A stretch of 64,000 bases of DNA from Sunxiuqinia dokdonensis (GTDB lineage Bacteria; Bacteroidota; Bacteroidia; Bacteroidales; Prolixibacteraceae). Numbering within the stretch: position 1 is the stretch's first letter; each line of letters starts with the position of its first letter. The stretch spans positions 1 to 64,000 of the forward strand of contig NZ_LGIA01000023.1 in NCBI RefSeq assembly GCF_001270965.1, in the 5' to 3' direction. Position numbers and translations under genes: made by a program. The notes below the pieces were generated by a model. The model ran no database searches. It was given only the letters and a program-made list of their open reading frames with translations, and had not been told where the DNA came from. Shown here piece after piece: positions 1-64,000 of this stretch.

Positions 1-39
1 AAAAAAAAAAAAAAAAACTAGACCACCCTCTTCCGATCT
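1..39. other. Sequencing-adapter residue with poly-A at contig end
   Basis: The first 17 bases are all A. Bases 28-39 read CTCTTCCGATCT, which is the 3' end of the standard Illumina adapter; the two bases before it (CC) differ by one from the adapter's CG. Genomic-looking sequence starts at about base 40. This is best read as an untrimmed library artefact at a contig end, not as biology. Confidence 0.85.
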
Positions 40-243
40 ATCCCTTGAAACCAATCACTTACACCAAAGTAAAAGCAGCCCGAAAAAACGGGGAAGCGGC
101 CAACGGCTGCAAAGCAGGAGACCAAACGCACATTTTGCGTAGGATCTAAACTGCACAACTTAATATGCTTTCGGAACTTTTCATCTGAATTGATCGCATT
201 GTCCGACACAATTGCTATCTTTTCGCCAAAAATACCGATCCAC

Positions 244-1290
244 ATGAGTATGTTACTGTTTTATTTGGCCGTGGCCCTGGGGATCTCCTTCTTATGTTCG
301 ATTCTCGAGGCGGTTTTGCTTTCCGTCAATTACTCCTTCATTTATTTAAAGGAGCAGGAAGGAAGCCAGGCGGCCAAAATACTGAAAGACCTGAAAAATA
401 AAATTGACCGTCCGCTGGCGGCCATACTCACCTTGAATACCATTGCGCACACGGTTGGAGCGGCCGGCGTTGGCGCCGAAGCGGTCAAAGTGTTTGGTGC
501 CGCCCACTTTGGCCTAATCTCGGCTGTGCTGACCATCCTCATCCTGGTGCTCTCCGAAATTATACCAAAGACCATTGGAGCCAGTTTTTGGCGCGAGCTT
601 TCCCTGCCTGCAGCACGAGTCATTCATCTGTTGATTATCATCACTTACCCACTAGTACTTTTTTCAGAATTTATTACCCGTGCCGTTTCCAAAAACAAAC
701 CAGAGCAGTCAGTCAGCCGCGAAGAAGTTGCTATGCTGGCTTCGCTGGGGTTGGATGAAGGTATATTTAAGGAGACCGAAAGTAAAATCATCATCAACCT
801 GATTCGGCTGCGCGATATTAAAGTCAAAGAGATCATGACTCCGCGCACCGTCATGCTGGCAGCACCCGACACCATGACTTTATCCAACTTTTTTGGGCAG
901 GAAAGTTTCTTTCAGTTTTCACGGATTCCGATTTACCAGGAAAGTATCGACAAAATTACCGGCTACGTTCTGAAACAGGATGTGATGGAAAAACTGGCTG
1001 CCGGCGCCACCGAAGATTTACTGGCATCACAAAAACGAGAAATTGTGGTTTGCTACGAGAATATTACGGTGCCGGTTCTGTTCGAAAAACTATTATTTAA
1101 CAAAGAACACATCGCCCTGATTATTAATGAATATGGTGGAACAGAAGGATTGGTAACCATGGAAGACGTCATGGAAACCATCCTGGGGTTGGAGATTACG
1201 GACGAAAAAGATATTCAGACGGATATGCAACAGCTCGCCCGCGACCGCTGGGCCAAACGGACGAAAGATATCAATATTGGTCACGAGTGA
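244..1290 (+). CDS. CNNM-domain (DUF21) / CBS-pair membrane protein, CorC/HlyC-like
   Basis: A 348-residue inner-membrane protein of the CNNM (DUF21) plus CBS family, whose members are linked to divalent-cation (Mg/Co) efflux. The N-terminal ~150 residues hold hydrophobic segments, including the LEAVLLSV stretch and an SEIIPKTIG motif typical of CNNM. Two CBS motifs follow: one starting near KEIMTPRTVM and one ending in NEYGGTEGLVTMEDVMETILG. The protein stops shortly after the second CBS, so the C-terminal CorC_HlyC domain of longer homologues is absent. A TTG-initiated extension exists from 190, but the ATG at 244 lies directly before the first membrane helix and was chosen. The transported ion cannot be told from sequence. 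Confidence 0.9.
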   Translation: MSMLLFYLAVALGISFLCSILEAVLLSVNYSFIYLKEQEGSQAAKILKDLKNKIDRPLAAILTLNTIAHTVGAAGVGAEAVKVFGAAHFGLISAVLTILILVLSEIIPKTIGASFWRELSLPAARVIHLLIIITYPLVLFSEFITRAVSKNKPEQSVSREEVAMLASLGLDEGIFKETESKIIINLIRLRDIKVKEIMTPRTVMLAAPDTMTLSNFFGQESFFQFSRIPIYQESIDKITGYVLKQDVMEKLAAGATEDLLASQKREIVVCYENITVPVLFEKLLFNKEHIALIINEYGGTEGLVTMEDVMETILGLEITDEKDIQTDMQQLARDRWAKRTKDINIGHE

Positions 1291-1454
1291 TTGGTTATTG
1301 TATGGGCGCCATGCCAGGAGCCTCCAGCCCTTATGATCTGTGGATTCGGCGTTTTTGAGAAAACAGAATCCGAGCTTGGGAAACCTTCTGCCCCAAAGTA
1401 CAGCTTTCCCATATTTTTTGTTCTTTTGTGGCATTAAAATCAATTTATTGTGCA

Positions 1455-2201
1455 ATGAAAAATGTGCTTGGATATTTGCTGACACCCGTGTACCTACTGG
1501 TTTTTGGCTTGTTGCTGTTGGTGTTTCACCCCGTACAAATGCTTTGCCGCCGACTGGGTGGTTATCATCCGCGAAAAAAGGCGGTCGACATACTCAACTT
1601 CTTGCTTATCTACAGTTTGTCAATCATGGGCTGCCGGATTCGTTTCCGGGGCTTTGAATTGCTCCCTGAGGGACGCCCTTTGATCATTGTATCCAACCAT
1701 CAAAATACCCTGGATATTCCACCCATCGTTTGGGGTTTTCGCAAGCATCATCCCAAGTTTGTGTCGAAGCAGGAACTGGGCAAAGGCATTCCCAGTATTT
1801 CGTATAACCTCAGGCACGGGGGCTCGGCTTTAATTGACCGTAAAAACGGGCGCCAATCAATTGTGGAAATTACCCGCCTGGGAAAACACATCGAAAAAGA
1901 AAACTACGCTGCCAGCATCTTCCCCGAAGGAACACGGAGCAAAACCGGGCGTGTAAAAACCTTCCAACCTGCCGGAATTGCCAGCCTGTTGCGGGCAGCT
2001 CCATCGGCCATCATCGTGCCTTTTGTGATTGACGGCAACTTTGAGCTGATGCCCAAAGGCTACTATCCCATGACTTTTGGAACACCACTGACCTACACCG
2101 TTTTGCCGCCAATCGATCCGGCAGGACGCGACGTGAAAGAACTAACCTTGGAGGTTGAACAGCAAATCAAAAAACACTTGGGACAGGAGATTGAGGGATA
2201 G
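1455..2201 (+). CDS. plsC: 1-acyl-sn-glycerol-3-phosphate acyltransferase (PlsC family)
   Basis: A 248-residue membrane-associated acyltransferase predicted to acylate lysophosphatidic acid to phosphatidic acid in phospholipid synthesis. It has an N-terminal hydrophobic anchor (about residues 5-35). The catalytic HX4D box is NHQNTLD and the acceptor-binding motif is FPEGTRSKTG. Length fits the PlsC family. The ATG at 1455 was preferred over a GTG at 1428 because the extension adds nothing recognisable. It lies 164 bp after the CNNM gene on the same strand. A second, more divergent member of the superfamily sits at 54151-54759 in the carotenoid operon, so this copy is the better candidate for the housekeeping enzyme. 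Confidence 0.9.
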   Translation: MKNVLGYLLTPVYLLVFGLLLLVFHPVQMLCRRLGGYHPRKKAVDILNFLLIYSLSIMGCRIRFRGFELLPEGRPLIIVSNHQNTLDIPPIVWGFRKHHPKFVSKQELGKGIPSISYNLRHGGSALIDRKNGRQSIVEITRLGKHIEKENYAASIFPEGTRSKTGRVKTFQPAGIASLLRAAPSAIIVPFVIDGNFELMPKGYYPMTFGTPLTYTVLPPIDPAGRDVKELTLEVEQQIKKHLGQEIEG

Positions 2202-2539
2202 ATGATTGATTATTGGTCATTGGTCATTAGATCATTAGTCATTTAACTGTCATTCGTCGCTGGTTGAACTTGAAACTCGAAACTTCACGAGCTCGTCATT
2301 CGATCATTAGTCATTTGATAGTCATTGATGGCCATTTAATTGTCATTCGTCGCTGGCTGAACTTGAAACTTGGAACTCGAAACTTTACGAGCTCGTCATT
2401 AGCTAATTGGTGATTGGATGATGAGTTGGTGGGACAGTCAACCAGGCCTGTGCGAACAATTTCGATGTTACACGCTTTTAATGGTAGGCATTCGCCCAAT
2501 GGCGTTCAGTCGAAGACTCATCATTAAAACCACAAGCAA
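2202..2539. repeat. Intergenic region with imperfect duplicated unit
   Basis: This 338-bp gap holds no convincing gene. Bases 2230-2300 and 2302-2400 are imperfect copies of one unit: both start GATCATTAGTCATTT, share CATTCGTCGCTGG, and end ACGAGCTCGTCATT. The second copy carries an extra insert of about 25 bp. Short TCATT/GTCATT words recur through the region. It may be a remnant of a dispersed intergenic repeat family. Confidence 0.7.
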
Positions 2540-2749
2540 ATGAAAACAAAAGAGTACAGCAACGGAGAAATCACGATTTTATGGAAGCCGGATCGATGTA
2601 TCCATTCCGGTGTTTGTGTTAAAACATTGCCTAAGGTTTACAAGCCGATAGAACGACCGTGGATTCAAATTGAAAATGCCACATCGCAGGAGTTGATTGA
2701 TCAGGTTGCCCAATGCCCTTCGGGAGCTTTAAGCATCAAAGGACATTAG
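2540..2749 (+). CDS. Divergent 4Fe-4S mono-cluster protein (YjdI family)
   Basis: A 69-residue protein resembling the divergent mono-cluster ferredoxin family of E. coli YjdI (PF06902-like). Three cysteines are visible in the motif region: C near HSGVC, an upstream C in PDRCIHSG, and one in AQCPSGAL. The CX5C plus CP spacing suits a single Fe-S cluster rather than a classical CX2CX2CX3CP ferredoxin. The next gene (3 bp downstream) encodes a YjdJ-like GNAT protein, reproducing the yjdI-yjdJ pair of E. coli. The electron-transfer partner is unknown. Confidence 0.85.
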   Translation: MKTKEYSNGEITILWKPDRCIHSGVCVKTLPKVYKPIERPWIQIENATSQELIDQVAQCPSGALSIKGH

Positions 2750-2752
2750 CCC

Positions 2753-3037
2753 ATGGCCGAAATCAGACAGGAAGACCATGGCAAAAAGGGACGCTTCGTG
2801 ATTTACGAAGATGGGGAGCTAGCCGGGGAAATGACTTACACCTGGGCCGGGGAATCGCGGTTCATCATTGACCATACCGGAGTAGACGAACGCTATGGCG
2901 GCAAAGGGTTTGGCAAACAACTGGTGATGGAAGCGGTAGCGTATGCCCGTCAAAAAGGAATCAAAATTTTGCCACTCTGCCCCTTCGCAAAAAGGGTATT
3001 TGACAAAGAACCAAAGCTTGCGGACGTCAGGTTTTGA
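2753..3037 (+). CDS. Small GNAT-fold N-acetyltransferase (YjdJ family)
   Basis: A 94-residue single-domain GNAT-like protein of the short YjdJ type (PF14542-like). The acetyl-CoA-binding segment is seen around DERYGGKGFGKQLV, followed by a conserved LCPFAKRVF stretch typical of this subfamily. It starts at the ATG at 2753, 3 bp after the ferredoxin stop, and is probably cotranscribed with it. The acceptor substrate is not known for the family. The convergent export operon ends 43 bp away. Confidence 0.88.
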   Translation: MAEIRQEDHGKKGRFVIYEDGELAGEMTYTWAGESRFIIDHTGVDERYGGKGFGKQLVMEAVAYARQKGIKILPLCPFAKRVFDKEPKLADVRF

Positions 3038-3080
3038 ATGACCACCAAGCCTTTCTGGCACACAACCAGGCACTTCGCCA

Positions 3081-3797
3081 CTAAATAAACCGCTCCCGTT
3101 TTTGTAGATTGAACAATCCGTAGAGAATAAATACCAGCGTTCCGGCCACCAGGAAAATTCGGTTTTTCAGGGCAATGCCTTCCCAAATCATCTCATTCAT
3201 GTTGCGTGGCGGGTTAAACGGGTTCATGAAAATATTCCACATGGTCCGTTCCGTTGCTTCACTAATAATAAGCAGAAAAACACCAAGAATGACCATGACA
3301 ACGGCTGTTCCGTTTCCATTTTTAATGATGGTGGAAAACATAAAAGCCATGCCTCCCAAAAAGAATACCGGGAACATCAGCTGTCGGGTCATTTCGAACA
3401 GGTTAACCGGTGTGAGGAATATGTAGCTGATACCGGCAAAGCCAATGAGCAGCAAAAAGACCAACACGAAGACCAGCACCAAACGCACCAGCCAAACTTT
3501 GTAGCGGTAGTCGGGGATGCCAAACAAGATTTCCAAAATCCCGGCGTCCAGATCATTTTGAATGCCAAAGGTCATCGGGTAAAAGATGAGCAAAATAGCC
3601 GGGAAAAGCAGGGTGTCGTACACAAACTCTTCATCGGGCAGCTCGCCGTTCCACACCGCCATGATGGCCACAAAAGCGAAAAAGGCAAAAGCCGCCAGCA
3701 AAAACCAGATAAAACGACCCCCGAATATGATCCGGAAATTGTATTGGATCATCTTTCCAACAAGGTTCAATGTATTTTTTAGTTTGAGTGTGTTCAT
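3081..3797 (-). CDS. ABC-2-type transporter permease, last gene of the export operon
   Basis: A 238-residue integral membrane protein with about six predicted helices (roughly residues 28-50, 65-85, 105-130, 140-160, 165-185 and 215-232), typical of ABC-2 permeases. It contains no ATPase domain. It is the last gene of the minus-strand operon, directly after the RND-ABC fusion. The fusion's C-terminal ATPase lacks another obvious permease, so this protein is its natural partner (inference). A palindromic repeat pair fills the 130-bp gap between them. The exported substrate cannot be predicted. Confidence 0.85.
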   Translation of the reverse strand: MNTLKLKNTLNLVGKMIQYNFRIIFGGRFIWFLLAAFAFFAFVAIMAVWNGELPDEEFVYDTLLFPAILLIFYPMTFGIQNDLDAGILEILFGIPDYRYKVWLVRLVLVFVLVFLLLIGFAGISYIFLTPVNLFEMTRQLMFPVFFLGGMAFMFSTIIKNGNGTAVVMVILGVFLLIISEATERTMWNIFMNPFNPPRNMNEMIWEGIALKNRIFLVAGTLVFILYGLFNLQKRERFI

Positions 3798-3832
3798 GTT
3801 GTTCGCAATGATTGGTATTAATTGATCAAGTC

Positions 3833-3892
3833 ATCCTGAACATGTTTCAGGATCTCATCACTCTGAAACAGATTCCGAAACAAGTTCGGAAT
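3833..3892. repeat. Paired palindromic (REP/BIME-like) element inside the operon
   Basis: Two stem-loops lie in the gap between the fusion gene and the last permease. One is ATCCTGAA (3833-3840) with TTCAGGAT (3846-3853). The other is ATTCCGAA (3872-3879) with TTCGGAAT (3885-3892). The pair is flanked by GTCAT on the left and ATGAC on the right, so the whole element is itself an inverted arrangement. Similar palindromes are common in Bacteroidota intergenic regions. Its position could stabilise mRNA or reduce expression of the last gene. Confidence 0.75.
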
Positions 3893-3927
3893 GACTCCTC
3901 TTAAACTCAGGCAATAATATCGCCCCA

Positions 3928-6900
3928 TTATTTCAAATCCTTTATCAAACACAAATAAGCATCTTCCAGCACCGGCTTGGCCATGATGGCTCCATCAGCC
4001 GGCTTTTTGTGGCTCAGCATCCGTACCCGGATATTGTCGCCCACCCGCATGTGATGGGTTACCATGTGCTTGTTCGGCATTTTATCGAAGTCGGACGCAG
4101 GCACATCATACTGCCAGACCAGATTATCGGCCAGGTTCACCATGTCGATCGGTGTGCCGTGATATTTCACCTGTCCCCGGTTGATCACCGCTACCTGGTT
4201 GCACGAGCTCGAAATGTCTTCGATAATGTGCGTTGAGAAAATGACGATGCGCTCGCGGCTCAGCTCAACCAGCAGGTTCCGGAACCGGATGCGTTCGCGC
4301 GGATCAAGGCCAGCCGTGGGTTCATCCACCACCAAAATCTTGGGCAGGTGAAGCAGAATTTGTGCAATACCGATGCGCTGTTTCATTCCGCCGGAGAAGG
4401 AGCCAATTTTATCGCCCCGCTTTTCCCACATGTGTACCGCCTTCAGAACATACTCAATTCGCTCGCGCCGTTCTTTCGCATCCGTCAGGCCTTTTAGCAA
4501 CGCCTGATAATCCAGAAACTCCTGGGCGGGCATGGCTTCGTAGGTTCCAAACTCCTGCGGCAGGTAACCGATCAGGCCTTGCAGCTCTTCGCGCTTTTCC
4601 TGTGTATCAATCCCGTTGATCCAGACCTTGCCGTAGCTCTGTTCAAAAATTCCGCAGATGATCCGCATCATGGTCGACTTGCCCGCGCCATTGGGCCCCA
4701 ACAAGCCAAACATGCCGGTACCAATTTCGAGCGAAACGCCATTCAGCGCTTTAAACGGAACCTTACGCTTGCCAATCACCGGAATCTGTTTCACCAATCG
4801 CAAAGTTGCTCTTCTGAGGTTTCCAAAGCGCCCGGTGATACGGTCAATGTTCACTTTTTCTTCATACAATCGTTTGGCTGTAACTGAAATCAGCAAAGCC
4901 AGGTACCACAACACCGCAAAAGCGACGACAAACCCAATGAAGTCGGTTTTCTTCCAAAGAATAAATAATTCGACCAAAGGTAACAGCCAGTACAAAAACA
5001 GTATTGCATATTTCTGAATCAACTTATAAACACCTTTTTTGCTTACTGCATGCCGGTGATCCAGGTAAATGGCCACTGGTTTCCATATCTGGTTGAGATA
5101 CAAGTAAATCATGACCAGCATAAAACTGATCCAAAATACCGAACTCAAAAAGAAAAAGGTAAAATAGATCATGAAAGCCAGCAAGGGCAATTGCCAGATA
5201 AGTTGATCAAATTCTTTAATGGAGTGGTAATCCTTTTCCAGTCCTGCCCGGCGCCGGATATTCAAACCACCGGCCCACTCGCGTGAAAAACGTCCCGGAC
5301 GATCATAAATTTTCACCAGGTTTTGAATGACAATATGAACCCGTTCGTCGGGTGCAACCAGTCGGGTTCCCGCTTTTTTCAGGCTATTCAACACAAACCA
5401 GGTGACTCCCGGAATCAGCACCACGGCTAACACCGTATCGAGCAACTGCCAGGTCAGCTCATCTACTTCAATATAAATCATGGCCAAGGTGCCCGCCATG
5501 GCAGCAATCTGGAACACCTTTAATTTCCAGTCCAACTGGTTGAACCACTCCAGCGCACTTTCGAGCCCCGAATAAAATGTCGGGATAAAAATGAGTGTCA
5601 GCACGGTGCTCAGCGCCAGTCCGCCAATGACAATGATGGCAAACGGAGCTCCAATCACACTCACATATTCAGCTTGGCCCATAGCCAGCGGCACCATCGC
5701 AACAATGGTGGTAATGGTGGTAATCAGGATGGGGCGAACGCGCGACAAGCCGGCAGTCATCAAGGCACGCGGACGCCGGTAGCCCTGCTTACGTAATATA
5801 TTGCTGTAGTCGATCAGAATAATGCCATTGTTGACCACCACGCCCAACAGGATCAGGAAGCCAATCATGGTGTTGGCATTGAACAGGCTGTTGCCCGTCA
5901 GGATTAGCGCCAACAGCGAGCCGATGGCAGCCAGCGGAATGGAAAACAGCAAGACAAATGGTGTGGCAAACGACTCAAACACCGAAGCCAGAATCATAAA
6001 AATAAGGATGATGGCCGCCAGAATCAGGAATTTAAATTCGCCCAGATCATCCTCTTCATGAATAACTTCGGCCGCCACGCCCGCCGGAAAATTATACGAA
6101 GCAATCAGTTCATCAATCTCGAAGCGGTACGATTCCAGCAGTTCGTTTGACTGCCGGGCTTCATCAATCAGGCTGTAGGTTATTTCAATTTGCTTTTCCT
6201 GGTTCACCCGGTTAATACCGGCCAATCCCCGGGCGTAAACCAATTGGGTGAATTTTTGCAGGTCGTGTAAACCGCCTGCCGCATCGCTCACCTGCAGCAC
6301 CTTCAAATCGTCCATGGTTCGGGGCGGCTCTTCTTCCAAAGGATCTTGCTCGCCTTGCCGAATGATGATTTCGTATTCATCGAGCCCTTGGTTAAACTGT
6401 ACGCCCGTTGAAATTTCGCCTGAAAAAGAGTTCAGCTCACTGGTGACCTGATTCATGTTGATGTTGTACTCGGTCATCAGCAAAGGATCAAACAACATGT
6501 GCACTTCCGGCCTGTTGTCGGACACGTTGAGCCGCACGCGGTTGATAAATTCAAGTTCATCCAAAAAGTATTCAATGTCTTCCGCTACGGTTTGCATCAT
6601 CTCAAAATCCTGCCCCTTCAGCACCACTTTCTCCTCGTTGCTGCCAATCCCCAACAGGCGCTGAAAATTGCCCATCATGTTACGTCCGCCGCCAAAGCCG
6701 CCGCCACCTCCGCCTCCGGAGCTACTTTGCTCGAAGGAGATTTCAGCCGCACCAACGTTTCTGGTCAGCTCGCCCACCACCGATTTAATCTCAGCAAAAT
6801 TTCGTCCATCAATCTTTTCAAAATCTTCCAATAGTTTTACAGTGACCACCGCCTCTTCCTCTTCAATCGTGCTAATCACATCCTGTTTTTCTTTCAGGTC

Positions 6901-8646
6901 GGCCAGCTTTTCTTCAATCTTACTCACCGTTTCATCGGTCGTTTCAAGGCTTGAGCCCGAAGGCATAGTAATATACAGGTGAATCTGATCTTCTTCCACC
7001 TCCTGCAAGGAGCTGACGCTGATCGCCAAACTACCAAATACCGTGATAAAAAAGATGACGACTGCTCCGATAATCGTTCCGGCAGGATTGCGCATGCACG
7101 ACTTGAGCAGCAACAGGTACACCTGCACCATCCGGTTGTTGGTGGTTACTTTTTCAAACGAAATGGCCTTGCCACTTTTCCGTTTCAGAATGAAGTGAAT
7201 AGCCATGGGCACAAACAGCAGTGCCACGACCAGCGAAACGAGCAAGGTCGAAATGATGGAAACCCCTACGTTTTTGCCCAGCATTTCAATCATGAAATTG
7301 GTGGAGAAAACAAAGGGCAAAAACACGGTAATGGTGGTCAGTGTGGCCGCCACGATTGATCGCCACACCTCGGTGGTTCCTTGGGTGACGGCCGAGTCCG
7401 GTTCCATCCCCTTACCCGCCAGCCGGTATATATTTTCGAGCACCACCACACTGTTGTCGAGCAACATACCAATAGCCAGCGCCATACCCACCAGCGTCAG
7501 GCTGTTTAAAGTGATATCATAAGCGTAAAATAAGTTGAAAGCAGTAAACACCGACACGGGAATGGCCAGCGCGATGAAGGCGACAATGCGAATATTTTTC
7601 AGAAACATCCAGAGCACAAACACGGCCATCAATCCACCAACCAATGCCAGGTTGATGATCTGGTCGATATTTTTCTCCATGGTTTCGGCCGAATTATCCT
7701 GAACAAACAGTTCGACATCCTTACGGGCCAGCTTCTCATTGAGTCGTTCTACCAGCTCCAACGTCTTATGCGACAGTTCAATCTGGTTGGCCTGCGAGTC
7801 GTTAATCAGGCGAATGGTCACCGCATCCTGCCCGTTCACGCGGCTGTAGCTGGTTTCTTCTTTCACCCCAAACCGAACGTTGGCAATATCTTTTAACAAG
7901 ATGGGGCCTTCGGCAACCACCAGGTTTTCCAGATCACTCACCTGATCATACTCGGCGGTAACATGGACAAAGTAATGCTTTTCCTTTTCTTTCACAGCAC
8001 CCACATAGGTGCGCGATTGGGAGTTTTGCGACAGCAGTGAACGCACCTGCCCCGGGGTAATATTATAAGCTTCGCAGGCCTCCATATTCAAAATCACTTC
8101 AATGGATTTTTCCTGCCCGCCAAACACATTCACACCGGCAATGCCATCCAGGTTTTCCAGGGCGGGTGCAATATCCTCATCAGCGATGTTTCTGATCCGG
8201 TCAACACCGCCACTGCCGCGCGCTTGCAGCTCCATAAACTGGTTGCTCATTTGCGACAGGTCCACCCGGTTCACGCTCACCTGGACTCCTTCGGGCAAGC
8301 TCCCTTGTATCTCATTGATTTTTTCCTGAAGTTTGAGATAGGCGAAACTGAAATCAACTCCTTTCTGGTAGTAAACAACCACGGTTCCCATGCGGGAGGT
8401 GATATTCGACTCGAGCGACTCGATGCCTTCGAGCGTTCCCACCGCACCTTCAATGGGAACGACCACCTGATTTTCGAGGTACTCCGGATCGGCTTCCTGG
8501 TTTGAAACAGCCTGAACAAACAGGAACGGGAGCTCTGCGTTGGGCAACAGCTCCACACCCAGTTGTTTATAAGAGACGTAGCCCAGCAGGGTTAGTCCTA
8601 TAAACAACATGCTGATCAGGGTCTTTCTATCGATTATAAATTTCAT
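3928..8646 (-). CDS. RND efflux permease fused to an ABC ATPase domain
   Basis: A single 1572-residue reading frame joining two transporter classes. Residues ~1-1035 form an AcrB/HAE1-like RND pump: N-terminal helix, two large periplasmic loops, two six-helix blocks, and a TM4 motif with D397-N398 (LLDNSVVV), keeping the first proton-relay aspartate. Residues ~1040-1280 add several extra hydrophobic segments not found in normal RND pumps. Residues ~1282-1572 are a complete ABC ATPase: Walker A GPNGAGKST (K1323), Q-loop LPQEFG, signature FSGGMKQ, Walker B VVDEPTAGLD (E1442), and H-loop STHI. A poly-Gly stretch lies at ~640-658. ATG 8646 was chosen over GTG 8685 because RND pumps usually begin MKFIIDRK-like. 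The ATPase domain closely resembles the stand-alone ATPase at 17840-18733. Confidence 0.9.
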   Translation of the reverse strand: MKFIIDRKTLISMLFIGLTLLGYVSYKQLGVELLPNAELPFLFVQAVSNQEADPEYLENQVVVPIEGAVGTLEGIESLESNITSRMGTVVVYYQKGVDFSFAYLKLQEKINEIQGSLPEGVQVSVNRVDLSQMSNQFMELQARGSGGVDRIRNIADEDIAPALENLDGIAGVNVFGGQEKSIEVILNMEACEAYNITPGQVRSLLSQNSQSRTYVGAVKEKEKHYFVHVTAEYDQVSDLENLVVAEGPILLKDIANVRFGVKEETSYSRVNGQDAVTIRLINDSQANQIELSHKTLELVERLNEKLARKDVELFVQDNSAETMEKNIDQIINLALVGGLMAVFVLWMFLKNIRIVAFIALAIPVSVFTAFNLFYAYDITLNSLTLVGMALAIGMLLDNSVVVLENIYRLAGKGMEPDSAVTQGTTEVWRSIVAATLTTITVFLPFVFSTNFMIEMLGKNVGVSIISTLLVSLVVALLFVPMAIHFILKRKSGKAISFEKVTTNNRMVQVYLLLLKSCMRNPAGTIIGAVVIFFITVFGSLAISVSSLQEVEEDQIHLYITMPSGSSLETTDETVSKIEEKLADLKEKQDVISTIEEEEAVVTVKLLEDFEKIDGRNFAEIKSVVGELTRNVGAAEISFEQSSSGGGGGGGFGGGRNMMGNFQRLLGIGSNEEKVVLKGQDFEMMQTVAEDIEYFLDELEFINRVRLNVSDNRPEVHMLFDPLLMTEYNINMNQVTSELNSFSGEISTGVQFNQGLDEYEIIIRQGEQDPLEEEPPRTMDDLKVLQVSDAAGGLHDLQKFTQLVYARGLAGINRVNQEKQIEITYSLIDEARQSNELLESYRFEIDELIASYNFPAGVAAEVIHEEDDLGEFKFLILAAIILIFMILASVFESFATPFVLLFSIPLAAIGSLLALILTGNSLFNANTMIGFLILLGVVVNNGIILIDYSNILRKQGYRRPRALMTAGLSRVRPILITTITTIVAMVPLAMGQAEYVSVIGAPFAIIVIGGLALSTVLTLIFIPTFYSGLESALEWFNQLDWKLKVFQIAAMAGTLAMIYIEVDELTWQLLDTVLAVVLIPGVTWFVLNSLKKAGTRLVAPDERVHIVIQNLVKIYDRPGRFSREWAGGLNIRRRAGLEKDYHSIKEFDQLIWQLPLLAFMIYFTFFFLSSVFWISFMLVMIYLYLNQIWKPVAIYLDHRHAVSKKGVYKLIQKYAILFLYWLLPLVELFILWKKTDFIGFVVAFAVLWYLALLISVTAKRLYEEKVNIDRITGRFGNLRRATLRLVKQIPVIGKRKVPFKALNGVSLEIGTGMFGLLGPNGAGKSTMMRIICGIFEQSYGKVWINGIDTQEKREELQGLIGYLPQEFGTYEAMPAQEFLDYQALLKGLTDAKERRERIEYVLKAVHMWEKRGDKIGSFSGGMKQRIGIAQILLHLPKILVVDEPTAGLDPRERIRFRNLLVELSRERIVIFSTHIIEDISSSCNQVAVINRGQVKYHGTPIDMVNLADNLVWQYDVPASDFDKMPNKHMVTHHMRVGDNIRVRMLSHKKPADGAIMAKPVLEDAYLCLIKDLK

Positions 8647-8683
8647 CAGTAAATAATTTGTTTTCAGTGGTCTGATGGAACTC

Positions 8684-8734
8684 ACATGTTGCTGAAAATT
8701 ATTTTCACTAGTGTTTATGTGCGGAGCAACATGT
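8684..8734. promoter_or_regulatory. Stem-loop in the gap before the RND-ABC fusion gene
   Basis: The 159-bp gap between the two RND genes contains perfect 10-bp inverted arms, ACATGTTGCT at 8684-8693 and AGCAACATGT at 8725-8734, separated by 31 bases. On the transcribed minus strand this forms a hairpin 38 bases before the chosen ATG at 8646. It lacks a T-run, so an intrinsic terminator is unlikely. It could be an mRNA-processing or stabilising structure or a protein-binding site. Confidence 0.55.
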
Positions 8735-8805
8735 TCGTTTCATTGGTCTATTTCCTATTTAGCTGTTTACCATCTACAAACTGTAAATCGCAAATGAGCA
8801 AATCG

Positions 8806-11800
8806 TCAATTATGATTTCTGATCCGGTCTTTAATCCCTTCAATGGCTTCGTACATGCACGGAATCACAACCAGGGTCAACAAGGTTGAGGTTACCAGCC
8901 CGCCGATAACGGCCAGCGCCATGGGTGAACGCAGCGAAGCACTTTCGCCAAGCCCCAATGTAAGCGGGAACAAAGCCAGAATGGTGGTTAAACTGGTCAT
9001 GATGATGGGGCGAATCCGCTGCTGGCCGGCTTGTAAAATAGCCTCCAAACGTTCCATTCCTTCATTTCGAAGTTGAAGAATCCGGTCGACAAAGATGATG
9101 GAGTCGTTTACCGCAATGCCCACCAGCATGATGATCCCGATGTAGGCCATGATGTTCAGCGTTTTGCCCAACATGAAAAATACGAGGATGGAGCCAACCA
9201 CCGCCAGCGGAATGGTCAGCAAAATGGTGAATGGATGCAACAACGACTCGAACTGGGAGGCCAGCACCATGTAAACCAGTATGATTGACAGGATCAGTGC
9301 AAAACTTAAACTGGCCATCGACTCTTTCCGCTTGGCTTCTTCACCACTAATGTTGACTTGGTAGTCCGGCGGAATATTCATTGGCGCGATGGCTTCCTGA
9401 ATGTCTTTCACCGCCCGGTCGAGCGGCATGTCTTTTTCCAGCTGCCCGGTTATTTTGCCAATCCGGTTTTGATTGCGCCGATACACTTCTTTCGGCGACT
9501 GACCAATCCGGATTTCAGCCAATTCGTTCACCATAAATTGTTGGTTCGAGCTGGTAATCTTCAACTCGTCCAGCTGCGAAAGCCCCTTGTCGGGCACTTT
9601 AATGACAATGTCTTGCATTTCGCCTTCGCGTTTCACCTGACCCGAGGCTTGGCCAATCAATTGATCCTGAATTTGGGAAATGATGTTCGTCACGCTCAGG
9701 TTGTACATGCCTGCACGCAGTCGGTCAACCAGGATTTCCACTTCGGGCGAACCTTCTTCCAACGATGACTCGAAATTGTACATGCCCGGCAAACCTTCCA
9801 CCCGGCTTTTTACTTCCGCAGCGAGCGTTTCAATCACCTCCAGATCTTCGCCCTGAACTTCAATCACCAAAGGTGCTTCGTCAGTTCCCATGATGCTTTT
9901 CAGGGCAGTCTCATCCTGCTGATAGCTGATTTCCATCCCCGGAATCTCCCCCACCGCCTGGCTAATTTTCCGAATGGCATCGGTGGAAGCCAGTTGGCTT
10001 TCGGGACTCAAAATCAGTTTGATGGTGGCTGTATTTTCACCCTGAAAAATATCGGTTGCCGAACCGCCAACGCCACTTGACGGACCCACATGACTGAATA
10101 CCGTCTCCAGGTTTTCGCCCAGTAATTCGGTCACAATGGCTTCCATATTTTCAACAGCAGCAGTGGTCCGTGCCAGCCGGGTTCCTTCCTGCAAACGAAT
10201 GTCCAAGCTAAATTCACGGGTTTCCGTTTTGGGCATAAATTCCGTCCCAATGAAGGGAAGCAACAGCGCCGATCCACCAACAAGAACGGTGGCCAGCACA
10301 ATAATCGTCCACTTCATTTTCAGTATTCTTGCCAGAAAATGACCGTAGCCTTTCACCTGAACCGAACGCGAGCGCACTTTCTTTTTCTTATTTCGATAAA
10401 ACAGGTCGAACAACATGGGAATAACCAAAATGGCGACGGCCAGCGACGAAATCAGAGAAAACGCCACAGTCCAGGCCTGGTCCTTAAAGAGTTCGCCCGA
10501 AGCGCCATGCAAATACACAATGGGCAAAAACACGATGATGGTGGTGATGGTGGAAGCTGTGATGGCACCGCCAACCTGGGCTGTCCCTTCAATGGCTGCT
10601 TCGCGAACGGACATGCCCGACTCGTGGTTTCGGAAAATGTTTTCCATCACCACAATGGCATTGTCAACCAACATACCGGCACCCAGTGCCAGCCCTCCCA
10701 GAGTCATAATATTCAGGCTAAGCCCGTTGAAATACATCAGATTGAAGGTGGCAATAATGGAAATGGGAATGGCGATGCTGATAATTAAAGTACTGCCGGC
10801 ACGACGAAGGAAAAGAAAAAGCACAAAAACGGCCAACACAATTCCAAACAAGGCCGACTCCTCTACTTCATTAATCGCGTCGCTGATAAAACTCCCCTGG
10901 TTGGTCACCAGTTGTAACTCATAACCGGGCAATGCCTTTTGAATATCTTTCAGGCCCGCGTTAATTTCCTCCACCGCTTTTACTGTGTTAAACTTGGTTT
11001 CCTTATAAATGGAAAGGCCCAAACAACGCTTGCCATTGAGGCGCACGATATTGTCGGCTTCCTTGTTTTGAAAGCTGACCTTGGCCACTTCGCGTAAAAA
11101 GATGGGGGCAAAAGCCGCTGCTTCGTTGTCGGCTGCAACCTGTTTGTAGCCGACAATGACATTTTCAAAATCCTCAATATCGGTCAGTAGGCTGACTCCC
11201 TTGACCACATAACGCAAGCCCATTTCTTCGATGCTTCCACCCGAAATACTCTGGTTGAAGCTCGCAATGCGGCTACTGATTTCGTCCATCGTCAGGCCAA
11301 AAGCATCGAGCAGGTAGTCACTGGTTTCAATCAACACCTCCACATCCTCGGCACCTGAAACTTCCACTTCGGCGACTCCTTCGAGGCGAATCAGTTCGTT
11401 ACGGATATAGTTGTCGGCTACTTTGCGCAGCTCGTTCATGTTATTAATGGTCGGATGACTCAGTCCCACAAGCATCACCGGCGACGAGTTGGGATCGTGC
11501 TGTGTAATGTTGATGGCGTCGATATCCTGGTTTTGGGAGAAGGAAGTCACGGCTTTCTGCAAATCCAGAAAGGCATCATCCATATTTTTGTTCCAGGCAT
11601 ATTCAACGGTAATTTGGGCGCTTCCCACCTTCGACACCGACGACACTTCCACCACATCGGATTGGCGGATAGCCAAGGCCTCGAGGTTTTCAACAAACTG
11701 GCTTTCCATCTCTTCCGGTGGCCGTTCGCCCGACTCCAGTTCGATAAACAGGCGCGGGCTGTTTAAGTCCGGGAAAAGGTCAACGCCCAGCTTGTCGTAC

Positions 11801-11886
11801 GAGATGTAGCCCAGCAGAACCACCCCAAGCACCATCATCAAAACGGTAACCGGATACTTGACCGAAAATTCGCTTAACTTCTTCAC
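8806..11886 (-). CDS. RND efflux pump permease (AcrB/HAE1 type)
   Basis: A 1026-residue inner-membrane RND pump of normal length. It has the usual layout: N-terminal helix, periplasmic loop, six-helix block, second periplasmic loop, second six-helix block. The TM4 relay motif reads MLVDNAIVV with D408-N409, so the first aspartate of the classical DD pair is retained and the second is Asn. Together with the adaptor (12 bp upstream) and TolC it forms a tripartite exporter across the envelope, driven by the proton or sodium gradient. A second RND gene follows in the same operon, reminiscent of MdtB/MdtC pairs that form mixed trimers (inference). Substrate unknown. Confidence 0.93.
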   Translation of the reverse strand: MKKLSEFSVKYPVTVLMMVLGVVLLGYISYDKLGVDLFPDLNSPRLFIELESGERPPEEMESQFVENLEALAIRQSDVVEVSSVSKVGSAQITVEYAWNKNMDDAFLDLQKAVTSFSQNQDIDAINITQHDPNSSPVMLVGLSHPTINNMNELRKVADNYIRNELIRLEGVAEVEVSGAEDVEVLIETSDYLLDAFGLTMDEISSRIASFNQSISGGSIEEMGLRYVVKGVSLLTDIEDFENVIVGYKQVAADNEAAAFAPIFLREVAKVSFQNKEADNIVRLNGKRCLGLSIYKETKFNTVKAVEEINAGLKDIQKALPGYELQLVTNQGSFISDAINEVEESALFGIVLAVFVLFLFLRRAGSTLIISIAIPISIIATFNLMYFNGLSLNIMTLGGLALGAGMLVDNAIVVMENIFRNHESGMSVREAAIEGTAQVGGAITASTITTIIVFLPIVYLHGASGELFKDQAWTVAFSLISSLAVAILVIPMLFDLFYRNKKKKVRSRSVQVKGYGHFLARILKMKWTIIVLATVLVGGSALLLPFIGTEFMPKTETREFSLDIRLQEGTRLARTTAAVENMEAIVTELLGENLETVFSHVGPSSGVGGSATDIFQGENTATIKLILSPESQLASTDAIRKISQAVGEIPGMEISYQQDETALKSIMGTDEAPLVIEVQGEDLEVIETLAAEVKSRVEGLPGMYNFESSLEEGSPEVEILVDRLRAGMYNLSVTNIISQIQDQLIGQASGQVKREGEMQDIVIKVPDKGLSQLDELKITSSNQQFMVNELAEIRIGQSPKEVYRRNQNRIGKITGQLEKDMPLDRAVKDIQEAIAPMNIPPDYQVNISGEEAKRKESMASLSFALILSIILVYMVLASQFESLLHPFTILLTIPLAVVGSILVFFMLGKTLNIMAYIGIIMLVGIAVNDSIIFVDRILQLRNEGMERLEAILQAGQQRIRPIIMTSLTTILALFPLTLGLGESASLRSPMALAVIGGLVTSTLLTLVVIPCMYEAIEGIKDRIRNHN

Positions 11887-11898
11887 GGTACTTCCTTT

Positions 11899-12957
11899 CT
11901 ATTTGATGATTTTTACTTTCGAACGGCTACGCAAGGTTTCGAACCCTTTCACGACCAGTCGGTCGTTAACTTTCAGGCCGGAAGTAATTTCCACCTGGTC
12001 CTTATTTTCATAGCCCAATGTGACCTGCTTCTGTTCTGCAGTTCCCTGCTCAACAACGAAGACAGATTTTCCCCGTTGGTTTGAAATAATCACATCTTTG
12101 CGAATAACAATCACACTATCCTTACGATCCAGAATAATGTCCGCCTGGACAAACATGCCCGGGCGCAACTTCAGTTCGTCGTTATCGATGCTGAGTTTTC
12201 CGGTAAATGTGCGGGTTTCGGTGCTGATAGCCGGCGACAGCTCTTGCACCACGCCATGAAGCGTGTCTTCAGGCAGGGTATAATTCATCACGCGAACTTG
12301 CTGCCCTTGTTCCAATTGGTTGATGTATTTTTCGGGCAGGTTGACTTCCATCTGAAGCTTTTCATAGCTCATCAGGCTCACGACTTCCGTTCCGCTGGCA
12401 ACCCGGTTGCCTTGCGTAAAATAGGGCAATTTGGTAATTACCCCATTGAAAGGGGCGCGCACCTTCATTTTTTCGAGTTGAATTTTGGCCAGTTCGTAAC
12501 TGTCGCGGGCATTGACCGCTGATACTTCGGCATTGCTCAACTCACTTTGGGTGACTCCGCCTTTGTCGAACAGCGATTTTTGCTTGGTATAGTTTTGTTC
12601 CGATATTTTCAGGTTCAGCTCTTTGGCTTCCATCCCCAGGTTGTTGAGGTACTCCTCATCTTCCAACTCAACAATGACTTGCCCCTTGGTTACCCGGTCG
12701 CCCAGCATAAACGGTTTGCCGGTGCGCGAGTTGGTTGCCAGCGAATACCGTCCAGCCATTTCGGTGGTCAAAATGGCTTCTTTGGTGGCGGTCACGGTCC
12801 CGGTTGTATTGATGGTTTGTTCAATAAATCCGGGTTTCAAATCTACAACAGAAACAGGAATGGCGATTTCAGCTTGCGAATCGGCGCTTTGGTTATTGCA
12901 CGCTGCCAAACCCAGTAGCGCGAATAAAATAACGAAATGATACAAATTGATCTTCAT
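11899..12957 (-). CDS. HlyD/AcrA-type periplasmic adaptor lipoprotein of RND system
   Basis: A 352-residue membrane-fusion protein. The N-terminus is a lipoprotein signal with lipobox LAAC and Cys20, so it is anchored in the inner-membrane outer leaflet. A biotinyl-lipoyl half motif appears near GDRVTKGQVIVELED, followed by an alpha-helical hairpin (residues ~100-155) and beta-barrel/membrane-proximal regions. It bridges the RND pump and TolC. It is the only adaptor in the operon, so both RND proteins probably share it. It ends 12 bp before the RND start and begins 27 bp after the TolC stop. Confidence 0.93.
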   Translation of the reverse strand: MKINLYHFVILFALLGLAACNNQSADSQAEIAIPVSVVDLKPGFIEQTINTTGTVTATKEAILTTEMAGRYSLATNSRTGKPFMLGDRVTKGQVIVELEDEEYLNNLGMEAKELNLKISEQNYTKQKSLFDKGGVTQSELSNAEVSAVNARDSYELAKIQLEKMKVRAPFNGVITKLPYFTQGNRVASGTEVVSLMSYEKLQMEVNLPEKYINQLEQGQQVRVMNYTLPEDTLHGVVQELSPAISTETRTFTGKLSIDNDELKLRPGMFVQADIILDRKDSVIVIRKDVIISNQRGKSVFVVEQGTAEQKQVTLGYENKDQVEITSGLKVNDRLVVKGFETLRSRSKVKIIK

Positions 12958-12984
12958 GGGATTGCTTTTTATAAGGATGGTGTT

Positions 12985-14469
12985 TTAGTTTTTACTTTTC
13001 AGGATTAAGTCTTCCGGAACAATTCCTTTACGCTGCTCAAAGTCATACAAGGATTGAATCTTCAGGTTGAGCAATTCAACTTTGTAATCGATTAAAGCTT
13101 GAGCATAAGACATTTTCTTTTCCGAAAGCTGTGTTTGAAATAAGTTCAGGTCCATACTGGTGAGATCGCCGTTGGCATAACGTTCGAGGTTGATCTCGTA
13201 GGTCAGCTGTGCATTTCGTTCGTTCTGCTCGGCAATATCAATCTGGTTACGGATATTTTGAAGCGAGCGGTACACTTGGCGGATATCCATAATGATCTGG
13301 ACCTTCTCTTGCTCAAAACCCAGCTCCTGAGTTTTAATAACCGCTTCCTGCGCTTTGATTCGTGATTTCTTTTCACCCCAGTCGAATAGCGGAACATTGA
13401 ACGACAGCGAAACCCGCGGGTTGTTGGTTGGATTTTCATAAATGTCACCCAGCTTGCGGTTGTCGCCAATAATCCCGACCGAAAGGTTCATGTTTCCCTC
13501 AAATTCGTTCAAGGCATTGGTTCGGATCAAATCAAATTGCGAGGTTTCAATATCAATCTCGCGCTGGCGAAGCTCCATTCGTGAGCTCAATCCATATTCG
13601 ATGGCCTTTTGCAAATCCACATCCACCGTGTTCACATCCACGCTGGTCATCACCGCAATTTCCTCAAAAATATCCATCCCAATATATTGCTTAAACTGGT
13701 CCTTAAAATTTTCAAGGCTCACCTGCTGATTCTGCACATTCGACTTGGCAGTGGCAAAGTTCAACTCGGCCTGGTACAATTCTTCCCGGGCAGCCAAGCC
13801 GGCGTCCACTTTATTTTTGGTGATTTCGAAACTTTTCTCCGTATTGGCCAATTCATCTTCGGCAATGGTCAGGCTCATTTGTGCCATGTAAACATTGTAG
13901 AAATATTGGGTCACCAGCCGCTCCAGGTTGAGTCGCTGCATGGCATAGCTGAGGTTTGAATTTTCCAAATCCAGTTGCAACTCCTTTAGCTGAAGGCGTA
14001 AGCGGTTGTAGGTAAACAACGGCTGACTGAGGCTCAGGTACAGGTTATTGGTGAAGGATCGGTCTTCAATATTGTTGATGTCGCTGGTACTTTTCTGCCA
14101 TCCAAAACGGTTCACCAGCGACAAGGTTCCATCGGTCACCAAAATGGGCTGCGCAACGGTAAATGTGCCCGATGTTCCAAGCGACTCGTTGGTGTACCAG
14201 CTTGAATAATAATCATCGAAAGAACGGGTCCGACTGTATTCAATCGGATTCAGGCTCAATGAGAACTGCGATTTTAGGGCTGCCTTTTGGGCATTGAGCG
14301 ATTCTTGTGAACGTTCCAGGTTGAGCAACGAGCGCCGGATATCCGGACTGTTTTGCGAGGCGATGTCCAGTGCCCGCTCCAGGTTCAACAATTGCTGTCC
14401 GAAAGCCATGCTGCCCGGAAACAAGGCCAGCAAAATCAGGAATTTGAGTTTTGTGAAAAATCGTTTCAT
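12985..14469 (-). CDS. TolC-family outer-membrane efflux protein
   Basis: A 494-residue outer-membrane channel. A signal peptide (about residues 1-24, ending AFG-QQ) leads into two OEP repeats dominated by long helical segments, e.g. the LERALDIASQNSPDIRRS start of repeat one. It forms the trimeric exit duct of the tripartite pump. It is 27 bp upstream of the adaptor gene and 16 bp downstream of the permease/pseudopeptidase gene on the same strand. Confidence 0.93.
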   Translation of the reverse strand: MKRFFTKLKFLILLALFPGSMAFGQQLLNLERALDIASQNSPDIRRSLLNLERSQESLNAQKAALKSQFSLSLNPIEYSRTRSFDDYYSSWYTNESLGTSGTFTVAQPILVTDGTLSLVNRFGWQKSTSDINNIEDRSFTNNLYLSLSQPLFTYNRLRLQLKELQLDLENSNLSYAMQRLNLERLVTQYFYNVYMAQMSLTIAEDELANTEKSFEITKNKVDAGLAAREELYQAELNFATAKSNVQNQQVSLENFKDQFKQYIGMDIFEEIAVMTSVDVNTVDVDLQKAIEYGLSSRMELRQREIDIETSQFDLIRTNALNEFEGNMNLSVGIIGDNRKLGDIYENPTNNPRVSLSFNVPLFDWGEKKSRIKAQEAVIKTQELGFEQEKVQIIMDIRQVYRSLQNIRNQIDIAEQNERNAQLTYEINLERYANGDLTSMDLNLFQTQLSEKKMSYAQALIDYKVELLNLKIQSLYDFEQRKGIVPEDLILKSKN

Positions 14470-14485
14470 ATGAAATCTGTTACTT

Positions 14486-17400
14486 TTATTGTTTTATCAG
14501 TTTGATTGCATCGGCAACCACCATGCGGGCTTCCGACTGGTTGGTCAATTCAATTTTTGCGGTGTCGGGCGAAAAGTAATACCCGCCAAGCAAGTTCCAA
14601 CCCACTTCCGCAGTTTTCAGGTCAACAAGCACTTCTTCATCGCCATCATCGTGATGCACAATAAAATGGTATTCACCATCATCACCACCCCGGCGCCCCC
14701 GGCGTTCTTCTTTATACACATGAGCATAAACCTGGTAGTAACCTTCTTCTTTGATTGGGACATTCCAGGTGGCCACTTTATTGCCTTCGCCCGAGCGCAG
14801 GTAATAAGCCGAACGAATGTAAGCCCCATAAAAATTGGAATGCGTGGTCAACGTCCAGTTTCGCGGAGCACGCCAGCTCGAAAAACCAGAATATTTGCCG
14901 GTGCTTGTTTCCTCGGTAATCAGCAGCTTGCGCAACAAGCTAGTTTCATCTTCGCCAACCACAGCAAACCCAGCATCCTCATTGTCGAGGATAATTTCGT
15001 TGTCTTCGGCAATACGAACCGGCCTGTCGGTGATGTTTTCTCCCTCGTAAGGAACCGCTTTTTTATCTTCTTCAATATTGTCGAGCGGCAAACGGATTTC
15101 AGACGGAATATTTTTCGACGTCAGCGTATTGATGTTGGCTCCGCGCGGAGTACCACTGAGCAAATAGCTCACTTCCTTGGTTTGGTGCCCTTCGAGATGA
15201 ATCAACTTATTGATGGTTTCGGGTGCGCCACCGCCTCTGCCAAATCCCCCTCCCGGACCTCCGCCCAAGCGAAATTCAACCGAAATAATTCCTTCCACAT
15301 CTTCGGTATTGCTCACCTTAAATTTGACCATGGTTTTCAGCTGATCTCCATCGAGCACGTTCACCGCGGTGACATTGCCAACCAAAAATGCGGGCAACTG
15401 CGTGCTGCTAAACCAACCTTCCATGTAGGGAATCAAATCGATGCCAAATTCATCCAAAATGGCATCGTTAAAATCCTGAATGCTCGAAGCCCTAAATTTG
15501 ACATCCCTCAAGTAATCGTACAGAAAGTCTTCAAATGCTTCTTCCTCCGCTTTGCGTTTAATAACGGAGAATAAGGCCTTTCCTTTCAACTGAATGACAT
15601 TGTCCACAATCTGTTTATGGGTTGGATCATCCAAAATCTCTTCAAAACTTTGGGACAAGAGCGCCAGGTTTCCTTGTTCATCTTCCGACATGCCCTGCAA
15701 ATCGCGCATCCAGCCCATACCCGGATTGGTGGACGCTTGCTTTTTATAAGCTTCAAACACGCGGTCGGCAACCGGCCAACGATCAGACCGAATGTAAAAA
15801 GCGTAATTGTAGAAAAGCGGAAAGGCATAAAAAGCATTTTGCTTTTCCTCAACCTGAACTTCGCCCTGCGTACGACTAAAATCAGGTCGTCCTTGTTCCC
15901 GGGTGAAGGTGGCCAGAAAGTTCTGCAACACCTGGATCTTCTTTTCTTCGGGCGTCAAATTTTCATCACCGCCGCCACCCCAACGGCGTCGCTGATCCAT
16001 GCGCCCGTAAAAGTCGGCTTCATCAATCAGCAAGCCTTTTTCGGGATACAAAATCATTTCGGGTTGAATTTGCTCGCGGGCACCGCTTAAAACCCGTTCG
16101 TACGAATAAAACTGAATGGGCACTTCAACCAGGGAAAAACGCTCAAACGGGTAATACAAATCGACATTTCGTTCAAAGTCCTGGATGGTTTCGGTAATGA
16201 TTCCCGGAATCGTATCTTTTATTTCCTCGAAAAATTCAGAAAAATAATCATGCCCTTTTCGGTAATAAATGCTGAACTCCAGCCCGTCAATTTCTTTGTT
16301 CATTCGCTCGTAATGGCCAATAGCCAGTGAGATTTGAGATTGCGCATGCGAGTTGCTAAACACAAAGCGGCCGCCATCTTCTTCAACAGTGCCTTGCGAA
16401 ACAGCGGTGAGGCCAGGCTGGGTGTTCACTTCGAGCCGGTAGTTGCTAAACTGGCGCGACAGCCATTGTTTGTTTTTCGCGCCAAAGCCGGCACCAGGAA
16501 TCGGGTACCAGTTGTTTTCACGGGTCAGCAGCACATATTCCGGTGTGATAAAAGCATGGCGCTTATCAATTTGGTACATGAAATTGCGGTAAGCCGCCTG
16601 CCGGGTTTCGTCGTCAATATCTAAAAAGCAAGCGGCCTCGTTGATCGTTCCCGAATAGGAAAAGCCGAGTTTCAACTGCTCACCGGGAGCCACTTGCAGG
16701 CGGGTCAGTTCAACCAAGCCCAACTTCCGTTCAAAGGCTTGTTCTTTTCCGTTAACCGTCAGCCGGGTCAAGTTCAAGCCGGGGTTAAGGCTGAATAAAA
16801 CGGTTGACAAAGTTTCGTTCGCATCGTTTCGTGCATCCAGTGTGGCTTCGCAACTGATGGTTCCACCCTGGTGATTGAGCTGAATATCGTAGTTTGAAAT
16901 GGCCAGTTGCTTCACATCCAGGTATTGGTCATTCAGGCTGATCATTTCCTCCCGCAGGTTCTGATTTTTCAGGAACGAACCAACGTGCATACTTCCGAGG
17001 AAAATACCGCCCGCCAAGGCTATGGTTCCAAACAAGAAAGAAAAAATCCGCATGGATTCGGAATGCGGCAAACGGCGCAAAAGCAAGACGGTGTAAAAAA
17101 TAAAGGCGATTCCCAGACTCAAATACATACCCCGGTGGATCAAAATGGTCTCGAGATTGCCGAATCCAACGAAATCGGAAAAAGTGAGCGGAATATTAAA
17201 TGCCATGTAGTCGAACAGGTAATAAACCTTATCCTGAAGATAAAACAGGGAAATGGCCACATAGCCAAGCAAAACCACAAAAGTGACGGCCTGGTTGCGA
17301 ATAATGGACATGATCAGGAACGAAAGCCCCATAATAAAAATCAAGGTCGGCACGCTGATCACCAAAAAATAGGCGCCGTAGGCCAACCAGTTTACCGCCG

Positions 17401-17821
17401 TGTTTTGGGTGATCAGATTAAAGATCAAGGCAATTGTAAGGATGATCAGATTCAGCACGATAAAGACAACCAAATTGCCAAGCGTTTTCCCAATAACATA
17501 TTCGCCATTGGTCATCGGACGCATATAGATTACTTCGGTGGTATCCAGTTTTTTATCACGTTTCAGGAAGTCGGAAGCCAGGAAAATGGCAATCACCGCC
17601 TGAACTACATTCAGAAACAACAAGTTGGTATAAGGAATAATGGATGGCAAACCTTTCATGGCCCACTGTCCTGCGCCTCCGTTTGATTCGATTAAGACCC
17701 CAAAGTTGAAAAGCGAAAGGAAGATCATCGCCAGAATCGCAAAAATCCGAAAGAACCAGCTTCGCAGCAAGGTTTTTGTTTCGTAGCGGGCAATGGAGCG
17801 AATATTGTGAATTGAAATCAT
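14486..17821 (-). CDS. ABC-2 permease fused to degenerate M1-peptidase-like and golvesin-like domains
   Basis: A 1111-residue protein with three parts. Residues ~1-275 carry about six or seven membrane helices like an ABC-2 permease. Residues ~300-830 resemble the N-terminal and catalytic regions of M1 aminopeptidases, including a YPFERFSLVEVP segment and a late KGKALFSVIKRK ... FLYDYLRD segment. The GAMEN-like position reads LSGARE (around residue 577) and I find no HEXXH zinc motif, so it is probably not an active metallopeptidase. A Gly-rich stretch sits at ~852-868. The C-terminal ~140 residues resemble golvesin/Xly carbohydrate-binding-like domains (GYYQVYAHVYK, VVADAIKLIK). The ATPase gene lies 18 bp upstream, so the two form an ABC exporter. 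The large domain should face the periplasm. Confidence 0.85.
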   Translation of the reverse strand: MISIHNIRSIARYETKTLLRSWFFRIFAILAMIFLSLFNFGVLIESNGGAGQWAMKGLPSIIPYTNLLFLNVVQAVIAIFLASDFLKRDKKLDTTEVIYMRPMTNGEYVIGKTLGNLVVFIVLNLIILTIALIFNLITQNTAVNWLAYGAYFLVISVPTLIFIMGLSFLIMSIIRNQAVTFVVLLGYVAISLFYLQDKVYYLFDYMAFNIPLTFSDFVGFGNLETILIHRGMYLSLGIAFIFYTVLLLRRLPHSESMRIFSFLFGTIALAGGIFLGSMHVGSFLKNQNLREEMISLNDQYLDVKQLAISNYDIQLNHQGGTISCEATLDARNDANETLSTVLFSLNPGLNLTRLTVNGKEQAFERKLGLVELTRLQVAPGEQLKLGFSYSGTINEAACFLDIDDETRQAAYRNFMYQIDKRHAFITPEYVLLTRENNWYPIPGAGFGAKNKQWLSRQFSNYRLEVNTQPGLTAVSQGTVEEDGGRFVFSNSHAQSQISLAIGHYERMNKEIDGLEFSIYYRKGHDYFSEFFEEIKDTIPGIITETIQDFERNVDLYYPFERFSLVEVPIQFYSYERVLSGAREQIQPEMILYPEKGLLIDEADFYGRMDQRRRWGGGGDENLTPEEKKIQVLQNFLATFTREQGRPDFSRTQGEVQVEEKQNAFYAFPLFYNYAFYIRSDRWPVADRVFEAYKKQASTNPGMGWMRDLQGMSEDEQGNLALLSQSFEEILDDPTHKQIVDNVIQLKGKALFSVIKRKAEEEAFEDFLYDYLRDVKFRASSIQDFNDAILDEFGIDLIPYMEGWFSSTQLPAFLVGNVTAVNVLDGDQLKTMVKFKVSNTEDVEGIISVEFRLGGGPGGGFGRGGGAPETINKLIHLEGHQTKEVSYLLSGTPRGANINTLTSKNIPSEIRLPLDNIEEDKKAVPYEGENITDRPVRIAEDNEIILDNEDAGFAVVGEDETSLLRKLLITEETSTGKYSGFSSWRAPRNWTLTTHSNFYGAYIRSAYYLRSGEGNKVATWNVPIKEEGYYQVYAHVYKEERRGRRGGDDGEYHFIVHHDDGDEEVLVDLKTAEVGWNLLGGYYFSPDTAKIELTNQSEARMVVADAIKLIKQ

Positions 17822-17839
17822 AAATTCAGGAGTTGAAGG

Positions 17840-18733
17840 TTAGATAGCGGTCCATTGATTTAACTGACTTTCCATAAAATAGACATAGGCATGTTCCAGG
17901 TTTGGATCGATATTCTGCCCGGAGTAGCCGTTAATCTCATCGGCAACCACCTGAATTTCCCAACCATCGCTGGTGGGAACATTCGAAATAACCGGATACT
18001 TTTCGTTGATTTCCTGGTATTCTGACTCAGTGGCGTGAATCAGCCAGACTTTCCCAACACACTGTTCCACCAGATCGTCAGGCGAACCACTATAGGCCAA
18101 TTCTCCGCGATTCAGCAGCGCCATATTTTTACAAGTACTCGAAATATCGCCTACAATATGGGTCGACAGGATGATAATCACGTCGTTGGTTGAAATGGTG
18201 GACAGCAGGTTTCGGAACCGGATGCGCTCCTCGGGATCCAAGCCCGTCGTTGGTTCATCAACGATAATAATTTTTGGACTATTGATCAGCGCCTGGGCAA
18301 TTCCCAAACGGCGTTTCATTCCGCCCGACAAACGGTTGGCCTGCCGGTCGCGAGCCTCAAACAAGCCCACTTCTTCCAGCATTTTATCAACGGCACTGGC
18401 TCGTTCCCTGCCCGATTTCATTCCGGCCAAACGGGCAGCATAATCCAAAAACTCGTGGGTGGTCAACTGCGAGAAAAAACGAAAATCCTGTGGCAAATAG
18501 CCCAACATTTTGCGAATTTCTTTCCGGTTCTTCACCAAATCGTAGCCATTAACGGTGACTTTTCCGTGGCTCGGCTTCATCAAAGTGACCAAAATGCGCA
18601 TCAAACTTGATTTCCCGGCTCCGTTGGGCCCCAGCAAACCAAACATCCCATTCTCAATTTCGAGATGTACATCGTTCAGTGCCCGGTTCCCGTTTGGATA
18701 GATTTTACTCAGTTGATCAATCGTAATTTTCAC
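17840..18733 (-). CDS. ABC transporter ATP-binding protein, first gene of export operon
   Basis: A 297-residue cytoplasmic ATPase with a full set of motifs: Walker A GPNGAGKSS (K41), Q-loop LPQDF, signature LSGGMKRR, Walker B IIVDEPTTGLD, and H-loop LSTHI. It begins the seven-gene minus-strand operon and should power the permease/pseudopeptidase protein encoded 18 bp downstream. Its sequence around the Q-loop, LDPEERIRFRNLL and THIVGDISS is very like the C-terminal domain of the RND-ABC fusion (LDPRERIRFRNLL, THIIEDISS), suggesting duplication within the locus. Substrate not predictable. Confidence 0.93.
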   Translation of the reverse strand: MKITIDQLSKIYPNGNRALNDVHLEIENGMFGLLGPNGAGKSSLMRILVTLMKPSHGKVTVNGYDLVKNRKEIRKMLGYLPQDFRFFSQLTTHEFLDYAARLAGMKSGRERASAVDKMLEEVGLFEARDRQANRLSGGMKRRLGIAQALINSPKIIIVDEPTTGLDPEERIRFRNLLSTISTNDVIIILSTHIVGDISSTCKNMALLNRGELAYSGSPDDLVEQCVGKVWLIHATESEYQEINEKYPVISNVPTSDGWEIQVVADEINGYSGQNIDPNLEHAYVYFMESQLNQWTAI

Positions 18734-19205
18734 AGTAATAAATTTCGTTTAGCTTGTAGACTACTATTTTTTCCAAACGTTTAACTCTTTGCATCAGCAA
18801 ATGAAAAAGAAATTACAATAAGAAATAAAATAGTCCCTCGAATATTGGAAAACGCAAGCAAATCGCCTCATTTATTAGACGAAAGTTAAAAACCAATCGA
18901 CCAAATCCCGATGTTAAGCGTATTCCAAGCTCCGCTGGCGTAAGCGCTGTGAAAAGAATTCCACAAAATTCAAAATTATTCCACATCAGGTTCTTTTTTG
19001 ATTATTCATTCAAAACCACGCGCCAAACCCCACACAACCTTCATATCCTGCGATTTGAATAAAAAGAAACCACAGCATGGCACGAAATTTCCAACACGAT
19101 TAACTGTTGATTTGCATTTTCCACAACACCATCACCCCAATCAGGTGAAAAATGCCAATCGATACGAAACACAATAGAAGTTGAATCAGAAAAATAGGAG
19201 TTATT
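18734..19205. other. Divergent intergenic region between export operon and TonB-C gene
   Basis: A 472-bp AT-rich region between divergently transcribed units. It must hold the promoter of the export operon (leftward) and of the TonB-C gene (rightward), but I find no clean TAnnTTTG element in either direction. A good ribosome binding site (AGGAG, about 19196-19200) precedes the TonB-C start. The word TTCCAC recurs several times between 18950 and 19130. No gene is supported. Confidence 0.5.
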
Positions 19206-19910
19206 ATGAATTGGAACAGAAGATTGAGCAAAACTTACAAAACACTGATAGCATCATTCATTTTGATGGCTGGTGCGCTTACAGCGACCGCACAGCATGA
19301 TGACTTAAACTATGATGAGCTGGAAAAGATGCAGGATAACATAGAGGGTTACCTGTTTCAGGTTTACGAAATTGTTGATGACTATCCAAACTTCGGCTAC
19401 GAATATGTTTATCACAACGGACACCTTGACCGTGTAGCAGTATCGGGTATTGATGATATGGCGACCAAAAAAGAGGTTGCAGAACTGATGCACCTGTTTA
19501 GAAACGAGAAAGATAAAATGAAAAACTTTGCTACCCGCGTTGGGATTTACTACGCTCCGGAGCAGGAAGCAGAACCTGAAATGGGTTATGAAGCCTTTAG
19601 ACAGGAAGTGATGAATAACATCAATTACCCGGAAGGAGCAGAAAACTTCGGTGTTGAAGGCACAGTGTATGTTAAATTTATTGTTGAAGAAGATGGTGAA
19701 GTATCGTTTGTTACCGCAGATCAAGACATTGATTCGCCTTACGAACAACGTGTCAAGAAGCTGGAAGAAGCGGCCGTTGCTGCCGTTGAAGAAGTTGATG
19801 CTGAATGGGAACCCGCCATTGTTGATGGTACCATTGTAGACTCATGGGCTGTCATCCCGGTAACTTTTGATTTTCAAAAAAATCCGTCGTTGCCAGTACT
19901 CATTCAATAA
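19206..19910 (+). CDS. Exported protein with TonB C-terminal domain
   Basis: A 234-residue protein with a signal peptide (about residues 1-30, ending TATA-QHDD) and a C-terminal TonB-like domain (about residues 140-230: NYPEGAENFGVEGTVYVKFIVEEDG ... EWEPAIVDG in parts). Classic energy transducers carry a TM anchor, a proline-rich spacer and then this domain; here there is no spacer and the N-terminus looks cleavable. It may be a periplasmic accessory rather than a full TonB. Residues ~35-135 are unassigned. A clear AGGAG ribosome site supports the start. Confidence 0.8.
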   Translation: MNWNRRLSKTYKTLIASFILMAGALTATAQHDDLNYDELEKMQDNIEGYLFQVYEIVDDYPNFGYEYVYHNGHLDRVAVSGIDDMATKKEVAELMHLFRNEKDKMKNFATRVGIYYAPEQEAEPEMGYEAFRQEVMNNINYPEGAENFGVEGTVYVKFIVEEDGEVSFVTADQDIDSPYEQRVKKLEEAAVAAVEEVDAEWEPAIVDGTIVDSWAVIPVTFDFQKNPSLPVLIQ

Positions 19911-19928
19911 TCAAACAGTTAAGCATCC

Positions 19929-19955
19929 AAGGTTGCTCCATGCGGGGCAGCCTTT
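19929..19955 (+). terminator. Intrinsic terminator after TonB-C gene
   Basis: Stem AAGGTTGCTCC / GGGGCAGCCTT with a four-base loop, allowing two G-U pairs, followed by a short T-rich tail. It lies 19 bp past the stop codon. Confidence 0.65.
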
Positions 19956-20006
19956 AATTGTTTAAAGCACCAATGAGGACATTATCAATAAAAAAAACAA
20001 AAAAAC

Positions 20007-20948
20007 ATGAAAGACTTCTTTACTGCTGATTTTTGGGAAACTTTTGCAACTAGCCTGGCTGAGTGGATTATCACAGAATTGCCAGCCATCATCATTCTCG
20101 TTGTGCTTTTGCTGATCGCACTCCGGGTGAGCAGTTTCATGCTTCGAAAATTGAAAAAAGTATTGACTTCCAAAACCGTTCATCACAACGATGAGCCCAA
20201 CCTGGAAGTTGAAAAACGACTCAACACGCTCATGGGAATCGTGAAAAAAGGCGTGGCCGTTGTCATCTGGGCCATTTTCATCATGATCTTTCTGAAAAAA
20301 ATCAACATCGACATTGCTCCAATACTGGCTGGTGCCGGTATTATTGGCCTGGCCGTTGGTTTTGGTGCCCAGGAGCTGGTGCGCGATTTTATTTCCGGAT
20401 TTTTCATTTTGCTCGAGAACCAGATTCGAACCGGCGATGTCGCCATTATTAATGGCACCGGCGGGTTGGTTGAGAAGATTGAACTGCGAACCATCACACT
20501 CCGCGATTTATCGGGTGTGGTTCATGTTTTCCAAAACGGAAAGATTAATACCGTTTCAAACATGACCAAAGAATGGTCGGCGATGGTTTTCGACATTGGC
20601 GTGGCTTACAAGGAAGACCTGGATGAGGTGATGCGAATTATGAAAGAAGTTTCGGAAGATTTACGTAAGGATGATCAATTTAAAGACTTGATTCTCGAGC
20701 CGATGGAAATTTTCGGTTTGGATAGTTTTGGCGACAGCGCACTGGTGGTGAAAGGTCGGATTAAGACCAAGCCGATTCAACAGTGGACCGTAGGACGGGA
20801 ATACCGCAAACGACTGAAAGTTGCTTTCGACAAACACAACATCGAAATTCCATTCCCGCATCAAACAATTTACTGGGGCAAAGAAATTGATCCGCTCAAG
20901 TTGTCGATGGACAACAAGACAACAGCAGCCATTAAACCGGCTGAATAA
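20007..20948 (+). CDS. Small-conductance mechanosensitive channel (MscS family)
   Basis: A 313-residue inner-membrane channel that opens on membrane tension to release osmolytes. Three hydrophobic segments are visible (about residues 20-40, 75-95, 100-125). The pore-lining region GLAVGFGAQELVRDFISGFFILLE and the beta-domain GDVAIING are diagnostic. A mixed alpha/beta C-terminus follows, ending near FPHQTIYW. Length matches compact MscS proteins. Separated from the TonB-C gene by a terminator, so probably its own unit. Confidence 0.92.
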   Translation: MKDFFTADFWETFATSLAEWIITELPAIIILVVLLLIALRVSSFMLRKLKKVLTSKTVHHNDEPNLEVEKRLNTLMGIVKKGVAVVIWAIFIMIFLKKINIDIAPILAGAGIIGLAVGFGAQELVRDFISGFFILLENQIRTGDVAIINGTGGLVEKIELRTITLRDLSGVVHVFQNGKINTVSNMTKEWSAMVFDIGVAYKEDLDEVMRIMKEVSEDLRKDDQFKDLILEPMEIFGLDSFGDSALVVKGRIKTKPIQQWTVGREYRKRLKVAFDKHNIEIPFPHQTIYWGKEIDPLKLSMDNKTTAAIKPAE

Positions 20949-21033
20949 TACGAAGTTGATTGACTTTGAATTCCCTAACTGCTTGCAGAAGTTTATCTTT
21001 GTCAATCAATTAAATCTGCGTGAAGGTAGATTG

Positions 21034-21067
21034 AAAGCTGGCCGGATTTACTACCCGGTCAGCTTTT
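21034..21067 (+). terminator. Intrinsic terminator after mscS-like gene
   Basis: Stem AAAGCTGGCCGG (21034-21045) with CCGGTCAGCTTT, one mismatch, then a short T-run. It sits 86 bp past the stop codon. Confidence 0.65.
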
Positions 21068-21122
21068 CTATTTGGTTCGAATGGTGTAAAACACAATTGG
21101 CTCCCTAAACTTAAAACTCATC

Positions 21123-21584
21123 CTTTCTTTTATGAAAGCCAAAACGCCTTTTATTAAAACTGTCTATTCATTTTTGAAAATCAATACCTACTTTGACAAC
21201 AATTCAACATTCTTATTTAAAAATCCAACATCATCTATTAAACTTCTAACATCACATTTTAAATTTTGAACCTCCCCATTCAAAAATGTAACCTCATCTA
21301 CCAACAGTCTTACCTCATCTGGTAAAAATCCAACCTCATCTGGCAAAAGTCTTACCTTATCTGGCAAAACTCTTACCTCGTCTGGCAAAAGTTCCACCTC
21401 ATCTAGCAATAGTTTAACCTCATATATCACTAGCTTGACCTTTCCTTATAAATCCTCAACCTATTCTTACAAAAGCAAAACGTGATCTTGTCAAATGCTA
21501 AGCAATTTTATTCAAAGTATGCCCTACTTTATCAAAAATAAAACACCTTTTTTCAAAACCGGTACGCTATTTTTTAAAATAATT
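21123..21584. repeat. 22-unit degenerate array with an exact 21-bp period
   Basis: Twenty-two consecutive 21-bp units run without a single indel. Central units (21291-21395) are near identical with core ACCTCATCTGGCAAAA; outer units diverge by substitution but keep ACC/ACA at the start and a T-run followed by an A-run. On the plus strand the units read as a heptapeptide T-S-S-G-K-S-L or, at the edges, T-P-F-F-K-T-x, with two in-frame stops. On the minus strand the core reads L-L-P-D-E-V-R, open from 21430 to 21188 (GTG start). No ribosome site or homologous gene supports translation. Twenty-one bp also equals two DNA helical turns. Function unknown. Confidence 0.85.
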
Positions 21585-21654
21585 TACGCTCGAATTTCTT
21601 TGTGGAATTGAAATCGAAGTAGAAGGTTGACCCAAGGCCGAACTGTCTTTCCGG

Positions 21655-22335
21655 CTATTTTTCTTCTTCTTCGATAATCATCTCTTCTTCGATGTCAAAC
21701 TCTTGTGGCTGGTCGTCCCGCTTTTTACGGATGATCTCGATCTTCTCGCGCCCACCGCTCAAATCTTTTTTCTTGTAAGAAATCACATCAGGATCGTCCA
21801 AGCGAATGACCATCTTGTCATCCGGATGCCGATCCAAATATTGAATTGGCATGGGTGGGTAAGGAGCCCCTGGCACATGAACAAACGCCCGATTATGACG
21901 AAAAGATCTGTTTGGAGCCATCGGTCCATCACCACGCCGGATCATCATCCGCATCCCGAGCGAATCACAGGCAAGCAGACTGTCGCGAAGCATGATTCGG
22001 TTTCCCCGGTGGCGCATAAACGGGCGGTCGCCCGGCGCAAAGACAAAGACGTCTTCGTTTTCGCCATCCGAAAATTCATACCGAAAGCGATTCAACCGTC
22101 TTTTCAGCGTCGAATCAAGCCGGCACCTTAAATCCAGCTCATCAATCCAGGCAAAACCTGTTTCATCCCCCGATATCAGCGTATCCAACACGGTTCGTTC
22201 GCCATTGACGACCTTCACCATTTTTACCCGCCGCTGCCTTTCCGGCTTTTCATCGGTTTGGCCCGATACCAAAACAGCTGGCAGCAGCAAAAAAATAATC
22301 AGTGCCCATCGGCCAATCTTCAAATTTGTTTTCAT
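21655..22335 (-). CDS. Exported protein of unknown function divergent from two-component system
   Basis: A 226-residue protein I do not recognise. It has a signal peptide (about residues 1-25, ending VSG-QT), then a charged sequence rich in Arg and Asp, with a Met/Arg/Pro-rich middle and an acidic tail of repeated Glu. It has no membrane helix after the signal, so it should be periplasmic or surface-exposed. It is transcribed divergently from the histidine kinase across a 140-bp region containing phased GTTAA repeats, which suggests control by the neighbouring response regulator and perhaps a role in its signalling. Confidence 0.8.
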   Translation of the reverse strand: MKTNLKIGRWALIIFLLLPAVLVSGQTDEKPERQRRVKMVKVVNGERTVLDTLISGDETGFAWIDELDLRCRLDSTLKRRLNRFRYEFSDGENEDVFVFAPGDRPFMRHRGNRIMLRDSLLACDSLGMRMMIRRGDGPMAPNRSFRHNRAFVHVPGAPYPPMPIQYLDRHPDDKMVIRLDDPDVISYKKKDLSGGREKIEIIRKKRDDQPQEFDIEEEMIIEEEEK

Positions 22336-22367
22336 GTGTATTGCTTTAAAATTGATTTCTACGAAAA

Positions 22368-22375
22368 CAAAGGTA
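22368..22375 (-). promoter_or_regulatory. Candidate -7 element of the divergent exported-protein gene
   Basis: On the minus strand this reads TACCTTTG, matching the Bacteroidetes TAnnTTTG consensus, about 30 bp before the start codon. No TTTG is seen at the expected -33 spacing, which would fit an activator-dependent promoter with the phased repeats just upstream. Confidence 0.5.
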
Positions 22376-22398
22376 AACCCACTGGCACCCAGATCTCA

Positions 22399-22435
22399 GT
22401 TAAGGCCCGGTTAAAATCTGTTAAGGGAAAGTTAA
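22399..22435. promoter_or_regulatory. Four phased GTTAA direct repeats, putative response-regulator operator
   Basis: GTTAA occurs at 22399, 22410, 22420 and 22431, spacing 11, 10 and 11 bp, so all four lie on one DNA face. OmpR-family regulators typically bind tandem half-sites with ~10-11-bp spacing. The array sits in the divergent promoter region between the exported protein and the kinase/regulator pair, suggesting autoregulation. Confidence 0.65.
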
Positions 22436-22475
22436 AGTCAAAAAAGCCCCGACTTGAAATAATTATCTTTGAAAC

Positions 22476-24110
22476 ATGAACAAACGCTTTTTTATCTATT
22501 TAATGGTGCTCATGGGTGTGTCAATCCTGGGTATCATTGCTATTCAGCTGATCTGGATCAACAATGCCATTCAGGTAAAAAACGAATTGTTCGACCGCAG
22601 TGTGACCGAAGCACTGAACAACACCGTGCGGCGGATTGAAATTCATCACGATGTGGAGGTGCTCACCGGCATTGAACGTCCGGGGCGGCCCTACTGGCAA
22701 CGCAACGGCCGCAATGCGCCGCCTGTCCCGCCGCGGGCCGTGCGAATCATCCGCGATTCTGAATCGAACAAAGGCAGGCGAATTGAATTCGAAACCCTTG
22801 AAAATGACAGCAACATTCAGGTATTCCAGTTTTCGGCTCCCGGCGACACGCTGGTTGAGCACAGCAGCTTTTCATTTTCCGACGGCGACACCATTTACAC
22901 CACCACAACTGCGCTCACCCACTCGGCCCTGACTCAACTCGATTCCATCGAAACCCTGACCAACAAGTTCGGGGAACTCAATCCGCAATTACAAAGGCGC
23001 CTGGAAATGCGTTCCGAAAATTTGAAGAGATTCGGCTCTCGCTTTGTGCGCGAAATGGCGACACTCGATTTGGAGGAGATTCCGCTGAGTGAAGTCAGCA
23101 GCCTGTTAAAAAAAGAACTGGAGAACCAAAACATCAAGCTGGATTTCGATGCGGCTATTCTTGAGCACGACACCATCCAGTCGATGACCGAACATGCCGA
23201 CAGCCTTGGACTTGTCGGCACCCGCTACCAAACCGATTTGTTTCCCCGGGCCATTTTCGACCGCAACACCAAGCTGTCCGTATTCTTCCCCAAGCAGGAG
23301 CGATACATCTACCGATCAGTTTCGTGGCTGCTGGTGGCCTCGCTTTTCTTCTCCATTTTTATCTTGCTGACCTTCACCCTGAGCATCTTTTTCATGCTGC
23401 GGCAAAAGAAGATATCAGAAATGAAGTCGGATTTCATCAACAACATGACCCACGAATTTAAAACACCCATTGCGACCATTTCTGTTGCCGCCGATTCCAT
23501 CCGAAACGAAAAAGTGATCAGCCAACCCGAAAAGATTGGGTATTTTATCGACATGATCAAAAAAGAAAATGCCCGCATGAACCGGCAGGTTGAAGACATT
23601 CTAACCATCGCCCGGCTCGATAAAAAAGATTTCGAATTCAACTGGGAGCCACTCAATTTTCATCAGTTGATTGAAGGTGCCATCGAAGGCATTGCTTTGC
23701 AAGTGGAAAAGCGAGGTGGAAAAATTGAAATCAACTTACGGGCGGTCAACCCAACCGTCACCACCGACCGGGTTCACGGTGCCAATATTATTTATAACTT
23801 GCTGGACAATGCCAATAAATATTCGCCCGATGAGCCCGAAATAAAGGTGGAAACCTGGAACAACGCCAAAGGTCTGCTCATCCGGATTTCAGATGGCGGT
23901 ATGGGTATGAGCAAATCGGTTCAGTCCCATATTTTTGAACGCTTCTACCGGCAAACAAGCGGCAACATTCATAATGTGAAAGGATTTGGCTTGGGGTTGA
24001 GCTATGTGAAAGCGGTGGTGGAAGCCAATCAGGGAGCCATTGCGGTTCAGAGTGAGCCAGGCAAGGGCAGCCAGTTCGAAGTGTTCCTGCCGTTTATGAG
24101 AGACAACTAA
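22476..24110 (+). CDS. Two-component sensor histidine kinase
   Basis: A 544-residue inner-membrane kinase. TM1 is at about residues 5-25 and TM2 at about 285-310, enclosing a ~260-residue periplasmic sensor domain without recognisable family. The H-box is MTHEFKTP with phospho-acceptor His326. The HATPase domain shows N-box NLLDNANKYS, G1 ISDGGMGM and G2 GFGLGLSYV. It phosphorylates the response regulator encoded 13 bp downstream. The stimulus is unknown; the divergent exported protein could be a modulator (inference). Confidence 0.93.
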   Translation: MNKRFFIYLMVLMGVSILGIIAIQLIWINNAIQVKNELFDRSVTEALNNTVRRIEIHHDVEVLTGIERPGRPYWQRNGRNAPPVPPRAVRIIRDSESNKGRRIEFETLENDSNIQVFQFSAPGDTLVEHSSFSFSDGDTIYTTTTALTHSALTQLDSIETLTNKFGELNPQLQRRLEMRSENLKRFGSRFVREMATLDLEEIPLSEVSSLLKKELENQNIKLDFDAAILEHDTIQSMTEHADSLGLVGTRYQTDLFPRAIFDRNTKLSVFFPKQERYIYRSVSWLLVASLFFSIFILLTFTLSIFFMLRQKKISEMKSDFINNMTHEFKTPIATISVAADSIRNEKVISQPEKIGYFIDMIKKENARMNRQVEDILTIARLDKKDFEFNWEPLNFHQLIEGAIEGIALQVEKRGGKIEINLRAVNPTVTTDRVHGANIIYNLLDNANKYSPDEPEIKVETWNNAKGLLIRISDGGMGMSKSVQSHIFERFYRQTSGNIHNVKGFGLGLSYVKAVVEANQGAIAVQSEPGKGSQFEVFLPFMRDN

Positions 24111-24123
24111 AAATCGGAAAACA

Positions 24124-24813
24124 ATGGATAAAAAACATCACCTGTTTTTACTGGAAGATGACCTGAGCTTCGGGGCGGTCCTCAAATCGTACCTCGAGTT
24201 GAATGACTTTGAAGTAACTTGGGTGGACGACGGTAGCCGGGCACTGGAACGTTTCCGGAGCACGCCGTTCGACCTTTGCCTGCTCGATGTGATGCTTCCG
24301 CATGTTGACGGATTCACGGTCGGTGCGGAAATCCGGAAGATCGACAAACAGGTTCCGTTTATTTTCCTGACAGCCAAGAGTCTGAAAGAAGACGTGCTCC
24401 GCGGTTTCAGCATTGGCGCGGATGATTACATCACCAAACCGTTCGACACCGAAGTACTGATTTGCAAGATTAAAGCCATTTTAAACCGGAACGGGCAGAT
24501 AAAGCAAGTCAGATCCGTGCAACACCAGCTGGGCAACTACCTGTTTGATGTGCCCCTTCGAAAGATTTCGATCGGCGAAAAACAACAAACGCTTTCACCT
24601 AAAGAAGCTGATTTGCTGGAAATGCTTTGCCTGAACAAAAATGAATTGTTGCCGCGCGAAACCGCCTTGTTAAAGATTTGGGGTGACGATGGCTATTTCA
24701 CGGCCCGAAGCATGGATGTTTACATCACCAAGTTGCGCAAATACCTGGCTGATGATTCTTCTATTGAAATAAAAAACGTGCATGGCAGTGGTTTTCTGCT
24801 CAAAACCAACTAA
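24124..24813 (+). CDS. OmpR-family DNA-binding response regulator
   Basis: A 229-residue regulator: receiver domain (residues ~5-120) with acidic pair E11-D12-D13, phospho-acceptor D55 (LLDVMLP), T83 and K105 (TKPFD), then a winged-helix DNA-binding domain (~130-229) ending in the characteristic VHGSGFLLK. Cotranscribed with the kinase. The phased GTTAA repeats upstream of the kinase are its likely binding site. Its stop codon overlaps the stop of the convergent gldB-like gene. Confidence 0.94.
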   Translation: MDKKHHLFLLEDDLSFGAVLKSYLELNDFEVTWVDDGSRALERFRSTPFDLCLLDVMLPHVDGFTVGAEIRKIDKQVPFIFLTAKSLKEDVLRGFSIGADDYITKPFDTEVLICKIKAILNRNGQIKQVRSVQHQLGNYLFDVPLRKISIGEKQQTLSPKEADLLEMLCLNKNELLPRETALLKIWGDDGYFTARSMDVYITKLRKYLADDSSIEIKNVHGSGFLLKTN

Positions 24814-25811
24814 TCCGGCTGGTAGCCTGATTCGTTTAAAACCTGTAAATAGTCCTGGTTTTCCATCAGTTGTTTTAGTGTAACCTCCGGGTTCTTTTTC
24901 ATGTACGACCGCACAATTTGCCAGCCTAGCCAGACGCCCACCCGCCCCGGCGATTCCGGTGTAAAACTTGACGTGTACGGCCCGTCATCCACATAACGCT
25001 TGATGTCCATTCGCTTGGTTGAAAACAACAAGTTATGCTCGGCCAGGTAGGCCCACATGGCGCCTTCGCTGGCCTTGCAAAATTCCAGCTGTTCATTGGT
25101 GTAGCCAATTTTCAGGCTGTCGTGCACCTGCGGCTGCATGGCATCAACAAAATAAAGCAGGCTTCCTTCGTAAATCATACTTTCAATCACTTTACTGGCT
25201 TGCGTGCTGATTGGGTACTCGGTCATCGCCCAAAAATAAAGGGCCTCGGGCACAATCTTTTGCGGGTGCATATTCCTGATTTTATAAGCCGGCAGCCCCA
25301 GCCGCGGATAGTAATCAAAATCGGCTCCCAGGTATTTATCCAGGCTGATCCCGATCAGCGAATCGGCCAACACCACCGACTCGTTTAACCCGCTGATGCA
25401 AGTATAAACCGCCGGCACAACTTTTCGCGGGAAATAAAAGCGGTAATGCTTGAAAGCTTCGGTAAAATCATGCTTCAACCCTGCCCGATCAATCCGCTGA
25501 TCCGCCTCACGTTTCAGATTCACGATCATGGTGTCTGACAAAAAAGACGCCAGCTGGGGGTAAAAATCTTCATCGCCAGGCTCGCCAATGCCGATCATGT
25601 GCTGATTGAACAAATTGAAGAATGTGCCATACGCCTGCTGCAATTCCAACACTTTTTCCTCCAGATTATCGGCCGGTGCAAATAAATCATCTTCGTAATT
25701 TTTGAAGATCAAATCAAGCTCGACTTCCGAAACATCAATTTTCAACGGATTACGCTGACAGGAGAAAACAACCAATCCTACAAGCATTAAAACAGTTAAG
25801 CGAGTCATCAT
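24810..25811 (-). CDS. GldB-like lipoprotein (gliding motility family)
   Basis: A 333-residue lipoprotein with lipobox VFSC (Cys18 from the ATG at 25811). The body matches the general pattern of GldB: an N-terminal DVSEVELDLIFKNYEDDLF segment, a middle FYFPRKVVPAVYTCISG, and a C-terminal SPGRVGVWLGWQIVRSYM. GldB is required for gliding in Flavobacterium; homologues also occur in non-gliding Bacteroidota, so motility is not implied. ATG 25811 is preferred over an upstream alternative start at 25838. Its TAG stop (24810-24812) overlaps the TAA of the convergent response regulator by two bases. Confidence 0.82.
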   Translation of the reverse strand: MMTRLTVLMLVGLVVFSCQRNPLKIDVSEVELDLIFKNYEDDLFAPADNLEEKVLELQQAYGTFFNLFNQHMIGIGEPGDEDFYPQLASFLSDTMIVNLKREADQRIDRAGLKHDFTEAFKHYRFYFPRKVVPAVYTCISGLNESVVLADSLIGISLDKYLGADFDYYPRLGLPAYKIRNMHPQKIVPEALYFWAMTEYPISTQASKVIESMIYEGSLLYFVDAMQPQVHDSLKIGYTNEQLEFCKASEGAMWAYLAEHNLLFSTKRMDIKRYVDDGPYTSSFTPESPGRVGVWLGWQIVRSYMKKNPEVTLKQLMENQDYLQVLNESGYQPD

Positions 25812-25861
25812 ACAAAAGTCTGTCAAATTCAGAATCAAAATTAATTTCTAATCAAGAAAAA

Positions 25862-25886
25862 CCCCGATATTCCGCAAAAATCGGGG
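25862..25886 (-). terminator. Intrinsic terminator for the minus-strand exported-protein gene
   Basis: Stem CCCCGAT (25862-25868) with ATCGGGG (25880-25886). Read on the minus strand it is followed by a TTTTTCTT tail. It separates the duplicated-domain gene from the gldB-like gene. Confidence 0.75.
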
Positions 25887-25959
25887 TCAAGCTTATAACT
25901 TGTTAAACTAACAAATATTTTCCAAGCCCAAAATTTTTATTTGGGCACACTGCCAAGGG

Positions 25960-26784
25960 CTACTCTTTCCAAACCGAATCAAGAACTTCCCACAATTCAG
26001 CTCGCACATGACTCCTTGAGTTCATCGTTTCTGCAAACAGTTTGTCCATATCTTTTCCCGCATGGGCCTTATTGAAAGCTGCTTCGGTATCGGCTGCACC
26101 CAGTTTCGAAAAATCGGCAAAGTAATCAACCGTCACATAATCGTAAGGCATGTTGGTTCCGAATGGATATACGCCTTGCCACAACGACCAGCCGGCACGC
26201 GTTCCGGCATTAATCAGCTCTTGGTGCACTGGCTTCCAAACCGTCAGCTCATTGTCAACATACGCTCCGCCTTCGCCCGGTTTTACTTTCATGTAATTCA
26301 CCTGAATGTATTTAAATTCTCCCGGGCCACCTTCCGGATACACAGCATCCACCCTGCGGATAAGATTCTGCCGGACAAGCTGCCTGCTCTCCATGGTTCT
26401 CTGGAAAAGTGCGTCCAAGTCTTTCCCCGGATGAACCTTCTCCACATCCACCGAAAAGGTATGTTCCAACTTGGCAGGGTCGTCAAAAAGAGCAACCGTC
26501 ACATAGTTGTATTCATCGTCGGCCCCGGCGTAGCGAACGCCATACAAAACCCAGCCAACAATTTCGCCCTGGTTGATCCGTTCTTGGTGAATCGGTTTCC
26601 ACACCGTTTTTTCAACATCCACATAGTTCGCTTCATTTCCCTGCTTGACTTTCATAAAGTCAATCACTCCATAGAGTGAGGGCTGGTCCTGAGCATTGCC
26701 CATCATTGGCAGTGCTCCAAAAACAAATACCATGGACAAGGCCAACAGCATTGCTTTTTGCATCATGTTACTTTTTGTCTTCAT
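25960..26784 (-). CDS. Exported protein with two tandem copies of an ABM/NIPSNAP-like domain
   Basis: A 274-residue protein with a signal peptide (about residues 1-31, ending GNA-QDQ). The mature part holds two homologous ~115-residue halves: MKVKQGNEANYVDVEKTVWKP and MKVKPGEGGAYVDNELTVWKP start them, followed by HQERINQG/HQELINAG and later HPGKDLDALF/HAGKDMDKLF. The pattern suits a dimeric alpha/beta-barrel (ABM/NIPSNAP-like) fold, here as a fused pseudo-dimer; this fold call is inference. Monocistronic with its own terminator. Function unknown. Confidence 0.82.
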   Translation of the reverse strand: MKTKSNMMQKAMLLALSMVFVFGALPMMGNAQDQPSLYGVIDFMKVKQGNEANYVDVEKTVWKPIHQERINQGEIVGWVLYGVRYAGADDEYNYVTVALFDDPAKLEHTFSVDVEKVHPGKDLDALFQRTMESRQLVRQNLIRRVDAVYPEGGPGEFKYIQVNYMKVKPGEGGAYVDNELTVWKPVHQELINAGTRAGWSLWQGVYPFGTNMPYDYVTVDYFADFSKLGAADTEAAFNKAHAGKDMDKLFAETMNSRSHVRAELWEVLDSVWKE

Positions 26785-27028
26785 TTTTAAGTGTTTTTGA
26801 GTTAATCAATCAATTTGCTTACAAAAGTTACGACTTATTTAGATCAAATAAAAATAAAACATCGAACAACTTACTCTACACAAGCTACTTACGATAAATA
26901 TTGGCGCTTGACAAAATGAAAACAGAATCGATTATGAAAACCGATTGCCTATTTCAAAAGAAAGTTGGAGATTTGCAGATACAAAAAAACCATCATCAAC
27001 CGTTCATTTATTCAGAAAACGAAAACTC

Positions 27029-27706
27029 ATGAAGCAAATACGAAACAAACTATGGCTATTGGGCTTTGTCATTTTATTAAGCCAACCGACCTTTTCGCAG
27101 CGAAAAACCCGTTTATCCTTTACCGGAAGTCCCTCGGTTAACTGGCTTTCGTCCGACAGTCAAGGCGTTGAATCAGGAAAAGCGGCCATCGGGTTCGACT
27201 ACGGAATCAATGCCGATTTCTTTTTTGATGAAGAACAGCGATATGCCTTTGCTACCGGACTTTTAATCAACAACGTCAGAGGAAACCTTCGCTATTACGA
27301 TGATGCAGGTGCCATTCGTTTTGCAGGCGAAACCTTTGACTCGGGCACCCAATTCCGATATCGCTTAAAGTACGTTGAAGTGCCACTGGCCATCAAGTTG
27401 CAAACCAGCCAATTCAGGCGATGGACCTACTGGGGGCAATTCGGGTTTTCATCATTTGTCAACATACAAGCCAAAGGCGACAGCGGCAATGGATTCCTCG
27501 ACAAACACAACATCCACGACGAGGTTGGCTTGTTTAACCTGGCACTAAATATCGGTGGTGGCTCCAGCTTCGATTTGGGTGCAAACAATGCCGTTACTGT
27601 TGGCCTCATCTACAAAAACGGCTTTCTGGATGTCACCTCAAATGAGCAATTTGATGATAAGACGACCTTAAATTCGGTGGTCCTGAAGATCGGGCTCATT
27701 TTCTAA
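27029..27706 (+). CDS. Outer-membrane beta-barrel (PorT-like) protein
   Basis: A 225-residue exported protein with a signal peptide (about residues 1-24, ending TFS-QRK) and alternating amphipathic strands ending in an aromatic/hydrophobic C-terminus (VVLKIGLIF), typical of small outer-membrane barrels. Segments such as YVEVPLAIKLQT recall PorT-family barrels. A longer frame from 26945 exists, but the ATG at 27029 places the signal peptide at the N-terminus. Function unknown. Confidence 0.8.
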   Translation: MKQIRNKLWLLGFVILLSQPTFSQRKTRLSFTGSPSVNWLSSDSQGVESGKAAIGFDYGINADFFFDEEQRYAFATGLLINNVRGNLRYYDDAGAIRFAGETFDSGTQFRYRLKYVEVPLAIKLQTSQFRRWTYWGQFGFSSFVNIQAKGDSGNGFLDKHNIHDEVGLFNLALNIGGGSSFDLGANNAVTVGLIYKNGFLDVTSNEQFDDKTTLNSVVLKIGLIF

Positions 27707-27887
27707 TCCAACTAACAGGCCGCAAACTTAGGCAGAAAGTAATCTCACATTCAGCAAAACAGGCGGCGGTTTTTACCCTATTTCAACTATTTTTGCTCAT
27801 CAACAATTCGCCATGTCAGCTACTGTTGAATGCAGGACTGCAATGCGATCAGCAGAAACAGGCTGGAGAACTTAAAACAGATTGACC

Positions 27888-29531
27888 ATGAAAATTGCAC
27901 TGGCGCAACTCAATTACCACATTGCCAACTTCGAAGGAAACGCCAATAAAATGATCGACGCGATCCGAAAAGCCGAGCAACAGCAGGCCGATTTGGTTGT
28001 TTTCTCGGAGCTGGCAGTCACCGGCTATTACCCGCACGACCTGCTTGAACGGAAAGAGTTTATTGAAAAGGCAGAACAAACGGTCCTGAAAATAGCAAAG
28101 GAATGCACCCAGGTCGCTGCCTTGGTGGGCGCGCCAAGCATTAATCAAAGTCCGAGAGGCAAAAAATTGTTCAACTCGGCCTACCTGCTAAAAGATGGCC
28201 AGGTTGAAACGGTGCGCCACAAATCGTTGCTGCCAACCTATGATATTTTTGACGAATACCGGCATTTCGAACCCAACCGGCAATTCGACATCGTCCATTT
28301 CAACGGAAAAAAACTGGCCATTACCATTTGTGAGGATTTGTGGGATGAGCAACCCACGCAAAATGAATTTGGCAAAGACAAATTGTACACCCGCTCGCCC
28401 CTGGAAGAGCTGAGTAAACTGAAGCCCGACCTGGTGATCAACCTTTCGGCATCGCCTTTTTCGTATAACCAGGAAAACTGGAGAAAAGATATTTTGGTGA
28501 AAAAGGCCATCAAGTACCAGCTTCCAATTGTTTACGTCAACCAGGTTGGTGCACAAACCGAAATTGTGTTCGATGGCGGTTCATTTTTTCTGAAAGCGGA
28601 TGGAAGCATTCCAGTTGAACTGGCTTATTTCGAAGAAGATTTTCAGGTGGTTGACACCGAAAACCCGCAGCCTAAGCATCAGAACCACCCGGATTACATC
28701 GCCAAAATTCACCAGGCGCTGATTTTAGGCATCCGCGACTATTTCCAAAAAATGGGATTCACCGATGCCATTTTAGGACTTTCGGGTGGTATCGACTCCG
28801 CACTGGTGTGCGCCCTCGCGGTTGAAGCTTTGGGGAAAGATCATGTACGCGGAATTTTGATGCCCTCGAAATATTCTTCCGGCCACAGTGTGGACGATGC
28901 TGTAAAACTGGCTGAGAAGCTCGGCATCCGCCACGACACCATCGCCATTCAAAGCATGGTCGACGACTTTGAAACGCAGCTGGCTCCCTTGTTCAACAAG
29001 CTTCCTCCGGGTGTTGCCGAAGAAAACATACAAGCACGCACCCGGGGCATTCTGGTGATGGCTTTATCGAACAAGTTTGGAAACATCCTGCTTAATACCA
29101 CCAACAAAAGCGAGTGTGCCGTGGGATACGGAACCTTGTACGGCGATATGAACGGCGGCCTGTCTGTGTTGGGCGATGTGTATAAAACCGACGTTTACAA
29201 GTTGTCTCACTACATCAACCGCAACGAAGAAATCATTCCACACAACAGCATCGTCAAACCGCCGTCGGCCGAACTTCGGCCCGACCAAAAAGACACAGAC
29301 TCGCTACCCGACTACGACGTTTTGGATACCATTCTTTTCAACTACATTGAACTGAACATGTCACCGGAAGAAATCATCAAACAGGGCTTCGATTCGGAAA
29401 CCGTATTGAAAGTGACCCAAATGGTCAATCAAAACGAATATAAACGATTTCAGTCCCCTCCCATTTTAAGGGTTAGCTCAAAAGCTTTTGGGTTTGGCAG
29501 AAAGATGCCCCTGGTGGCACGCTATCATTAA
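27888..29531 (+). CDS. nadE: Glutamine-dependent NAD+ synthetase
   Basis: A 547-residue cytoplasmic enzyme converting nicotinic acid adenine dinucleotide to NAD+ with glutamine as nitrogen donor. The N-terminal nitrilase-type glutaminase domain (~1-260) shows the catalytic Glu (SELAVTGY, E41), Lys (RHKSLLPTY) and Cys (ITICEDLW). The C-terminal synthetase domain (~265-547) shows the ATP pyrophosphatase loop SGGIDS (299-304). Both active sites look intact. ATG 27888 was preferred over TTG 27882. Confidence 0.96.
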   Translation: MKIALAQLNYHIANFEGNANKMIDAIRKAEQQQADLVVFSELAVTGYYPHDLLERKEFIEKAEQTVLKIAKECTQVAALVGAPSINQSPRGKKLFNSAYLLKDGQVETVRHKSLLPTYDIFDEYRHFEPNRQFDIVHFNGKKLAITICEDLWDEQPTQNEFGKDKLYTRSPLEELSKLKPDLVINLSASPFSYNQENWRKDILVKKAIKYQLPIVYVNQVGAQTEIVFDGGSFFLKADGSIPVELAYFEEDFQVVDTENPQPKHQNHPDYIAKIHQALILGIRDYFQKMGFTDAILGLSGGIDSALVCALAVEALGKDHVRGILMPSKYSSGHSVDDAVKLAEKLGIRHDTIAIQSMVDDFETQLAPLFNKLPPGVAEENIQARTRGILVMALSNKFGNILLNTTNKSECAVGYGTLYGDMNGGLSVLGDVYKTDVYKLSHYINRNEEIIPHNSIVKPPSAELRPDQKDTDSLPDYDVLDTILFNYIELNMSPEEIIKQGFDSETVLKVTQMVNQNEYKRFQSPPILRVSSKAFGFGRKMPLVARYH

Positions 29532-29641
29532 TCAAAAAAAACCAATATTCCGAGTGAAGACCCATGAATCACAAGGGTATCATGCAGAGGATGTTGATCC
29601 AAAATATGTTCGGAAAACGTTTTTTATTTGTTAAAATTGGC

Positions 29642-29649
29642 TAACTTTG
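29642..29649 (+). promoter_or_regulatory. Candidate -7 promoter element of the crp-like gene
   Basis: TAACTTTG matches TAnnTTTG, 29 bp before the ATG at 29679. The -33 position is T-rich but not a perfect TTTG. Confidence 0.4.
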
Positions 29650-29678
29650 ATGCTGTATAACATATAAAGTTGGAATAT

Positions 29679-30380
29679 ATGCTGAGTCACGAAATGGGGA
29701 TTAAAGAAATGCTGGGAAATCCAAAATCGGTTTTCAGTTTGCTGACTCCCGAGGAAAAGGCACAACTACTCAAACACATAACCCTCACCAGTTTTAAGAA
29801 AAACGAATTTATTTATAAAGAAGGTGATAAGCCCACCGGATTCTCATTTTTAATTGAAGGAAAGGTCAAGATTTTTAAGGAAGGCGTTGGCGGCCGCGAA
29901 CAAATTATCCGAATGACCAAACCCTTAGGCTACATTGGCTACCGGGCGCTTTTGGCCGAAGAAATCCATATTGCCTCCGCTATGGCACTGGAAGATTCAC
30001 TGGCTTGTCATGTTGATCCGGACTTCTTTTTCAACCGGATGCTGAAAAATTCGGATGTGACGGCAAAAATCTTACGAAAACTGGCCCGCGAACTGGGGTT
30101 CTCCAACTCACGAACGGTTACGCTCACCCAGAAACACATTCGCGGACGACTGGCCGAATCGCTGCTGCTGCTGAAAGAAAAGTATGGCTACGAAAACGAT
30201 GGCGCCACGCTTAAAGCATTCCTATCGCGCGAAGACATTGCCAACCTGTCGAACATGACCACATCCAATGCCATTCGCACCCTTTCAACCTTTGCCGGAG
30301 AAAAAGTCATTGCCATTGATGGTCGCAAAATCCGGATTCTGGATGCCAACAAACTGGATCGAATCAGTAAGCTGGGCTAA
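29679..30380 (+). CDS. Crp/Fnr-family transcriptional regulator
   Basis: A 233-residue regulator. Residues ~20-140 form a cyclic-nucleotide-binding-like beta-roll (FIYKEGDKPTGFSFLIEGKVKIF), and residues ~155-225 a Crp-type winged helix-turn-helix (LSREDIANLSNMTTSNAIRTLS). There is no Cys cluster for an Fe-S centre as in FNR, and the phosphate-binding RxS of cAMP-binding CRP is not evident, so the effector is unclear. ATG 29679 was chosen; 29694 is also possible. Ends 6 bp before the convergent murF-alr stop. Confidence 0.9.
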   Translation: MLSHEMGIKEMLGNPKSVFSLLTPEEKAQLLKHITLTSFKKNEFIYKEGDKPTGFSFLIEGKVKIFKEGVGGREQIIRMTKPLGYIGYRALLAEEIHIASAMALEDSLACHVDPDFFFNRMLKNSDVTAKILRKLARELGFSNSRTVTLTQKHIRGRLAESLLLLKEKYGYENDGATLKAFLSREDIANLSNMTTSNAIRTLSTFAGEKVIAIDGRKIRILDANKLDRISKLG

Positions 30381-30386
30381 GTCGTT

Positions 30387-32867
30387 CTACTCCTGCGAAT
30401 ACACACGCTTAACGCGCTGCGAAATGCCCGTGAGAATTTCATAGGGTATGGTATTGGCCCGTTCAGCCAGCTCCTTCAGGTGAATGTGTTCTCCCATCAG
30501 CTCGACCAAATCGCCTTCTTTGACATCCACATCCGTCACATCAATCATGGTCATATCCATACAAACATTGCCAATTACGGGAACACATGCCCCGTTCACC
30601 CACATGTTGGCTCCGCCATTGCTGAACCGACGGTCGTAGCCATCAGCGTAACCCACCGGAACGACGGCAATTTTCTTCTGCTCATTGGCCCGCCCCATGC
30701 GTCCATAACCAACGGTCTCGGTTTTCCCAATCATTTTTACCTGCGAAATGGTGCTGGTCCAATGCGTAATGGGCCGAACGCCAAGCTTGGTGACAGCCAC
30801 TCCGTAAAGGCCAATGCCCAAACGCACCATGTCGAGTTGAAATTCAGGGAAGCGCTCGATCCCGGCGGAATTTAGCAGATGCCGGATGACCTTGTGTTTT
30901 TGTCTGGAGGTGACCACCTCAGCCAGCTTGACAAACCGCTCGTACTGCTTCCAGGTAAAGGCGTCGTGCAAGGGCTCGTCGGTACCGGCCAGGTGAGAAA
31001 ACACAGACTGCACCCGAAGAATTTCTTCTGCCTGAATTTGTTCTGCCACCTGCTGCAGCTCATCCACATCAGAAAACCCCAGCCGGTTCATGCCGGTTTC
31101 CAGCTTGATGTGCACCGGATACTGAACCACGGCGGCGCTGCGTGCGGCCAGGTTGAATTGATGAAATACCGTGCGCGAATAAATATTGGGTTCCAGCCGG
31201 TATTCAATCATCGCATCAAAACTGTGCTCCTCAGGATTCATCACTACAATCGGGCTTTCGATGCCCGCTTGCCGCAACTCAATGCCCTCATCGGCAACAG
31301 CCACAGCCAGGTAATCCACTTTCTGAAACTCCAAAGCGCGGGCAATTTCCGTGGTTCCACTTCCGTAGGAAAAAGCCTTGACCATGACCATGATTTTGGT
31401 TTCTGGTTTCACAATCGCCTTAAAAGCATTCAGATTATCAACCAAAATGTTCAGGTTGATTTCGAGCTGGGTTTGATGGTATTTCTTCTGAAGTACCGAT
31501 GCGACTTCTTCAAACCGAAACTCGCGCGCCCCTTTTATGAGGATCACTTCGTTTCGAAATTTCCCGGTCTGAAAATCCTGAATGAAATCGTGGGTGGTTT
31601 CAAAAAACTGCGCAGGCAACTGAAACACCGCCCGGTGTGCGCCAATCGCTTTTCCAACGCCAATCATCCGATGTACCTTATTCAACTGCAACAAACGGTT
31701 CACCTCGGTGTACAACCGGTGGGGCGCAAAGCCAGACTGTTTGATATCGGACAAAATCACCGTCTTGGATTGCCCGGTGGAACTGGTTTGCTGATTTAAA
31801 AACTGGAGGGCGATTTCGAGGGAATTGATATCGGAATTGTAAAAATCGTTAATCAAGGTACAGCCGCTCACGCCCTGCTTCAGCTCCAAACGCATGGCCA
31901 CCGACTGCAAGCCGGCAAACAACTCAAGCACCGAATGATTGATCCAATTGTTGGCGCAAATTAAAGCCAGACAATGGCACGCATTTTCAATGGATGCTTC
32001 GTCGGAAAAGGGAATCTCAACTTCATAAACCGCTTCTTCCCACTTCAACCGAATTTTTGTTGACTGCCCGTCACGCTGCAAGGCAAAAGCCAGATCGGCC
32101 GCCAAGCCCGTGGTTGACCAGCTTACGATCCGGGTTGAGCTGTGTTCGAATTTACGCAACGCCAGCTGATAAACCAGATCCTGATCGCGCCGGCAAACCA
32201 GCAGTCGGGCACCTTCAAAAAGCCGGAGCTTCTCTTCCACCTTCTCGGCCATCGAGCGGAAATTCTCCTGGTGCGCATCGCCAATATTCGTAAATAAGCC
32301 AATCTCCGGTCGGATGATCGTTGCCAGCCGGACCATTTCTCCGGGTTTGGAAATACCTGCCTCCACAATTCCAAGATCCATTGCTCCCGCCATGTTCCAC
32401 ACCGAGAGCGGAACACCCACCTGCGAGTTGTAACTTTTCGGACTGCGGACAATGCGCAGCTGGTGTTGCAGCAAATCGAACAACCACTCTTTCACCATCG
32501 TCTTTCCGTTGCTTCCGGTGATGGCAACCAGCGGAAACTGAAATTCGTCGCGAACCGATGCAGCCAATTGCTGTAAGGCTTTCAAGCTATCTTTCACAAA
32601 AATGAAACTGGCCTCTTTCAGCGCCTCAAAATCGTCCGGAAGCTCAGAAACCACGAAACTGCGCACGCCTTGCTGGTACAACTCATGGATAAATTGATGC
32701 CCATTGTGGCGCTCGCCAACCAAGGCAAAAAATAAGCTGCCCTCCGGATCCACCAAGGTACGACTGTCAATCGACAAGTACGAAATCAAGCGGTCTCCGT
32801 TTCCGGCATTCCCTTTCAGGTCGCCTTCAACAGCGGATGCAATTGTATGGATTGAAATTGGGTTCAT
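30387..32867 (-). CDS. murF-alr: Bifunctional MurF ligase / alanine racemase
   Basis: An 826-residue fusion of two peptidoglycan-precursor enzymes. Residues ~1-455 are MurF (UDP-MurNAc-tripeptide:D-Ala-D-Ala ligase), with the ATP loop ITGSNGKT and a downstream [15 protein letters not shown] segment. Residues ~460-826 are alanine racemase, with PLP-binding Lys497 in [10 protein letters not shown] and the second catalytic Tyr in VGYGRMGR. D-Ala made by one half feeds the pathway completed by the other. This fusion is known from Bacteroidota. It overlaps the upstream tdk gene by 4 bp, so the two are cotranscribed. Confidence 0.96.
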
Positions 32868-33442
32868 TGATTTTTTACTTGATTATAACAGACCCGGCAA
32901 AGGGGTTCATACTCGCTTTTCTCGCCCAGCAGCACCTGCTTTTCGTTCGACACCAGCCGATGCGAAAACTGCGCCACACTTCCACAGCCCACACAAATGG
33001 CATGAACCTTAGACACATAGTTGGCAATAGCCATCAGCTCTGGCATGGGCCCAAAGGGCTTGCCTTTAAAATCCATATCCAAACCGGCCACAATCACCCG
33101 AATGCCCATGTCGGCCAGCTTTTGACAAACATCCACCAGCCCTTTGTCAAAAAACTGGGCTTCGTCAATGGCGACCACATCCACATTGCCAGCCAGCAAT
33201 AAAATATTCGCTGAATTTTCTACTGGTGTACTCGGAATTGAATTTTCATCGTGCGAAACCACTTCCTCCAGCGAATAGCGTGTATCGACCACCGGCTTGA
33301 AAATCTCCACCTTCTGGCGGGCAAACTTCGCCCGCCGCAAACGCCGGATCAATTCTTCTGTTTTCCCCGAAAACATAGACCCTGCAATAACTTCAATGGT
33401 GCCACCGTTTTTATGGTGACTGACATCCCTTTCAAGAAACAT
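32864..33442 (-). CDS. tdk: Thymidine kinase
   Basis: A 192-residue type II thymidine kinase phosphorylating thymidine to dTMP in nucleoside salvage. P-loop GSMFSGKTE, catalytic region AIDEAQFF, and a structural zinc site made of CVGC and CRVC pairs are present. Length is typical. The ATGA overlap with murF-alr indicates translational coupling. A candidate promoter lies just upstream at 33476-33483. Confidence 0.95.
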
Positions 33443-33475
33443 TGATCGTGATTCAATTTGGATTTACTACTTTTA

Positions 33476-33483
33476 CAAAAGTA
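33476..33483 (-). promoter_or_regulatory. Candidate -7 element for tdk-murF/alr
   Basis: The minus strand reads TACTTTTG (TAnnTTTG), 34 bp from the tdk start. It forms half of a perfect palindrome, TACTTTT-AC-AAAAGTA, at 33468-33483. No TTTG at -33. Confidence 0.4.
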
Positions 33484-33602
33484 ACGAAAATGTCGGGTTA
33501 GGGTCACGAACCGAATTGTTATTTTCAAGCCTCCAGAAGCACCGCAGCATAGCAATTTGAGCAAGACCAGTACCCTTCGGCAAGATTTTAAATCGCTTTA
33601 AA

Positions 33603-34430
33603 ATGATGATGGAAAAACATAAATTGATCCAGTTGATCTTAAAAGATCTGGAAGAACTAAACGAGATTGCCAACGGATTGAGGCGCTCTGATCAACTTTC
33701 GCGTTTTGAGCTGGACATCGCCTTAAGCAAATCAAAGCTGGTCTTTCAGGAATTTGAATACCTGAAAGAGCTGCATGACTGGAACGCTGAAAAGGACAGC
33801 CCCAGGCCGGCGTCAACAGCCACTTCGGTGCCAAGCCAACCCGAGCCAAAAATTGAATCGGTGCGGGAGAAGTTAACCGCGACAGAAGCAGAACCGACGC
33901 AAGACGTGAATGAACCCGAAGAGCGGGAGCTTCCGAAAGCAAAACCACAGGCCAATACCGTTCCGGAACCGGAAATGCAGGAATTAGTGCCAGCAGCCCC
34001 TTCTGAATTGGAAAAAACTGAGCACCGCAAAACGGAGCCCGAAGCAGAACAGGCGCCGGCAGCAGTGGAGAAAACTTCAGAAACTGAAGCGGAAGAAGAA
34101 ACCGAAAACATCAAAAAAACCGTGGGCGAAAATTTCGTCAAAGGAAAATCGCTCAACGATTTGATGCTGGGCAATAAAACACTCGATAAAAAGCTGGCCA
34201 GCTCGCCAATCACCAAACTGGAAACGGCCATTGGACTGAACGACCGTTTTCAGTACACCCGCGAACTGTTCGATAACCAACCCGACTTGTTCCGGAAAAC
34301 AGTTCAGGAAATTGATCAGGCAAACAGTCTGGATGAGGCCGTCAGTTATTTGAACGCCAATTTCAAATGGAAAAAAACCGAGACCAGCATACAGTTTGCA
34401 CAACTGGTTAAACGTCGATTTACCAATTAG
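33603..34430 (+). CDS. Conserved hypothetical protein with acidic Pro/Glu-rich linker
   Basis: A 275-residue cytoplasmic protein of unknown function. Residues ~1-60 are helical (LIQLILKDLEELNEIANG). Residues ~65-170 are a low-complexity linker rich in Glu, Pro, Ala and Thr. The C-terminal ~105 residues form a folded-looking helical domain starting NFVKGKSLNDLMLGN. No signal peptide or catalytic motif is visible. The next gene, rsmI, starts one base after its stop, so they are likely one operon. Confidence 0.82.
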   Translation: MMMEKHKLIQLILKDLEELNEIANGLRRSDQLSRFELDIALSKSKLVFQEFEYLKELHDWNAEKDSPRPASTATSVPSQPEPKIESVREKLTATEAEPTQDVNEPEERELPKAKPQANTVPEPEMQELVPAAPSELEKTEHRKTEPEAEQAPAAVEKTSETEAEEETENIKKTVGENFVKGKSLNDLMLGNKTLDKKLASSPITKLETAIGLNDRFQYTRELFDNQPDLFRKTVQEIDQANSLDEAVSYLNANFKWKKTETSIQFAQLVKRRFTN

Positions 34431-34431
34431 C

Positions 34432-35151
34432 ATGGGAAAACTCTATATCGTACCCACACCAATCGGCAATCTGGATGACATGACCCTGCGGGCCATCAAA
34501 GTACTCCAGACCGTGGATCTGATTTTGGCCGAAGATACGCGAACCTCGTCCAAATTGCTCCATCATTTTGAAATCCAGAAAAAGGTGTTTTCGCACCACA
34601 AATTTAACGAGCACAAAACGGTTGAGCACCTGGCGCAGCGCATGGCTGGTGGTGAAACCATTGCGCTGATTTCGGATGCGGGCACACCGGCCATCAGCGA
34701 CCCGGGCTACTTGCTCGTCCGGGCTTGCATCGATGCTGATGTGGAAGTGGAATGCCTGCCCGGCGCTACCGCACTCATTCCTGCGCTGGTCAACTCGGGC
34801 CTACCAAACGACCGCTTCTGCTTTGAAGGTTTTTTGCCACCAAAGAAAGGCCGCCAAAAAAAACTGTTACAGCTCGCCGAAGAAGAGCGCACGATGGTTT
34901 TTTACGAATCGCCCTACAAGCTGATCAAAAGTCTGGAGCAGTTTGCCGAATTTTTTGGTCCCGACCGGCAAGCGTCTGTTTCGCGCGAACTGACCAAGAT
35001 TTACGAAGAAACTCAACGGGGAACTGTGACCGAATTGGCCACTTATTTTAAATCGAAACCTGTAAAAGGCGAAATCGTGATTGTGGTGGCCGGCAAAAAA
35101 GAAAAGGCCATCGCAAACCGTTCGGAAGAAAGACATGAGCACGACGACTAA
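34432..35151 (+). CDS. rsmI: 16S rRNA (cytidine-1402 2'-O)-methyltransferase
   Basis: A 239-residue SAM-dependent tetrapyrrole-methylase-fold enzyme that 2'-O-methylates C1402 in the ribosomal decoding centre. Diagnostic motifs: LYIVPTPIGNLDDMTLRAI at the N-terminus, LAEDTRTSSKLL, ISDAGTPAISDPGYLLV, and EGFLPPKKGRQ. The ATG at 34432 gives the canonical start MGKLYIVPTP. Confidence 0.96.
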   Translation: MGKLYIVPTPIGNLDDMTLRAIKVLQTVDLILAEDTRTSSKLLHHFEIQKKVFSHHKFNEHKTVEHLAQRMAGGETIALISDAGTPAISDPGYLLVRACIDADVEVECLPGATALIPALVNSGLPNDRFCFEGFLPPKKGRQKKLLQLAEEERTMVFYESPYKLIKSLEQFAEFFGPDRQASVSRELTKIYEETQRGTVTELATYFKSKPVKGEIVIVVAGKKEKAIANRSEERHEHDD

Positions 35152-35186
35152 CGAAAACGCGGACAGAAAGCAAATAGTCTTGTCAC

Positions 35187-35939
35187 ATGAAAAAATACGA
35201 ACAACTTTTCTTTGATCTCGACCACACTTTGTGGGATTTTGAAACCAACTCGCGGCTGGCGATGCTGGAAACTGTAGCCGAGCTGAAACTCACCGACCTA
35301 ATTGCTGATTTCGACACATTTTTCGACTACTACGAAGCCATCAATACCAAACTTTGGGAAGCCTACCGCAATCAGGAAATCCGAAAACCAGAACTGGTTC
35401 GCAAACGCTTTGAAGAAACGCTACGGCATTTTGACATCGACGGGGTCGATCCTTTGGCGATGAATGAACTGTACCTGAAGCTCATGCCTTTACAAACACA
35501 ACTTTATCCCGACGTGATTGAAACGCTGGACTACCTGAAGCAAAAGCGCTACCCGATGCATATTATTACAAACGGCTTTACAGAGGTCCAGCACCGCAAG
35601 ATTGAGTCGAGCGGATTGCGCCCCTATTTCGATCGGATTTTTATTTCCGAAGAGATTCAGGCTCCAAAGCCCGATAAGCGGATTTTCCAGCACGCATTAA
35701 AGTGTTGTAACTCAAAAAAAAGCAAAAGCATCATGATCGGCGACTCCTGGGATTCGGACATCCTTGGAGCAAAAGGCATGGGCATAAGTCAGGTGTTCGT
35801 TTTAAAAAACAACAATATCCAGGCTACACCCCCAAAAAAAGAATGGGGCAAGTTCAAAAAATACTATTTTGAAAAAATAAACCCCGCAAGTACCACTTAC
35901 TTTATTGAAAAAATTGCCCTCCTGACGAAATTATTCTAA
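35187..35939 (+). CDS. HAD-superfamily hydrolase, YjjG-type nucleotidase
   Basis: A 250-residue haloacid-dehalogenase phosphatase. Motif I is FFDLDHTLWD (D10, D12), motif II IITNG, motif III Lys near KPDKRIF, and motif IV IGDSWDSDILGA. The WDF...N start and helical cap match YjjG-like pyrimidine nucleotidases that remove non-canonical nucleotides. Exact substrate is uncertain. It follows rsmI by 35 bp on the same strand. Confidence 0.9.
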   Translation: MKKYEQLFFDLDHTLWDFETNSRLAMLETVAELKLTDLIADFDTFFDYYEAINTKLWEAYRNQEIRKPELVRKRFEETLRHFDIDGVDPLAMNELYLKLMPLQTQLYPDVIETLDYLKQKRYPMHIITNGFTEVQHRKIESSGLRPYFDRIFISEEIQAPKPDKRIFQHALKCCNSKKSKSIMIGDSWDSDILGAKGMGISQVFVLKNNNIQATPPKKEWGKFKKYYFEKINPASTTYFIEKIALLTKLF

Positions 35940-36106
35940 TTTAGAATCACTACACGCAAGGCCGGAGAAAACACCGGATGAAAAAGCATAACCTTCTGAC
36001 AAAAAGACAAATATCTATATTTATCCATATATACCACAATTGCGGCAAAAACACGGAATGTGACTTTTGTCATGTAAAATCAATTAAGAATAACGGCCTC
36101 GATTTT

Positions 36107-36249
36107 TTTGACAGTTATATATTTTTAAATTTGCATTCGTTAATGTTCTTTAACATTTCGACACAAAAAGTTTTAAATTAAAATTAAAGGTGTCAAAAAA
36201 CGATTTAAAAAAGTCGATAAAATAACATTTGTTTGGGGGAATAAAAGTT
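36107..36249 (+). promoter_or_regulatory. Upstream copy of the susC promoter/leader
   Basis: TTTG at 36107-36110 and TAAATTTG at 36126-36133 (15-bp spacer, shorter than the downstream copy). The inverted repeat GTTAATGTTCTTTAAC is at 36139-36154. The conserved TTTGTTTGGGGGAATAAAAG ends the copy. No gene follows directly, so this may be a remnant or an alternative upstream promoter. Confidence 0.55.
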
Positions 36250-36481
36250 ATTGAATGAAGTGTTTTGAACAAGGGGGTATCACATTTTGATCCTTATTTT
36301 TTTGAATTGATTGGTTCAATCAGCCTGAAGGTTCTCTTTATTGAACTTTCCGGCTCCGTGTTCTTACTAGTCGCATACAACAGCGTATATAGGATTAGCG
36401 AGAACTAAAAGAAGGCAAGTTAGGGCTTTGCACTGATAAAATGAGATATGTCAATTTCAGTGTGATTTTTCGAACAAAGCT

Positions 36482-36607
36482 TTTGTAATTTCATTTTTTT
36501 TATATTTTTGTAATCTGTTAATATTTTTTAACATCTTTGTAGATTGAAATTGAAGGTTTCAAATTAACATTTCGACTTGGGTTTTTTGTTTGGGGGAACA
36601 AAAGCTC
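36482..36607 (+). promoter_or_regulatory. Promoter and leader of the first susC operon
   Basis: TTTG at 36482-36485 and TATTTTTG at 36503-36510, separated by exactly 17 bp, match the Bacteroidetes promoter consensus. The inverted repeat GTTAATATTTTTTAAC (36517-36532) lies over the predicted start of transcription, and the leader ends with TTTGTTTGGGGGAACAAAAG. The susC ATG is at 36704. Confidence 0.7.
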
Positions 36608-36703
36608 AATGTTCATTCCAGGGAGAATAAAACATACGAAAATTTACTGTCCTTATTAATATAAGTAAAGAATTGATGCTGTTTAATTATTAAAATTATC
36701 TCT

Positions 36704-39700
36704 ATGAAAAAAATCGCATTATTGCTTGCAATTTTTGCAATTGGTTTGCAGTCGGTTTTCGCGCAAACCAAGGAAATTACAGGTACAGTCACTTCCGCGG
36801 AAGATGGTCTATCCATCCCCGGCGTTTCTGTATCAGTTAAGGGTACCACCCTGGGTACAATTACCGATCTTGACGGACAATACATCTTGAAAGTTCCTCA
36901 GGATGCAGCCACTCTGGTGTTCTCCTTTGTGGGCATGCAAACCCAGGAAGTGCCCGTCGTTGGAACTTCCATCAATGTGGTGATGGAAGCTGATGTCGTT
37001 GGTATCAACGAAGTAGTTGTTACGGCTATGGGGATCAAGCGTTCAGAAAAGACACTGGGCTATGCTGCAACAACTGTAGCCAGTGAAGAATTGATGAAAG
37101 ATCGTAGCACAAATGTAGCAAACTCTCTATCTGGGAAGGTTGCTGGCGTGCAAATTCAATCTACGTCTTCTGATCCAGGTTCAGCAACATCAATGACTAT
37201 TCGAGGTTTTGGTTCCATTAACGGAAGTAATCAACCTCTCTATGTTGTTGATGGCGTACCGTTGCAGAATAGTTCACTAAATCTGGATGATCCTGCAATT
37301 GACAAATCGGGTAACGCCCTCACAACAAGCGGTCTGTCGAATATATCATCAAACGATATCGAGTCAATGACGATCCTTAAAGGTGCAGCTGCAACAGCCC
37401 TATACGGAAGCCGCGCTTCTAATGGCGTTGTCGTGATTACAACCAAGCAAGGAAGCAAGGGTAAAGGTAAAAACTTCACGATTCAGTACAACGGAGGGCT
37501 GCAACTACGTCAAATTTCACTATTGCCCGAATTCCAGAATGAATTTGGACAAGGATGGGATGGAACGCAAACCTATATTGAAAATGGTTCATGGGGACCA
37601 CGTTTAGATGGTTCAACACAAGTGTATGGGCCCATCTGGAACAACCAACAGCTGATTCACGAGTATTCTGCTCGCAAAAATAATGTAAAAGACTTCTTTG
37701 AAATTGGGGTTTCTACAAACCAGAATATTTCACTGAGTGGAGTTTCAGAAGATGATAAAGTAAGCTATTATGTTTCTTTCTCAAATTCTGACGACGATGG
37801 TATTATGCCTACCAATGCGGACTCTTATAAACGGAACACCTTAGCATTCCGTTCAGCTTATCAGGGTAATGATTGGTTCAAAATCTCATCTTCTATCAAC
37901 TTTGCTAAGTCAGAAACTGATATGACAAGTTCCTACCAAGGAACATCGGTAATTGATGGAGTTTACGAAATGCCAAGAGATATATCTATTCTTGACATGC
38001 AAGATCTTAGCAGCCCGTTTAACACCCCCGAGGCCTATTTCACGCCATACGGTATTACCAATCCTTACTGGTCGTTGAAAAACAATTATAACCACTTAGA
38101 GTCAAAACAATTTTATGGAAAATTGCAGGCAGATATCATGCCGATGGAAGGACTGACGTTGACTTATCGTTTTGGATTTGATTATACTGATTATGATTTT
38201 AAGATGGGAATTCCGCAAATTCGCCTGGACGATGCTTTAATCAACGAAGATTACGGTTATGCGCCTAGCAACATGAATCAAGACGGTAACGTATATGCAC
38301 GCTACAGAAGAGCATATGAGATCAACCATGACTTCCTTGGGAGCTATGATACCAGCTTTGGCGATTTCACCCTGACAGGGATCGTTGGTGCAAACATCAA
38401 TGAAAGATATTCAACCGTGATGGTCGGTCAAACTGATGTTCTTACATTCGAAACCGGATTCTGGGATTTGAGTAATGGTGCTACCCGATCGGTACTTTCA
38501 GAAGCACAATCAAAGCGTCGCTTGATCGGCCTGTTTGGGGATGCAACATTTGGCTATAAGGAAATGCTTTTCTTAAACATGACAGCTCGTAATGATTGGT
38601 CTTCGACTTTACCTATTGGTAATAATAGTTATTTTTACCCCGGAACTACATTAAGCTGGATTTTTTCAGAATTAATGTCAGACAACAAGGTGCTTTCTTT
38701 CGGTAAGTTACGAGTTGCTTATGGGCAAACGGGTAATGATGCAGACCCGTATTTTACAAGTAACAGATTTATCCAGGCTTATGCTAACGGGTATTACGGA
38801 AGTGATATTGCCGCATTCCCGATGAATAGTACGAACTCCTTCATTTCCTCAAATAGGGCTGGAGCCACTGCACTTAAACCCGAAATGACTTCTGAGTCAG
38901 AGGCTGGATTAAACCTGCAATTCTTAAATGGACGAATTGGTATTGATGCAGCCTTTTATAACCGAAAAACAAAGGATCAGATTTTCACCTTACCGGTTGA
39001 TCCATCAACGGGCTACAGCTTTACGGTTACCAACTTCGGTGAGGTTCAAAACAAAGGAGTTGAATTGTTATTGAGCACCACTCCCGTAAAAACCAAAAAT
39101 TTCCGTTGGGATTTAGATGTAAACTTTGCAATCAACCGTAACAAAGTCCTCTCAATGCCTGAAAGCTTAGACGGAGGAAAAGTGAATATCTACAGTTTTT
39201 CTGCAGGTAATGATGCCGTATATATGTATGCGGAAGAAGGACAAGCAATGGGTACGTTCTATACCTACTTGCCACAATACGTAACGGACGAGAGCAGCGA
39301 GTATTATGGATATCAAATCGTTGATGAAGCTGGGCAACCTGTATTGGGAACAGACGTAGAAGATACCGGCTTAGATATGAACCATGATTGGACTGGCGGT
39401 CTTTCGACTACCTTATCGGCCTACGGTGTATCGCTAAGTGCAACACTTGACGTACGCTACGGTGGATCAATGTTTTCACGCACCAAGAACTTAATGCAGT
39501 TTACCGGCAATAGTGTGGTCACAACCTACAATGACAGAAATCCATTTGTGATTCCAAACTCAGTTCTGGTGACTGATGATGGAAGTTATTTAGAAAATAC
39601 AGTTCAAATCAAAACAACCGATGATAGTTTCCAGAAATACTTCGACACCTATGGATATGGAAACGGAGGGCTTGCCTACATGGTAGATCGTACATTTGCT

Positions 39701-39940
39701 AAGTTACGCAACGTCACACTTTCGTATAGCTTACCAAAAAAGTGGACTAATGATTTATCATTAAGTGACGTTTCGCTTTCTGCTTTTGTGAACAATGCTT
39801 TTGTTTGGACCGCTGAGGACAATCATTTCATCGATCCTGAATCGAGCACTACAGGTACGGACCTGGAAGGATCTTTCGGAGAAATGTATGTGAACCCAGC
39901 TACCCGCATTTTTGGTTTCAACCTTAGTATAACATATTAA
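36704..39940 (+). CDS. SusC/RagA-family TonB-dependent outer-membrane transporter
   Basis: A 1078-residue outer-membrane barrel that imports oligosaccharides or peptides with TonB energy. A signal peptide (residues ~1-20, ending VFA-QTK) is followed by a carboxypeptidase-regulatory-like domain (GVSVSVKGTTLGTITDLDG), a plug domain ending ILKGAAATALYGSRASNGVV, and the barrel to the C-terminal NLSITY. There is no STN domain, so it does not signal through FecR. It heads a four-gene operon with susD 14 bp downstream. Its coding sequence is more AT-rich than surrounding housekeeping genes. Substrate unknown: no glycosidase is adjacent. Confidence 0.95.
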   Translation: MKKIALLLAIFAIGLQSVFAQTKEITGTVTSAEDGLSIPGVSVSVKGTTLGTITDLDGQYILKVPQDAATLVFSFVGMQTQEVPVVGTSINVVMEADVVGINEVVVTAMGIKRSEKTLGYAATTVASEELMKDRSTNVANSLSGKVAGVQIQSTSSDPGSATSMTIRGFGSINGSNQPLYVVDGVPLQNSSLNLDDPAIDKSGNALTTSGLSNISSNDIESMTILKGAAATALYGSRASNGVVVITTKQGSKGKGKNFTIQYNGGLQLRQISLLPEFQNEFGQGWDGTQTYIENGSWGPRLDGSTQVYGPIWNNQQLIHEYSARKNNVKDFFEIGVSTNQNISLSGVSEDDKVSYYVSFSNSDDDGIMPTNADSYKRNTLAFRSAYQGNDWFKISSSINFAKSETDMTSSYQGTSVIDGVYEMPRDISILDMQDLSSPFNTPEAYFTPYGITNPYWSLKNNYNHLESKQFYGKLQADIMPMEGLTLTYRFGFDYTDYDFKMGIPQIRLDDALINEDYGYAPSNMNQDGNVYARYRRAYEINHDFLGSYDTSFGDFTLTGIVGANINERYSTVMVGQTDVLTFETGFWDLSNGATRSVLSEAQSKRRLIGLFGDATFGYKEMLFLNMTARNDWSSTLPIGNNSYFYPGTTLSWIFSELMSDNKVLSFGKLRVAYGQTGNDADPYFTSNRFIQAYANGYYGSDIAAFPMNSTNSFISSNRAGATALKPEMTSESEAGLNLQFLNGRIGIDAAFYNRKTKDQIFTLPVDPSTGYSFTVTNFGEVQNKGVELLLSTTPVKTKNFRWDLDVNFAINRNKVLSMPESLDGGKVNIYSFSAGNDAVYMYAEEGQAMGTFYTYLPQYVTDESSEYYGYQIVDEAGQPVLGTDVEDTGLDMNHDWTGGLSTTLSAYGVSLSATLDVRYGGSMFSRTKNLMQFTGNSVVTTYNDRNPFVIPNSVLVTDDGSYLENTVQIKTTDDSFQKYFDTYGYGNGGLAYMVDRTFAKLRNVTLSYSLPKKWTNDLSLSDVSLSAFVNNAFVWTAEDNHFIDPESSTTGTDLEGSFGEMYVNPATRIFGFNLSITY

Positions 39941-39953
39941 AACTCCAAAATAT

Positions 39954-41438
39954 ATGAAAAAGATAATATTTTTATTCGTAATACTTATACTGGGTATGAC
40001 CTCTTGTGAAGAATACCTGGATATAAATCAAGATCCAAACTCCCCTTCGGAAAATAACGTGACCGCAGGTATGATCTTCCCGGGAGCGGAAATGAACGTA
40101 GCTGCAAGTTACGGGAACTTTCTACGTATTGTTGGTGGGTACTATTCTCAACATTACTCGCAGAATTTTGGTACCAGTAACTATGTCGATTATTCACGGT
40201 TTATCATGTCTGCTACCCGTTCGAGTAGCACGTATACGCAACTGTATCAACGTGCACTTAAAAACCTTGAAACAATTCGCGAACAATCGACCGAATCTGA
40301 AGAATGGGGAACATTTTTAGCGGCTACAACATTGAGAGTCTTTACTTATCAAGTCTTAGTGGATGCTTATGGAGAGGTTCCCTACACTGAAGCGCTCGAC
40401 CCAACGAACCTGTCACCTGCCTATGATGATGGCATGACTATTTATCAAGGTATTTTAGGAGAGCTGGATGACGCACTATCTAAAGCAACAGCTTCAAGTG
40501 TTGTTAAAACAAACTTCTTGTTTGGAACATCGACTGCCGAAGAATGGATACAATTTGCAAATGCACTGAAATTAAGGATTTTAATGAGAATGAGCAATGT
40601 CCAGAATGTACAGTCTGAAATCGCAGCACTAATTCAGGAAGACAACTTCCCAACGGAAGATATTTCCTGGGATGATATTTGGACAGATGAAACTGGTAAA
40701 GCCAGCCCCTATTATCAAGAAGAGTATGCGACATATTTTGGATCTAATCAGGTGAATGTGACAGCGAATATCGCGTACATGCAAACCATGCTTGACAGCA
40801 ATGATCCTCGCGTACCTGCGTTCTTTGAAACTAATGAAAGTGGAGACTATAAAGGAGGTGTTTCCGGTACTAACTTTAGTACTTCCGCCCAATACAAATC
40901 TCCGTATTTCTGTCGTCCTGTATTTGCGTATGACATGCCTGTCAATCTCATTACAGTAACTGAGACTGAATTTTTCCTGGCAGAGTATTATGCTCGCTAT
41001 GGGTCAGCCACTGATGCAGAAGCACACTATAAAGCTGCTATTGAAGCATCATTCAGTGCTGCGGGGGTTAGTGGTGCTGAAGACATTTACACCAGCTATT
41101 ATCCGTATGACAATGATAATTATGCTGAAGTAATTGGCATTCAAAAATGGATCGCTTTAGGTGGTACGAATAACTTTGAAGCTTGGTGTGAAATGCGTCG
41201 TTTAGGATATCCTGAATTTGGAGATGTGACTGGAGCTGATATTTACGATCGGGCAAATGATGTATTCTCTCCCGAATTGTATGTTGCAGGTACATTATAC
41301 ACGCCCATTGATTATAATACGGAATTGGGAGCTGACAAGATTTTGCAACGCTTCCCCTATGCTGAAAGTTCGACAAGCCGTAACAGTAATGCTCCTTCTA
41401 ATAAAGGAGTTGCTACACCGGTATTCTGGGCTGAATAA
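39954..41438 (+). CDS. SusD/RagB-type outer-membrane lipoprotein
   Basis: A 494-residue surface lipoprotein (lipobox MTSC, Cys18) that caps the SusC barrel and binds the nutrient. The start EEYLDINQDPNSPSE and helical TPR-like body are typical of the SusD-like type 2 subgroup. It is 14 bp after susC and should form the SusCD complex with it. Ligand specificity cannot be read from the sequence. Confidence 0.93.
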   Translation: MKKIIFLFVILILGMTSCEEYLDINQDPNSPSENNVTAGMIFPGAEMNVAASYGNFLRIVGGYYSQHYSQNFGTSNYVDYSRFIMSATRSSSTYTQLYQRALKNLETIREQSTESEEWGTFLAATTLRVFTYQVLVDAYGEVPYTEALDPTNLSPAYDDGMTIYQGILGELDDALSKATASSVVKTNFLFGTSTAEEWIQFANALKLRILMRMSNVQNVQSEIAALIQEDNFPTEDISWDDIWTDETGKASPYYQEEYATYFGSNQVNVTANIAYMQTMLDSNDPRVPAFFETNESGDYKGGVSGTNFSTSAQYKSPYFCRPVFAYDMPVNLITVTETEFFLAEYYARYGSATDAEAHYKAAIEASFSAAGVSGAEDIYTSYYPYDNDNYAEVIGIQKWIALGGTNNFEAWCEMRRLGYPEFGDVTGADIYDRANDVFSPELYVAGTLYTPIDYNTELGADKILQRFPYAESSTSRNSNAPSNKGVATPVFWAE

Positions 41439-41463
41439 AATAATAAATGTTTAAACTTAGAAT

Positions 41464-42174
41464 ATGATGAAAAATAAAATATTATATCTATTGGTCTTAC
41501 TACTTGCAATTGTAGGTTTGTCAAGTTGTGAGGATGAAACCACCAAAGGCTTTACCGACATAACATATTATCCTACTCTTGAAGTACTAGGTGAGCCTGA
41601 AATCTTAGTACCGATCGGTTCTACATATGAAGACCCCGGTGTAGCTGCAGAACTGGATGGTGAAGATGTTACCGATCAAGTTGAAGTAACCTCCAATGTC
41701 GACACAAGTACTGGTGGTGTTTATTCAGTTAGTTATGAAATTGTAAATGCAGAAGGATTTTCAGTAACAGGGTCCAGAACTGTTTATGTCTTTGATCCAA
41801 CGCCTTCAATTATCTCAACAGGAATTCATACTACCGCCGAGGGAACAAAAAGATTCTGGTTCTCAAGTGAGGCCGTAGTAAATTTTAGTGGTTATGACAT
41901 TCTAATTCTTCAAGTTGAACCCGGAGTGTTTTATATCTCTGACTTTATGGGTGGTTACTATGATCAACGCGTTGGATACGGCCCTGGCTATGCCATGAAC
42001 GGTTACTTCGAACTAAATGATGATAATACAATCACTCCTATTTCTAGTATTGTTCCTGCCTGGGGCGATTCGATGGATGCGATGACTTCCAGTTCAGTTA
42101 ACCCCTCAACTGGCCAAATCACCTATGTAATGGAATACGCTGGTTTAATGGAATTTACGATTATTATTAATTAA
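41464..42174 (+). CDS. SusE-position lipoprotein with Ig-like (DUF5011/BT_2262-type) domain
   Basis: A 236-residue lipoprotein (lipobox LSSC). Residues ~35-110 form an Ig-like domain with the pattern VPIGSTYEDPGVAAE and a GVYSVSYEIVNAEG strand, as in DUF5011/BT_2262-like proteins encoded in Sus-like loci. The C-terminal half is aromatic-rich and unassigned. It should sit on the cell surface next to SusCD and help capture substrate. An alternative Met lies one codon downstream. Confidence 0.85.
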   Translation: MMKNKILYLLVLLLAIVGLSSCEDETTKGFTDITYYPTLEVLGEPEILVPIGSTYEDPGVAAELDGEDVTDQVEVTSNVDTSTGGVYSVSYEIVNAEGFSVTGSRTVYVFDPTPSIISTGIHTTAEGTKRFWFSSEAVVNFSGYDILILQVEPGVFYISDFMGGYYDQRVGYGPGYAMNGYFELNDDNTITPISSIVPAWGDSMDAMTSSSVNPSTGQITYVMEYAGLMEFTIIIN

Positions 42175-42192
42175 CAAAAAGACGATACGAAT

Positions 42193-42717
42193 ATGAAGAA
42201 TCTATTTTTATATACTGTTCTGCTTATTTCCGGACTGTTCTTTGTCACTTCATGTGAAAAAGAAGAAATAGGCGGTACCGCAACAGAATCAATGGCTGGT
42301 GAGTGGTATGTTACTGGTGTAGCGGTAGATGCAGATGGCAACATCGTCTATAGCGATGACGATCTCTTCGGACTTGGTCATTTTCACCTAGACACCTATA
42401 ATACATCCGCGAATAACACAACTGAAATGTGGATTGACGATAATGAGAATTTCTGGGACTTTAAGGCAAAAATAAGTGTCGATCTCAATACCATGACATT
42501 TCAAGCCAGCGAAGCTCAAAACGAATACTATGACATGCAAGTGACGGTATCAGATGGAAAAATTATTCTCGGTGCAGCAACCACTCCAAGTGGAATGCCT
42601 GCCGACAGTATTGTTTTTCTTGTGAATTTTAGCGACGACACTTATCCAGAAGACTTTGGATTTGATTCATATCGAATTGCTGGATTCCGTTATACCGGAC
42701 TTACGGGCGATGAATAA
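42193..42717 (+). CDS. Lipid-binding/calycin-like lipoprotein of Sus operon
   Basis: A 174-residue lipoprotein (lipobox VTSC) resembling the small lipid-binding-like family (PF12888-like) often encoded after BT_2262-type proteins. Features are MAGEWYVTGVAVDADG near the N-terminus and a C-terminal SYRIAGFRYTG strand, suggesting a beta-barrel of calycin type. It is the last gene of the SusCD operon, 18 bp after the previous stop; a terminator follows at 42875. Confidence 0.83.
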   Translation: MKNLFLYTVLLISGLFFVTSCEKEEIGGTATESMAGEWYVTGVAVDADGNIVYSDDDLFGLGHFHLDTYNTSANNTTEMWIDDNENFWDFKAKISVDLNTMTFQASEAQNEYYDMQVTVSDGKIILGAATTPSGMPADSIVFLVNFSDDTYPEDFGFDSYRIAGFRYTGLTGDE

Positions 42718-42789
42718 GAGGAACGTAATACTATGCCAGAATTATCATACAATTTTTGATAGGGTATTTGGGGCATATTAAATCTATTG

Positions 42790-42858
42790 AACCGGAGTCA
42801 GGCACTTCTTTCTCCTTCAATTTCAAAGAAAAGTTCTCAGTAACTGCCGCTCCGGTTC
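42790..42858. repeat. Long-range inverted repeat in operon 3' region
   Basis: GAACCGGAG at 42790-42798 and CTCCGGTTC at 42850-42858 are perfect 9-bp arms separated by 51 bases, lying before the terminator of the SusCD operon. Could stabilise the mRNA 3' end. Confidence 0.45.
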
Positions 42859-42874
42859 TTTTACCAACCTTATT

Positions 42875-42908
42875 AAAAAGGAAGCTCCATCACGAGCTTC
42901 CTTTTTTT
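42875..42908 (+). terminator. Intrinsic terminator of first SusCD operon
   Basis: Stem AAAAAGGAAGCT (42875-42886), eight-base loop, then AGCTTCCTTTTTTT (42895-42908). A strong hairpin with T-run, 158 bp after the last stop. Confidence 0.88.
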
Positions 42909-42928
42909 GTGCCTTTTCCTTTGTTTTA

Positions 42929-43125
42929 CCCCTTCCGAACGGGTGATGACCCCTTGGTGAAGGGGAGATGACCCCTTAGGCAAGGGATGGTTACCCCTTA
43001 GACAAGGGGTGATAGCCCCTTATGCAAGGGGTTGTTGCCCCTTATACAAGGGATGATTACCCCCTATGGAAGGGGTGATTGCCCCTTATGCATGGGGTGA
43101 TTGCCCCTTAAGTAAGGGGTAAAGC
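42929..43125. repeat. Tandem array of nine ~22-bp hairpin-forming units
   Basis: Eight 22-bp units (42950-43125) preceded by one 21-bp unit (42929-42949). Each unit begins CCCCTT, has four or five variable bases, then AAGGGG, then a spacer such as TGATTG. Every unit is therefore a self-complementary stem of about 6 bp. Several variable bases differ between units while the arms are mostly kept. The array lies between two terminators of convergent transcripts (42875 and 43148). No spacers or cas genes, so not CRISPR. Confidence 0.88.
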
Positions 43126-43147
43126 CGTCTTGTTTTCAAAGCATGAG

Positions 43148-43180
43148 AAAGGCCCTGCAGCACTTGTCTGCGGGGCCTTT
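43148..43180 (-). terminator. Probable terminator of the 43207-43668 gene
   Basis: Stem AAAGGCCCTGCAG / CTGCGGGGCCTTT with one G-U pair and a seven-base loop. The T-run is only three bases on either strand, so it may act in both directions. Confidence 0.6.
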
Positions 43181-43206
43181 CATCATCACCCGATTTGGTT
43201 TGTCAG

Positions 43207-43668
43207 CTAGGTTCTTGGTTTTCCAGGGAACTGGGCCGACAGGTCTTCGTAAACGGCTTTGGCGCCATTCACATTCTGCCGGGCCAGTAAGCGGATATTG
43301 CGGTAATAAGCAATACAACTGCCATAAACATCAGACCCCAGTAATAAAAGGGTATCATTCAGCATATCCATGATCGCTTCGCCACGAGCGGCACGAGGTT
43401 GCAGCACCTGACGTGCTTCAAAGTCAGCCACCGTCTCGTCGTAATCAAGAAATGGTGGTGTCAGGCTGGGTTGGGTGTTCATGTAGTTGAGCACCTTACG
43501 CGACCAGTTTTCACTTTTGTTCCCCAGCCGGCCATACGCTTGCCTCTGTTCGGGTGTCAAACTAATACATTTACTCTTTAAGATCGCCTCAATTGCATCG
43601 AAATGTCCGTCGAGCGCTACTTTTTCTTCATCCGTGAATTGCACGGAAATTAAATTATCTAATGCCAT
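43207..43668 (-). CDS. Conserved hypothetical helical protein
   Basis: A 153-residue cytoplasmic protein I cannot assign. It is predicted mostly helical, with an N-terminal VQFTDEEKVALDGHFDAIE and a C-terminal segment YGSCIAYYRNIRLLARQNVNGAKAVYEDL in parts. No signal peptide, membrane segment or catalytic motif. It stands alone, facing the first SusCD operon across the 22-bp hairpin array. Confidence 0.78.
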   Translation of the reverse strand: MALDNLISVQFTDEEKVALDGHFDAIEAILKSKCISLTPEQRQAYGRLGNKSENWSRKVLNYMNTQPSLTPPFLDYDETVADFEARQVLQPRAARGEAIMDMLNDTLLLLGSDVYGSCIAYYRNIRLLARQNVNGAKAVYEDLSAQFPGKPRT

Positions 43669-43960
43669 AAGTACAAAAATTTAATTAGTGAATAAAAGTC
43701 TTTGCAACTTAGCGATCGGATCGCGGGTGAACGATTTGACAGGAAAGTAACAAAGGCTAGATTGATTTTTGATTAATAATCAATAAAGCTAAAGCATTAT
43801 CAATATAAATAAAATCATCTTTTTTATGTTCTTCAGCAGATTATGGCCTATTGGAGCAGAGATCGGGAATCGTGACGATACCCAGTGGCTTGTTTATACC
43901 TTATCGATCCGGGGCCTTTGAGTCATCCGATCAACAGGCAACCCGGTAGTTTCTTATGCC

Positions 43961-44119
43961 GCCACAAAAAACGAAACCGCTGCCCCCCAGGACAGCGGTT
44001 ATGATTCGCAAAAACTCAAAATCCTACTGACTCTGAGATCTCTTGATTTCCCGTTTTATGCGAAACGGAGAAAAGAACCACTGCCTGCAATCGGCAGCGG
44101 TTGCTCATGGTTTTGTGGC
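43961..44119. repeat. Inverted pair of GCCACAAAA/CCGCTGCC stem-loop elements
   Basis: The left element (43961-44000) and the reverse complement of the right element (44076-44119) share order and sequence: GCCACAAAA, a short spacer, then an AACCGCTG(CC) stem. This is an inverted duplication of a ~40-bp element with an internal 75-bp spacer. Confidence 0.65.
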
Positions 44120-44194
44120 TTAGATTACAATCGTTGGAAATTTCTCAACGCGCATCCTCAGCTTTTCAAGCCAGCTGCACCTGCCCCACCCCAA

Positions 44195-44247
44195 CCCTCC
44201 CTGAAAATCAGGGAGGGAAAGGGGCGACAAAGTCGCGTCAGGGAGGG
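44195..44247. repeat. Composite stem-loop repeat after susD2
   Basis: CCCTCCCTGA-AAA-TCAGGGAGGG (44195-44217), then GCGAC-AAA-GTCGC (44224-44236), then a third TCAGGGAGGG (44238-44247). It lies 50 bp beyond the susD stop and could act as a 3' stabiliser or terminator for the minus-strand locus. GC-rich sequence of this kind recurs in Bacteroidota intergenic DNA. Confidence 0.7.
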
Positions 44248-44296
44248 TCAGAACTTGTCAATGAACACGGATAACGGTTGCAATACCGTGCGATGC

Positions 44297-45841
44297 TTAG
44301 TAACCCGGGTTTTGGGTTAAGTTTTCGTTGACGTCAATGGCAGAGGTAGGCAAGGCATAAATGGTTTTTGACGCGTCAGTAACCGGCTTTTCCTGGTAGG
44401 CACCGGTAAATTTGCCAAACCGGATCAGGTCTTGCCGGCGCAGGCCTTCCCAATACAATTCGTAGCCTCTTTCATTCAGCACATCATCCAGGGTCAGCGT
44501 CGTCAGCGCAGGAAGCGTTTTCCCCTCGGCACTGCGCTTGGAGCGGAGATAGTTGATATCGTCGAGCGCACCATCTTCATCGCCACTGCGCAACTTCGCT
44601 TCGGCACGTATCAGGTAAATATCTGAGATTCGCATAATCGGCACATCGTTCGAAGACGAGAACTGATCCTGAATGTTTGGATCCGGGGCAAATTTAACCA
44701 CGCGAACTCCCGCATTTTCAGGCGAACTCTCCAAATCCAAATCCGGCACAAAGATTAACGGATCGCCATTCCTGGTGGTAAGCGCCTCGCCATCAATACC
44801 ATATTGCTGGCCGACCAGAAAACCCTGGTTAAATCCGGTTTCGGGCATGATCCGGTCGTCGTAAAAACGGGCATCATTCTCCATATCCCAGGTTTCGAAG
44901 AAGGTTTTGGTAGTTGACGGGCCATTCCAGGTACTGGTATAGTTGCCAAACAGTTGGTTGTAGTGCAAGGTGAAGTTCACCCAAACACTGCCGCTGCCCA
45001 TGGTCACATCGCCATCCATCGGAACACGCAGGATGAACTCGGGGTGCTCGGCTACGTGTTTCTGGAACATAGCCCAGTAATCGTCGGCCACAGCATAATC
45101 AGGCGAAGCAATCAGTTGGTCGCAGTAGGTAATGGCATCGGCCCATTTGGCCTCTCCGGTGTACACTTCATGGTTTAAATAGATTTTGGCCAACAGGGCC
45201 TGGGCGGCACCTTGAGTTACCCGCTCGGAACCTACCTCAGCTTTGGTTTTCAGGTTGGGTAAAACGGCCTTCACTTCTTCAATAATAAAATCCGTTGCTT
45301 CCTGGCGGTCCATCACGCGGGGAGTGACCGAAAAATCCAGCTCGTCAGCCTCGCGGAAAGGCACCTGTCCGTATAAGTCATTAATCAGGTACATGTAATA
45401 GGCACGCAAAAAACGGGCTTCATTAATGTATTGCTCCGTTGTGGCATTCTGGTCGAACTGACCAATGTAGTAAATGGCGGTATTGGCCCTTGAAACTCCC
45501 TGACTTAGCGCATCCCAAACGTTCTTCATGCGCACATGGTCCGGCGTCCAGGTATGGAGGTGCAACTCTTGCCAGGCGCCATTATCGTACCAGTCGGACC
45601 CACGGGTCGGAATAATCACCTCATCAGTGGTCACCTCCTGTAAGCCCCAGTAGTCGTACCATTCAATCGTTCTGCGCAAACTCCCATACGGCGGGTTGAT
45701 CAGGGCTTGAATATTCTGCGGATTATTAATCAGGTCAGCACCCAGTTGTTCATCCAGCACATTCTCTTCCAGATCGGTACAGCCCACGGCCCCAAACAGG
45801 CCCAGTACCGTCAGTAATAATATGATTTTATCGTGTCTCAT
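44297..45841 (-). CDS. SusD/RagB-family nutrient-binding lipoprotein
   Basis: A 514-residue surface lipoprotein (lipobox GAVGC, Cys21) of the classical RagB/SusD family: TDLEENVLDEQ start, helical TPR-like body, and a C-terminal RSAEGKTLPALT ... GYELYWEGLRRQDLIRFGKF segment typical of the family. It is 17 bp after susC and completes the ECF-controlled locus. No degradative enzyme is encoded nearby, so the ligand is unknown. Confidence 0.95.
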   Translation of the reverse strand: MRHDKIILLLTVLGLFGAVGCTDLEENVLDEQLGADLINNPQNIQALINPPYGSLRRTIEWYDYWGLQEVTTDEVIIPTRGSDWYDNGAWQELHLHTWTPDHVRMKNVWDALSQGVSRANTAIYYIGQFDQNATTEQYINEARFLRAYYMYLINDLYGQVPFREADELDFSVTPRVMDRQEATDFIIEEVKAVLPNLKTKAEVGSERVTQGAAQALLAKIYLNHEVYTGEAKWADAITYCDQLIASPDYAVADDYWAMFQKHVAEHPEFILRVPMDGDVTMGSGSVWVNFTLHYNQLFGNYTSTWNGPSTTKTFFETWDMENDARFYDDRIMPETGFNQGFLVGQQYGIDGEALTTRNGDPLIFVPDLDLESSPENAGVRVVKFAPDPNIQDQFSSSNDVPIMRISDIYLIRAEAKLRSGDEDGALDDINYLRSKRSAEGKTLPALTTLTLDDVLNERGYELYWEGLRRQDLIRFGKFTGAYQEKPVTDASKTIYALPTSAIDVNENLTQNPGY

Positions 45842-45858
45842 TTGTTTCAGTTTTTAGG

Positions 45859-48800
45859 TTAAAATTGAAAGTTTACGCCAAAAGTAAAGGTCCTCGGCTT
45901 GGGATAGGTAGTGTAGTCGATCCCCATGGACGGGACACCGTTCTCCGATGCGTCCACATTCACTTCGGGGTCGAAACCACTGTAGTCCGTTAGCAACAGC
46001 AGGTTGTTTCCGGTTACATACACCCTTGCCCGGCTTAACCAGTCGATGGCTTTGGTGTCGAAAGTGTATCCCAGGGTCAGGTTAGACAAGCGTAAGAACG
46101 AAGCATCTTCAATAAATCGCGAAGAGAACGCGTTGGAGTTGGAGGGACTTTCGTTGGATTCGAGTACAGCCTTGGTGACATTGTAACCATTGTTTAAAGG
46201 CCCTTTAAAGAACAGGGTGTTGGCTGTGTTGTTGTACACTTTATTTCCTTCGGAGCCATACCAGAACATACTCAGGTCAAACTTCTTATAGTTTAACTTC
46301 GTAGTAAAACTGTAGGTGATGTCGGGCAAGGCCGATCCAAGATACTCTCGAACAACATTCCCTTCGGAGTCTGTTTTATAAGTACTCAGGCCATTGGCAT
46401 CCAAACCTTCGAACACCATGCCGTAGAAGGTTCCAACCGGCTGTCCGTTCGTGATAATTTGTACCCGGGTATCACTCAATCCCTGTCCGCTGGCATTACC
46501 GGTCTCAATCAGTTTTACCGGCAAATCCTTGACCTCATTTTTAATGTAAGCGAAGTTCACGCCCAACTCCCAGCTCAGGTCATTACGATCAACCACCAAA
46601 CCATTCACGCCCAGCTCAATACCATTGTTGATGATTTTTAAATCAGGCACATTCTGCCATTGCGTTTGTGTAGCGGCAGGAGCTTTTGCCGGAATTTCCA
46701 ACAAAACATCTTCGGTGGTTTTGTTGAAAACATCGATGGTTCCCGACAGGCGATTTTCGTAAAATCCAAAGTCGATCCCAAAGTTTGTTTGAATGGTGGT
46801 TTCCCATTGAATATCGGGGTTTGGTGTTCTCAGGAACGTGATTCCCGGAGAAAGCGCGCCGTTAAAATAGCCATTGGCTGAAGGCGTGGTTCCAACTGCC
46901 AACAAAGAAATCTTATCTGGAATTTCCTGGTTTCCGGTTAATCCCCATCCCAGGCGTACTTTCAGGTTGCTTAGGTTGGTGGCTCCTTCCATAAAATCTT
47001 CTTCAGAAAGTCGCCAGGCAAAGGCCGCCGATGGAAAAAATCCGTATTTCTTGTTCTCACCAAATTTGGAAGAACCGTCAAAACGGCCGGTAAAAGTAAA
47101 GAGGTACTTGTCTTTGTAATTGTAGTTGACCCGTCCGAAGAACGATTGCAACTCGCGCTCGTAGGCGGATGAGTTCACGTCGGCCGAAGAGAAGTTGCCA
47201 TATTCGAGGTTGTCGGTGTACTTGATATCATCCACCTCAAATCCGTTGACATTCATCTCCGAAGTGGCGACTTTCATAAACTGGTAGGCGTGGCCGGCCA
47301 GGAAATCAAAATGGTTGTCGCTTCCAACATCTTTCGAATAGGTCACATAGTTTTCAATCAAGCGGTTGTTGGCCGAAATGGCGTTGATGTCCGCTTCCCC
47401 TTTGTTGGTCAGGTAGCTCAATTCCTTATCCTGGTTCACGCGGCGCTCGGCCACGGTGCGGTCAAAGCCAACATTGATTTTGTACTTCAAATTAGGAACG
47501 ATCTGGTATTCAGCCGACATGTTGGCCAAGATCCGGTCGGTTTGGGTTTCGTCGTCCACCAGATCGATCATGGCCACCGGGTTACGCTGGTCAATGGCAT
47601 GTTGATAGTAAGAACCATCGGAGTTATAGATTGGGAAGGTTGGGTTCAGCTTCAAGGCTGAAAGAATCAGGTCACCTTCAAAACCTCCGGTTTCGGAAAT
47701 TGGCGCCCGATAATCTTCTACATGCGAAGCGATCAAACTTCCAACCAAATTCAGGCGCCCTTCAAAGGCTTTTTGCGAAACCTTAATCTTACCATTCAGC
47801 TTTTGTACGCCTGTTGATTCAATAATCCCTTCCTGGTCCAAATAGCCCAATGAGGTTTGGTAGGTGAAGTTATCGGTTCCGCCACCGTATGACAGGTTGT
47901 GGCTTTGTGTAATTCCCGTGGCAAAAATCTCATCCTGCCAGTTGTTATTGGCTCCCATATCCAAAAGTTTTGTTCCATCGGCTTTGGTATAGGAACGGAA
48001 TTCATCGGCAGTAAGCATATCCATCTTCTCGCGGATTTGCGACACCCCCACATAACCGTCATAGTTCAGCGTGCCTTCGCCTTTTTTCCCTTTTTTGGTG
48101 GTGATGATCACCACGCCATTCGCACCCCGGGCACCATAAATAGCCGTTGACGAAGCATCCTTTAAAATATCGATCGACTCAATATCCTCCGGGTTGAGAA
48201 AGCTGATCGGGTTTTTGTTTGATGATTCGTTGATCCCGGCAGCTGTTCCGCCGTTTGGTGTAACATCGGCGTTATCCAGAGGAATTCCGTCAACCACATA
48301 CAGCGGTTCCTGCCCCGAACGAATGGAGTTGGAACCACGAATACGAACGGACATGCCACTTCCGGGTTCCCCGCTGTTTTGGGTGATATTGACACCCGAA
48401 ACACGTCCCTGCATCATTTCCACCGGCGAGGTCGCCACACTTTTATTCATATCATCTTCCGTCAAACGGTTCATGGCGCCAGTCAGGTCACTTTTGCGCT
48501 GAACACCATAACCAACGGCCACAATTTCTTCAATCTGAAGGACATCTTCAACCAGTTGAATGTTGAACGTGCTGCGGTTGCCAATCGCTACTTCCTGCGG
48601 CTGAAAGCCAACAAAAGAAAACACCAGCACTTGGGCATCATCAGGGATTGAGAGATTGAATGCCCCGTCAAAATCGGTGATGGTTCCGGTGGTGGTTCCT
48701 TTGACCAACACCGTCACTCCGGGCAAAGGTTGTCCTTCCGAATCGACCACCTTGCCGCTGACCAAGTTTTCGGCTTGTTGCCCCATGGCAGGCAGTGGAT

Positions 48801-49170
48801 TTTCGGCCCGTTGGGTAATGACAATCTGCCGGTCTTTGATGGTGTAATCGACCGCTGTTCCGGAAAAAATCTGATCCAGAATTTTTTCGACCGAAGAATT
48901 TTTGACGATCACCGACACTTCTTTCGTGACATCCAGGATGTCGTCAGAATAAACAATAATGTATTCACTGTTCTCTTCAATTTCGGTGAACACTTGCTTA
49001 ATGGTGGCATTGTTTAGCCTAAGCGAGAATTTTGTGCTTTGCGAATAGCTGTTCCCAACAGCGCTTAAAACACTGAGCAGAAGCAATAATACAGATAACC
49101 TCATAACAAGGAACATTTTTTTGAATCCTCCACTTGAATGAAAGATTCTTTGATACGACTTTTTTTTCAT
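45859..49170 (-). CDS. SusC/RagA TonB-dependent transporter with STN signalling domain
   Basis: A 1103-residue outer-membrane transporter. A long N-terminus with signal (~residues 18-44) is followed by an STN domain (~50-115: FSLRLNNATIKQVFTEIEE, YIIVYSDDILD), the CarboxypepD-regulatory-like domain (GVTVLVKGTTTGTITDFDG), the plug (IEEIVAVGYG, ILKDASSTAIYGARGANGVV) and the barrel. The STN domain contacts FecR in the periplasm, so substrate binding can switch on the ECF sigma factor encoded upstream. Order in transcription: sigma, fecR, susC, susD. Confidence 0.95.
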   Translation of the reverse strand: MKKKSYQRIFHSSGGFKKMFLVMRLSVLLLLLSVLSAVGNSYSQSTKFSLRLNNATIKQVFTEIEENSEYIIVYSDDILDVTKEVSVIVKNSSVEKILDQIFSGTAVDYTIKDRQIVITQRAENPLPAMGQQAENLVSGKVVDSEGQPLPGVTVLVKGTTTGTITDFDGAFNLSIPDDAQVLVFSFVGFQPQEVAIGNRSTFNIQLVEDVLQIEEIVAVGYGVQRKSDLTGAMNRLTEDDMNKSVATSPVEMMQGRVSGVNITQNSGEPGSGMSVRIRGSNSIRSGQEPLYVVDGIPLDNADVTPNGGTAAGINESSNKNPISFLNPEDIESIDILKDASSTAIYGARGANGVVIITTKKGKKGEGTLNYDGYVGVSQIREKMDMLTADEFRSYTKADGTKLLDMGANNNWQDEIFATGITQSHNLSYGGGTDNFTYQTSLGYLDQEGIIESTGVQKLNGKIKVSQKAFEGRLNLVGSLIASHVEDYRAPISETGGFEGDLILSALKLNPTFPIYNSDGSYYQHAIDQRNPVAMIDLVDDETQTDRILANMSAEYQIVPNLKYKINVGFDRTVAERRVNQDKELSYLTNKGEADINAISANNRLIENYVTYSKDVGSDNHFDFLAGHAYQFMKVATSEMNVNGFEVDDIKYTDNLEYGNFSSADVNSSAYERELQSFFGRVNYNYKDKYLFTFTGRFDGSSKFGENKKYGFFPSAAFAWRLSEEDFMEGATNLSNLKVRLGWGLTGNQEIPDKISLLAVGTTPSANGYFNGALSPGITFLRTPNPDIQWETTIQTNFGIDFGFYENRLSGTIDVFNKTTEDVLLEIPAKAPAATQTQWQNVPDLKIINNGIELGVNGLVVDRNDLSWELGVNFAYIKNEVKDLPVKLIETGNASGQGLSDTRVQIITNGQPVGTFYGMVFEGLDANGLSTYKTDSEGNVVREYLGSALPDITYSFTTKLNYKKFDLSMFWYGSEGNKVYNNTANTLFFKGPLNNGYNVTKAVLESNESPSNSNAFSSRFIEDASFLRLSNLTLGYTFDTKAIDWLSRARVYVTGNNLLLLTDYSGFDPEVNVDASENGVPSMGIDYTTYPKPRTFTFGVNFQF

Positions 49171-49205
49171 ACTTTTAAAACGTTTAGTTTAACGACTAAT
49201 AATCA

Positions 49206-49256
49206 GAGCCCTTGGGCTAACCGGAGGATATGGCGGTATTCTCCGGTTTTTTTTTT
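49206..49256. promoter_or_regulatory. Double stem-loop between fecR and susC
   Basis: AGCCC-TT-GGGCT (49206-49217) abuts AACCGGAG (49219-49226) / CTCCGGTT (49241-49248), followed on the plus strand by a ten-base T-run. On the transcribed minus strand the same DNA is an A-run then two hairpins, within the 91-bp gap before susC. As an intrinsic terminator it points against the operon; it may be an operator for the ECF promoter or an antisense stop. Confidence 0.5.
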
Positions 49257-49261
49257 GAAAT

Positions 49262-50458
49262 TTATTTCTTCATAACAATAAAATCTCCGTTGCTTTTTTT
49301 GGCCCAATCAATCGGAACCGTTAGTTTGATAATATTGAGTACTTCTTCGGGGCTTTTCTCCAAATCGAGTTTTCCCGAAATTTTATACGCTCCAACAAGC
49401 GGGTCTTTCAGGCTGATGTGAATGTTATAGTAGCGTTCAATCATTTTAATCAGCCGGTTAAGATCTTCAGATTCTGATTTCAATACGCCTTCTTTCCACG
49501 ACGTGTACATGCTCACATCAACCACGCGCAGTGTTGTTTCGCGGCTTTCTCTGTTCAGGGTCAGCTTTTGATTGGGCACCAGCAGGATTTGCTGATCTTT
49601 TTGAATGACACCATTCCCCTTAATCTCCAAACCAACACTTCCTTCTTCCAGAATGGCAGCTACGAAATCATCTTCGGGATAGGCCGACACATCGAAGCGG
49701 GTTCCAAGCACCTGCACATTCATATCGGAGGTGCGCACGATAAATGGCTTCTCCTTATTTTTAGCCACATCGAAATAAGCCTCCCCAATCAGCATCACTT
49801 CGCGTTTTTTCCGAAGAAAAACAGAAGGATAAACCAACTGGCTTCCGGCATTCAACCACACTTTGGTACCATCTGAAAGGGTAATCATCGATTTTTTTCC
49901 GTAGGGAATAATCACCTTGTTCATATATTCCCTGCCTTCGAGTTGGTTTTGGTTGATGGTGTCATTGTTGACGATGAGCTGGCTGCCGGTACTGCCATAG
50001 GTAATGGCCGATTCCTTTTGTTCCAGCGAAACTTCGGAGCCGTCGGATAGAATGATTTTGGCTTCATTGCTGCCCGACTCATTCAACTCAGTCAGGTCGT
50101 AGTGGAGTTCGCGCGAGTTTTCGTACAGGTAAAAAGCCAGGGCGCCCGAGGCAAACATGAGCAACAGCACTGCTGCATAGCGCAACATGCGAACCAGCTT
50201 CCGGACTTTTGGGCGCTTGGCACTTCGAAGCACGCCGTTCCAAATGTCGTAGGTTTCATCCAGGCTCAGTTTTTCATGCTCGTGCTGAAACATACTGACA
50301 ATAAACTTGGCCTGCTCCACATTCACTTTCCGCTCAGGAAATTCTTCGATAAATGATTTCCAGAATTTTTCATGCTCCTCCGTGGGATCATTCAACCACT
50401 GAATGAAATAATCGTCTGCTAAAAAATCCTCGGGTGTGTAGTTTTTATACTTCTCCAT
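49262..50458 (-). CDS. FecR-family anti-sigma factor
   Basis: A 398-residue inner-membrane anti-sigma regulator. Residues ~1-85 are the cytoplasmic sigma-binding part, one TM helix lies at ~88-110 (YAAVLLLMFASGALAFYLY), and the periplasmic FecR domain (~180-280) shows the typical GKKSMITLSDGTKVWLNAGS. The C-terminal ~75 residues match the DUF4974-type tail (LEKSPEEVLNIIKL). It should hold the ECF factor inactive until the STN domain of SusC signals. Located 71 bp after the sigma gene. Confidence 0.94.
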   Translation of the reverse strand: MEKYKNYTPEDFLADDYFIQWLNDPTEEHEKFWKSFIEEFPERKVNVEQAKFIVSMFQHEHEKLSLDETYDIWNGVLRSAKRPKVRKLVRMLRYAAVLLLMFASGALAFYLYENSRELHYDLTELNESGSNEAKIILSDGSEVSLEQKESAITYGSTGSQLIVNNDTINQNQLEGREYMNKVIIPYGKKSMITLSDGTKVWLNAGSQLVYPSVFLRKKREVMLIGEAYFDVAKNKEKPFIVRTSDMNVQVLGTRFDVSAYPEDDFVAAILEEGSVGLEIKGNGVIQKDQQILLVPNQKLTLNRESRETTLRVVDVSMYTSWKEGVLKSESEDLNRLIKMIERYYNIHISLKDPLVGAYKISGKLDLEKSPEEVLNIIKLTVPIDWAKKSNGDFIVMKK

Positions 50459-50529
50459 CTTTACAAGTTCTGCTCACAAAAGACAGCGACTTGCTTTTTG
50501 TTGATGGATTTTTCAGAAAAAAATACCTG

Positions 50530-51150
50530 CTAAACAACAGGTTTTATATTTCGAAGGAATAAAACAAGGAAAGATTGGTTGAAAATATCAGACTTAACCG
50601 ACAGGATTTCACGAAGTTTAGCAATGGCACGATGAATCAGTGCCCGCGACGATTGGTAGTTTAAATTCATAATCATCGAAATTTCCTTGTAGTCCAAGCC
50701 CCGGGTAAATCGCAGGTAAATGGCTTCTTTTTGCCGATCGGTCAGCGACTCAATGGCTTCAACCAGTTCCTTTTTCTGGCGCTCGGTCAGTTCAAACTCG
50801 GTATGGTCAAAGCTGTGCAAAAAAGCCAGGTCAAATCGGACGGTGGATTCAGCATCAACATGTTGAAGCCGATGTGCCTTCTGAATTTCACGCACCAATT
50901 TACGTTTCATCGCTTTAAAAAGATAAAGGCGAATGTTGTCGGTACCTGACAAGTTTTCACGATTCCGAATCAGGGTGCAAAAAATATCCTGAATCGCATC
51001 TTTCACCAAATCGCGGTCCGAAGTCATTTTGCAACCATAATCAAACAGGGCGTTGGCATGCCGTAAGTAGATGAGTGACAGCACTTGTTCGTTGCCGTGA
51101 AGAAATTTCGACCACAAGGTCTGATCATTTTCTTTCAGGTGAGCAGGCAT
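50530..51150 (-). CDS. ECF-type RNA polymerase sigma factor
   Basis: A 206-residue sigma-70 family ECF factor. Region 2 (~20-90) contains the ALFDYGCKMTSDRDLVKDAIQDIF segment, and region 4 (~130-190) the helix-turn-helix LDYKEISMIMNLNYQSSRALIHRAIAKL in parts. It should recruit polymerase to the susC2/susD2 promoter, under FecR control. First gene of the minus-strand regulatory locus; short hydrophobic C-terminal tail (SFLVLFLRNI). Confidence 0.94.
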   Translation of the reverse strand: MPAHLKENDQTLWSKFLHGNEQVLSLIYLRHANALFDYGCKMTSDRDLVKDAIQDIFCTLIRNRENLSGTDNIRLYLFKAMKRKLVREIQKAHRLQHVDAESTVRFDLAFLHSFDHTEFELTERQKKELVEAIESLTDRQKEAIYLRFTRGLDYKEISMIMNLNYQSSRALIHRAIAKLREILSVKSDIFNQSFLVLFLRNIKPVV

Positions 51151-51271
51151 AAAAGGTCTTCGTTAAGTTGATGGTAAAGTTAGTACAAGTGTATTAAATA
51201 ATCTACATTCATAAAAATGCTTTGGTAATATTGTAAGAACAAGCTGGACTTTAATCACAGGGATTCACTAA

Positions 51272-51279
51272 TATTTTTG
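51272..51279 (+). promoter_or_regulatory. Candidate -7 promoter element of SRPBCC/GyrI gene
   Basis: TATTTTTG matches TAnnTTTG, 54 bp before the ATG at 51334. The -33 box (TTAA at the 17-bp position) is weak. Confidence 0.4.
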
Positions 51280-51333
51280 TATCTTTTTTTTCAATTTTAT
51301 TGAGCAAAAAAAAACAGTTCAAAAAAGCTACCT

Positions 51334-52335
51334 ATGAAAACGTTTAGAAAATTTCTGTTAGGCCTTGGCATTATTCTTTTCGCCATGTTGGTCGTCGCCT
51401 ACTTCCTTCCCCGCCACGTTCACGTTGAGCGAACAGGCACGATTGCTGCTCCGGCCAAAGTTGTTTTTAACCAGGTGAATAACCTCCACACCTGGGACAA
51501 GTGGGCCGTCTGGATGCAGATGGATCCGGACATGCAAGTCGAATTTGAAAACACCGGCATTGGAAAAAACGCGGCCTACACCTGGAACAGTGAAAACCCC
51601 AACCTGGGCGCGGGAAAGCTGACCATTACCGAATCGGTTCCCTACGATTCGATTGCCACCGAAATGAATTTCATGGAAGAAGGAATTTCAACCAGCTATT
51701 TTTTATTTGAAGAAAAACACGGACAGACAGCAATCACCTGGGCGTTCGACACCGACTTGGGAAACAATCCCGTTGCCCGGTGGATGGGACTCTTTTTTGA
51801 ATCGATGATTGGAAGCGATTTTGAAACGGGAATTGCCAACTTGAAGGTGGTTGCAGAAACCATCGTCCAGGAAGGGCGCCCGATTGTTGAACTTGTCAAG
51901 CTCCCGGAGTTTAACTACATCAGCATACGCGAGGACGTAGAGCTGGAAGCGGTGTCGACACAAATGGGCCAGGTATACAGCCAGCTGATGAACCTGATTG
52001 AACGGCACGACTTGGTGATGACCGACATGCCCTATGCCATTTATCACAAAATTGACGGAAACCGAATCGACCTGGAATGTGGCATTCCGGTGGATTATGG
52101 CATTGAGCAGCAGGGCGCGGTGTTGTCGGGCAAAATGCCCTCGCGAACTTATGCCACGGCTGACCACATCGGCTCGTACGAGAACCTGGATCAAACCCAC
52201 AGTTTTATTCAGCGCTGGATACCTGAAAATGGATTGACACTGGCCGGCAGCCCCATGGAAAAATACCTGACGGATCCCCAGCAACAGCCGGATGAATCGA
52301 AATGGGTGACCGTGATTTACTATCCGGTGCGATAG
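51334..52335 (+). CDS. SRPBCC-fold protein with C-terminal GyrI-like effector domain
   Basis: A 333-residue protein with one N-terminal membrane helix (~residues 7-26). Residues ~30-180 form an SRPBCC/polyketide-cyclase-like domain (HVERTGTIAAPAKVVFNQVNN). Residues ~188-333 resemble the GyrI-like/AraC effector-binding domain that binds small hydrophobic molecules (FNYISIREDVELEAVSTQMG). No DNA-binding region is present, so it is probably a membrane-tethered ligand-binding or stress protein. Its stop is 3 bp from the convergent TPR gene. Confidence 0.85.
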   Translation: MKTFRKFLLGLGIILFAMLVVAYFLPRHVHVERTGTIAAPAKVVFNQVNNLHTWDKWAVWMQMDPDMQVEFENTGIGKNAAYTWNSENPNLGAGKLTITESVPYDSIATEMNFMEEGISTSYFLFEEKHGQTAITWAFDTDLGNNPVARWMGLFFESMIGSDFETGIANLKVVAETIVQEGRPIVELVKLPEFNYISIREDVELEAVSTQMGQVYSQLMNLIERHDLVMTDMPYAIYHKIDGNRIDLECGIPVDYGIEQQGAVLSGKMPSRTYATADHIGSYENLDQTHSFIQRWIPENGLTLAGSPMEKYLTDPQQQPDESKWVTVIYYPVR

Positions 52336-52338
52336 GAA

Positions 52339-53082
52339 TTAATCGAGCATTGTTGCTGGCAAAAAATCATCCAACCACGGTAGTTTTCCATATTCATTCT
52401 CCAATTGTTGCCGTGTGCGTTGGTAAAGTTCGCGCTGCCCGGTTTCAAAATACCCTTTCATGATAAACACCTGAACCAACACTTTCAGGTAGTTGCAGGT
52501 TTCATCGCCCTGCTCAAACAAGGCCAGCGACTTTTTGTAGGCTTCAATAGCTTGCAGCTTGTCGCCCCCAAAAAGAGCCGGCCGGTTATACAGCGAATTT
52601 CCCGCTTCGAGCCAGGCCATGGGTTCGTTGGGGTCGAGCTTCAGGGCCTGCTGCACCGATGCTTCTACTTTTGGCCCCAGAAAAGGCGCTTTATACTTTG
52701 CCAGGCCTATTTTGAATGCCTGAAAAGCTCCCTGCAAACTCAGCAGCCTGGCATCGCCGGGATATCGCTTGAGCAAATCATCCAGGTGGTCATTGGCTTC
52801 GTTCAAAACCGGTTTAACCTGATCATCCTGCTCCGTTCCAAAATAATAGCCAATCAATCCGTAGCGGGCTTGCAAGGCCAGCAAAATCCACTCGCGATCA
52901 TTGGGGTGCGCCGATTCTATTTCTTCCGCCCACTGAAGCCACTGGCTCATATCGCCTTTGAGATACGCCTGGTGAAACTGACAGCGGAAGGCTTCCCGGT
53001 CAGCTCCGGAAGCCCCCAGCGCCAGCATCAGCAAAACCACCGTTACGAGAGTCATTATCCTGCTAGGGTACGATTTTTCCAT
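52339..53082 (-). CDS. Exported TPR-like protein, last gene of carotenoid operon
   Basis: A 247-residue protein with an N-terminal signal or anchor (~residues 9-26, LALGASG-AD) followed by helical tetratricopeptide-like repeats, e.g. PMAWLEAGNSLYNRPALFGGDK and AIEAYKKSLALFEQGD. An in-frame extension reaches 53301, but the ATG at 53082 places the signal correctly and gives a 28-bp overlap with the glycosyltransferase gene. Its link to carotenoids is only positional; it might help assemble or localise the pigment. Confidence 0.8.
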   Translation of the reverse strand: MEKSYPSRIMTLVTVVLLMLALGASGADREAFRCQFHQAYLKGDMSQWLQWAEEIESAHPNDREWILLALQARYGLIGYYFGTEQDDQVKPVLNEANDHLDDLLKRYPGDARLLSLQGAFQAFKIGLAKYKAPFLGPKVEASVQQALKLDPNEPMAWLEAGNSLYNRPALFGGDKLQAIEAYKKSLALFEQGDETCNYLKVLVQVFIMKGYFETGQRELYQRTRQQLENEYGKLPWLDDFLPATMLD

Positions 53083-54158
53083 TGTCCGTTTTTTTTGATT
53101 CGAAGACCAAGATTGGCATAAATTAAATGCGTGAAAAATAGGATATTCAGCGGATGCAGCAGGAGACTTGCCCCCAACTTTTCGCGGCTGGCACTGGAAA
53201 CAGCCAGGCGGTTGATGATGAACAAGCCCAGGTAAACCAGCAGCCCACTCCACGACCAGCTTAAAAACAAAGCGACAGGCGTGGCCAGGAGGGAAACCCA
53301 AAACAGGATCATCAAGATGCGGCTTCCCAAAAAGAACTCATGGACATTGCGAGAAAACCCTTGTAAACTGGCCTGGTAGCTTTGATACATCCGACAAAAA
53401 ACATCGTTGTTTCCCAACAAAACAGCAACCCGATGCCCTTGCTCCTTCACCATCCGAACGATCAAAATATCTTCAACATAACTGGCTTTAACCTTTTTAT
53501 GCCAACAATTCTTTCTATAGTGAAGGGCATCGAACAGCATAAACTGGCCATTACCCGCGGCAAACAGTGGGTTTTTCAATTTCAGGACCGCGAGCAGGGG
53601 CAATAAATTCAACAAAGCCCAGTTCATGAACGGCACAGTTATACGTTCCGCATTGCTCTGCATCAACTGACGCGGAAAAATCGTTAACAAGGCCAATTGC
53701 CTGGAATTAAAAAAGGCCAGCGCCTTTTCAAGCGAATGGCTTGCCAGCGTAACATCTGCATCGACAAACAGCAAATAATCGCCCGTTGCTTTTTTTGCCA
53801 GTTGATGACAGGCGTAGTTTTTTCCACTCCACGAAGGCGGAAGCGGTTCGCCCTGAAAATAGCCAATGCGCGGATCTTTCGCTTTCCATTCCTTCAAAAT
53901 TTGCCAAGTATGATCAGAGGAATGATCATCACAAACCCAAACTTCAACCTCCGGATAATCCAACCGGAGAATCGAGTTCAACAGCCGCGGAAGATTTTCC
54001 TCTTCATTCCTGGCCGGAATCAAGATGGATACTTTTCCGCCCGGCTTGCATTTTGCCACAGGCAAAAAAGGTTTGCCTGCCGCATTCACCACCGCCACCA
54101 AGGTGCGTAAAATCATCAACACCAGTAAACTCATTGATATCAGAAGCAGGTTACTCAT
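53055..54158 (-). CDS. Family-2 glycosyltransferase, probable carotenoid glycosyltransferase
   Basis: A 367-residue membrane-associated GT2 enzyme. The GT-A core (~residues 45-260) shows VSILIPARNEEENLPR, DDHSSDHT, the metal-binding VDADVTL and a later EDILIVR. Hydrophobic helices lie at the N-terminus and at ~275-345. Its position between the acyltransferase (8-bp overlap) and TPR gene in the carotenoid operon suggests it glycosylates a hydroxylated carotenoid, like CruC/CrtQ-type enzymes (inference). Sugar donor unknown. Confidence 0.87.
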   Translation of the reverse strand: MSNLLLISMSLLVLMILRTLVAVVNAAGKPFLPVAKCKPGGKVSILIPARNEEENLPRLLNSILRLDYPEVEVWVCDDHSSDHTWQILKEWKAKDPRIGYFQGEPLPPSWSGKNYACHQLAKKATGDYLLFVDADVTLASHSLEKALAFFNSRQLALLTIFPRQLMQSNAERITVPFMNWALLNLLPLLAVLKLKNPLFAAGNGQFMLFDALHYRKNCWHKKVKASYVEDILIVRMVKEQGHRVAVLLGNNDVFCRMYQSYQASLQGFSRNVHEFFLGSRILMILFWVSLLATPVALFLSWSWSGLLVYLGLFIINRLAVSSASREKLGASLLLHPLNILFFTHLIYANLGLRIKKNGQWKNRTLAG

Positions 54159-54759
54159 CTTGTTTTGTTATGCATTGATGACGAAACTCGTTGTAGGCAG
54201 TTGCTAAAGCCGCGCTTGTTTTGGCGCCTTCGTACGATTTCAAATAAAAACGAACCACTGGTTTTGCACGACTGAAATAATCGACCAGACAAACGCAAAA
54301 GCAAACCTGAATATCCACCTTCGATCGTTTTAAAATCCACGAGGCACCGCGTTCAAATGTAACCGGCGTTTGGTGTTGCGATTGAATCTGCCCTTGCGGA
54401 TACAAACAAACCAAGTTGGTTGGATCATCAAGTAATGCAACGGCATAGTTCAGGCTTTCAATCAGCTCGCGCGAATCCTTCCGCACCGAAAACGCTCCAC
54501 AGCGGTTGATAAACATCCGCCTGCGCAGCTGCTCCTCCAACATCATGACGTGAAATTTTCGCTTGAAAATATGCCGGCTCAGGTAAAAAGACCAATAGCC
54601 ATCCCACCAGCTAAAATGATTTTGCAGCAAAAGAACCGGCTTTCCGGCAGCGGGAACTTCGCCATGAATCTCCATCCCGCGAAACTGGAAGAACATGCGC
54701 AGGCGAAAGTAAAGATCGAAAAACCAAATGGTCAGCGGATCGTGGTTTGATGAAATCAT
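54151..54759 (-). CDS. PlsC-like acyltransferase, probable carotenoid-glycoside acyltransferase
   Basis: A 202-residue acyltransferase of the lysophospholipid superfamily. The HX4D box is NHFSWWD and the second motif is LYPQGQIQ in place of the usual FPEGTR. No membrane helix is strong. The ATG at 54759 overlaps the upstream crtW stop by 4 bp, and the gene overlaps the glycosyltransferase by 8 bp. By position it should acylate the sugar on a carotenoid, like CruD (inference). Confidence 0.85.
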   Translation of the reverse strand: MISSNHDPLTIWFFDLYFRLRMFFQFRGMEIHGEVPAAGKPVLLLQNHFSWWDGYWSFYLSRHIFKRKFHVMMLEEQLRRRMFINRCGAFSVRKDSRELIESLNYAVALLDDPTNLVCLYPQGQIQSQHQTPVTFERGASWILKRSKVDIQVCFCVCLVDYFSRAKPVVRFYLKSYEGAKTSAALATAYNEFRHQCITKQDE

Positions 54760-55454
54760 GCCGAACGCTCTCCTTTCCGTTTGTCTTTTTCGCTGTAAAG
54801 TTGCCACCACGGCACGCGCGGAATTTCGTGATGCTCCCAATGGTAGCCAAAAAAGTAACAGCTTAACATGGCCCACCAATGTGGTCCGCGTTGGCTACGT
54901 GCCCGGTGGGGCTGCATGCTTTCGGAATGCGGCTCACGATGCGGCAGGTAGGTGCCCACAAAAAACAACTGAAAGGTTGCCAGCAGGGCCGGAACAATCC
55001 AAAAAACGATGAGCTCGGGCACGCCAACCCAAATTTTTAGAATATTGAAAGCCACGGCCATCAAGAGAAACTGCCAAATCGTAGCATACCGTTTCAGAAA
55101 AACAAACCACCAAACGAAAAAATTTTGTGACCGGATGTAATAGTCCGGATCCTTTTCCGTCGCCGGAAACTGGTGGTGCAGGTAATGATTGGTGCGCAAT
55201 TTTTGGTAGGAAAGCCCGGCAAAAAGTAAGGACGAAATCCACCCAAACAAAGTATTCACGCTTCTTTTTTTGCTGATGAGACCATGCATGGCATCGTGTC
55301 CGGTGATGAACAAACCGGTGTACAAATAAGCCTGCACAACAACATGAAAATAGGTCCACACCGAACTGGGCTCGGCCTGCAAAAAAACCAAGCTGTAGGT
55401 TAAATGTGCCAGCCAGCACAGCAAGACCACAATCGCAATGAATACGCCCATCAT
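54756..55454 (-). CDS. crtW: Beta-carotene 4-ketolase (CrtW-type di-iron oxygenase)
   Basis: A 232-residue membrane di-iron oxygenase that adds a keto group at C4 of a beta-ionone ring. Histidine motifs are HDAMHG, NHYLHH and HWEHHEIP, all typical of CrtW, plus THREPH-like LPHREPH. About four hydrophobic segments surround them. The long in-frame extension to 55634 was rejected; the ATG at 55454 gives a 4-bp overlap with the upstream cruF-like gene. A related hydroxylase of the desaturase superfamily cannot be fully excluded. Confidence 0.86.
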   Translation of the reverse strand: MMGVFIAIVVLLCWLAHLTYSLVFLQAEPSSVWTYFHVVVQAYLYTGLFITGHDAMHGLISKKRSVNTLFGWISSLLFAGLSYQKLRTNHYLHHQFPATEKDPDYYIRSQNFFVWWFVFLKRYATIWQFLLMAVAFNILKIWVGVPELIVFWIVPALLATFQLFFVGTYLPHREPHSESMQPHRARSQRGPHWWAMLSCYFFGYHWEHHEIPRVPWWQLYSEKDKRKGERSA

Positions 55455-56098
55455 ATCAGTTTTAAAATCAGATTCAAACCAAGAAAAAATACGAATTGAA
55501 TCAACAAAATCCAAACCGCCAGCCGGTTGTTTAGTTGCAAACGCGCTGCCCGCATCAAGGCAAAAATCAAAAGCGAAACCAGGTACCAATCCACATAGTT
55601 TTTCAGCGGTATTTGCACCGTTTCCCACGACCACATCTTCAGGGCGGTGGCCACCGGTTCCATCACAAAATCGAAGGCAACCATCAGCAACGCGCCGATA
55701 AATGGAAAATACCAGCGTTGGTTAATTTTGTCGAAGAGCACGAACACGCCGTAGGCCAAAATCAGCCAATTGATGCCAATCAGCAAGGGGGTGTTCATCA
55801 GCTGGATGCCGAGTGCCGGCCCGTATTCATAGTCACCAAACAAGAGCCCGGTGTTCACGCCAATCAGCTCGGTGACAAATCCAATGCCGGCGACACCGAT
55901 CAGCACAAAGGCCGTTTTGATTGACCATTTCCGCTGAAAATAGAGTAGCAGCAAAGTAGTCAGCAGCAAATTTACCGGCGTCAGCAAAACAAAAAGCGAG
56001 TAAGTCGCTTCAAACGAAAAACCCAGGATGCCAACCAAATAGAGGATGGCAATCACAATTTTGACGGACCGGATCACGACAGGATTTTCTTTCATCAT
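55451..56098 (-). CDS. cruF: CruF-type carotenoid 1',2'-hydratase (DUF422)
   Basis: A 215-residue membrane protein with about six to seven helices, matching the DUF422/CruF carotenoid-hydratase family. The conserved part reads GFVTELIGVNTGLLFGDYEYG with later EPVATALKMWSW. Such enzymes add water to the psi-end of acyclic or monocyclic carotenoids, giving the 1'-OH that can be glycosylated. The ATG at 56098 overlaps the upstream desaturase by 4 bp. Confidence 0.86.
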   Translation of the reverse strand: MMKENPVVIRSVKIVIAILYLVGILGFSFEATYSLFVLLTPVNLLLTTLLLLYFQRKWSIKTAFVLIGVAGIGFVTELIGVNTGLLFGDYEYGPALGIQLMNTPLLIGINWLILAYGVFVLFDKINQRWYFPFIGALLMVAFDFVMEPVATALKMWSWETVQIPLKNYVDWYLVSLLIFALMRAARLQLNNRLAVWILLIQFVFFLGLNLILKLI

Positions 56099-57567
56099 CG
56101 TTTCATTTTTTCTTCTACCATTTCGGCTACAATTTTGGCCGACGACAAGCACAGCGGGATGCCTCCTCCGGGATGCACGCTGCCGCCAACAAAATACAAA
56201 CCCGGCAAATCGCGCCGGAAGTTGGCATGCCGGTTAAAGGCCGCAAACGGACTGTTGGAACTTGGCCCGTACATGGCCCCCTGAAACGAGCCGGTCTGAT
56301 CTTCAATCTTCACCGGATCAAGCACTTCTTCAAACAAAATATGTGCTTCGAGCTGTTCATCCAACAGCCGATTCAATTTCGTTAAAATCGATTGGCGAAC
56401 CTCCGTTTTCAAGCTCGTCCAATCTTGCCCAACATTGGCCGGCGCATTCACCATCACAAACCAATTTTCCATTCCGGAAGGTGCGTCGGTTTTAACTTCT
56501 TTACTGCTGATAAACACATAAACCGTGGGATCGTTTGAAATGGTTTTCGTTTCGAACAAACAGGCAAACTCATCTTTATAATTTTTGCTGAAAAAAATAT
56601 TGTGCAAATCCAGCTTCGGAAAACGCTTTTTCATTCCCCAATAAAAAATTAAAGCTGAAGACGAAGGCTCTGTCCGCTTAATTTTTTCCAAGCGCCTTTT
56701 ATCCGGAAGAAGTTTGGAATAGAACTGATGAATGTCGATGTCGCTGACCACCAGCCCAAAATTCCGCTCCAATCCATTCACCCGAATCCCGGTCAATTGG
56801 CCGCTGCGAACAACAAGCTGGCTGACCGGCGTACTAAAATGAAACTGAACGCCTAATCGCATGGCCTGTTCCATTAGCGAATCCACAATTTGATACATGC
56901 CCTGCTTTGGGAAATAGGCGCCCAACTGGTGCTCCAAATGCGAAATAACACTCAGCGTGCCCGGCGTTCTGTAGGGATTGGATCCGTTGTAAGTCGCGTA
57001 ACGGTCGAACAATTGCACCAGCCGGCTATCGGGAAATGCCTTCACATTGATTTGATGAAGCGTGGAAAACGCTTTCAGCCGAAAAAACTGAAGCAGTCGC
57101 TTCAAATTATCCCAGGTCAATAATTTTTGCAGGCGATGGAAAGCGTTGAAAATAAAAACCGGTGCCGTCAACTGGTAAATTCTTTCGGCCTGTTTCAGGT
57201 AATCAAGCACGCCCGATACGGGAATTCCGGTTTTTTGCTCCACCTCCTCAGCAAACCGATCCACATCAGCAAAAGCCGTTAGCTGTGTTCCATCTTCAAA
57301 AAAATATTGGGTGATGACTTCCAGCTTCCGATAGTCAAACTTCAAATCATCATCCAGCAGTTCGTCAACCAAGTCGGGCAAGGTGAACAACGAAGGGCCC
57401 TTGTCGAACCGAAAGCCCGCCTGTCTGAACTCCCTGATCTTTCCACCCGGGTAAGCCGCCTGCTCAAACACCTCAACAGGTATGCCCAGCCGTGCCAAAC
57501 GAATGGCTGTGGCCAATCCACCAATTCCTGCGCCAATGACCGCAACTTTTGATCTCTTTTGATTCAT
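56095..57567 (-). CDS. CrtI/CrtD-family carotenoid desaturase
   Basis: A 490-residue FAD-dependent desaturase. The dinucleotide-binding motif is VIGAGIGGLATAIRLA and the C-terminal motif is GLYFVGGSVHPGGGIPLCL. It is paralogous to the CrtI at 57748-59232. Given the cruF-like neighbour, the best guess is CrtD activity (3',4'-desaturation of the hydrated end), but phytoene desaturation is not excluded. It leads the minus-strand carotenoid operon, divergent from crtI. Confidence 0.9.
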   Translation of the reverse strand: MNQKRSKVAVIGAGIGGLATAIRLARLGIPVEVFEQAAYPGGKIREFRQAGFRFDKGPSLFTLPDLVDELLDDDLKFDYRKLEVITQYFFEDGTQLTAFADVDRFAEEVEQKTGIPVSGVLDYLKQAERIYQLTAPVFIFNAFHRLQKLLTWDNLKRLLQFFRLKAFSTLHQINVKAFPDSRLVQLFDRYATYNGSNPYRTPGTLSVISHLEHQLGAYFPKQGMYQIVDSLMEQAMRLGVQFHFSTPVSQLVVRSGQLTGIRVNGLERNFGLVVSDIDIHQFYSKLLPDKRRLEKIKRTEPSSSALIFYWGMKKRFPKLDLHNIFFSKNYKDEFACLFETKTISNDPTVYVFISSKEVKTDAPSGMENWFVMVNAPANVGQDWTSLKTEVRQSILTKLNRLLDEQLEAHILFEEVLDPVKIEDQTGSFQGAMYGPSSNSPFAAFNRHANFRRDLPGLYFVGGSVHPGGGIPLCLSSAKIVAEMVEEKMKR

Positions 57568-57747
57568 TTCTTCGTAACTTTAATGCAAGGCGACCCTCCG
57601 GCTAAATTTTGCCTCAGCAAGTTAGCCTTTCAATTTCAGCAATAAAATAGCTCGTCGAATTTCGGCAAGCAAAAAAAACTTTCAATTACTTAAAAACATT
57701 TCGCGACTAAATTGTTTAAAGAATTATAAAAATTCTTAAACAAAAAG
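57568..57747. promoter_or_regulatory. Divergent carotenoid promoter region with long inverted repeat
   Basis: The 180-bp gap drives two divergent carotenoid operons. Bases 57712-57743 carry a near-perfect inverted repeat with arms TTGTTTAAAGAATT and AATTCTTAAACAA around a five-base centre, ending 4 bp before the crtI ATG. It looks like an operator for a dimeric repressor; no candidate regulator gene is adjacent. Confidence 0.65.
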
Positions 57748-59232
57748 ATGAATAAGAAAGTATTGATCATCGGAACCGGATTGGCCGGCTTATCTACAGC
57801 TCTTCGACTAACGACTGACGGCTACGAAGTTGAAATGGTAGAAAAATACCATCGCCCGGGAGGTCGTCTGAATTTATTGGAGAAAGACGGGTTCAAATTT
57901 GACATGGCGCCCACCTTTTTTAGCATGAGTTACGAGTTTAAAGAACTGGCTGACTACTGCAAAATTAAAATGCCTTTCGAGTTTGTCGAACTTGATCCGC
58001 TATACTCCGTTCATTTTGAAGGCGATGATCGCTCCTATCTCATTCACAAAAACCTAAAAAAGCTGGCCGAAGAATTCAAAAAAATTGAACCGGATCTGGA
58101 AAAGAAACTAGAGCGTTTCCTGAAATCAGCCGGTGAGATTTTTCACGATACGGAGAATATTGTCATCAAGCAAAATTTCGACAGTCTGCTGGGCTATTTG
58201 CTCCAGCTGACCCGGGTACCGATCAAACATGCGCCCAAAATGTTTTACTCGATGTGGCGCGAAATGGAAAAAAACTTCGACTCGTTTGAGGTGAAGGTCA
58301 TCTTCTCGCTGGTTGGCTTTTTCCTGGGGGCCACGCCTTTCGACACCCCGGCTGTTTACTCCATGCTCAACTACACCGAGCTGGTGCACGATGGCTATCA
58401 CAATGTAAAAGGTGGTATGTACAAAATTGTGGAAGGCCTGGTAAAAGAACTCGAGCAGCGAAATGTAAAGATGCACTACGGCGTTGAAATTGAGCGTTTC
58501 GAGAAAACCAATGGCCAGATTTCTGCCTTTTATGACCAAACCGGAAAAAAGTGGGCAGCTGATTTATTTGTGGTGAACGCTGATGCGGCGTCCTTCCGTG
58601 GCCAAATTCTTCAACGAAAAAAATACGCACCCAAAAAGCTCGACCAGAAAAAATGGACCCTGGCTCCACTCACCATCTATTTGGGACTAGACACCAAGGT
58701 GACCAACATGTATCATCACAACTACTTTCTACGGCGCAATTTCAAGGAGTACGCCGGAAAGATTTTCAAAAATACAATCAAACTCGACAAGCCTTATTAT
58801 TACGTCAACATCCAGTCGATGCACAACCCGGCGTACGCGCCCGAAGGAAAAGAAAGCGTGTTTATCCTGTGCCCGGTTCCTGACCTTCGCTACAAAGCCA
58901 ACTGGGACGATGCCGACGAAATTGCCGATGCTATTATTGCCGATATGGGCGAACGTACCGGCTTTGACTTTGCCGGCCACACGGAATCGCGATCGGTTTA
59001 TTCGCCCAAAGACTGGGAAAGCGCGTTCAACCTGTACCAGGGAAGCGGCCTGGGTTTAGCTCACGACCTCAACCAGGTAGGCGGTTTCAGACCATCGAAC
59101 AAAGACGAAGAATATAAAAACCTGTATTACGCCGGTGCCTCAACAGTTCCGGGAACCGGCCTGCCAATGACAGTGATTAGTTCAAGATTAGTAACCCAAC
59201 GAATTTTAAAAGACCATGGAACTTTATCGTAA
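57748..59232 (+). CDS. crtI: Phytoene desaturase
   Basis: A 494-residue FAD enzyme converting phytoene to lycopene. It has the N-terminal dinucleotide motif LIIGTGLAGLSTALRL followed by RPGGRLNLLEKDGFKFD, and the C-terminal YYAGASTVPGTGLPMTVIS. crtB follows with a 17-bp overlap, so crtI-crtB-crtY are one transcript. The start is preceded by an unusual A/T-rich inverted repeat rather than a clear ribosome site. Confidence 0.93.
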   Translation: MNKKVLIIGTGLAGLSTALRLTTDGYEVEMVEKYHRPGGRLNLLEKDGFKFDMAPTFFSMSYEFKELADYCKIKMPFEFVELDPLYSVHFEGDDRSYLIHKNLKKLAEEFKKIEPDLEKKLERFLKSAGEIFHDTENIVIKQNFDSLLGYLLQLTRVPIKHAPKMFYSMWREMEKNFDSFEVKVIFSLVGFFLGATPFDTPAVYSMLNYTELVHDGYHNVKGGMYKIVEGLVKELEQRNVKMHYGVEIERFEKTNGQISAFYDQTGKKWAADLFVVNADAASFRGQILQRKKYAPKKLDQKKWTLAPLTIYLGLDTKVTNMYHHNYFLRRNFKEYAGKIFKNTIKLDKPYYYVNIQSMHNPAYAPEGKESVFILCPVPDLRYKANWDDADEIADAIIADMGERTGFDFAGHTESRSVYSPKDWESAFNLYQGSGLGLAHDLNQVGGFRPSNKDEEYKNLYYAGASTVPGTGLPMTVISSRLVTQRILKDHGTLS

Positions 59233-60049
59233 AAACAACCTGGATTGTAGTCGGATCACCACCCAAAATTACAGCACGTCCTTTTCGCTGGGTGTTCGCA
59301 TGCTGAATAAAAAATACCGCTCCGGGATTTACAGCATCTATGGATTTGTGCGCTATGCCGACGAAATTGTGGATACCTTTTTTGAGCAGAACCAGGAAGA
59401 GATTTTTGCCGAGTTCAAGCTCGAAACGTTCAAAGCCATCGAACGCGGCTTCAGCATCAACCCAATTCTGGACAGCTTCCAGGATGCTGTTCACCGTTAC
59501 CAAATTGATTTGGACTTGATTCATGCCTTTTTGTATAGTATGGAAATGGATTTGCACAAAACGACTTACGACCCACTTCTGCTGAAAACCTATATTTACG
59601 GATCGGCCGAGGTGGTTGGACTGATGTGCCTGCGCGTGTTTTATGCCAAAGAACCTGAGCAGTATGAACAACTGGTTACACCGGCCCGCAAGCTGGGAGC
59701 CGCTTTTCAGAAAGTAAATTTTTTACGCGATGCCCAGGACGATTTCGAAAATAAAGGCCGGATCTATTTCGAGAACATTGACTTCAACCAGTTTGATGCA
59801 GAGACCAAAGCGCAAATTGAACGCGAAATTGAGCGCGATTTTGCCGATGCCTTCCAGGGATTGAAAGCACTGAAAAAAGAAGTGCGCTTTGGCGTTTATC
59901 TGGCTTACATATACTACCTGCGGCTGTTCCGCAAAATCAAAAAAGCGCATCCCTCTCAGATATTGAAAAAGCGTTACCGGGTTTCCAATCCAAAAAAAAT
60001 GTATCTTTTGGCCAACGCTTATCTAAAAAACGAGTTTAATATTTTGTAG
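59216..60049 (+). CDS. crtB: Phytoene synthase
   Basis: A 277-residue squalene/phytoene-synthase-fold enzyme joining two geranylgeranyl diphosphates. The first aspartate-rich motif is YADEIVD and the second is LRDAQDD. Length is typical for bacterial CrtB. It overlaps crtI by 17 bp and abuts crtY with zero gap. Confidence 0.95.
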   Translation: MELYRKNNLDCSRITTQNYSTSFSLGVRMLNKKYRSGIYSIYGFVRYADEIVDTFFEQNQEEIFAEFKLETFKAIERGFSINPILDSFQDAVHRYQIDLDLIHAFLYSMEMDLHKTTYDPLLLKTYIYGSAEVVGLMCLRVFYAKEPEQYEQLVTPARKLGAAFQKVNFLRDAQDDFENKGRIYFENIDFNQFDAETKAQIEREIERDFADAFQGLKALKKEVRFGVYLAYIYYLRLFRKIKKAHPSQILKKRYRVSNPKKMYLLANAYLKNEFNIL

Positions 60050-60739
60050 ATGGATTTACAAGCCTTCACCTATGCAGGGTTATTGTTGGGTACCATTGCC
60101 ATTCCGCTGGCGCTGAGCTTCGATAAAAATGTTCATTTCTGGACCCGGTGGAAATACCTGTTCCCGGCGATTTTGATTACGGCTGTCGTGTTTATCTACT
60201 GGGATATCCAGTTTACAGCAGCCGGCATTTGGAGTTTTAATCACGAATACGTCGTAGGTTCCTACTTTTATGGATTACCGGTTGAAGAGTGGTTGTTTTT
60301 TCTGATTGTACCTTATGCCTGCGTATTTATCTACGAAGTGATCAACTTTTATTTTCAGCGGTATGAATTTCCAAACTTGTTTGTCGCCATTAGCCTGATC
60401 CTGATTGTGGTTTTTGCCTTGCTCAGCTTGTTTAACCGCGGCCAACTCTACACCTTTTTCAACTTTTTGTTTGCCGCCATCTTTTTGGGCTATGTCATCT
60501 TCCGAAACCAGTTTAAGCAGCACCTCACCAAGTTTTATGGCACCTATCTGATCTCGCTGCTGCCATTTCTGCTTGTTAACGGGGTACTAACAGCCCTACC
60601 GGTGGTCGAATATCACAGTGCACACATACTCAACATCCGGGTATTTACGATTCCTATTGAAGATTTTGGCTACTTGTTTTTGTTGCTTCTCATGAATATT
60701 TCCATTTATGAAACGCTAAAAACTCAGCGCTACTACTAA
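60050..60739 (+). CDS. crtY: Lycopene beta-cyclase, CrtYcd type
   Basis: A 229-residue membrane protein with about six to seven helices, of the CrtYc/CrtYd fused class found in Bacteroidota. The two catalytic PxE(E/D) motifs are LPVEEWLFF (residues ~77-85) and IPIEDFGYLF (~201-210). It cyclises one or both ends of lycopene. It starts directly after the crtB stop. Confidence 0.9.
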   Translation: MDLQAFTYAGLLLGTIAIPLALSFDKNVHFWTRWKYLFPAILITAVVFIYWDIQFTAAGIWSFNHEYVVGSYFYGLPVEEWLFFLIVPYACVFIYEVINFYFQRYEFPNLFVAISLILIVVFALLSLFNRGQLYTFFNFLFAAIFLGYVIFRNQFKQHLTKFYGTYLISLLPFLLVNGVLTALPVVEYHSAHILNIRVFTIPIEDFGYLFLLLLMNISIYETLKTQRYY

Positions 60740-60778
60740 CCACAAAGCGGCACAAGCGTTCCATAAAAACAGCGTTTT

Positions 60779-61300
60779 CTATTCAGCAACAGCAATTTTA
60801 ATGACGAGCTTTTTCACCGGCTTCGACTCTTCGATCAATATTCCCGGCCGGTGGACATCTTCAGGAAAAAACAAAAAGAAACAACTTGGTGTGGCTGTAA
60901 AATACTCGCCTTCCTGTTCTCCAAAGAAGATCAAATCCTTGTCTGCGTCGTACTGCTGCGGTGCCAGGGCGCTACTCAGCGGCATTTGTCCCATGCGTTC
61001 CTCGCCTTCAATCAGGTACTGCAAATCGATGTATTTTCGGTGCGCCTCCCACCTGGCCTCTTCCGGGGTTTTGGTGGAGTACTCCGACACCGTGGCAAAC
61101 ACCTGATCACCAAGCAAAGGATACTTCCCCGGATCCAATGATTTCAGGTCCTTGGATAAAAACTCAAACACCGCTGTCCAACGATCAGCGTGAGCATGAT
61201 AGTGATTGTAAAATTCGGTAATATTGATTGATGCATGTGCTTTAGGTTCATCTTTCGAAAACCAGCCACCTTCGTGAAACCACATTTGTTCTTTACTCAT
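60779..61300 (-). CDS. YhcH/YjgK/YiaL family protein (DUF386)
   Basis: A 173-residue cytoplasmic beta-barrel protein of the YhcH family, linked to sugar (sialic acid or related) catabolism in other bacteria. The signature HRKYIDLQYLIEGEERM and the C-terminal FFPEDVHRPGI with conserved His/Glu residues are present. The partial GH78 gene nearby fits a sugar-utilisation theme, but they are not in one operon. Confidence 0.9.
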   Translation of the reverse strand: MSKEQMWFHEGGWFSKDEPKAHASINITEFYNHYHAHADRWTAVFEFLSKDLKSLDPGKYPLLGDQVFATVSEYSTKTPEEARWEAHRKYIDLQYLIEGEERMGQMPLSSALAPQQYDADKDLIFFGEQEGEYFTATPSCFFLFFPEDVHRPGILIEESKPVKKLVIKIAVAE

Positions 61301-61603
61301 TTCTTTAGTTTTTTCGGGCCAAACACCCGGGTATTACTTTCTATATTCCGCTCATCACCTGTCCTTTAATCTCGAAATTGATTATTCATCCACCCCAGCG
61401 GCTTCCTTCCCTCTCAACATCCTGTTTGTGTGGGTAAAGGTAGAAAAAAGTAATTACCCGCATGACATAAGATGGCTTTAATCAATATTAAATGATGGTA
61501 CCGCTCAAGGTTAAGAAATTATAAAATAGCGCTAATTTTGAGCCTCTTACCAAAAACATTTCGACAACTTTGCAGTTGTTATTTATGAAAACAATGTTCG
61601 ATA
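61301..61603. other. 303-bp intergenic region
   Basis: Between the divergent YhcH-like gene and the membrane-protein gene. The only supported element is a candidate -7 box on the right side (61533-61540). No gene or repeat is seen. Confidence 0.5.
61533..61540 (+). promoter_or_regulatory. Candidate -7 promoter element of membrane-protein gene
   Basis: TAATTTTG matches TAnnTTTG, 63 bp before the ATG at 61604; no clear -33 box. Confidence 0.4.
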
Positions 61604-62095
61604 ATGGATCTTTTTGGAGTCGTTAAATTAATTCACGTTTTTCTGTTAGCCATGGTAAAGTATTCAGTTACTTTTCCTTATGCTTTGCTGATCGGCCTCG
61701 ATGCGACACAGGCAATCCTTGTCGTAACGATTGGTGGAATCAGCGGCTTTTTCTTTTTCTACTACCTCAGTGCCGCGCTGCTTCGATTGCTAAAGCGGCG
61801 CCACATTAAAATCGTTGGATTTTTCAATACCCGATTCAACATCGACCTCAGCCGGCTTTCTCAAAAATGGAAACCCAATTTCTCCGGCTCAATGAAAAAA
61901 AGGCGTTTGTTTGTGCGGTTTCGCAACCGGTATGGCTTCATTGGAATCATCATTGCCACGCCGGTACTGCTGAGCATTCCGATTGGAGCCTTCCTACTCA
62001 ACCGCTATTACTCCCGACGAAAGCATGTCTTTGCATACATGGTTCTGTCCATTTTGGGCTGGTCGCTGCTCTTTTCAGCGATCGTTATTATTTAA
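61604..62095 (+). CDS. Small multi-pass membrane protein of unknown function
   Basis: A 163-residue protein with about four hydrophobic segments (~5-25, 30-58, 105-128, 138-162) and a basic loop in between (RRHIKIVGFF, KKRRLFVRFRNRYG). The NRYGFIGIIIATPVLLSIPIGAFL segment recalls small DedA/multidrug-export-like membrane proteins, but the resemblance is weak. Function not assigned. Confidence 0.75.
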   Translation: MDLFGVVKLIHVFLLAMVKYSVTFPYALLIGLDATQAILVVTIGGISGFFFFYYLSAALLRLLKRRHIKIVGFFNTRFNIDLSRLSQKWKPNFSGSMKKRRLFVRFRNRYGFIGIIIATPVLLSIPIGAFLLNRYYSRRKHVFAYMVLSILGWSLLFSAIVII

Positions 62096-62160
62096 CGGAC
62101 TTTCGCCAAGCTCTTTTCTTCCTATTTGACAAGGTCTTATCTTTGGTTATTCTTTTTTGA

Positions 62161-62691
62161 ATGACTGTGATGAAACAAACCGACTTTTATGCCCTGCTCG
62201 ACACTTGGGAGAACATTCATGTGCTGGTTGATTACCTGATTGAATACCCCGATCAAATTGAAGATTTAGTAGATATCGGCTTGAATGCTCCGCAAAAAGA
62301 AACCTGGCGGGCCGTTTGGATCATGGACCGGATCCATGAAAAGAAGCCGGAGCTGGTTCGTGCGTACATTCCCCGCTTTATTGAAGCACTGCCGCTGACC
62401 AATCATGAAAGTAAGCTGCGGCACTTGCTAAAACTTGTCAGTCTAAATCCGCTCCCTCAAGACCAACTGGGCATGCTTTGGGATTTTGGTCTGGGCGTAT
62501 TTGCCGATGCTTCACGACCAATCGCCATCCGCGTGCATGCCATGCAATTGCTATTCGAAATTACTGAAACCGTCCCGGACCTCAAACCCGAGCTCATGCA
62601 ACTGATTGAACACGAAATGGAGTTTCATGGTTCCGCCGGAATCCGATCGCGTGGGAAAAAGCTGCTAAAGAAACTTTTGGCGGCAAGGTAA
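62161..62691 (+). CDS. HEAT/ARM-repeat-like hypothetical protein
   Basis: A 176-residue all-helical cytoplasmic protein. Repeated helix pairs such as LLDTWENIHVLVDYLIEY and KETWRAVWIMDRIHEKKPELV suggest an alpha-solenoid of HEAT/ARM type, probably for protein binding. No catalytic motif. It lies 65 bp after the membrane-protein gene. Confidence 0.8.
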   Translation: MTVMKQTDFYALLDTWENIHVLVDYLIEYPDQIEDLVDIGLNAPQKETWRAVWIMDRIHEKKPELVRAYIPRFIEALPLTNHESKLRHLLKLVSLNPLPQDQLGMLWDFGLGVFADASRPIAIRVHAMQLLFEITETVPDLKPELMQLIEHEMEFHGSAGIRSRGKKLLKKLLAAR

Positions 62692-62778
62692 AACCGCGCC
62701 GTCGATTGACAAAACGCCAACTAAAATCACCTAAGGCGTTGCACATTCAAAAAGGTCGATTTTTTTCATTGAAAAAGG

Positions 62779-62807
62779 TTTGGGGTTTGATTTTTTTTAT
62801 ATTTTTG
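62779..62807 (+). promoter_or_regulatory. tRNA-Gln promoter
   Basis: TTTG at 62779-62782 and TATTTTTG at 62800-62807 with a 17-bp spacer, identical in spacing and -7 sequence to the first susC promoter. It lies 31 bp before the tRNA. Confidence 0.7.
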
Positions 62808-62838
62808 CAGCGTCTTTAAAGAAAAGACACTGAATGAT

Positions 62839-62911
62839 TGACCCGTGGTGTAATTGGCAACACGTCTGATTTTGGTTCAGAAGAGTCCAGGTTCGAGCCC
62901 TGGCGGGTCAA
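62839..62911 (+). tRNA. tRNA-Gln (anticodon TTG)
   Basis: A 73-base cloverleaf. Acceptor stem TGACCCG (62839-62845) pairs with CGGGTCA (62904-62910); discriminator base A at 62911. D-stem GTGT/ACAC, anticodon stem TCTGA/TCAGA with loop TTTTGGT giving anticodon TTG (Gln), and T-arm CCAGG-TTCGAGC-CCTGG. CCA is not encoded. A terminator follows directly. No integrase or attachment-site duplication is seen nearby. Confidence 0.97.
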
Positions 62912-62914
62912 CAA

Positions 62915-62942
62915 AAAAGCTTGCAGTTTTCTGCAAGCTTTT
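62915..62942 (+). terminator. Terminator after tRNA-Gln
   Basis: Perfect stem AAAAGCTTGCAG (62915-62926) / CTGCAAGCTTTT (62931-62942) with a four-base loop and following T-rich sequence. Confidence 0.85.
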
Positions 62943-63003
62943 CCTTTTTAAATACATTTGTCGGGTTCAGATTTCTCCCACAAAAATACCAGGTCATACC
63001 AAT

Positions 63004-64000
63004 CTACCGGATTGAAAAGTGATAATCGCCCGCGTCAAGCTCCAAAATCACCTGATTCTTATTTTCTTCCAGAATTTTCAGCCTGGTGTTTTTCGTCAAA
63101 TTTTTTCCTCCCGCTTCGACTTTTGCTCCCCGAAGCTGGAGCGTGGCCGTGCTGTTTGCCGGAACCGACACCTGGTATTCAACCGTTCGTCCATTCCTTT
63201 TCCATGAGGAGACAATGGTGCCATAGGGGCTTTCGTGCGTAGCTTCAAACTGATCCAGTCCTTTCACGAAATTCGGTTTCAACAGGATATTTTTGAAGCC
63301 GGGTTGTTCTTCATCGGGGAAAATACCACCCAGCGCTTTGTAGTACCAGGCGCTGATTTCGCCAAACATGATGTGATTCATCGAAATATCGCTTTTGGCA
63401 TCCAGCGGCCAGTTTTCGTAGAACGTGGTGGCGCCGTTTACAATCCACCAGCCCCAGGACGGAAAGGTTTCTTGTGAGGCCACTTCCCACGCCAGCTCCG
63501 GGTAGCCATTTTCGCTCAGGGCATTCAGAATGGCTTTGGTGCCGAGCAGACCCACATCAATGTGCTTGTCATCGGCTTCCACCCGTTTGGCCAGGTTTTC
63601 GGCTACCTTTGCTTTTACTTCTTCCGGAACCAATCCCCAGTGTAGTGCTACGCTCAGCTCGGTTTGCAAACCACTGCCATACAAGCCCGTTTCACGGTCA
63701 AGATACTTGGCGTTCACCGCTTGCTTGATCTTTTCGGCCAGCGATGCGTAATGTTTGGAGTCCGCTTCTTTGCCCAGAATTTTTGCTGCCTTCGACAAGA
63801 TCAAGGCATCCACGTAATAATACGCCGAGGAAGTAAACTCTTTGGGCGTTTGCGATTTTACCGGCACCCAGTCGCCCAATCCCCAGTCGGTAAGACCCGA
63901 CGGATACAGCTCGTCAATATGGTCCACATAGCGTTTGATGTTGTCGTAGCAACGTTCCAGCAAGCGCGAATCGCCATAAAACAGATAAATATTCCAGGGA
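63004..64000 (-). CDS. GH78-like alpha-L-rhamnosidase, partial (N-terminus beyond window)
   Basis: At least 331 residues of a GH78 (alpha-L-rhamnosidase) protein; the frame runs open to the right edge, upstream residues reading NIYLFYGDSRLLERC, so the start lies outside. Visible parts: the end of the (alpha/alpha)6 barrel with LGDWVPV, SWGWWIVNGATTFYENW and MNHIMFGEISAWYYKALGG, then the C-terminal beta-sandwich (FKNILLKP, SPYGTIVSSW). It removes rhamnose from plant or bacterial glycans. Likely periplasmic, but the signal peptide is not in view. Confidence 0.92.
   Translation of the reverse strand, partial: PWNIYLFYGDSRLLERCYDNIKRYVDHIDELYPSGLTDWGLGDWVPVKSQTPKEFTSSAYYYVDALILSKAAKILGKEADSKHYASLAEKIKQAVNAKYLDRETGLYGSGLQTELSVALHWGLVPEEVKAKVAENLAKRVEADDKHIDVGLLGTKAILNALSENGYPELAWEVASQETFPSWGWWIVNGATTFYENWPLDAKSDISMNHIMFGEISAWYYKALGGIFPDEEQPGFKNILLKPNFVKGLDQFEATHESPYGTIVSSWKRNGRTVEYQVSVPANSTATLQLRGAKVEAGGKNLTKNTRLKILEENKNQVILELDAGDYHFSIR

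Follow-up and report, generated by a model that had tools for sequence, protein, structure and literature searches.

Tripartite pumps of the MacAB-TolC type deliver ABC energy to an adaptor and a TolC-type channel. A large review divides tripartite exporters into those with an ABC, an MFS or an RND engine in the inner membrane (PMC8277102). Two-RND pumps are described as forming MdtB2C heterotrimers (PMC4338810, PMC12802153), and MdtABC and MuxABC, as described, combine two different RND permeases of the HAE-1 type (PF00873) with a TolC-like channel and a single adaptor, and lack any ATPase or ABC permease. An ABC-2/M1-peptidase exporter is listed under TC 3.A.1.145 with the entry Q1D520, of 1200 aa and 13 TMSs (PMC3924187), in which both membrane halves lie on one permease.

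The window analyzed here (the whole 64-kb stretch of Sunxiuqinia dokdonensis DNA) carries a seven-gene cluster with features of each of these systems. As in MdtABC and MuxABC, two different RND genes are co-encoded with one adaptor and a TolC-like channel, but one of the RND proteins has two more helices and an interrupted ATPase. An ABC-2 permease with an M1 domain is present as in TC 3.A.1.145, but the membrane halves appear to be carried on separate proteins, and gene 2 of the cluster is not a single permease combining M1 with about 12 to 13 TM segments. ABC energy would be delivered to an adaptor and a TolC-type channel as in MacAB-TolC, which has no RND protein and in which the membrane fold of MacB differs from ABC-2. 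Each module is already known; neither an RND-ABC fusion nor this combination with an interrupted ATPase was found described in the open-access papers searched, and the earlier note on this DNA had likewise known of no functional description. An ABC exporter half built into an RND subunit, in a widespread and strictly conserved system, breaks the division into ABC, MFS and RND engines.

The RND-ABC fusion protein

The fusion gene (gene 6) occupies positions 3928 to 8646 on the minus strand and encodes 1572 aa from ATG 8646. The frame is a single uninterrupted minus-strand ORF that extends further to GTG 8685 (3928 to 8685, 1585 aa), and residues are numbered here from this GTG, so that D397 and K1323 of the earlier note correspond to D410 and K1336. 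The conserved part of the alignment starts with residue 14, encoded by ATG 8646 and read as M in 74/77 aligned rows, and for this reason the start at 8646, already chosen in the earlier note, is taken as correct.

A full-length RND core was recognized in residues 14 to 1039 (5569 to 8646, minus strand; PF00873, 533.6 bits at a cut-off of 28, profile positions 2 to 1018 of 1021). PF00005 matched residues 1314 to 1458 with 97.1 bits (cut-off 25), and by this match and its motifs the ATPase domain from Walker A to the H-loop, together with the C-terminal part, spans residues 1310 to 1585 (3931 to 4758, minus strand). The closest NCBIfam models to the fused ATPase were GldA and DrrA, both far under their cut-offs.

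Conservation of the motifs was assessed in 77 distinct rows, window included (81 fusions), identical rows and rows below a set identity and 90% coverage having been dropped; a separate alignment was limited to the 53 loci whose frame reached 1560 aa or more. The A-loop tyrosine Y1127, Walker A K1336, Q-loop Q1377, and the signature SGGMKQR were each present in 77/77 rows, the Walker B glutamate E1455 in 76/77 (the remaining row has X), and the H-loop H1486 in 76/77, so that every ABC motif from the A-loop to the H-loop is kept in 76 or 77 of the 77 rows. The TM4 aspartate D410 was kept in all 77. The profiles and motifs agree with the earlier reading of a full RND pump and a complete ABC ATPase in one frame, and the RND permease with its intact ABC ATPase is confirmed as one strongly conserved polypeptide.

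A different RND fusion is encoded in the same genome on contig C63 (locus L002, positions 256 to 4650), with 1465 aa and a C-terminal PF02321 domain. As in gene 6, an RND protein is fused there to an exporter part; the partner is the channel, and no ATPase is present.

An insertion between the A-loop and Walker A

ABC ATPase domains are usually uninterrupted between the A-loop and Walker A. This is also the case in the free paralogue encoded in the cluster, but not in the fused ATPase. The earlier note had described the stretch between the RND core and Walker A as a hydrophobic linker of about 240 residues belonging to neither family. The stretch has two parts, separated by the first strand and A-loop of the ATPase, and the second of them is inserted into the ATPase fold itself.

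The two extra helices after the RND domain lie within residues 1040 to 1113 (5347 to 5568, minus strand; helices 24 to 44 and 48 to 77 of the model), one of them above the cut-off of the hydropathy scan. The length of residues 1040 to 1117 is constant at 78 to 79. The first ATPase strand and the A-loop with Y1127 follow in residues 1114 to 1130 (5296 to 5346, minus strand), ahead of the insertion in residues 1131 to 1309 (4759 to 5295, minus strand), which comprises four helices (model residues 136 to 246) with three hydrophobic segments above the cut-off. Its length was 161 to 206 residues, with a median of 179, in 76/76 fusions measured. Transmembrane helices were assigned by a simple scan of hydropathy together with the models, and the length and joining tests used the 76 rows without X.

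The AlphaFold2 model of residues 1030 to 1585 (47 rows, mean pLDDT 82.4, pTM 0.60) has, in order, two long helices, a strand at 1118 to 1127, shorter helices, the four helices at model residues 136 to 246, and the rest of the ATPase. In structural comparisons with solved ABC proteins, the 50 alignments listed all start at model residues 81 to 88, where this strand lies, and end at 479 to 556; 1vpl, for example, matched with Z 26.4 and rmsd 1.8 over 234 aligned residues. When residues 1114 to 1130 were joined to the ATPase core, the score against the free-ATPase model rose in 76/76 sequences by a mean of 11.3 bits (8.6 to 14.6), compared with a mean of 1.3 bits in the shuffled controls (highest 11.5 of 760); for each of the 76 sequences, the real score exceeded those of all 10 shuffles made from it. 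Another eight linker pieces joined likewise gave means of 0.2 to 1.5 bits (highest 8.8).

Because the A-loop strand precedes the second hydrophobic stretch in the model, in the structural alignments and by the joining score, about 180 residues are inserted in the ATPase domain between the A-loop and Walker A. A plain linker was rejected, since the A-loop strand sits within the hydrophobic stretch. This is an ABC ATPase fold that tolerates the insertion of hydrophobic helices at this place. The reading of the inserted helices as a half ABC-2 permease was not supported by profile comparisons, which gave probabilities of 2.9% with the small permease of the cluster and 0.3% with gene 2, values with which a shared fold remains compatible.

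Three loci depart from the other fusions, L108 with an insertion of 206 residues and L110 and L111 with frames of 1515 and 1536 aa, off the usual length. These deviations may reveal which helices are needed.

Components of the seven-gene cluster

All seven genes are on the minus strand, in the order free ATPase, gene 2, channel, adaptor, second RND, fusion and small half-permease, with intergenic gaps of 18, 16, 27, 12, 159, and 130 bases. As read from their sequences, the products are two RND permeases, an adaptor, a channel, two intact ATPases, and two ABC-2-like half-permeases. The earlier interpretation as a single-protein fusion stands as far as the protein is concerned, but the other five genes of the set were missing from it, above all the free ATPase. 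A promoter and terminator scan gave 16 promoter-like sites against 20.8 expected, no more than chance. Upstream of the cluster, divergent genes for a protein with a TonB_C domain and an MscS-type channel are located at 19206 to 20948.

Gene 1 (17840 to 18733, minus strand) encodes the free ABC ATPase, a GldA/DrrA-like protein of 297 aa with motifs intact in 33/33 rows. It shares 44% identity with the fused ATPase over 268 residues and, judged by this alignment, the two are paralogues.

Gene 2 (14486 to 17821, minus strand) encodes a protein of 1111 aa, annotated from Pfam as an ABC-2 half-permease with an M1-peptidase-like part and a C-terminal Golvesin_C domain. Its seven hydrophobic segments all lie in residues 1 to 275. 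The window protein matched PF12679 with 32.5 bits (cut-off 27.2) and PF25275 with 65.6 bits; in two other gene 2 members PF12679 was below its cut-off. The M1 match was under the Pfam cut-off in 3/3 cluster members scanned (PF01433 in the window, 18.2 bits, cut-off 27.7). HExxH occurred nowhere in 32/34 rows, and the two rows that have it, at residues 886 and 228, do not carry it at the active-site place of the two-gene proteins described below. The M1-like and Golvesin_C part is a possible candidate for a pseudo-enzyme binding module.

Gene 3 (12985 to 14469, minus strand) encodes a TolC-like outer-membrane channel (OEP; PF02321, 151.8 bits), gene 4 (11899 to 12957, minus strand) a membrane-fusion (adaptor) protein (PF16576, 85.5 bits; PF13437, 61.1 bits), and gene 5 (8806 to 11886, minus strand) an unfused RND permease of 1026 aa (PF00873, 706.4 bits).

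Gene 7 (3081 to 3797, minus strand), which the earlier note had suspected to be a permease, encodes 238 aa with six hydrophobic segments and fits the fold of an ABC-2-type half-transporter. Its AlphaFold2 model (pLDDT 86.5), with a short helix at model residues 83 to 92, matched NosY best (7znq_y, Z 16.4, rmsd 3.6, 214 aligned), and the best 50 structural matches, with Z from 16.4 to 13.7, were ABC exporters (NosY, ABCG, ABCH, ABCA, Pdr5, and PmtCD), Z values of about 13 to 14 being reachable by unrelated helical bundles. With Foldseek alone, PmtCD, CcmABCD, ABCG2, and NosDFY were on top at a nonsignificant E of 0.057 or worse, and unrelated folds appeared from rank 17. Six TM segments in a half-permease encoded beside an ATPase, the arrangement of ABC-2 (type V) exporters, are predicted from the model.

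No Pfam family matched gene 7 above its cut-off. Acyl_transf_3 (16.8 bits, cut-off 31) was set aside in favor of the ABC-2 fold, and a sequence relationship with the membrane part of gene 2 was rejected (hhalign probability 0.2%).

RND proteins and relay residues

Of the solved structures, MdtB gave the highest score with each of the two RND proteins. Besides D410, R982 and T989 of the fusion were each kept in 77/77 rows, and we take the three residues to be the equivalents of AcrB D407, R971, and T978. Asparagine is found at N411 in 73/77 fusions and at N952 in 77/77, presumably the positions of AcrB D408 and K940, and likewise in the unfused RND protein at N409 and N927 (79/79 each). Neither protein has the second TM4 aspartate and the TM10 lysine of AcrB. 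AcrB-style proton coupling is therefore not assured, and the fused RND part looks active from its retained residues, perhaps coupled otherwise than AcrB. A Gly-rich run in the periplasmic part of the fused RND domain (residues 654 to 669, window positions 6679 to 6726) is not conserved in the alignment.

Two-gene relatives and a possible origin of the fusion

Seven loci without the fusion (L116, L117, L118, L119, L120, L123, and L124) carry a two-gene unit of an ATPase of about 300 aa, from the same family as those of the cluster, and an ABC-2/M1 permease of 1174 to 1216 aa, with 11 to 14 hydrophobic segments and the M1 HExxH in 7/7. They look like TC 3.A.1.145, an assignment made by size and domains and not against Q1D520. 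An RND relative beside the two-gene units was not found in the stretches examined. Compared with these relatives, the cluster has lost HExxH and gained a Golvesin_C domain, and it has a second ATPase, joined to an RND pump.

Gene 2 aligns mainly to the second membrane half and the M1 region of the two-gene permeases, and for this reason the ABC unit looks split; the alignment is weak, with a best domain E of 6.9e-9 and some members not significant. Since the best HMM match of the small permease to the two-gene permeases had an E of 0.47, its role as the missing first half is suggested by fold and position. The ATPases fell into separate fused, free, and two-gene groups (28, 28, and 7 rows) in a tree whose branch between the fused and the other forms had support of 100/99, which fits one fusion event. 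No root is given for this tree, as the sole outgroup row has far too long a branch and is placed next to the fused ATPases, a position owing to which the fused group counts 2 changes instead of 1. An ABC exporter may accordingly have been split into halves, with one ATPase then fused to an RND pump.

Proposed mechanism and alternatives

On balance we favor the seven genes encoding one trans-envelope exporter, in which a heterodimeric ABC-2 unit is built into a two-RND tripartite exporter. In its favor are the constant gene order, the survival of the parts searched for in a genome where the cluster is broken up, and the lack of gene 2 and the second RND in the tested genomes without the fusion. 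The second, free ATPase with its 44% identity to the fused one makes an ATPase heterodimer likely, and the pair would hydrolyze ATP beneath the two half-permeases. The ABC unit would be held against the RND trimer by the extra helices, two following the RND domain and four inserted in the ATPase. This trimer might be mixed, with two fused chains to one that is unfused, in the manner of MdtB2C. ATP would move the substrate from the cytoplasm or the inner leaflet to the periplasmic side, the M1-like and Golvesin part would help to hold it or pass it on, and the RND trimer, driven by an ion gradient, would push it through the adaptor and the channel to the outside. We infer dual energization by ATP and an ion gradient from the conserved residues of both engines; the substrate is, at a guess, a hydrophobic or peptide-like product or toxicant.

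Tentatively, and at less than even confidence, the exporter may represent a new transporter class, in which one polypeptide is common to an ABC-2 heterodimer powered by ATP and an RND trimer powered by ions, the two being mechanically coupled through the membrane-threaded ATPase. Two fused RND chains and one free chain would then bring together either two fused ATPases or pairs of fused and free ATPases. Several observations count against the favored explanation of one exporter: the AcrB relay residues are replaced by Asn in both RND proteins, the small permease is cast as the missing half from its fold and position, the inserted helices match neither half-permease, the M1 match of gene 2 is below its cut-off, the symmetry of a trimeric RND and a dimeric ABC unit has no simple match, and in G917, one of the tested family genomes without the fusion, a free ATPase from the wider family is nevertheless present. 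With this system nature offers a way to test if a single export cycle can be driven by ATP together with an ion gradient.

It is rather unlikely that the fusion is a tether only, which would keep an ABC-2 exporter and a two-RND pump adjacent for substrate hand-off, each with its own energy and with no mechanical coupling. The parts of both machines are all present with their own motifs kept, fusing one ATPase half alone would suffice for this purpose, and the inserted helices are the least conserved aligned part, with a mean column identity of 48% (A4) compared with 68% (A1). A tether, however, needs no helices within the ATPase fold, yet an insertion of 161 to 206 residues is kept in 76/76 fusions. 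Occasional splitting would also be expected, yet none of the loci examined has the linker and ATPase in a gene of their own behind an RND gene, the break in L027 being near the 3' end of the frame and leaving 1494 aa.

A third arrangement, which we regard as improbable, has ATP serving as a lever or switch. The ABC unit would then carry no substrate and would instead move the periplasmic M1-like and Golvesin_C domains to open or gate the RND pump and channel. ATP-driven movement acts on periplasmic domains in machines of the MacB or FtsEX type. The large M1-related part of gene 2 is in keeping with such a role, as the loss of HExxH in 32/34 rows suggests binding or force transmission and not chemistry. 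The small permease, however, resembles ABC-2 exporters that move substrates or lipids (ABCG, ABCA, PmtCD, and NosY) and not MacB or FtsX, a weak argument as the cargo of the NosY system is unsettled.

Distribution and gene order

A scan of one genome per species across all phyla, by six exact peptide patterns only, found 65 loci. In 62 of these (L005 to L066) the fusion is present, whole or as a fragment at a contig end. Most are titled as Bacteroidales or Prolixibacteraceae, and Tannerella and Portibacter are also among them. One of the carriers, Draconibacterium orientale FH5T, has it in a complete chromosome.

A profile of fusion residues 1030 to 1585 (linker and ATPase) matched 53/60 genomes of the family, in 21/23 genera, 40/295 genomes of the order (any match in 54), 6/395 genomes drawn from the phylum (any match in 9), and 3/294 genomes of another class in the phylum, the order and phylum counts taking only matches that reach past the ATPase into the linker. 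Several of the matched frames in the order and family searches are shorter, about 500 to 1450 aa. As it is near-universal in the family, the cluster probably has a basic envelope role there; carried by many Bacteroidota, it may be a transporter that unites two sources of energy. An assembly or annotation artefact (frameshift or chimera), the outcome that would have undone the earlier reading, has a negligible chance of explaining the fusion, since nothing speaks for it beyond a source assembly in 225 contigs, and 77 distinct fused sequences come from many separate assemblies and isolates and include that complete chromosome.

Altogether 39 loci were fetched with their surroundings: 30 with the fusion, 2 with part of the cluster (L121, close to a contig end, and L122, whose stretch ends inside the cluster), and the 7 two-gene relatives. 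The seven-gene order was identical in 30/30 fusion loci, 29 of which had been picked because the same contig carried both the fusion and the free ATPase; L115, chosen without regard to a free ATPase, has one as well. In L104 the small permease is incomplete in the stretch analyzed. The same order was found in 7/7 further genomes, namely, Tangfeifania diversioriginum, Mariniphaga anaerophila, Draconibacterium sediminis, D. orientale, Sunxiuqinia indica, S. elliptica, and Tannerella forsythia. The distance between the fusion and the free ATPase was 13 to 15 kb in 8/8 named genomes, the eighth being Portibacter (L112); the loci of the other seven were chosen after this spacing had been seen.

Among the scan loci with upstream sequence, the sole exception noticed was L010 of genome G946, in which the fusion and the small permease stand together and the rest of the cluster is elsewhere. 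This genome still encodes the other RND protein (68% identity), the free ATPase, and the adjoining gene 2, over two contigs. Seven family genomes gave no match to the fusion, and five of them were tested for the partner genes, two being single-contig and one only 77% complete. In these five, no gene 2 match was found at E 1e-5, and the best RND at E 1e-100 had 27 to 29% identity in two genomes and was absent from three. Both gene 2 and the second RND were found by the same tests in the control genome G928.

Pairwise distances of the seven proteins correlate at 0.80 to 0.94 (27 rows), as expected from shared vertical descent alone. In locus L100, a frame of 218 aa at positions 1 to 700, just upstream of the free ATPase, has a weak similarity of 29% to gene 2 and is perhaps a further, duplicated copy of it.
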